From a virus, in the IMG/VR virus record IMGVR_UViG_3300030106_002919, positions 1,459 to 30,131 of that record: a stretch of 28,673 nucleotides of DNA, one strand, 5' to 3'. The position numbers were made by a program, and so were the translations under genes. Below, in pieces: positions 1-28,673 of this stretch (within the stretch, counting starts at the first letter, position 1; every line of letters begins with the position of its first letter). The notes under the pieces are model-generated. The model made no database searches. It was not told the origin of the DNA and was given only the letters and a program-made list of their open reading frames with translations.

Positions 1-1265
1 TTTGTAAAATATATGATTCAACTATACTTGCAACTAATCAAGGATCTGTCCGAAGAGGAGCTGCATCAGTTAATATCAACATTGAACATGACGATTTTGA
101 AGAATGGCTCGAGATTAGAGAACCAAAAGGAGACGTCAATAGACAGTCTCTCAACTTACATCAGTGTGCAGTCGTCGGTGATAAGTTTATGCGAAGACTT
201 ACTACAGGAGATATTGAAGCACGAAAAAAATGGGGTAAACTTCTTCAAAAGCGCAAAGCTACTGGCGAACCTTATATTTTATTTAAAGGAAATACAAATA
301 AGCAAAACCCAGCAGCTTACAAAGATAACGCATTAAAAGTACATATGACCAACATCTGTAGTGAAATAGTTTTGCATACAGATGAAAATCATAGTTTTGT
401 TTGTTGTTTGTCTAGCTTAAACCTAGCTAAATATGAAGAGTGGAAAAATACTAATATAATATATGACTCAATATGGTTTCTTGATGGAGTGATTGAAGAG
501 TTTATACAAAGAGCTAAATACAGAAAAGGATTTGAAAATTCTGTAAGATCTGCTGAAAAAGGTAGAGCATTAGGTTTAGGTGTACTCGGATGGCATACAT
601 ATTTACAAGAAAAAGGTTTACCATTTGAAGGTCTATTGTCACAATATGAAACAAGAAGAATATTCAGCCAAATCAAAATCGAAAGTGAACGTGCTAGTAT
701 GGCTCTTGCTGAGGAGTTTGGCGAGCCTCTCTGGTGTGTTGGTACTGGTTTCCGCAATACTCACCTGCGTGCTATTGCTCCCACTGTTAGTAATAGCAAG
801 CTTGCGGGAAATGTTTCACCAGGAATAGAGCCTTGGGCTGCTAATGTATTTACAGAGCAGTCAGCTAAAGGTACGTTTATACGTAAAAATCCTACACTTG
901 TAAAAGTGTTAAATAAACTTAAATTAAATACAAAAGAAATATGGGACAAAATATTAGCAGATGGTGGTTCGGTCCAGGACATAGAAGGTTTAGACGAAGA
1001 TACCAAAGAAGTATTTAAAACTTTTAAAGAAATAAATCAATTAGAATTAGTAAGACAAGCAGGAGTAAGACAACAATACATTGATCAATCAGTAAGCTTA
1101 AACTTAGCTTTTCCAGCTGAAGCATCACCAAAATGGATTAACCAAGTTCATTTAGATGCTTGGAAAAAAGGTATTAAAACTTTGTATTATATGCGCACAG
1201 AATCAGTGCTGCGTGGAGATATAGCCGCAAAAGCTATGGAAGACTGTGTTGCTTGCGACGGATAA
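1..1265 (+). CDS. nrdA: Ribonucleoside-diphosphate reductase large subunit, class I (5'-truncated by window edge)
   Basis: Reduces ribonucleoside diphosphates to deoxyribonucleotides for phage DNA synthesis, in the cytoplasm, together with a radical-generating small subunit not seen here. The frame is open from base 3 to the stop, giving 420 residues. The ATG at 189 is internal, because conserved reductase sequence (QGSVRRGAASV, then GDVNRQSLNLHQCAVVGDKFM around it) lies upstream. Visible landmarks: the first redox cysteine in LHQC, the NxCxE catalytic motif as NICSEI, its partner cysteine in CCLSSLNL, the substrate-loop stretch IAPTVSNSKLAGNVSPGIEP, the paired radical-transfer tyrosines in KTLYYMRTES, and the C-terminal redox pair CVACDG. 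The tyrosine pair argues for class I over class II. Usual length is about 750 residues, so nearly half is missing off the left edge. It ends in three in-frame TAA codons. Bases about 690-850 are much more GC-rich, with different codons, than the rest. It is the only plus-strand gene. Confidence 0.95.
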   Translation, partial: CKIYDSTILATNQGSVRRGAASVNINIEHDDFEEWLEIREPKGDVNRQSLNLHQCAVVGDKFMRRLTTGDIEARKKWGKLLQKRKATGEPYILFKGNTNKQNPAAYKDNALKVHMTNICSEIVLHTDENHSFVCCLSSLNLAKYEEWKNTNIIYDSIWFLDGVIEEFIQRAKYRKGFENSVRSAEKGRALGLGVLGWHTYLQEKGLPFEGLLSQYETRRIFSQIKIESERASMALAEEFGEPLWCVGTGFRNTHLRAIAPTVSNSKLAGNVSPGIEPWAANVFTEQSAKGTFIRKNPTLVKVLNKLKLNTKEIWDKILADGGSVQDIEGLDEDTKEVFKTFKEINQLELVRQAGVRQQYIDQSVSLNLAFPAEASPKWINQVHLDAWKKGIKTLYYMRTESVLRGDIAAKAMEDCVACDG

Positions 1266-1270
1266 TAATA

Positions 1271-1293
1271 AAGGGGCTAACGCCCCTTTTTTT
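1271..1293. terminator. Bidirectional intrinsic terminator between convergent nrdA and late block
   Basis: A perfect 7-bp stem, AAGGGGC (1271-1277) and GCCCCTT (1282-1288), closes a 4-base loop TAAC and is followed by a T run on the plus strand. Read on the minus strand the same hairpin is preceded by A residues and followed by TTTATTATTAT. It sits exactly where nrdA ends and the minus-strand peptidase gene ends, so it can stop transcription from both sides. Confidence 0.9.
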
Positions 1294-1753
1294 ATATTGT
1301 TTTGTATTTTGTTCTACCCATATCATCTTTATAGGCTTTTAAACATCTGTTTCTATTATTTTCTTCAGAAACATATGATACATGCACCCAATTAGGCTGT
1401 GTATCAGTACCAAACTCCCATATCATTTGATCAAACGATAAATTTTCTTTTATCCAATGATACATCTCTGAGTTTGTTTTATAACCATAAACATCATCAA
1501 TATCAATTGCTTGACCTTTACAATGTTGTGAGGTTTTTGATCCACCGATCTTAGTATTAAGTTCTGGTGATCTAAAAAATGAATTAACTTTTATCGGTCC
1601 ACCAACCCACTCACGCAATGGTTCAAATACTTTTTCAGCTAGCAACTTCATTGCTTCTATTTGATTTGGATTAGGTGTATTATCTATACCTTTACGCTTA
1701 GCAGTTTGTGAGTGTATTGCTTCAGCATAGGTTATGTGATCACTTATTTTCAT
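1292..1753 (-). CDS. M15-family zinc peptidase (probable endolysin)
   Basis: A predicted peptidoglycan-cleaving enzyme of 153 residues. It carries the M15_3-type zinc site: SFFRSPELN at 58-66, then SQHCKGQAID at 75-84 giving the ligands H77 and D84, an IWEFG segment at 111-115, and WVHVSY at 122-127 giving the third ligand H124. Length and motif spacing match small phage D-Ala-D-Ala or L,D-type carboxypeptidase/endopeptidase domains. There is no signal peptide, so release would need a holin or another membrane partner, and such candidates lie immediately upstream. It is the last gene of the late block, ending against the convergent terminator. The start ATG lies one base beyond the stop of the 49-aa gene. 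Endolysin is the favoured role; a virion-borne or envelope-remodelling peptidase is possible. Confidence 0.85.
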   Translation of the reverse strand: MKISDHITYAEAIHSQTAKRKGIDNTPNPNQIEAMKLLAEKVFEPLREWVGGPIKVNSFFRSPELNTKIGGSKTSQHCKGQAIDIDDVYGYKTNSEMYHWIKENLSFDQMIWEFGTDTQPNWVHVSYVSEENNRNRCLKAYKDDMGRTKYKTI

Positions 1754-1754
1754 A

Positions 1755-1904
1755 TTATTCTATTTCGCTAAACACAGCATAAACCTTAATGTCACGGCCT
1801 CTACCTTTACGTATTGTAGCTATTAAATCTTTTCTCTCTTTTACCTCTTCTTCTTTTACTTTATGATATTTAGGATTTGTACTATTTAATTTTCTTTTTT
1901 TCAT
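1755..1904 (-). CDS. Small basic protein, 49 aa, unknown function
   Basis: A short open frame fills the otherwise empty 150 bases between the thioredoxin-like gene and the M15 peptidase. Its ATG overlaps the preceding stop as TAATG (sharing base 1904), and its TAA is one base before the peptidase ATG, which is the packing seen across this block. The product begins MKKRKLNSTNPKYHKV and ends IKVYAVFSEIE. It is rich in Lys, Arg and Glu, with a charged helical middle and no membrane segment or signal peptide. I do not recognise a family. The exact fit between its neighbours and the translational coupling are the main reasons to believe it is real. Confidence 0.7.
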   Translation of the reverse strand: MKKRKLNSTNPKYHKVKEEEVKERKDLIATIRKGRGRDIKVYAVFSEIE

Positions 1905-2302
1905 TAAAATTGGCTAGCAGTACTTACCTCATTAACTGCCTCTTGTATTTCGTTTAAATCTGCCGGTAACATTAAATCTAGTCCTGCTTTAAAAACGATT
2001 TCTTTAATACCGTCTTTAAATATAATTAATGTTGGCGCCATACGTACCTTATATTTCTTTTTAGCAGCTGGGCACGTAGCTATGTCTGCTCTATAATAAA
2101 CAACGTTTTCTAATTTATCCCAATCACTAAACTTATTAGCATCGTTAAACTTAGCATAAAACTCTACAATTACAGGCATTGTTTGATCATCGCCAAACGC
2201 TTGTCTTTGATTTATTTTACTATCAAAATTATCATCAGTAATAAACTCTTGTCCAAAAGTATTAAATGTAATTAATAGTAAAATTATATTTAAATATTTC
2301 AT
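1904..2302 (-). CDS. Secreted thioredoxin-fold protein lacking the CxxC site
   Basis: A 132-residue protein with a clear Sec-type N-terminus (Met-Lys-Tyr, then a hydrophobic core up to about residue 16, likely cut near FG/QEF at 17-18). The mature part follows the thioredoxin pattern: VIVEFYAKF at 44-52 (strand beta-3 leading to the active-site loop), then VRMAPTLIIFKDG at 86-98 with the cis-proline position P90 and the final strands. Where the WCxxC motif should lie it reads AKFNDAN, so neither redox cysteine is present; the only cysteine is C77. It is therefore unlikely to be a dithiol oxidoreductase and may be a periplasmic chaperone-like or binding module. It is coupled to both neighbours by TAATG overlaps (1904 and 2302), inside the envelope/lysis cassette. 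The fold call is firm to moderate; the function is unknown. Confidence 0.72.
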   Translation of the reverse strand: MKYLNIILLLITFNTFGQEFITDDNFDSKINQRQAFGDDQTMPVIVEFYAKFNDANKFSDWDKLENVVYYRADIATCPAAKKKYKVRMAPTLIIFKDGIKEIVFKAGLDLMLPADLNEIQEAVNEVSTASQF

Positions 2303-2589
2303 TATCTTTGTTTACTTTGTATATCGTATAATCTTTCGTCGATTTTATCAATAGTTTCTTTAATCTCTTCTACATCTTCTTGAGTATCCATAATTGTTTG
2401 ACGTATTAATTCATCTTTTAAATCATACTCAACTCTATCAATTACAGGTACTGGCAACTCTTTTGCTTGAGCTATATCTGCTTGAAGAGTAAACCACATA
2501 CCTGCTATTGTAATTACAAAAGCAACTATCATACCAATAGTTTTTAGATCAAGTGTTACTTTAGTATCTTCACCTATTTGTTTTGCCAT
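2302..2589 (-). CDS. Single-pass membrane protein with coiled coil (holin or spanin-like candidate)
   Basis: A 95-residue protein with one strongly hydrophobic segment at about residues 17-36 (IGMIVAFVITIAGMWFTL). A short Ala/Pro linker follows, then a charged heptad-like helix at about 58-93 (acidic and Lys-rich, DVEEIKETIDKIDERL). There is no signal peptide cleavage motif, so it should stay anchored in the inner membrane with the coiled coil on one side. The topology fits small holins or inner-membrane spanin subunits, and the position among secreted proteins two genes before an M15 peptidase supports a role in lysis. No family-specific motif is visible, so the assignment rests on architecture and neighbourhood. 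Confidence 0.6.
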   Translation of the reverse strand: MAKQIGEDTKVTLDLKTIGMIVAFVITIAGMWFTLQADIAQAKELPVPVIDRVEYDLKDELIRQTIMDTQEDVEEIKETIDKIDERLYDIQSKQR

Positions 2590-2590
2590 T

Positions 2591-3790
2591 TTATCTAAGT
2601 GTTATGTTCAGGCCAACTGAACTGTTATAAATTTTACTATCCCAAAATTTAGTATATTCACCTTCAAAGAATACACCAATTGATCTACTTAACTTCCAGC
2701 CAAACATTATACCGGCTTGATAATCCTCCCATTGTTCAGGCTCTGAATCTTGACGAAGTCCACCGAGACCCCAATTATTTCTATTAAAATAACTAAAATC
2801 TTCATCACCTACTATATAATCATGATATGGTGGTAAATAACTACCATAAGCATGAAGCCAAAAATTATTTTTATAATGATAAAAATCAAAACCGACTATA
2901 GGTGAAACAACACCAAACGCGTCAATACTTTCCCAAACTTCGTTGTTATAACGATTAATTAATGATTCAAACACTGTGTCACGAAACTGTAAATCAGTAT
3001 AAGCAACAACGTCACCTTCTGGATTATACCAATACCAATCATTAACTTCTTCACCATCAATATTAATAGTTACAAATTGATCTGTAAAGCCGTATTGATA
3101 ACCAAGTTGGTACCATTGATTAATTGGCCAACCATTAACATCTGTTTCATTTAACCATATTTCTATAGGATTATATCCATAAGGACGCTCGTGTGTACGG
3201 TATATAGCACCAGCAGATATACTAAACTTTTTACCAATAGGTAGTTTAGCTCTAACTTCAGCTGATTTATAATTAAAATCAACTTTACCTTGGGCTCTAC
3301 TTTCAAGCTTGACCATATGGTATTTACCACTATGTTTTAGAAAATATCTGTGATTTTCAAATATCTCATCTCTGGATCTTTCTTTTTCATAATGAAATAC
3401 GTATTCCAAACCTTTAATAGCTGAATTAGGAGCTGTCATAGCTACGTTAGATTCAGTCCCATCAAAGTAATGTTTACCTTTTATTTCATAATCAAACCTA
3501 GCAATCTTACGAAAGCCAAAACCATAACGATAATCAAAGTCATAATAGTCTGTACCGTCAACTACAACAGGTGGCTCGTATAAGTTACCACTTGGATTAG
3601 TTCTTACAAAATAATCTTTTGGATTTTCTTTAGGATTTTGTATATCACCAGCTATGTAAAATGTACCGTATTTAAATAACTCGTTATATATAGATTTAAA
3701 AAATTTACCTTTATCTTTTTGTGGTTTTTCTTGTGCGTTAGCAGATATTGCAAATACCGCCGCAAAGAGGACAATTAAAATTTTTTTCAT
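2591..3790 (-). CDS. Predicted outer-membrane beta-barrel or secreted beta-rich protein
   Basis: A 399-residue protein with a textbook signal peptide: MKK, a hydrophobic core, and the AxA-type end ISANA at 15-19 followed by QEK. The mature region is very rich in Tyr, Trp, Phe and Gly and shows repeated alternating strands, for example FSISAGAIYRT, VGFDFYHYKNNFWLHAYGSY, YQAGIMFGWKL and the C-terminal GVFFEGEYTKFWD and SSVGLNITLR. That ending resembles the closing strands of bacterial outer-membrane barrels, although the last residue is Arg and not aromatic. It is placed directly after a YfiM-like secreted protein (ATG 3 bases after the stop) in a lysis/envelope cassette. Possible roles are changing the host surface to block superinfection or assisting lysis. 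I cannot name a family. Confidence 0.6.
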   Translation of the reverse strand: MKKILIVLFAAVFAISANAQEKPQKDKGKFFKSIYNELFKYGTFYIAGDIQNPKENPKDYFVRTNPSGNLYEPPVVVDGTDYYDFDYRYGFGFRKIARFDYEIKGKHYFDGTESNVAMTAPNSAIKGLEYVFHYEKERSRDEIFENHRYFLKHSGKYHMVKLESRAQGKVDFNYKSAEVRAKLPIGKKFSISAGAIYRTHERPYGYNPIEIWLNETDVNGWPINQWYQLGYQYGFTDQFVTINIDGEEVNDWYWYNPEGDVVAYTDLQFRDTVFESLINRYNNEVWESIDAFGVVSPIVGFDFYHYKNNFWLHAYGSYLPPYHDYIVGDEDFSYFNRNNWGLGGLRQDSEPEQWEDYQAGIMFGWKLSRSIGVFFEGEYTKFWDSKIYNSSVGLNITLR

Positions 3791-3793
3791 TTT

Positions 3794-4150
3794 TCATTTT
3801 TTTTGTTTTTTCTTTTTTTTCTTTTTTGCTTCTTTACCAAAGTTTATTAAATTGAGTTTTATTGTAAAACTAACAGTTACACCACCTAATATCGTTGCCG
3901 CTACATCATGCTGATCAAATCTATTTTTTGGTTGAAACGAATCATAAACTTCTTTACCTATACCAGCAATCATAGATGTTAATATACCAGCTGCTAAAGC
4001 TTGGTTTTTATCTCCTGTTTTGCTATACACATATTCATATCCGACAGTACTTGCTATTGCGCCTGCTGCAAAATGCAGTTTTTTGTCATCTTGTATTTGT
4101 GCGTTAGTAATACTCAACGTAAAAAATAATACTATCGCTAATTTATTCAT
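3794..4150 (-). CDS. YfiM-like (DUF2279-type) secreted protein
   Basis: A 118-residue protein with a short signal sequence (hydrophobic 3-14, probable cleavage near TNA/QIQ at 15-18). The body matches the YfiM/DUF2279 pattern: DKKLHF at 22-27, a small-residue membrane-like helix, GIGKEVYD at 63-70, then FDQHDVAATILGG at 78-90 with the conserved acidic and glycine positions. Family members are small periplasmic or membrane-associated proteins of unclear function that recur in phage late regions. The tail is a run of lysines (seven in a row after Ala109) encoded by A-rich DNA. Its start abuts the stop of the 2400-aa gene (TAAATG). It probably acts at the envelope, with the barrel protein and the peptidase that follow. 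Confidence 0.65.
   Translation of the reverse strand: MNKLAIVLFFTLSITNAQIQDDKKLHFAAGAIASTVGYEYVYSKTGDKNQALAAGILTSMIAGIGKEVYDSFQPKNRFDQHDVAATILGGVTVSFTIKLNLINFGKEAKKKKKKKQKK
3797..3829 (-). repeat. Poly-A tract with A_AAA_AAG slippery heptamers at gene end
   Basis: On the coding strand the last codons of the YfiM-like gene read GCA AAA AAG AAA AAA AAG AAA AAA CAA AAA AAA before TGA. Two in-frame A_AAA_AAG heptamers occur, the form known to permit -1 slippage. A -1 shift would add about 20 residues and would not fuse to the next gene, because the barrel gene is in the zero frame. It may equally be a spot prone to polymerase or sequencing error. Confidence 0.5.
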
Positions 4151-7100
4151 TTAAAACTCTATTGTTGTGCCAAATGTTCTTTTCTTTTTTGATTTTATTT
4201 TTTGTTTATCGTCTACACCTATTTCCCAGTCTTGCCAACCACCCATTAAAGCAAAGCGTTCCCACAGCTCTAAATCTTGTGATACTGCTGTATTAACATT
4301 ATTTGCTTTTCTAACTAATCTATCAATAGGTATATTAGTTGCAGCTGATATAACATTAGCGCCAGCCATTAACGCTGGATTATCTATAGAAAAACCTTTT
4401 TCTATCATTTCGTCTTTTTCCCATTGAAAAGCTCTACCAGCTTGACCTAATCTTGACAGCTTAGAAGATATAGGTGGTGATATTCTAGCAAAATCTGCAG
4501 TAATTTTTTCGTATTTAGGATTATCTTTTTCAGACTCATCTATAACTCTTTTAATAATATTTTTACCAACAGAAACAAAAGCACCTGCAATACCTACACC
4601 TCTCAATAATGAGTCTAACATACCGTTAGCGGTATTAATGTATTTATCTTTTTCATCTTCTTCGTCTTCATTATCACCAAACGCTATTGCAAAAACCGCT
4701 TGTTGTAGCGCGTTAAATATTAAGTTTTGAGCTACACCGTAGTAAATAATCTTAGATATATTAGTCTTTACATCTCCTCGACGATTTTTAAGATCAGAAG
4801 CAGCTTTTTTAATTAATCTTGCATACTGCATAGGTGTATTTGCAAAAGCTAATATAATTCTACCAAGTGGACCAGCCTGTTGTTGTGATATACGATCTGG
4901 TCTACTAGACTGTTGAGACTCTTCAGCTATTTCTCTAAAATCATTAAATGCTTGCTCTTGTGCTTGCTGATCAGAAAGCCCTTGTTTTTTATAAGTGTTT
5001 ATTCTATTTCTATAAAATGTAGCGCCACCTGAAGCAATAGCAAAACTATCAGCTATTTGTGTTGGTAAAAAACCAAATTCTAATAACTTACTAACAACAC
5101 CTCTTGCACCACCTTCATTTGCCATATTAGCAATATCAGCCTCGTTAACATTTATTCTTAAACCTCTACGTCTATCAACTAAAAACTCTGAGTTCATTAA
5201 AGTCATAAAATCAGACCAAAATTGTTTTTGATTACCGTATGCTTTACCAGCTTTAAATATATTATTATCTGAAAAGTTCACAAAGTTTACAGCGGATATT
5301 GTTTGTAGTAATGCTGATCTAGTGTTAAAGAACATAATAGTACCAATACTATTTGTTAACCAATCAGTAACCCTACCTGTCATACTATCACCTGTAAAAG
5401 CTCTATTCCTACCAGTTTTCATACGCTGCAATATACCTTCCAACGCTGTTCTATAAGGCTTACCGTTTGTAGCTTCTAGTTTATTTAAATTTTTATCTGA
5501 AAATATAATATCAACATTTTGCTGCCATTGTTGTAAGTGTTTAGCTCTTTTAGTAGTACCTAAACCTCTAAGCATATCTGTAGTTATAGTGCCTCCTAAC
5601 CAACTAGACGTAGGCTCAGTATAACCTTCAGCTTTATTTATATTTATTAACTGATCACCAAATACTTTTAAATCAACATTTTTTTCTATATAATCAGTTA
5701 GCTCTTTTAAATCAGCCTTACTTAAACCAGGAATATTCATACCTTGTTTGTTCCACATGTAAACTCTTACAGCTTGTTCATTTGTAAATTCTTCACCAGG
5801 TATTTTTTTACGCAAGTTTTTAGGTACAACACCTAGTTGTTTTTTAAGCGCTTTATAGTCGTCCATTAAAGCTATACGTTCTCTTGATATTGCAGCCATA
5901 GCGCTAGCATACGGATCAAGTAAATTCTTTTTATACCAAGCCATTTGGCTATCACCTAACTTACCTTTTGATAATGTATTATATAATAACCCTACAAAGT
6001 CTTCTGCAGATGGTGGTATAAAAAATGTAAACTTACCTTTATTAGCACCAACTACTGCTGCTTTAGCTCGACTATATTCTTTTTCTGCAGCAATACCTGT
6101 TTTAGCTTCTATTATATCGTTAAAATCTCTATCAAGCTTTTTAACTCTATCACTATAAGCTAATCTAGTTTTTGATTTAACATCTAAAACTTCTAATGCG
6201 TCTTGAACTGCTTTTACATTTTTATATACATCATCTGTAAAATAAAAATCATTATAACCTTCAGCAGCCTTACCTGTAACCCAGTTAGCTTTAGCTTGAG
6301 GCGTACCGTCTTGTAAACCTGTAATATTTTTTAAAGGTATGTTAACGCCTATGCCGTCTAAAAATGCTTTTATCGAAGCTGCAGACGCTTGTGGTCTTGC
6401 TGTTAATACAAATACATCTTTATTACCAAACTTATCTATAGCTTTTTTAATTTTTGCAGCTAGTGGTCCAGGCTTACCATCAACTACTTTATTAAACTCA
6501 CTAAAATCAAAAGTTGCACCATCTTGTTCTAAAGAACTATGTTGTTTAGCAAATTCAGCTGGTGTTATTTTTTTAGTTGTACCATTAGGCATTTCGACTA
6601 TTACTTTACTTTTACTAGTAGCTAGTGTGTCGTCAAAATCAAATATACTAATACCTTTTTTAGGTGTATCTAAATTTCTAGCATTACGTAAAGCTTGATC
6701 ATGACTATTTAAATCATTTAATAATCCATCATTATTGTTTGACTTACTATACTTAGCAGTTGTTTCGTTTAAATTTTTATTTAAAACTTTAGGTTTATTT
6801 TTACTAACATTTGAGTTTATATTACCATAATTTCTTAATTCTTTTAAAGTTAAATTACCTTTAAATAAATCTCTTATTAGTTGTTTTTGAGTTTTAATAT
6901 TTATATTGCTATCATTAAAAAAATACTCAGATAACAATTGTTTAGTAGGTATATAATATTGACTATTAAGATCGATGTTAGATTCTACTAATCTTATAAC
7001 AGACAACAAACCTGGATCTAAATTTAAATTATTTTCTATAGCTGTATACATTAAATCAGGAACTGTAGACTTATAATCAACATCTAAAAGATCATTATTT

Positions 7101-10100
7101 TTTAAAGATATAAAACCTTGCATATAAGTAGCTTTTACAATCTTTGCTGCTTCATTAATGTTTCCGTCAACTACACCGCCTGTTAATATAGATATAGCTT
7201 CATTTTGAGGTTGAGTATGTTCTTCAACACCTTTAACACCCATTAATGGTTCTTTGGTGCCAGGTTTTGTTTCAAACAAAAAAGTAGGTGCATTACCCCT
7301 TAACGGTGATGTTTGAGCGTTTTGAGCAGCTAAAGCAACTTCATCTAAAAACCAAATATCATTAGAGTTGTCTTTATAATACTCATTAAAGTCTTTATAA
7401 AATTGAATTAAATCATCTAGCTTTTTTAATTCATTTTTTACATAATCAGGTTTTTTAGTGCTTTCTAACCAAGAATTTTTTATTTCTTTTTTATCAGTAT
7501 AATTAGGTTTTTTAAACGAAGCTTGTTCTTTTGATTTTCTTTTTATTATATTGTTATTCCAATTTTCTTGAACACCAAATGGTGATCTATCAACGCCAAA
7601 AGTTAAACCTTTATTTAAAAATTGTTCATATTGTGGAAACCTAGATAAAAAATTATTTGTAATTCTAGATATACCCTGTATAACTGTTTCGCCTTCAAAA
7701 GATCTAAACTTTTTTGGTAATTTTTTATTTCTATCGTATAATTTTTTAGGATCATTAGTATATCTTGCGCTAGGCGTAAAACCACTTCTTTTAGCATCTT
7801 CAATTCTACTTATATTAATATTACCAGATACTTTTTCATTAAATCTAGTTTTACTAGCGTTTTCTTTAGCTTTAGTAACACTAAACTTTATAGTAGGATC
7901 AACAATTAATCTTTGAGCAACTTTAGCTATATCTCTAGCATCAATATTAGCTCTGTTCATTGTTTCAGGAGCATAATCTCTAAACAAGCTAAAAGCAATA
8001 GCATTAACTATACCGTCTTTTCTAGTTCCTTTTAATCCACTAGGTTTACCAGTTTTAGGATTTATTGCTGGAGGATTAGCAAATTTTAAAACTTGTTCTA
8101 TTGTAGGTTTTTTTCTAGGATATTTCATAGGGCCTTGTTTTTCATTTTCTACATGAAAATCACCCTCGTCAACAGCTTTGTCTATTTGCGCTTGTGTAGT
8201 CAACCTAGTGGGTTCACCTGTGAATATTCTTTCTTCGACAGGTAGTTGACGTTCTAAAGCTACAAGTGTAGCTATTGGTAAATTTTTACCATGAAACAAT
8301 ACTTTGTAATTATCTTCTAAAACTTCATTTAAATTTTTTAATTTATTTTTTATAGTTTTAAAAGATTTTTGTTGTGAAGCATCTTTTAAATAAGTAATTA
8401 AATCTTTACTGTCAATTTCAGGAGTTACACCTTCAATTATTTCTAATGTGTTAGTTTGAAGCTCTGTGTCTAAAGCTTCATCAACAAATTGTTCGCCATC
8501 AACTCTTAAACCTTGCTTTAACTCTGATCTTGTAGTTTCTGTAGTTTGTATATCTACAGCTTCGTCAGCTACAGGTGTTCTTATAGAACCAGTTTCACCT
8601 GGTTGTATGTCTAAACTACCAACACGACCACCACCTGTTTCACGTTTATATCTATTAAAAACGTCACTAATTCTAAAATTTACTAATTCACTAATAACAA
8701 AACCGCCTAAATCATCATTTATTTCCGGGTTAAATCTTTGTATAGTACCTTCATACAACCTTTGTTTAACTTCTTGTATAAATATTTTTTTAGATTTACC
8801 AAAAACATTATCGCCTGTAACCGCATTTAAGTTTAATTGTTTATTAATTACACCATCTAATGTACTACCCACTACTAAATCCATATATACATCACCAATT
8901 ACTGTACGATCATATTCCTGTTTAGTAGTACCTTCTGGTACTAAAGCTTTTATATCATCACCTATTTCAGCTTTTATTTCATTAACTTCTTTTTTATCAA
9001 GAGTTTTCATTTCACCAGCAGTTATAGATTTTTTAACTTCAGCTGTTTGTTGTCCAGCTAAATCTACTGCTTGTTCTGTAACTCTACCTTGTTGTATGTT
9101 TTTAGAATAATCTTTTATAAAGTTATACGCTTGCTTACCATTTTCAAACTTTGCTTGTCTAAAAGGTGTAAACTGATTTATAAATGAGTTTATAGTTTCT
9201 AATATTCTTGTACCTAAGCTATCATTATATTTTATATCACCTTTAACTATTGCATCAGAAAAAACAGTAAAATATTCTTCAGCGTACTCTTCTAGTTCTT
9301 TTTGGCTACCATCTTCATTATATCTATAGTTATTATCTATACGTTGTTGAACAATGTCTAAATTACCTTCATCTCTTAACACACCTATTAAACCAGTAGC
9401 AAGTCTAACCCTAGTGTCAGCATCTGATAATTTATTATTAATAACCCTATGTAGAAGCTCGTGTGAACCTACAGATATAGCACCTACTTCAGCAGCTCTT
9501 TGATTATTTATAAATATTTTGTCACCTTGTATAAAACCATCAACGTTGGCATCTTGACCAGTGGCTTTTGTAAAATCTTGTTTGGTAGTAAACTCTTGTA
9601 TTTCAACACCTAGTTTTTCAGCGGTAGGCCTTACTGTCTCAACATTTTCTGCAACTAAACCTTCTTTGTATCTTTGTTCAGCTTGTGATCTAATATTGTT
9701 TATATCGTTTCTAGCTTTGTTTATTTTTCTTCTTATAGGTTTTGTAAAAGTTTCTTTTTCTTGCTCTGTAAACGCTTTAGAATTAACTATATCTAAAACT
9801 TGTTTACCTAAATCTTGTATATTATTTACACTTTTTTCAATACTAGATATATCTTGCTCGGTCATAGCACTGTAAGTGTTATTTCCGTTTTGTACCTCGC
9901 TAGAAATCCTTGCTTTTAAACCTTCTTGTATTCTATTTATAGTTTCAGTATCATAATCAGTTAAAGATCTTTTATGCTTTATATCTTCAAGATTAGATAT
10001 TTGTTGTATATCTTGTTGTATTTGTTTATTTACTTCAGGTGATCTTGATTCAAAAGCTGATTTTAAAGCGCTTCCACCTACAAAAATTCCTTTACCGCCA

Positions 10101-11353
10101 GCAAAACCTTGTAAAAATGTTTCAAGCCCTTCTTTTGAAAAAGCCCTATCAATAACTTCTTTTGATATTTCAGTTATACTTGCTTGTCTTTCTTTTTGTG
10201 TGCCCGCTCTTTCACCTAATAAACCATTAAATGTTTCAACAATAAATTGAGCATATTCAGTGCCGCCTTCTATTCTACCAGAATTCAACATTGAATATAA
10301 AAAGTTTTGAGCACCAGTTGTTTTAGCGTTTATAAGTTGTTGTGCTTTAGATATTCCTTTTTTTTCAAGAGCATAAGCAACAGCGCCTAAAGTAGCTGGT
10401 ATAAATACTTCAGCTTCACCATTTTTAAAAAGCTCACCTATTTCAATACCTTTTTCTTTAGCTTTATTGTTGTTATAATCTCTAACAGAAGCAGAAACCA
10501 TTTCAGAAGCTAAACCAACTCCAAAAGTACTTGCTGATATAGCCATAGAAGTACCAAAAGCTGTAACAGCGTTTGTAAAAGCAGCAACTCCACCTAAACC
10601 TTTTTCAAGTAAACCTTCTCTTTCACCTAAATCAGTAAAACCTATTGTTGGATCAATATTTAATTCTGATCTTTGTAACTCTCCTTCAATTTCTAAAAGC
10701 TTTTTTCTATTTTCTTCTGATCTTTGTCTACCCTCTTCTGTATCAAAATCAAAAGTACCAGCAAAATACCATAAATATTTAGCTCTATCGTCTACGGTTT
10801 CTAGCTGATTTATAGCGTTACCTAATGTATTCATCATGCTTTCACTAGCTGATAATTGTTCTTCACCTGTGTCTATTCTTTTTTGCCTAGCTTCTTTTTC
10901 AGCTTTTTTATCAAGCTCAACTTTTGACATACGACCAGTATAAAAATCTGTTTCACTAATAGGTTCTATAGTAGGAGGTTTACTTAATGAAGGTACAATT
11001 TCTTTTTCATATTCTTCTTTAGTATATTTACCAAAAGCTTTGCGATCTCTATTTTCATAACTTGGCACACCGGCTCCAGGACTATAATTAAAAGCAGGGT
11101 TTATAGATCTTATTAGTTCAGCTGCGGCTTGATTTTCTTTAGCTCTATCGTCAGCCATTTTATCTTCAGGATCTAACATATCTGTAGCAAATTCAGTTTG
11201 CTCCATAATAACTTGATCTGGCTCTGTCATATCAACCTCTACACCACTTCTTTCTTGAAAAAGTTCTGCACCAGGAAAATCATTTAGGAATTTTTCTTTG
11301 TTTTCAGGAGATACTTCATATATCTGACCATCAACAGAATATAATTCATTCAT
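4151..11353 (-). CDS. Giant 2400-aa multidomain (polyvalent-type) virion cargo protein: metallopeptidase plus HAD phosphatase
   Basis: Probably packed in the head and ejected into the host with the DNA. The order of visible parts is: a short leader motif (VDGQIYEVSPENKEKFL, residues 8-24); a Gly/Ala-rich hydrophobic zone at about 250-330; a zincin motif HELLH (H631, E632, H635) preceded by GDKIFINN and followed by EEYAEEYF, whose Glu near 692-693 could be the third zinc ligand; a segment at about 870-930 faintly like sigma factor region 2 (RFNPEINDDLGGF, then GSLDIQPGE); a HAD domain with motif I FDFDDT (D1572, D1574, T1576), motif II LTARP (T1651) and the acidic motif FTDD (D1707, D1708); and a C-terminal region from about M2007 (FFNTRSALLQTISAVNF) with further hydrophobic helices to about 2235, resembling the large polyvalent-protein-associated regions of phage proteins. 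There is no lytic transglycosylase motif. It follows the 618-aa gene within the late block. The enzyme motifs are directly visible; the delivery role is inferred. Confidence 0.8.
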   Translation of the reverse strand: MNELYSVDGQIYEVSPENKEKFLNDFPGAELFQERSGVEVDMTEPDQVIMEQTEFATDMLDPEDKMADDRAKENQAAAELIRSINPAFNYSPGAGVPSYENRDRKAFGKYTKEEYEKEIVPSLSKPPTIEPISETDFYTGRMSKVELDKKAEKEARQKRIDTGEEQLSASESMMNTLGNAINQLETVDDRAKYLWYFAGTFDFDTEEGRQRSEENRKKLLEIEGELQRSELNIDPTIGFTDLGEREGLLEKGLGGVAAFTNAVTAFGTSMAISASTFGVGLASEMVSASVRDYNNNKAKEKGIEIGELFKNGEAEVFIPATLGAVAYALEKKGISKAQQLINAKTTGAQNFLYSMLNSGRIEGGTEYAQFIVETFNGLLGERAGTQKERQASITEISKEVIDRAFSKEGLETFLQGFAGGKGIFVGGSALKSAFESRSPEVNKQIQQDIQQISNLEDIKHKRSLTDYDTETINRIQEGLKARISSEVQNGNNTYSAMTEQDISSIEKSVNNIQDLGKQVLDIVNSKAFTEQEKETFTKPIRRKINKARNDINNIRSQAEQRYKEGLVAENVETVRPTAEKLGVEIQEFTTKQDFTKATGQDANVDGFIQGDKIFINNQRAAEVGAISVGSHELLHRVINNKLSDADTRVRLATGLIGVLRDEGNLDIVQQRIDNNYRYNEDGSQKELEEYAEEYFTVFSDAIVKGDIKYNDSLGTRILETINSFINQFTPFRQAKFENGKQAYNFIKDYSKNIQQGRVTEQAVDLAGQQTAEVKKSITAGEMKTLDKKEVNEIKAEIGDDIKALVPEGTTKQEYDRTVIGDVYMDLVVGSTLDGVINKQLNLNAVTGDNVFGKSKKIFIQEVKQRLYEGTIQRFNPEINDDLGGFVISELVNFRISDVFNRYKRETGGGRVGSLDIQPGETGSIRTPVADEAVDIQTTETTRSELKQGLRVDGEQFVDEALDTELQTNTLEIIEGVTPEIDSKDLITYLKDASQQKSFKTIKNKLKNLNEVLEDNYKVLFHGKNLPIATLVALERQLPVEERIFTGEPTRLTTQAQIDKAVDEGDFHVENEKQGPMKYPRKKPTIEQVLKFANPPAINPKTGKPSGLKGTRKDGIVNAIAFSLFRDYAPETMNRANIDARDIAKVAQRLIVDPTIKFSVTKAKENASKTRFNEKVSGNINISRIEDAKRSGFTPSARYTNDPKKLYDRNKKLPKKFRSFEGETVIQGISRITNNFLSRFPQYEQFLNKGLTFGVDRSPFGVQENWNNNIIKRKSKEQASFKKPNYTDKKEIKNSWLESTKKPDYVKNELKKLDDLIQFYKDFNEYYKDNSNDIWFLDEVALAAQNAQTSPLRGNAPTFLFETKPGTKEPLMGVKGVEEHTQPQNEAISILTGGVVDGNINEAAKIVKATYMQGFISLKNNDLLDVDYKSTVPDLMYTAIENNLNLDPGLLSVIRLVESNIDLNSQYYIPTKQLLSEYFFNDSNINIKTQKQLIRDLFKGNLTLKELRNYGNINSNVSKNKPKVLNKNLNETTAKYSKSNNNDGLLNDLNSHDQALRNARNLDTPKKGISIFDFDDTLATSKSKVIVEMPNGTTKKITPAEFAKQHSSLEQDGATFDFSEFNKVVDGKPGPLAAKIKKAIDKFGNKDVFVLTARPQASAASIKAFLDGIGVNIPLKNITGLQDGTPQAKANWVTGKAAEGYNDFYFTDDVYKNVKAVQDALEVLDVKSKTRLAYSDRVKKLDRDFNDIIEAKTGIAAEKEYSRAKAAVVGANKGKFTFFIPPSAEDFVGLLYNTLSKGKLGDSQMAWYKKNLLDPYASAMAAISRERIALMDDYKALKKQLGVVPKNLRKKIPGEEFTNEQAVRVYMWNKQGMNIPGLSKADLKELTDYIEKNVDLKVFGDQLININKAEGYTEPTSSWLGGTITTDMLRGLGTTKRAKHLQQWQQNVDIIFSDKNLNKLEATNGKPYRTALEGILQRMKTGRNRAFTGDSMTGRVTDWLTNSIGTIMFFNTRSALLQTISAVNFVNFSDNNIFKAGKAYGNQKQFWSDFMTLMNSEFLVDRRRGLRINVNEADIANMANEGGARGVVSKLLEFGFLPTQIADSFAIASGGATFYRNRINTYKKQGLSDQQAQEQAFNDFREIAEESQQSSRPDRISQQQAGPLGRIILAFANTPMQYARLIKKAASDLKNRRGDVKTNISKIIYYGVAQNLIFNALQQAVFAIAFGDNEDEEDEKDKYINTANGMLDSLLRGVGIAGAFVSVGKNIIKRVIDESEKDNPKYEKITADFARISPPISSKLSRLGQAGRAFQWEKDEMIEKGFSIDNPALMAGANVISAATNIPIDRLVRKANNVNTAVSQDLELWERFALMGGWQDWEIGVDDKQKIKSKKKRTFGTTIEF

Positions 11354-11354
11354 A

Positions 11355-13211
11355 CTAACTTGGTTTTTTTACGTATGATTTATCTACTACTTGTACTTGA
11401 TCACCAGCTGATTGAACACCATACTCAACACCTATTCCAGGCGTTTTAGCTATATTCATAAGACCAGTTGATTGAAAAGGATCTTGAACAGTGCTTACAT
11501 CTCCACCTGATAAAAACAAGCTTTGTGCGTAGTTTATAGCTCTAGCTTGATCAACATTGCTACCAAATGAGTCTCTAGCATAAATACCCATAGCACCCAA
11601 TATAGTACCATCAAATCCAGCAACAGGTTCAAATTTACCGCCTTTTGCAGGTACTTTAAACACAACGTTTTCTTTACCTCCAACTGTTCCTGAAACCGCA
11701 GCATCAAAATCATCTGCTGTTACCATTTCTGATTTCTTTTTAATATCTTTATTTGTGCTTTCAACCCACCTGTCTCTTAATTGGTTTTTATTACTTAATA
11801 GTTCTTCTTTTGTAAAGTAAAAATCACCACTTTTACTAGATTTAGTCATTAAATCAACAAATCTACTTGGATCAACTGTTTGTTTAGCAAATATATCACC
11901 ACTAGCTCCTTCAAAAGCTTGAGTATCTACAAGAGATTTAAATGAAGTATATAAAGAGTTACCAGCTATAGAATTACCTTTATCAGGACCATCTTTTATA
12001 ACTGTATCTTTTTGATACTGTACAACGTTTCTTGATAACGCTCTACCGTCTTCGCCTCTTATATAACCAGTATTACCATTTACAACTTTAAATTCTTCTT
12101 TAGCCTGATCTTGTAGTAGAATTAACTTTTGTTCATCGCTTAATTTTAAATTAACTATATCAGAAGCATTTTCAACACCTAATTGATCTAACATTTCTCT
12201 AGTAGGTGTAAAAGAACCATCTTTATATTTACTACTTAATTGTGACCAAGCTGATTCATATATAGCGTCGTTTTCACCACGGTATCTGTCAATAGCAAAC
12301 TTATTAGCAAACTCATCTGTTTTACTATACCAATCACTTCTTATATATTTAGCTGCGTTTTTAGTTGTTTGAACTTGCGCGCCACCTGGTAATTCAAGAC
12401 TAACGCTTGCGCCATCAGTATTATAAGTTGCTTTTACAGTAGTATAACCTGGCGTTGAACCATCTTTACCTATTGCTTTTTGAGTATCAAGACCTAAATT
12501 AGATTTAACATTAAAGTTATCGCTAAGCCATTGATCTGTCATTGCACTAGCGTTTATAAACTGTCCATTAACTTCAAAACCATATTGAGTAGTACCTTTT
12601 AATCTACCTTCACCAGGTCTTGAAGATATTTTTACAGCGCTAGGGTTTTCTGAATTAATTTTAGCAAACTGATCTATTGTTAAACTACTATTTTTACCAT
12701 CAGCTCCAGGTAAAAACTTATTACTTACATTTACATCGTAAACATCTGGGTCACTAACGTATTGTAAATATTTTTGAAAACTAGAACCTTCAGCACCAAT
12801 AGCTTGTTTATATCCATTTATATGATTTTGTATTGCAGCTTTTCCTCTTGTATCAGCTTTTTCATATTGTTTTTGTAAAGCAGCTAGCTCTGTATTTGCC
12901 CATGTTTGATTAATTGTTGGGTTTACTTCTATAGAGTAAGTTTTACCAAAGTCAGGAGAGTTAGGATCATTATTCTTTAAAAAATCATTTTTACCTAACT
13001 CAAAAGCTGTATTAAAGCCTTGTAATTCTTCTTCTGTTTTTTCTTCTTCTTCAGGTATTCTAAATGTAGACGCTACACCTCTGCTAAAAGCAGTATAATC
13101 TTCTATGCCTAACCTAGGGTTTTCATACGTGCCTCCTGTTGTTGTTCTAGCGCCGCTACCTAAATTAGCGCTCATATAAGGACTTCTGTTTGTTCTTGGT
13201 TTTGTTGCCAT
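11355..13211 (-). CDS. Virion-associated protein, 618 aa, unknown function (probable ejected cargo)
   Basis: A soluble-looking protein without a signal peptide or membrane segment. The N-terminus is low in structure (Thr/Gly/Arg-rich, then an EEEEKTEEE acidic patch near 54-63). The rest mixes charged helices with Gly/Ser-rich stretches. I recognise no domain. It sits between the Ala/Gln-rich internal virion protein (stop-to-start gap 3 bases) and the 2400-aa cargo protein. In podoviruses this place after the nozzle gene is normally held by a set of internal or ejection proteins, such as T7 gp14-gp15-gp16 or the crAss-like cargo proteins. By position and size it is the analogue of the middle member, but no sequence evidence confirms homology. 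It ends in TAG. Confidence 0.6.
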   Translation of the reverse strand: MATKPRTNRSPYMSANLGSGARTTTGGTYENPRLGIEDYTAFSRGVASTFRIPEEEEKTEEELQGFNTAFELGKNDFLKNNDPNSPDFGKTYSIEVNPTINQTWANTELAALQKQYEKADTRGKAAIQNHINGYKQAIGAEGSSFQKYLQYVSDPDVYDVNVSNKFLPGADGKNSSLTIDQFAKINSENPSAVKISSRPGEGRLKGTTQYGFEVNGQFINASAMTDQWLSDNFNVKSNLGLDTQKAIGKDGSTPGYTTVKATYNTDGASVSLELPGGAQVQTTKNAAKYIRSDWYSKTDEFANKFAIDRYRGENDAIYESAWSQLSSKYKDGSFTPTREMLDQLGVENASDIVNLKLSDEQKLILLQDQAKEEFKVVNGNTGYIRGEDGRALSRNVVQYQKDTVIKDGPDKGNSIAGNSLYTSFKSLVDTQAFEGASGDIFAKQTVDPSRFVDLMTKSSKSGDFYFTKEELLSNKNQLRDRWVESTNKDIKKKSEMVTADDFDAAVSGTVGGKENVVFKVPAKGGKFEPVAGFDGTILGAMGIYARDSFGSNVDQARAINYAQSLFLSGGDVSTVQDPFQSTGLMNIAKTPGIGVEYGVQSAGDQVQVVDKSYVKKPS

Positions 13212-13214
13212 AAT

Positions 13215-14177
13215 TTAATTTATTACTGGTATTTGCATCATTGTATTATAATATTCATCACTAATACCAATTGAAGCATAAGGATTTGTAGGTACATTAG
13301 AGAATACATTTGCAACTTGTTCTTGTCCTGGAGGTAAATTTCCAAAATTAGGTGCTGTGTTTATATATTCTTGAGCTCTACTAGATACCATGTTTCCATA
13401 TAGATTATTAAAATTTTTACTAGTTTCTGTAGTTAAATCAACATTAGCGCCGCTAGGAAGAGTTATAGGATTCTCTTTTTTAGCAAAAGGTCCACTTTTT
13501 CCAAAACCACCTTGTGCAGCAAAAGTACCTAAAGCACCCACAGCTTGACCTATCATCTGTGAGCTTTGCGCTCCATATGCCGCCGCTTGTTGATTAAATG
13601 AGCTTTCTAAACTAGCTTGTCTATTTAACTGTTGCATTTCTCTTCTTTCTTGTGCTTGGAACGAAGCCATTTCAGCTCTTTGTCTCATCTGCGCAGCTTG
13701 TACTTCACCTTGCGCTCTTAGCTGTGCGTTTCTAGCTTCTTGTTGTTCTATACTAGCAGAAACACCTCTTTTACTTTGTGCAGCAGCTCTTGCTAAAGCA
13801 GTAGCACCACCAGCACTAGCTCCTGTAGCTCTTAATGTATCTAGTGTACTAGCTAAAGATATATCAGCTTGTTCAGCTTGTATTTCAGATGCTCTAGTAG
13901 CCACTTGTAAATTAGAGTAAGGATTTTCAAACTCTTGACCAAATGTAGGTATGTCTTGCCTGTTAGCCTCTAGCTCCATACGTTGTCCAGCGGCTGCTCT
14001 TTCTTTTCTTTGAGCCCGTCTTTTTGCAGCACCTGCAGATACACCACCAAATATACCGCTAAGAACACTAACACCCGCTGAAATTATTGCAGCAGTAGCT
14101 AAACCACCAGTTGGTTCTGCAAAAACTGGTATTGTTACAAAAAACAAACCTAAAAATAAATATAATCTTTCTTCCAT
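13215..14177 (-). CDS. Ala/Gln-rich internal virion protein (T7 gp14-like architecture)
   Basis: A 320-residue protein. Residues 5-20 form a hydrophobic stretch ending VFAEP that looks like a cleavable signal peptide. It is followed by a second small-residue hydrophobic helix (about 26-50, ATAAIISAGVSVLSGIFGG) and a basic KRRAQRKER patch at 52-60. From about 95 to 205 it is a long Ala/Gln/Arg helical region typical of internal virion proteins that assemble in the head and then insert into the host envelope. The C-terminus is Asn/Pro/Gly-rich. Downstream of the nozzle gene and upstream of two larger putative cargo proteins, it fits the smallest ejection protein that forms the outer-membrane channel. 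If the signal-like N-terminus is really translated, it is unusual for a capsid-packed protein. An internal start could remove it, but I see no better start with support. Confidence 0.65.
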   Translation of the reverse strand: MEERLYLFLGLFFVTIPVFAEPTGGLATAAIISAGVSVLSGIFGGVSAGAAKRRAQRKERAAAGQRMELEANRQDIPTFGQEFENPYSNLQVATRASEIQAEQADISLASTLDTLRATGASAGGATALARAAAQSKRGVSASIEQQEARNAQLRAQGEVQAAQMRQRAEMASFQAQERREMQQLNRQASLESSFNQQAAAYGAQSSQMIGQAVGALGTFAAQGGFGKSGPFAKKENPITLPSGANVDLTTETSKNFNNLYGNMVSSRAQEYINTAPNFGNLPPGQEQVANVFSNVPTNPYASIGISDEYYNTMMQIPVIN

Positions 14178-14179
14178 AA

Positions 14180-17100
14180 TTATTGTGATGAATATACAGT
14201 TTCACTGTTTACAGCGTAAAGTTCACCTTTACTTACAGCTGAAGCTACTGCTTCACTTGGTTTCCAGTACTGCATTTTTACTTTATTAAAATATCCTTTT
14301 ACACCTGATAAATCAACACCCACTACTTGATTTAAAGCAGTTGTTGTTGTATTATTTCTTATATGCCCATAATACTTGTTTTCTTTGTTTATAAAGTTTA
14401 CAGGTATCGATAATGAAGACACTGTTGTGTCATTGCTTAAAACAGGAAAAGCAGAGTGTATATCTGTTTCTGCTGAAGCCATTTTCCAACCGCTACTACC
14501 TTCATACTCTATTGTATGAAAGTTTTTAACCACAGCTGCTTGATCGTTAAATACAAACTCTATATTAGATGGATCTGTATAGGCAGATTTATAAAAGACA
14601 CATCTTTGAACATCATCGCTGTAATGTTTGTATAAGTTTTGTAAATTATAAGTGTAAAACTCATTACTTAAACTAAACCCAAATGTAGGCTTATATGTAT
14701 AAAACGAAACCCAACCACTTGATGATTCATCAAATGATAAAGTTGAATATGTATCTTTTGATATTGTTGTAGAGTCAAATGATGTTCCGTATTCAGGATT
14801 ATAAGTAGAAGCTACACTATTTTTGTTTTGTAATGAAACAACGTATTTATTTTTTTGCTCGTCATACATACCATATACTCTGTCCGCGTTTTGTAAGTTA
14901 TCTCTAAAAAAACTACGCATACCATTATTTGATATAGGTGTTAGTCCGTCTTGTGATAACCTCATTATAGTACCTCTACTTTTATCAGAAAAATATTTTC
15001 TACCACCGTATACTGCAAAACTTTCAGGATTTTTACTTATTCCATATTTACCACCAAAACTACCAACTTGACCTATAACAACTTTAGAAGCTGTTGTTAG
15101 TGGTTGACCCTCTTGAGTAAATATAGCGTCTTTATCTATCAACGCTCTACTAACTTTATTTTCTTGAAATATTATTAAATTAGTATCTTCAGCATAAAGC
15201 TTTTGTATACTACCATTTATAACATCAACAGCTCTAGTAATACTTTCACCAATAGAAAATTGATTTGTTTCGTTTAGTTTTGTTTTTGAATTAAAAACAC
15301 CAGAGTGTATTAAAGCATTACTTCTAATTCTTTGCGCGTATTTTTCGTCTATAATATGAGCTTTAACACCTAGATCAACAGAGTCATCATTAAAACCTCC
15401 TTTAATTCTTGATTCTTCAATATGAAAAACACCTGGTTTATTGACTAAATCTGTACCACCACCAGATAATATAAATGTGTTATAATATTTAATTGGAACT
15501 ACTTTTGCTGCAACATCGTAAAAAAGATCATCTACACCATCTGCATCAGTATCAAAACCTATTTGATCTATAACGCTTCTTATTTCACTAGCTAAACCGC
15601 AAGTTGAAGATTCAAAAAATATATCTAAATTAGATTTAACAGGATTAGTTTCTAAAACAGTTAAACCAGTTTTAACAGCAATAGGTTGTTCTTCAATATT
15701 TTGTATAATTAAACTAAAACCTTCATCAATATCAACATCATGAGATAGTTTTAATCTTTGAAAATATTTTATTTCACCGTTAACTATTCTAGATTTTGTT
15801 TCTACAGCTTCTATTAATATAGGATCATACAATCCCATCATTTGATTACCACTAGTATATATACCTAGTTGTGTTAATTTTTGCTTAATTCCATCAGGAA
15901 AAATTTTTCTATCACAATGTATAGACATTCTAGTTCCGGCATCATTAAACTCTATTTCATCAACAATAGGGTATCTTACAGTGCTGTGGTCACCGTGTTC
16001 AACTTCTTGAGAAGTAGTAAATAAAAACTGTGTATCTGCAAAATCATCTATACTAGATACACCATAATATCTAAAACCCGCTGCGGTTTCAGGATTATCA
16101 TCTTCATCTTTATGTCTATAATCAATAAATTGACCAACTCTAGCTTTTGTTATTTCATTTCTAAAACTAGTTTCATCAGCAATAACACTTTTACTTTCCC
16201 AATCACCTCCAATGCTAGTAGTAGTAGTGCCTTGCTCATCATTATCTATTCTAATTTTTTGAGCAAGCTTACCCATTCTTTCAGGAACAATATCCTCTAT
16301 TGTTAAATTATTTTGTTCAGCTAAAACTGAATTAGCTAACGCGTCAAATCTTCTTTGAGCAATTTGATGTCCAACTCTAATATAAGGATTTATTGTATTT
16401 CCATCACCAACTAAAACATATGAATTATCATTTTCATTGCTTTCAAAAACAGGAACTGTTATACTATATAAAACATCGTTATCATTACTATTATTTAAAG
16501 ACTTTAGTTGTGCAACAAGAGGATTTTTTTTAGCTGTGATAAAATCATGAACTCTATCTTTATCTCTATCACCACCAGCGTCTGTTAATAAACCTTGTTC
16601 TCTAGCAGTGCCAACAGTCATAACTTCTAAAAAATCTTGATCAATACCCATCACAGATATATTACTTTCTTCACCAGAACTTTTAACAACTTTAGGAAAC
16701 AACAAAGTATCAGAACCCGCTACACCTTCTCTAATTTCATCTACTTCATTAACATCTCTTGGTACTTTATTTATATTGTCTCCATATAAACTAATCCAAG
16801 AAAAACCTAGTATAGCGTCACTATTATTAGCTTCATTATTCCAGTTATCAGCTGGGTGATTTACATATAAGTTGTAATATTCTTGTTCTTGTTGTTTTAC
16901 AACTATTTTGTAGCTATACCAACCATAAGGATTATATGATTCACTTTCTATATCTCCATTGTATAAATCTTCAGAATTAATAGCTTCATTAAAAACTATA
17001 GAAAGCTCTTTACCATAAATATTTTTATTAATCCCACTCCAACTATAAAATTTTTCTCCAAAATCTTCACTAGTAACATCAAGTTCTGTATATGTTTCAG

Positions 17101-18610
17101 ATAAATCACTAGTAACATATTCTACTTTTATCGTGTCTATTGCTTGTTCTATTACAAGATTTGGATCTAAATCATCTTCTGTAGCAGTTGACAATATAAC
17201 AGGTGATTGTCTACCAAAAATATCGGATAACACAACTCCAACTTGATATTCTCTATTTTGCTTAATAGAGTGTAACGCGTGGGTTTTAGCATTATTTTGG
17301 CTTTTACTACTATTTACTCTTATCACATAATTCAAACCTGTTTTACCTTTACTATCTTTTGGTAAATTATAATTTTCTGTAAAATTACCGTATATAACTC
17401 TATTACCTGAAATTTCTTGAGCTTTAGCCCTTAAAGGCACTTGATCAAAAACCCTAGTTATTTGTTTATCTTCTAAAATTTTATAAGGTTTTTCAGATTT
17501 ATAAGTGTATTTATAAAGTTTTTTATAATATTGAACACTATCTAAGCCTTCATCAGAAAAACCTTGAGCAAAACTTTCAATATTTTCAATAAAAGATTCT
17601 AAGACAACGCCGTTATCATCTGATACATCTATTTCTTTAATAATTTTAACAACATCTTGATCAGATTCTTTAACTAGTATTTCTATTTTTATTATTCTAA
17701 CTTCGTTTTGCCAAGTAGCATTTTGATTAATTTCATTATCAATAGATGGTAAAGGTATTCTAAGATCTACTTTATTATAATGATTTTTCATTAAATCTAC
17801 AGTAGTTTTAGTATAAACATCTTGAACATCTGTTATGTCTCTGTCTGTAGTTAACTTATTGTCTATAAAACCTGTATTTAAAGGTTTAAACACTATTTGA
17901 GTAAAAGGAGCAATAGTACTATACTCACCATCTTCATATTGATACCTGTATGAAAATCTAACAAATTTATCTTTTAAATAGTCAGATGTTATACTTTCAT
18001 CATAAGCTAGTGTAGTACCGTCACCATTACCATCAACATCATTTAATATAGGCGCTAAATAAGGAGATACTTTAGCAACTGATATTTGTATTTCTTTAAC
18101 ATAATAAGAATTATTAGCAATAGCCTTTGCTACATTTATTTTTCTAGGTTGATTATAATTATCTGTCCAAAATAATAAATCATCAATTAAATTCACACCT
18201 GTAATTAAATGGTTTTTGCTAAAATTTAAAAAATGACCTTGCACTATTATTTTAGCCTCTGCAGACGTATCATTTAAATCAGCCATTAATATCTGACAGG
18301 TATTAGTAGAATCAGCTCTAGACATTGTTTTTATATCCCCATCATCTCCAGTAAAATCTGTAATAAACCAAAAAACTCTTTTATTAAGAACATCAGCGCA
18401 ATAACCAATTGTTTCCATATCACCTGTAATACCAGGCATAGGTACAGCCAATATATTACCTTGTATGTTTTCAACAGCTCCTACATCAGAATCTTCTGAT
18501 TGCGTAATTAATATATTTTGTGCCTCACGGTATTCACCTTTTGGCACAAGCCTTTCATCAAGGTCTTTATTCATTTTACCTCGTAAAAAGCTATTTTGAA
18601 TTTTAGGCAT
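14180..18610 (-). CDS. Tail nozzle / muzzle-like stabilisation protein, 1476 aa
   Basis: The N-terminus, with GKMNKDLDERLVPKGEYREA at 11-30 then DVGAVENIQGN at 42-52, is a signature I associate with the nozzle or stabilisation proteins of crAss-like and related podoviruses (functional equivalent of T7 gp12 or P22 gp10). The following region has repeated Trp/Tyr/Asn-Asp strand motifs, such as LLFWTDNYNQPRKINVA at about 145-161, consistent with the beta-propeller of that family. The middle is long and beta-rich. Later parts include YGGRKYFSDKSRGTIMRLSQDG, again propeller-like. It would form the distal end of the short tail and gate DNA exit. The gene lies between the ring/adaptor genes and the internal virion protein genes, the expected position. 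No separate receptor-binding or fibre gene is visible in the window, so host contact might involve this protein or proteins encoded elsewhere. Confidence 0.78.
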   Translation of the reverse strand: MPKIQNSFLRGKMNKDLDERLVPKGEYREAQNILITQSEDSDVGAVENIQGNILAVPMPGITGDMETIGYCADVLNKRVFWFITDFTGDDGDIKTMSRADSTNTCQILMADLNDTSAEAKIIVQGHFLNFSKNHLITGVNLIDDLLFWTDNYNQPRKINVAKAIANNSYYVKEIQISVAKVSPYLAPILNDVDGNGDGTTLAYDESITSDYLKDKFVRFSYRYQYEDGEYSTIAPFTQIVFKPLNTGFIDNKLTTDRDITDVQDVYTKTTVDLMKNHYNKVDLRIPLPSIDNEINQNATWQNEVRIIKIEILVKESDQDVVKIIKEIDVSDDNGVVLESFIENIESFAQGFSDEGLDSVQYYKKLYKYTYKSEKPYKILEDKQITRVFDQVPLRAKAQEISGNRVIYGNFTENYNLPKDSKGKTGLNYVIRVNSSKSQNNAKTHALHSIKQNREYQVGVVLSDIFGRQSPVILSTATEDDLDPNLVIEQAIDTIKVEYVTSDLSETYTELDVTSEDFGEKFYSWSGINKNIYGKELSIVFNEAINSEDLYNGDIESESYNPYGWYSYKIVVKQQEQEYYNLYVNHPADNWNNEANNSDAILGFSWISLYGDNINKVPRDVNEVDEIREGVAGSDTLLFPKVVKSSGEESNISVMGIDQDFLEVMTVGTAREQGLLTDAGGDRDKDRVHDFITAKKNPLVAQLKSLNNSNDNDVLYSITVPVFESNENDNSYVLVGDGNTINPYIRVGHQIAQRRFDALANSVLAEQNNLTIEDIVPERMGKLAQKIRIDNDEQGTTTTSIGGDWESKSVIADETSFRNEITKARVGQFIDYRHKDEDDNPETAAGFRYYGVSSIDDFADTQFLFTTSQEVEHGDHSTVRYPIVDEIEFNDAGTRMSIHCDRKIFPDGIKQKLTQLGIYTSGNQMMGLYDPILIEAVETKSRIVNGEIKYFQRLKLSHDVDIDEGFSLIIQNIEEQPIAVKTGLTVLETNPVKSNLDIFFESSTCGLASEIRSVIDQIGFDTDADGVDDLFYDVAAKVVPIKYYNTFILSGGGTDLVNKPGVFHIEESRIKGGFNDDSVDLGVKAHIIDEKYAQRIRSNALIHSGVFNSKTKLNETNQFSIGESITRAVDVINGSIQKLYAEDTNLIIFQENKVSRALIDKDAIFTQEGQPLTTASKVVIGQVGSFGGKYGISKNPESFAVYGGRKYFSDKSRGTIMRLSQDGLTPISNNGMRSFFRDNLQNADRVYGMYDEQKNKYVVSLQNKNSVASTYNPEYGTSFDSTTISKDTYSTLSFDESSSGWVSFYTYKPTFGFSLSNEFYTYNLQNLYKHYSDDVQRCVFYKSAYTDPSNIEFVFNDQAAVVKNFHTIEYEGSSGWKMASAETDIHSAFPVLSNDTTVSSLSIPVNFINKENKYYGHIRNNTTTTALNQVVGVDLSGVKGYFNKVKMQYWKPSEAVASAVSKGELYAVNSETVYSSQ

Positions 18611-18613
18611 ATA

Positions 18614-19789
18614 TTAATTTTTAATTCGTTTACTTTGTCCTTTTAATACTTGTGATATTTCAGCTAAGTTAATCTTAGACAACCTAAGCTTAGCGTTACG
18701 CATCGCTGCTCTTCTTTCTTTTCTAAATCTTTGAACTATATACTCAGGTACATTTCTTCGTGTAGACAATATATTAAAAGCTATATGTTTATATAAAGCT
18801 TCTTCTGCAAACTTATGTACTTTCATTTCAGAGTCAGTACCTAAACTATCAGAAACATATTCTACAACTATTATTTTACCAGATAAATCACTACTAAAAT
18901 TAAAACTACCAGTTCTTTCATTTATAGTAAAATAACCATTTATTTGTTGATGCTCTGGCTCAATGCCATATCTTCTACCAAAATCAGTACCTAAATGATT
19001 GTCTCTACTTATATAATAATCATCTTCAGTACTTAAATTACCTGTTAAGTTGTCTGTGTCAAAAGCTTGCCATTGTGTTTCAGTATATGGTGTTCCACTA
19101 ACTATTTGCCCGTTGTTATCGTATATATAGTTATAATCACCATCTTGAACAGGTGCTTCTGTTGGATTTATAGTTAATCTAGTTGGGTATATTATTTTTT
19201 TTATACCTGAACTATCAATATAACAAAGCTTTACATAGCTAACATAATCTTGTGGCATAGCTATTGATAATGATGGTCCTAGTTCAATTTCTTGTGATTT
19301 AACAGTTTTTAATATATCATAACTAAACTCTTGTAAACCTCTTCTAGCATGAAAAACAACATCTGTTTTACTAGTATTGTTTATTAATTTACCATCACCT
19401 ACGTAACCTATCATAAAGTTAGCAACTATATCTGACAATGAAGTGTGTCTGTAACCACCTAAAACATGATCTCTTAGCTCTACTCTTAATACACCCTCAG
19501 CACTAATCTCATTTAACTCATCAAAAGCTTGATCACCATCACCACCTGCAGCACCTGATGTTAATACAGTTAAAACACCGTCAGCAACAGTCCAGTCAAA
19601 TATTTCTCTATCAGTATAACTAGTATTATTAGACTCTACATAAACTCTAATATCATCAGCGGTTATTTTACTACCATGCTCTGTTTGTATTGCAGTTAAT
19701 GTATATGTATAAGGTATAGTACCACTAATATAAAAAGACTGACTACCAGTGTAATATGTTTCGTTTGTTTTATTGTTTAATAGTCCCAT
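18614..19789 (-). CDS. Head-tail adaptor / ring protein (T7 gp11 or P22 gp4-like role)
   Basis: A 391-residue protein. Residues about 10-110 form a beta-rich module (YYTGSQSFYISGTIPY, then DDIRVYVESNN) like the accessory domain fused to tail tubular proteins. Residues about 117-200 hold the adaptor-like core: LSDIVANFMIGYVGDG, FHARRGLQEFSYDILKTV and LSIAMPQDYVSYVKL, a pattern shared by phage ring proteins joining portal to tail. The C-terminal helix (RFRKERRAAMRNAKLRL, then KGQSKRIKN) is basic and typical of proteins that contact neighbouring subunits or DNA. It follows the other ring-type gene and precedes the nozzle gene, as in podovirus tail modules. Confidence 0.7.
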   Translation of the reverse strand: MGLLNNKTNETYYTGSQSFYISGTIPYTYTLTAIQTEHGSKITADDIRVYVESNNTSYTDREIFDWTVADGVLTVLTSGAAGGDGDQAFDELNEISAEGVLRVELRDHVLGGYRHTSLSDIVANFMIGYVGDGKLINNTSKTDVVFHARRGLQEFSYDILKTVKSQEIELGPSLSIAMPQDYVSYVKLCYIDSSGIKKIIYPTRLTINPTEAPVQDGDYNYIYDNNGQIVSGTPYTETQWQAFDTDNLTGNLSTEDDYYISRDNHLGTDFGRRYGIEPEHQQINGYFTINERTGSFNFSSDLSGKIIVVEYVSDSLGTDSEMKVHKFAEEALYKHIAFNILSTRRNVPEYIVQRFRKERRAAMRNAKLRLSKINLAEISQVLKGQSKRIKN

Positions 19790-19792
19790 TTA

Positions 19793-20530
19793 CTAAGCGT
19801 TTTCTTGTTGTACTTTTGTTGCTGTTTCTTGACCTATAGCTTGTATAACGCTTGGGTCTTTTATAATTACTCCTGTATATCTTAATATACCTAATACTAA
19901 ATCTACTTCACTAGAAGAGTGTAAAGTAAAATCAGTTGAACCAGTAGCTGTATAAGTTAAAGCACCGTTAGAATCAGCTGTAGAGTTCCATACTGGATCA
20001 CTAGGTATTGATATATAATCCATACTAATACTTGATAGTGTATTAGGATTTACATTAATATTTTCACCTGTTATATAATATATTGGAAATGTTGTTGATG
20101 GAGCTGTTACTGGCGAAGATAATAAGTAACTTAGTTTAGATTTTTCTACTCTATCAATTTCTGTTGTATTTAGCGAACTATTGTCATCTGTTGTTACTCT
20201 AACTATATTATACACATTTGACCTTGTATAATCATCTACAGTAACAGTTGGTAAAGCACCAACACCACTAGTTAAAGTAATAGCGCTAGTTGTATAAAAT
20301 GGATCTATACGATCCTGTATTTTTTTAGGTATGTCACCATAACCTTGACCACCACGACCCATAGTTTCTCTAGTTACAGCTCTACTATAGTCATGGAAAG
20401 CTTTATCAAGTAGATCAAGCTGCACTTGCGAACCTATTCTATTAAACTCGTCTGGGGTTAAAAAACCTCTTGATTCTTTATTTAGTATTGCTAATACTTT
20501 TCTATATACTTTATCTATTGATATTGCCAT
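19793..20530 (-). CDS. Ring / connector protein, 245 aa (start corrected to internal ATG)
   Basis: The N-terminal helix-rich part (MAISIDKVYRKVLAILNKES, then FLTPDEFNRIGSQVQLDLLD) and the Gly/Thr beta region after it resemble connector proteins at the portal-tail junction in crAss-like and marine Bacteroidota phages. The end, KVQQENA, fits too. I chose the ATG at 20530-20528. An in-frame GTG at 20551 would extend it by seven residues (MIIIKYK), but that GTG lies inside the stem of a hairpin, and the ATG has the usual A/T-rich leader. It ends in TAG, 3 bases before the ATG of the next adaptor gene. The role is inferred from position and overall pattern. Confidence 0.65.
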   Translation of the reverse strand: MAISIDKVYRKVLAILNKESRGFLTPDEFNRIGSQVQLDLLDKAFHDYSRAVTRETMGRGGQGYGDIPKKIQDRIDPFYTTSAITLTSGVGALPTVTVDDYTRSNVYNIVRVTTDDNSSLNTTEIDRVEKSKLSYLLSSPVTAPSTTFPIYYITGENINVNPNTLSSISMDYISIPSDPVWNSTADSNGALTYTATGSTDFTLHSSSEVDLVLGILRYTGVIIKDPSVIQAIGQETATKVQQENA

Positions 20531-20547
20531 TTTATATTTTATTATAA

Positions 20548-20574
20548 TCACAGGCCCTAATTAAAGGGCCGTGA
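20548..20574. terminator. Hairpin between the 265-aa gene and the tail connector gene
   Basis: The inverted repeat TCAC-A-GGCCCT (20548-20558) pairs with AGGGCC-GTGA (20565-20574) around an AATTAA loop, with a single bulged A at 20552. In the direction of transcription it follows the 265-aa stop by 10 bases and precedes the connector ATG by 17 bases. The downstream side is TTATAATAAAATATAAA, not a clean T run. It could act as a partial terminator or as an RNA stability or processing element between head and tail genes. Confidence 0.65.
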
Positions 20575-20584
20575 CTATTTGTTT

Positions 20585-21382
20585 TTAACCTAACCTTTTT
20601 TGTATTGATTTGTAAACTTCAACACCTTCATCAGTTTTAAGCCAAGCTGCAAATGCAGAATATGGGTTTTCATCAAAAGGTACTTCCATTAACTTTCTAT
20701 CGTTAGAGCCCCAAGAAAAATTTCTTTGATCTTGTGATAATTTTATTACACCAGTTTCAGTAGCTTTAATAGCTAAGTTTCTAAGTACAACATTTTCATC
20801 GTTTACAAGTTCTAAAAATAAAACCGGGTTTGCTCTTGCAAATAAATATAAGTCTCTTTTTATTTCAGCAGAACTCATTTTATCAACAGATGAGCCTAAC
20901 TCAACTCTTAATATAGCCTCTGCTTGATCTATTTCAATACTAGTAGCTGTGTTTAAAGCTTTCATTTCAGTTTCAATATCAACTAAATCTTCTTTAGCTT
21001 CTGCTACTTCGTCTAATTCATTATAAACAACACCTTTTTTAGGGTGATATAAAGATAATAATTTTTGTAAAGGTTGATTTTGTTTTGGAACAAATAAAAC
21101 ACCTTCTTCAAATATTACGTGATCTAACATTACATTGTTATCTTGTTCATCAACAAATATAGATTTTTGATTACTAGAGTATCTCATCTCTCTATTAATA
21201 CCTTTATCTTCGTCCCACCATAATAATGGTTTTTTTCTAGTTGACTTAGATTGTAAAACATAAGTCAAAGGTCTACCATCTTTTCTTAAATAGTATTGTC
21301 TATCTTTCATCTCCCACTTTGGAGATGTATTTTTTACTTGTACTGGCTCTTCAACCAATACTTCTTTTTTCTTTTTTGCCAT
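20585..21382 (-). CDS. Virion-module protein, 265 aa, unknown function
   Basis: It starts with a Lys-rich patch (MAKKKKEVL), then a compact segment (PKWEMKDRQYYLRKDGRPL at about 25-43, then KKPLLWWDEDKGINREMRY). The middle is beta-rich, ending LLSLYHPKKGVV; a charged helical region follows (DELDEVAEAKEDLVDIETEMKAL-type), and the C-terminus has FSWGSNDRKL and YSAFAAWLKTDEG. It has no signal peptide or membrane helix. I recognise the arrangement from capsid-neighbouring genes of marine phages but cannot name the fold. It stands alone between two hairpins, so its dose may differ from that of the capsid genes upstream and the tail genes downstream. Head completion, decoration or adaptor roles are possible. 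Confidence 0.6.
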   Translation of the reverse strand: MAKKKKEVLVEEPVQVKNTSPKWEMKDRQYYLRKDGRPLTYVLQSKSTRKKPLLWWDEDKGINREMRYSSNQKSIFVDEQDNNVMLDHVIFEEGVLFVPKQNQPLQKLLSLYHPKKGVVYNELDEVAEAKEDLVDIETEMKALNTATSIEIDQAEAILRVELGSSVDKMSSAEIKRDLYLFARANPVLFLELVNDENVVLRNLAIKATETGVIKLSQDQRNFSWGSNDRKLMEVPFDENPYSAFAAWLKTDEGVEVYKSIQKRLG

Positions 21383-21411
21383 AATATAATATAATTAAAT
21401 AGTTTAAAAAT

Positions 21412-21445
21412 AAACCTAAAGGCGCCATAAAGACGCCTTTGGTTT
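21412..21445. terminator. Intrinsic-type hairpin after the capsid genes
   Basis: The arms AAACC-T-AAAGGCG (21412-21424) and CGCCTTT-GGTTT (21434-21445) pair over 12 bp with one bulged T at 21417, around a 9-base loop. On the minus strand it lies 10 bases after the 116-aa gene's TAA and is followed by ATTTTTAAACTATTTAATT. It probably gives partial termination after the major capsid and 116-aa genes. The sequence between it and the next ATG (21383-21411) is only A/T; I see no clear promoter there. Confidence 0.8.
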
Positions 21446-21455
21446 AAAAAGTAAT

Positions 21456-21806
21456 TTATGCAGCTAATGTAATAGCGCAGTCAGAAATATCACTAGAAGC
21501 AAAAACTGAATTATCAGCATCGCAAATATTGACAAATCCATCTCCAAGACTAATACCTTGTGCATTTATAGCTTTACAAATATCTTGTAATACTTTTTTA
21601 TGAGTATTACTAGTTATTGTTAAGTCTACTTGATCAACAACATCACCTGTAGCTACTGCATCACCAATTTGTTGTGGTGCAAAAAACAATAGCAATGAAG
21701 TTGCATCAATAGGATCTGCACCTCTAAAAGCTGATAAAGGCATTAGCACAGCTTCACCTGTTGCATTTGCTCCGTCTCCGGTTGCAAAATATAAAAATTT
21801 ATCCAT
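21456..21806 (-). CDS. Small capsid-adjacent protein, 116 aa (decoration or head protein candidate)
   Basis: A compact protein beginning MDKFLYFATGDGANATGEAV, with alternating hydrophobic strands (SLLLFFAP, VDLTITSN) and one amphipathic helix (HKKVLQDICKAINAQG). The tail holds two of its three cysteines (NICDADNS, SDCAITLAA). No signal peptide or membrane segment is seen. It lies 25 bases after the major capsid gene and shares its transcript up to the hairpin just downstream, so it should be made at a level close to that of the capsid protein. That is the main argument for a structural role, such as head decoration. The family is not recognised. Confidence 0.6.
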   Translation of the reverse strand: MDKFLYFATGDGANATGEAVLMPLSAFRGADPIDATSLLLFFAPQQIGDAVATGDVVDQVDLTITSNTHKKVLQDICKAINAQGISLGDGFVNICDADNSVFASSDISDCAITLAA

Positions 21807-21831
21807 TTTATTTAGTTTTAAAGGTTATTAA

Positions 21832-23259
21832 TTATGATTCTTTTAACAGAATAAAGTTATTAGCAGCTTGTACAACTAAACATCTTTCAGATAAATAGTG
21901 TACTTCCATATAATCGTCTCCGATATATGACGCACCACCAACAGATCCAGTTACCCAAGACTTCATTCTTCTATCATCAGTTTGAGAAGCTCTATATCTT
22001 ACGTGTAAGAAAGGTCTTTTAATGTTTCTTCCTAATCCTTCATCATATACAGATGAAACACCAGCAGGAATTAAAACACCAGAAATATCTCCAAAACCAC
22101 CTCTACCAGTAGCATCGTTTAAGTATCTCCAATCAGACTTATAGAAGTCATAAGAACCTCTTCTAAGACCTGAGAAACCTAAGTTTAATGCCATATCAGC
22201 AGAATTTTCAAATACTCCGAAAGAAGCACCACCTTGATAGTTAGAGTTTAATCCAGCCATCATGTCATCAAATGTAAGAGCTAAATCTCTATTTACATAT
22301 AACATGTTTTCCTCGATTGCACCTTGCTTGTCAAGATTTTTAAGTACTAAATCAAAATCAGCTAAAGAAGCTAAATCTTCAAATACATTACCTCTTGTTT
22401 CGATAGCTTCAAATAAACCTTCACTACCAAAGTTCTCACCAGCAATACCCATTGCAGTATCAGCAACAGAAGAACCAGGAACACCTTTTACAGCTTCAAT
22501 CATAGTCATCTCAACGTAATCTTCAAATCTTAATCTAGTTTCACTAGCAGATTTCATGTACCAAGAATAACCTGTTTGTCCAGACTCATCAATTGTTTCA
22601 ACCCAACCGATTTGAGCAGTATCAGAACCAGAAATTTTAAAGTGATCTTTAATGATCATTGGTCTGTTATCAAATTTAGTAAAGCTTGGCTTAAGTTCTC
22701 CTACCATAGAAGCAGAACCTTTTGCAAACTCAGAACCAAATACAAAAACATTTACACCTAAATCACTAGATCCTAATACAGTTGTCATGTCAGCTGTCTT
22801 ATACGGTTGTGCAGTAATAACTTGACCAGATGATGCAGAAACTCTACACACAAGTGTGTTAAGTCCTGTTGCAGCATCAGTAACAATTACAGTAGCACCC
22901 ACTCTTACAGAGTTAGTATAATCACTACCTAGTGTTATTGTGTTTGCATCTACATCAGCTTGAGCTGTTTGGTTTCCAGTTTTGTGTTTGTAAGCAATAT
23001 GTAATCTGTTTTGCTCAGACCATACTACTTGATCAGAGGCCATAGGCATTTCTGCCCCTACCATAGCCAAAAATCCATTAATTGTACGATTTCCGTATCT
23101 TTCGATTTCTTGTTCGTACAACTCAGGTAGGTATTGTTGCGCCCAACCTTGGTTAGCTGTATTAGCTAGGTCCAAATAGTTGTTCGCGCTTACGACTTGT
23201 GATGGCGATCCTGTTAAAGAATAGTCACCAGCTAGTCCTAAAGACGTATTAAATCCCAT
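21832..23259 (-). CDS. Major capsid protein (HK97-type, crAss-like lineage)
   Basis: A 475-residue protein, the usual size for crAss-like major capsid proteins. The N-terminal arm (about 1-60) carries NYLDLANTANQGWAQQYLPE and YEQEIERYGNRTINGFLAM; then comes a beta-rich insertion (about 90-175, ANTITLGSDYTNSVRVGAT). The long helix and P-domain region contain EDYVEMTMIEAVKGVPG, FEAIETRGNVFEDLASLADF and LYVNRDLALTFDDMMAGLNS. The C-terminal A-domain part includes SDWRYLNDATGRGGFG and ends YLSERCLVVQAANNFILL. There is no protease cleavage signal I can point to. Codons look more GC-rich than neighbouring genes, as expected for very high expression. Its leader is A/T only (ACTTAAAATTTAAACAAA-ATG), without Shine-Dalgarno. 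It follows the scaffold-like gene and precedes a small structural gene and a hairpin. Confidence 0.88.
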   Translation of the reverse strand: MGFNTSLGLAGDYSLTGSPSQVVSANNYLDLANTANQGWAQQYLPELYEQEIERYGNRTINGFLAMVGAEMPMASDQVVWSEQNRLHIAYKHKTGNQTAQADVDANTITLGSDYTNSVRVGATVIVTDAATGLNTLVCRVSASSGQVITAQPYKTADMTTVLGSSDLGVNVFVFGSEFAKGSASMVGELKPSFTKFDNRPMIIKDHFKISGSDTAQIGWVETIDESGQTGYSWYMKSASETRLRFEDYVEMTMIEAVKGVPGSSVADTAMGIAGENFGSEGLFEAIETRGNVFEDLASLADFDLVLKNLDKQGAIEENMLYVNRDLALTFDDMMAGLNSNYQGGASFGVFENSADMALNLGFSGLRRGSYDFYKSDWRYLNDATGRGGFGDISGVLIPAGVSSVYDEGLGRNIKRPFLHVRYRASQTDDRRMKSWVTGSVGGASYIGDDYMEVHYLSERCLVVQAANNFILLKES

Positions 23260-23283
23260 TTTGTTTAAATTTTAAGTTGTTAT

Positions 23284-24507
23284 TTATTTCCTAATTTTAA
23301 ATTTCAAACTAGAACTATCATCACCACTTAATACTCTAAACTTTTTACCACCAGTATCAACAACAGGCGCAGCAGTTCTTGGAGACATATCGATGTTTTT
23401 AGCGCTTACAGCACTCTCCCTTACAGCGTCTGCTTTACCTTGATCATAAAAGTGTTTAACAATTTTATCAATGTTTTTACCAGCATATAAAGCTTTGTGA
23501 TACCCCTTTGCATCTTGCATCATATTCTTATTGTCAAGGAACTCTCCTATGAAATTAGATATATCGCTTTGATACTCTTTAACATTTTGAACGTCTTTAA
23601 TATTGTATCTATAAGTTTTTTCTCCAACGTTAAAGTCAAAACCTTTGAAATTATTATTGAATACAGAGTCAGTAGATTTTTGGAAACGTTCTAACTGTTG
23701 TTTTTGGATCTCACTATTAGTGGCTTGTTCTTGTTTGTATGTATTGTAAAATTCTACTGCCTCTTTCTGCTCGCTGGTCAACTTAGAACCCAACTTGACT
23801 TCTTTGTAATACTGATCCTTTAGGCCAGTAAGATGCTTTCGAGCTTTTACAATTTCTTCTTTGAAAGCCAATTTTTTCTTTTTAATATCTCTTGGCTCAT
23901 CAATGTCCTCATCAAATTGAAAGTTATCTTCAATTAAGAAGCTTATTTCTTCCATATTTAAATGAGGCTTAGTCGTTTTATAATATTCTAATAATAAAGC
24001 ATTGTCGTCTATATTAGAATAATCCGCGTTTAATCTAGCATAATCTTCTAGAGTTCCACCTGTATCTTCCATAAACTTAACTAAATCTTTTAAGTTTTCT
24101 GGTACAACCACTTGCGGTTCAGGTTGTGTTTGCGTTACAGGTTCTTCAATTTTTTCTTCTACAACTTCTTCTTGTTGTATATCTTCTTCTTTTACCTCTT
24201 CAAGAACTACTTCTTCTTTTTCTTCAACTTCTTCGGTAGGCTTTTCAACTTCTTCTTGCTTGTTTTCTTCAGAAACTTCTTTGCTAGCTTCGGATTCGTC
24301 GCGAACAGGTACTTCATCTGTGCTTTGCTCTTGAACGGGCTCATTTTTCTTTTTTAATTTGATTTTAAAATTACCACCTTCTTGCTCAACTATTCTAGCT
24401 TGAACTTTAGGCGCCTCTTGTTTTTGTTCTTCATTAGAAGTGTTTACAGATGTTTCCTCTGTTTTTACCTCTTGAATAACATTTTCTTGTTTTTCAGTGT
24501 TTTCCAT
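23284..24507 (-). CDS. Acidic scaffold-like head assembly protein
   Basis: A 407-residue protein between portal and capsid genes, the standard place of a scaffold. Residues about 1-135 are a low-complexity Glu/Val/Gln/Lys region, very acidic and likely disordered. After that come helical, Lys/Glu-rich segments (VVPENLKDLVKFMEDTGGTL, DIKKKKLAFKEEIVKARKHL, SEQKEAVEFYNTYKQEQ). The last 30 residues are basic with a short beta-like end (KKFRVLSGDDSSSLKFKIRK), the kind of tail that binds capsid subunits. It would guide capsid assembly in the cytoplasm and leave or be degraded on maturation. I see no protease motif in it and no separate prohead protease gene in the window. Confidence 0.72.
   Translation of the reverse strand: MENTEKQENVIQEVKTEETSVNTSNEEQKQEAPKVQARIVEQEGGNFKIKLKKKNEPVQEQSTDEVPVRDESEASKEVSEENKQEEVEKPTEEVEEKEEVVLEEVKEEDIQQEEVVEEKIEEPVTQTQPEPQVVVPENLKDLVKFMEDTGGTLEDYARLNADYSNIDDNALLLEYYKTTKPHLNMEEISFLIEDNFQFDEDIDEPRDIKKKKLAFKEEIVKARKHLTGLKDQYYKEVKLGSKLTSEQKEAVEFYNTYKQEQATNSEIQKQQLERFQKSTDSVFNNNFKGFDFNVGEKTYRYNIKDVQNVKEYQSDISNFIGEFLDNKNMMQDAKGYHKALYAGKNIDKIVKHFYDQGKADAVRESAVSAKNIDMSPRTAAPVVDTGGKKFRVLSGDDSSSLKFKIRK
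24145..24260. repeat. Low-complexity TTC/CTT-rich tract (Glu-rich coding repeat)
   Basis: Tandem-like TTC, TTT and CTT triplets on the plus strand encode consecutive Glu/Val/Lys codons of the scaffold-like protein on the minus strand. Degenerate repeats of this kind expand and contract easily and can mislead assembly. The repetition is coding and needs no separate function. Confidence 0.6.
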
Positions 24508-24531
24508 AATATAATATTATATAATTGTTAA

Positions 24532-26943
24532 TTATCTAGGCTCAAATTGCTCTAGTCCAAAACCTCCTAAATTATCAAATCCAGCTGATTCAAAATTTTT
24601 TGGTCCTGTTTCTTTTTTCCTTTGATCAATCATCTCGCTTTGCTGAGTTGCTTGTATCTTAGTTCTTTCGTCTTTACGATCTTCTTTTTGTTTTTCTCTT
24701 TGTTTTAAAACATCAGCTTCAGCTGTTTTTAATTTCATATTCATTTGAAACTCTAGCTCCATTAACTCTTTTTTAATTTGAGCTTCTCTTTCCATTTTTT
24801 GCATTGCAAGCTGTGCTTTAACTTGTTCTATCTGCGCATCTGTTTGAGCTAATGCTTGAGTTTTTTGCATTTCAGCTGCAGCAGCTCTTTCAGCAGCAGC
24901 CGCATTAGCTTCAGCTTGTTTCTGTATATTTTGCTGTGCTATTTGTTGGTCTAAAGCTTGTTTAGCTTTTCTTCTTATTTTTAATAATTGATTAGCTAGT
25001 TTTATATTTCTAACCTCACGTATATCAATAGCATCTTCCAAGTTTATACTATTTTGTTGTAAAGCCATTTGAATATTGTTTTCTAATCTAGCTTTTTCTT
25101 CTTCATCTGGCGCTAATTCTAAGAATATACCAAAATCATGCAAATGTAAGTTAGCCATTTCTTCTAGTGTACCAACATTAAATTTACCTAAAGATTTTAT
25201 AAATGCCTCTTTTGTTGGTGAATATTCTATCACATCAGATATTCTCATTGCTATACACTCTGCAGTAGAAAGCGTTATGTACAAACTACTTTGTAATATG
25301 TGTCTTGTAGCAGTATTACTATTAGCAGCAGCCATTTTTTGTATACCTACTAAAGCGTCTTTATCAGGCATTGTACCATCTCTAGCTTCATTTAACCCAG
25401 TTACATCACGCATCATTTGTAAATAGTAATTATAAGTTTGTATTAAACTTTGTATTTTACCACCTTTTGTGCTAGAGTTTATTTCAGTAACTGGTCTTAT
25501 ACCTCTATTCATATCACCATCTTGCGTCATTGATCTACCAATAACACTACCAGTTTGGAAATACATATTTAAAGCTTCTTGCGGGTTATAGTTTGTACCA
25601 TTACCTAAATCTATTTCAGCTAAAGCATCTGCATCTAAATAAACACCGTCTGGTACCATTTTAGACATTACTTGTTGAAGTTTTAAGTGTGTAAGCTGTA
25701 TCATATCTGCAAAACCAGTTATGCGGCTTACTAAACTTTCAATACGACCCTCATACATACGTGGTGCACACATACTATAACTCATTACTGCTTTAGTAGT
25801 ATCAGCTTTAGGTCTTATCATATTTTTCTTTAACTCCCATTTTAAAACTTTATTTGAACCACTACCTAATATTTTAGCGCCTTCATATATAACTTCAATA
25901 ACTCTTTCTACCTTTTCAAAATCTTCATTTTTAGGAGGATTAAAACCACCGTCTTTTTTAATAGCTCTTTGACCACCTGTAGCTGTATTTTTTACTTTAT
26001 AAACCTCACTCATATAAGTTTTATATTCAAAATATAAAACACTTATAGAGTTATTATCATCTCCTTTTTTATTAACAACTGTGTTTTTACCATAAGAGGC
26101 AGAGCTTGTTCTATATTGCTCTATCTCTTCATCTGTTAATTCAGGAAATTGTTTTTTAAGTTCGTTAGCATAAACATCTTTTACTTCACCTACATAATAT
26201 ATATCATCAAAATAAGGTGAGTCAGTGTAAGAATAAACTAAATCAGCTGGATCAACATATTCTATTTTAATACCTTCTGACTTATTAAATGAGTTTTTTA
26301 TAGCACCAATACCTAAAGTAACTAAATCATGATTTACTCTTTTAGATACATACTCATACTTATTAGCATCTAACACGCTATTAATAGCTTCTTCCTCAGC
26401 TATTTCAATACTTTGCTTATAATCAAGCTGCATGTGTAGCTGTAATTCTTCGTTAGACTGTGGTAGTTTTGACTGATCAGTTTTATACATGTCTATACCA
26501 AATTGTTGAGAAACTTGATCGTTAAAACCTTTAGCCTGCATATCTGATACTATATTTTGAACATAATCAGTTCTTTCTTTTATAGCAGCTGGATCTTGTG
26601 AGTATGCTTTAATATCGTAAGATCTATCAGCCATACCATTTACAACTATATCTACAAATTTAGGTATAATAGGAACAGGCTTCCAGTCTAAATTAAGATA
26701 TGATAAATCACCGTTAATAGATAATTCATCTTTGTATTTTTTAATTGACTGCTCGCCTCTTGCATATAGTCTTAACGCGTGAAAAGATTCTTTAAAAGTT
26801 GAATACCTATTTGAGTTTTCATTATTACTAAACCACTCGTGCTCAATAGCTGAACCAACTTTAGCGCCATATTCAGCGCTCATCTTTTCTTCATCACTAA
26901 CAGCTTGGCTAGGAAAAGAGGTTTTAATACCTTTTTTAATCAT
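24532..26943 (-). CDS. Portal protein (crAss-like type)
   Basis: An 803-residue portal, matching the roughly 800-residue size of crAss-like portals. The N-terminal hallmark LRLYARGEQSIKKYK lies at 58-72, followed by LNLDWKPVPIIPKFVDIVVN at 83-102 and NGMADRSYD. The central clip/stem/wing area contains NHDLVTLGIGAIKNSF, SYSMCAPRMYEGRIESLVSR and IQTYNYYLQMMRDVTGLNEA, the last being the usual portal-like segment before the helical crown. From about 650 to 775 it is a long coiled coil rich in Ala, Gln, Lys and Glu (many QKQAEANAAAAERA-type heptads). It forms the dodecameric ring at the capsid vertex through which terminase pumps DNA. It starts 2 bases after the terL stop and ends in TAA, 24 bases before the scaffold-like gene. 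Confidence 0.9.
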   Translation of the reverse strand: MIKKGIKTSFPSQAVSDEEKMSAEYGAKVGSAIEHEWFSNNENSNRYSTFKESFHALRLYARGEQSIKKYKDELSINGDLSYLNLDWKPVPIIPKFVDIVVNGMADRSYDIKAYSQDPAAIKERTDYVQNIVSDMQAKGFNDQVSQQFGIDMYKTDQSKLPQSNEELQLHMQLDYKQSIEIAEEEAINSVLDANKYEYVSKRVNHDLVTLGIGAIKNSFNKSEGIKIEYVDPADLVYSYTDSPYFDDIYYVGEVKDVYANELKKQFPELTDEEIEQYRTSSASYGKNTVVNKKGDDNNSISVLYFEYKTYMSEVYKVKNTATGGQRAIKKDGGFNPPKNEDFEKVERVIEVIYEGAKILGSGSNKVLKWELKKNMIRPKADTTKAVMSYSMCAPRMYEGRIESLVSRITGFADMIQLTHLKLQQVMSKMVPDGVYLDADALAEIDLGNGTNYNPQEALNMYFQTGSVIGRSMTQDGDMNRGIRPVTEINSSTKGGKIQSLIQTYNYYLQMMRDVTGLNEARDGTMPDKDALVGIQKMAAANSNTATRHILQSSLYITLSTAECIAMRISDVIEYSPTKEAFIKSLGKFNVGTLEEMANLHLHDFGIFLELAPDEEEKARLENNIQMALQQNSINLEDAIDIREVRNIKLANQLLKIRRKAKQALDQQIAQQNIQKQAEANAAAAERAAAAEMQKTQALAQTDAQIEQVKAQLAMQKMEREAQIKKELMELEFQMNMKLKTAEADVLKQREKQKEDRKDERTKIQATQQSEMIDQRKKETGPKNFESAGFDNLGGFGLEQFEPR

Positions 26944-26945
26944 CT

Positions 26946-28673
26946 TTAAATTATTTGAGATCTCACTCCTTGGTTATTATATTTTTTAATACCAAGATTA
27001 ATTGATTTTATTTTTCTTTCTTGTATTGGTTTATAAAGGTTTTTGTTACAAGCCATTAAAGCTAAACCAGAACTTATTGACGCATCAAACTTAGTTCTAT
27101 TGTTTATATCAAACTTAGCCCAGTCTTCTAATGTTCTTTGAAAATACATATCACCGTAACTATCACCCAATTGTCCTACGTGGTTTTCAATATAACTTTC
27201 TATAGCCGCAGCATGTGCTTGTTTAATATCTTCACTTGAGTTTGGTATACCACCTATTTCTTTTTCTGTAACTGATAATTTATTCCAAACTTTATCAGGT
27301 CTATTCATAGAATATCCTCTATAACCTCTACGTTTTAGATAATATAAAAGTCTAGGTTTATTATTTTCAGCAAGTATTGGCATACCATAAAACACGCAAG
27401 CCATTAATACATCTTCAAAAAATATTTCAGCTGTTTGAGGTCTAGCTACATATTCTAAAAAAACTCTATTTGGTGGGGCATTTTCCATGCTAAACTTAGT
27501 TACACCATGTAAAGCTCCATTTGAACCTAATCTATCAACAGTACCTGATATATCATAACTATCACAACCAAAAGCACCTACATGTTCGTTACCAGGAAAC
27601 TTAACACCGTTTTTAAGTATTATTCTGTTTTGCATATTAACCTCAGGTATCCAGCTTATTTTAAATCTACCATTTTTATTAGGCATAAACTCTACTGTTG
27701 TGTCTTTGACACCATTACGCCACTGAAAACTACCTTGAGTTACAAGACCAGACATTTTAACTTCTTCGTTGTAATCTATTTGCTCATATATTTTTGTTAA
27801 GTTAAATAAACTTTGTTTTGTTTCATCTCTAAAAGCATGTTGCTCTGTTCTTGGAAACTGTCTATAAAACTCATTTAAAGCATCTTGATCGTTTTTTAAT
27901 CCATCAACTTCATTATTCCAATAATCAATTACTCCATTTTTAATTTCATCTCCATATGGTCCAAAAACTTTTTCTCTTGGATCTTGGAATACAGGTAATC
28001 CATAAGAATCAATGTATCCCTCGTAGTTCCATTCCATAGGTATGAACAAACTATATAGTCCTGAGCGAGTCTGTCCATTGCGGTTTCTTTTTGTAACATC
28101 TGAATCATAGTATAACTTTTTAAAGTTGTCGCCACCTTTATCCAACGCGTTTGATGTTGAGCCCATCATACATTTTCCAACTATTCTACTACCTAGTCTT
28201 AATGTGGTTTTCGTGACCCTCCAGTTGTTGAGGATGTTGTTCGGACGCTCCCATTTCCCCGACTCATCATGTACGAGGAGCTTGAGTTTCTCACCGTCGT
28301 AGGAGTTATCACCTGTATTCTTCCAGTCGATGGTGGTGTCCAGTCCCTTGAGATCCTGTAAGGCTTCATCGGTGGTGGAGGCGGTAAGTTTACGACGGGT
28401 GTACTTGGTGGCTGGGACACGGTAGGCAAGCTCGGTCTTTGGACGGTCCATTCCGTCCTGGGTCGGTTTGAAAAAGAAGGGGTAATTAACCGATATGGGT
28501 ACCACCTTATCTGTGAACATGGACTTCGCATCAGGTCCAGACTTGGATAATATACCATACCTGGAGTCACTTGATATGGTTGCCAAGTTAACCACCTCTC
28601 CTGAGGCCATAAAAGAAAACCCGGACCGCCTATTCTTAAGGTAACACATCCCAAAGGATCGTGAATCTGCCTT
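26946..28673 (-). CDS. terL: Terminase large subunit (5'-truncated by window edge)
   Basis: Packages DNA into the prohead: an ATPase motor plus a nuclease that cuts the concatemer. The frame is open to the right edge; eight further codons (KADSRSFG) precede the first ATG, which is internal, so about 575 residues are visible and the true N-terminus is outside. Landmarks: a Walker A-like LKNRRSGFSFM close to the edge; Walker B with catalytic Glu in KLLVHDESGKW; a coupling motif MMGSTSN; SGLYSLFIPMEWN; and an RNase H-type nuclease with likely metal ligands in FGCDSYD, ILAENNK and TKFDASISSG. The portion from 28201 to the edge is far more GC-rich (about 52 percent at 28201-28500) than the rest (22 percent at 27001-27060) and uses different codons, with a sharp change near 28200 just after Walker B, yet the frame is unbroken. 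Portal follows 2 bases downstream. Confidence 0.92.
   Translation of the reverse strand, partial: KADSRSFGMCYLKNRRSGFSFMASGEVVNLATISSDSRYGILSKSGPDAKSMFTDKVVPISVNYPFFFKPTQDGMDRPKTELAYRVPATKYTRRKLTASTTDEALQDLKGLDTTIDWKNTGDNSYDGEKLKLLVHDESGKWERPNNILNNWRVTKTTLRLGSRIVGKCMMGSTSNALDKGGDNFKKLYYDSDVTKRNRNGQTRSGLYSLFIPMEWNYEGYIDSYGLPVFQDPREKVFGPYGDEIKNGVIDYWNNEVDGLKNDQDALNEFYRQFPRTEQHAFRDETKQSLFNLTKIYEQIDYNEEVKMSGLVTQGSFQWRNGVKDTTVEFMPNKNGRFKISWIPEVNMQNRIILKNGVKFPGNEHVGAFGCDSYDISGTVDRLGSNGALHGVTKFSMENAPPNRVFLEYVARPQTAEIFFEDVLMACVFYGMPILAENNKPRLLYYLKRRGYRGYSMNRPDKVWNKLSVTEKEIGGIPNSSEDIKQAHAAAIESYIENHVGQLGDSYGDMYFQRTLEDWAKFDINNRTKFDASISSGLALMACNKNLYKPIQERKIKSINLGIKKYNNQGVRSQII

Follow-up and report, generated by a model that had tools for sequence, protein, structure and literature searches.

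The 2,400-aa protein encoded at positions 4151-11353 of the window probably serves as polyvalent cargo that is packaged by a short-tailed phage with a crass-type muzzle; its plan would resemble that of the virion RNA polymerase of phage N4 minus the polymerase. The window is the whole stretch of 28,673 nucleotides that was analysed, and it belongs to an IMG/VR virus record of 30,131 bases from an uncultured marine phage. We regard the giant as a new form of polyvalent cargo protein of the N4-vRNAP-like kind, in which one component is new and unproven.

Genomic setting and relatives

The giant is encoded on the minus strand by a single uninterrupted open reading frame from ATG to stop. An earlier note on this DNA had given its limits exactly and left the strand unstated. 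Residue r lies at 11353-3(r-1), counting downward. The minus-strand order is terminase, portal, probable scaffold, structural protein, two ring/tail proteins, muzzle, two further proteins (320 aa, then 618 aa) and finally the giant. The nozzle had thus rightly been placed before the giant, with the 320-aa and 618-aa genes sitting between them. The main genes are the following:

26946..28649, minus strand: terminase large subunit (phrog_6681, E = 1.1e-128)
24532..26943, minus strand: portal protein (phrog_6547, E = 6.3e-151; relatives)
21832..23259, minus strand: virion structural protein in the position of the major capsid protein (phrog_13704, E = 3.9e-97)
14180..18610, minus strand: crass-type muzzle (nozzle) protein (PF25731, E = 6.5e-19; PF25729, E = 1.1e-7)
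13215..14177, minus strand: 320-aa protein, related in sequence to phi38:1 gp99, which in phi40:1 is a virion protein (MS/MS)
11355..13211, minus strand: 618-aa protein, second putative cargo/ejection protein (by position; syntenic with phi40:1 gp100, MS/MS)
4151..11353, minus strand: putative giant cargo protein, 2,400 aa (open frame; at least 568 IMG/VR relatives)

The terminase match covers profile positions 180-750, so the start of the gene may fall outside the window. The portal has relatives in Callevirus, Elemovirus, Baltivirus, Gundelvirus and Maribacter phage Panino, whose hosts are Flavobacteria. A Bacteroidota host, as previously suggested, is plausible because the portal relatives infect Flavobacterium, Cellulophaga, Maribacter and Tenacibaculum. 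Just 8 sequence relatives were found for the 618-aa protein.

At least 568 relatives of the giant were confirmed in IMG/VR. The whole giant gave no tblastn match among 50,697 phage records, and Pfam and PHROGs yielded nothing usable on the window copy. The first two scans provided 93 giants; in 86 (median 2,732 aa) both termini lie within the contig. This set of 86 is partly redundant, with some near-duplicates, and two of its frames look split. In L072 (3847-12574), the two frames overlap by 41 bases and together align to the giant of L079 nearly end to end at ~94-95%; since both frames align almost throughout, a frameshift is equally likely. In L054 (3790-12637), both frames repeat the same stretch and the split may therefore be an assembly error. 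The split giants were considered as a sign of processing and set aside, as an assembly error or a frameshift may explain them. Prophage occurrence was limited to six contigs in metagenome-assembled genomes, which are probably mis-binned phage contigs.

Conserved domains in a mosaic chain

The features of the giant, from its N-terminus to its C-terminus, are:

9719..11353, minus strand: residues 1-545, variable N-terminal part, probable ejection region (few relatives; mild hydropathy at 256-281; family-level link to phi38:1 gp101)
9029..9718, minus strand: residues 546-775, zincin metallopeptidase domain (invariant H/E/H/E; AF2 model)
9449..9463, minus strand: residues 631-635, HELLH motif (sequence)
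9275..9277, minus strand: E693, predicted third zinc ligand (invariant in 74 sequences)
8465..8914, minus strand: residues 814-963, sigma-70 region-2-like module with the motif FNPEINDDLGGF...SLD at 874-916 (family profile matches sigma factors)
7874..8452, minus strand: residues 968-1160, module M2 (22 relatives)
6689..7270, minus strand: residues 1362-1555, unnamed, enzyme-like module M4 (E1378, H1379 and R1454 invariant, Q1412 nearly invariant)
6149..6664, minus strand: residues 1564-1735, HAD phosphatase domain (invariant catalytic motifs in 75 sequences; polynucleotide kinase family match in relatives; fold matches below significance)
6626..6640, minus strand: D1572-T1576 (DFDDT), HAD motif I (sequence)
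4154..6148, minus strand: residues 1736-2400 (the last 665), all-helical core and most conserved part (AF2; fold matches to large polyvalent and ART-PolyVal proteins)

The earlier note had missed the sigma-like module, M4 with its invariant E/H/R, the polyvalent-type core and the mosaic exchange. The enzyme residues that it had listed were all found in place, namely HELLH at 631-635 as well as D1572/D1574/T1576, T1651 and D1707-D1708.

Coverage of the window giant by its relatives steps up and down along the chain. Few relatives reach residues 1-450, while residues 560-775 with the zincin are common to ~60 of 92 relatives, the middle modules to 7-21 each and residues 1550-2400 with the HAD domain and the core to at least 90 of 92. 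Individual copies show the same pattern: L001 is 76% identical over window residues 1-1175, L002 is 85% identical over 1513-2382 without any match over 1-1512, and L009 has kept the core and is devoid of the HAD domain. Judged from these alignments, the giant is plainly a mosaic with exchange of modules.

The zincin domain is supported as real and conserved. Exactly one HExxH motif was found in each of 78 of the 86 complete relatives, with 0.35 relatives expected from shuffled sequences, and it had not been among the search criteria for relatives; L072 has one additional HExxH in its upstream frame. The motif lies 855-1286 residues ahead of the HAD motif wherever both are present. Across 74 diverse relatives with 12-62% identity to the window copy, H631, E632, H635 and E693 were the sole invariant columns of the zincin region, the second Glu following 62 residues past the motif start. 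The AF2 model of the domain (block pLDDT mostly >90) consists of a helix (model positions 2-35), strands at 39-43, 61-64 and 67-71, a helix with HELLH (83-94) and a helix with E693 (142-159). Structure prediction of domain-sized slices had been proposed, and for this region it returned a zincin layout at high confidence with the strand and helix order of the polyvalent MPTase, i.e. an N-terminal helix, a three-stranded sheet, the HExxH helix and the Glu helix (PMC5512222). In searches of the PDB, the best zinc protease reached E = 0.44 with the zincin profile, and the zincin PPEP-3 was among the weak, non-significant matches of the whole-chain fold search (E 5.7-6.8).

The HAD domain is likewise supported as real and conserved. 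D1572, D1574, T1576, T1651, K1688, D1707 and D1708 were invariant in 75 relatives and form motifs I (DxDxT), II (T/S), III (K) and IV (DD). The motif was present in 77 of the 86 complete relatives, a figure that is biased upward because the pattern EGYNDFY partly drove the search for relatives; in the 75 aligned sequences this pattern does not account for the invariance across all these columns. Three relatives matched phrog_415, a polynucleotide kinase family, at best with E = 3.7e-5. NCBIfam gave HAD-IIIC alone on members with HAD and core (E = 0.03, 2 members). Whole-chain PDB fold searches returned no significant match for the giant; HAD phosphatases had the top probabilities, 0.75 for the Nir2 C-terminal domain and 0.66 for class C acid phosphatases, with E-values that were not significant.

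M4 looks like an unnamed enzyme by its residue conservation, as E1378, H1379 and R1454, and nearly Q1412, are kept in 36 aligned sequences. The motif 'EEH..PAS...N.Q' had suggested an HNH nuclease, a reading that was dropped since the modelled order of helices and strands disagrees with it and nothing came from the profile search. The M2 profile gave no informative match against the PDB.

The core model was compared with predicted viral structures (BFVD). Direct relatives came first, among them one of Virus NIOZ-UU157, followed by many phage proteins annotated as ART-PolyVal-like, PolyVal ADP-ribosyltransferase, large polyvalent protein associated and MuF. These matches span most of the model with low TM-scores, which points to a general architecture in common and not to a close fold. 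No named LPD or PolyVal model of Pfam matched the giant or its relatives by sequence. The helical core and the zincin place the giant in the polyvalent class by architecture; it also carries several domains in one chain, and terminase and portal are encoded upstream. The polyvalent-protein theme raised earlier is supported.

The earlier reading held up for the most part, except for the membrane-active ends, which were not supported. The best 19-residue Kyte-Doolittle means were 1.26 (263-281) and 1.36 (2249-2267), which is mildly hydrophobic and below usual transmembrane values. Among 77 relatives, a mean >1.5 was reached in the N-terminal zone by 27 and in the C-terminal zone by 6. A membrane-pore reading of the chain ends was rejected on account of this low hydropathy.

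The sigma-like module and transcription

Between the zincin and the HAD domain, 178-492 residues past HExxH, ~76 giants carry a module with the pattern F-D-P-x-K-G-x-F-S-T-Y followed by S-I/L-D. Profile A3 of this module was searched against 177,635 PDB sequences and retrieved RpoD first (E = 0.0042). Most of its 34 matches were sigma factors, and Kelch proteins with short alignments were also among them. With a second module profile, the top match was again a sigma factor (E = 0.015), and unrelated proteins came after it; PDB profile searches with three other modules returned scattered molecules. When a sigma HMM was run over whole giants, 17 of 18 best matches fell inside the module (~5% expected), with low scores. 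The resemblance is thus weak but specific at the level of the family profile, and we rate a relationship to sigma region 2 slightly above an even chance. That the module binds RNA polymerase is less probable than the relationship itself.

A coincidental likeness has a chance a little short of even. The module would then be no more than a common helical linker or a bundle that binds DNA, with an F-D-P-x-G-x-F-S-T-Y-like stretch by chance, which would suit the weak scores. No giant exceeded the Pfam cut-off for sigma region 2; Sigma70_r2 on the L054 giant (E = 3.9e-4 per genome) was below it. Sigma region 4 of Pfam was absent from the 14 giants scanned, and the PDB fold search with the window model gave no sigma fold. 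The window copy is assigned to the module family with an i-E of 8.7e-6 and is not significant against sigma factors by itself; its best match to the sigma HMM lies outside the module. In hhalign, the module reached P = 3.5e-5 against seven sigma factors and the zincin profile P = 0.3, but these pairwise P-values are selected because the motif was spotted by eye before testing. Against coincidence stand the two unbiased PDB profile searches, in which a sigma factor ranked first for this module and not for the others, and the concentration of HMM matches in the module.

The phages of the long relatives appear to depend on the host polymerase, as no phage RNA polymerase was found in them. Thirteen relatives of 51-77 kb gave no match to the RNA polymerase beta subunit, and Pfam detected no single-subunit RNAP domain in the window giant or its scanned relatives. 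A search of the 13 long records with PF00940 gave no match, and the control was likewise silent. A separate sigma factor frame of 250-274 aa is present in 11 of the 13. Stand-alone sigma factors were seen e.g. in L104 (994-1746, minus strand) and L105-L109, with 251-256 aa in the six that were read; the one scanned with Pfam matched region 2 above the cut-off and region 4 weakly.

N4-like phages bring in a polymerase by injection; the protein injected by T4 is an ADP-ribosyltransferase, which redirects the host polymerase. Binding of the module to host RNA polymerase, if real, would add a third route for starting transcription, present in a large family of uncultured marine phages. A tentative and rather doubtful proposal is a sigma mimic delivered with the virion: the module in the giant, freed or positioned by the neighbouring zincin, would capture the host RNA polymerase on behalf of the incoming DNA while the separate phage sigma factor has yet to be made, in phages without a recognised polymerase. 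The module could reveal how such phages seize transcription at entry.

Probable packaging, proposed mechanism and known systems

The cassette from muzzle to giant of Callevirus phi40:1 (gp97-gp101) has been annotated from MS/MS proteomics of virions. The gp101 of phi38:1 is 99.9% identical to that of phi40:1 and contains a 240-residue module that L088, L091, L099 and other relatives of the window giant carry ahead of their zincin. Given the synteny with phi40:1 gp101 and the module shared by the phi38:1 copy and the family, it is likely by analogy that the giant is packed in the particle, as had been suggested earlier. The N-terminal part of the window giant showed no direct match to cultured virion proteins and the reciprocal test was negative; its iterated match to phi38:1 gp101 may be drift. 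Both the giant and gp101 are encoded at the end of the muzzle cassette. The latter differs by its 1,691 aa, the lack of HExxH and HAD motifs and an unmatched HAD-core region. Elemovirus gp18 (3,694 aa) and the ctfjg026 giant (3,859 aa) are also syntenic, with one and two HExxH, respectively; both differ from the window giant in having no HAD motif and no core similarity detected by HMM. The ctfjg026 giant (L022, 741-12320, minus strand) has two HEFGH motifs and is annotated as 'reticulocyte binding/rhoptry protein', a label that is very probably wrong.

The closest working model, by analogy, is N4 gp50, in which a flexible N-terminal ejection part is followed by the HExxH subdomain C1 and the large helical C2 (PMC12633501). 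Both proteins are single huge chains with HExxH and an all-helical C-terminal part. N4 gp50 is ejected through the short tail; for the window giant, ejection is proposed. The giant differs in having no recognised polymerase domain and in its order, with the zincin ahead of the variable middle and the HAD domain ahead of the helical core. With the polyvalent proteins of Iyer et al. 2017 (PMC5512222), it has in common the very large size, the multiple domains, the location beside portal and terminase genes, the zincin MPTase with HExxH and a helix Glu, and a core that resembles ART-PolyVal- and LPD-bearing proteins in its general fold architecture. A text search of that paper found no mention of a sigma factor, a phosphatase or a crass-like phage. 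PhicrAss001, which has a related muzzle, carries gp45-gp50 as cargo, with several large, helical proteins located in the capsid and the tail (PMC10172136), and by this description they resemble the giant. PhicrAss001 has RNA-polymerase-associated giants, whereas the 13 long relatives of the window phage gave no beta-subunit match.

As packaged polyvalent cargo, the giant would rely on the variable N-terminal part and the conserved helical core for loading into the head and for passage, partly unfolded, through the tail; its modules would refold inside the cell. The zincin may process the chain into functional fragments or target a host protein, and the HAD domain may strip phosphates from nucleotides or nucleic-acid ends. 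The sigma-like module might contact host RNA polymerase and lead to immediate transcription of the incoming DNA. Relative to N4 gp50, the polymerase would have been replaced by exchangeable modules, possibly with a sigma mimic among them. The 'host take-over at time zero' of the earlier note remains an inference. Exchangeable modules framed by nearly fixed zincin and HAD slots make the family a good test case for the zincin self-processing proposed in 2017.

It is unlikely that the giant is instead a core or channel protein of the virion that builds an ejection tube outside the cytoplasm, with the zincin and HAD domains acting in the envelope or on the particle (e.g. in maturation or in clearing periplasmic obstacles). 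Podovirus ejection proteins do form trans-envelope channels (PMC10172136, PMC12633501), the phi40:1 counterpart is a virion protein and mildly hydrophobic stretches lie near both chain ends. However, there is no clear membrane helix, the size, the mosaic middle modules and the intact enzyme sites suit delivered effectors better, and the nucleotide-type HAD domain and the sigma-like module suggest the cytoplasm. Highly improbable is a late product acting in the producing cell, e.g. in lysis or nucleotide salvage, as M15 peptidase and small membrane protein genes directly following the giant might suggest, since the giant is encoded last in the head-tail cassette, its syntenic counterpart is present in phi40:1 virions and its helical core resembles polyvalent phage proteins.

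The remaining part of the window holds lysis-type genes for the M15 peptidase (1292-1753) and a 95-aa membrane protein (2302-2589), and among them a thioredoxin-like protein with a hydrophobic N-terminus (1904-2302, minus strand). On the opposite strand, a ribonucleotide reductase barrel region (3-1265, plus strand; PF02867, E = 3e-79) is cut by the window edge. Two genes past the giant, a 399-aa protein (2591-3790, minus strand) has a signal peptide and an outer-membrane-like sequence and gave no match in the Pfam scan. A role as an envelope protein encoded by the phage, e.g. in superinfection exclusion, is possible, and proteins of 390-405 aa occupy a comparable place in many relatives.
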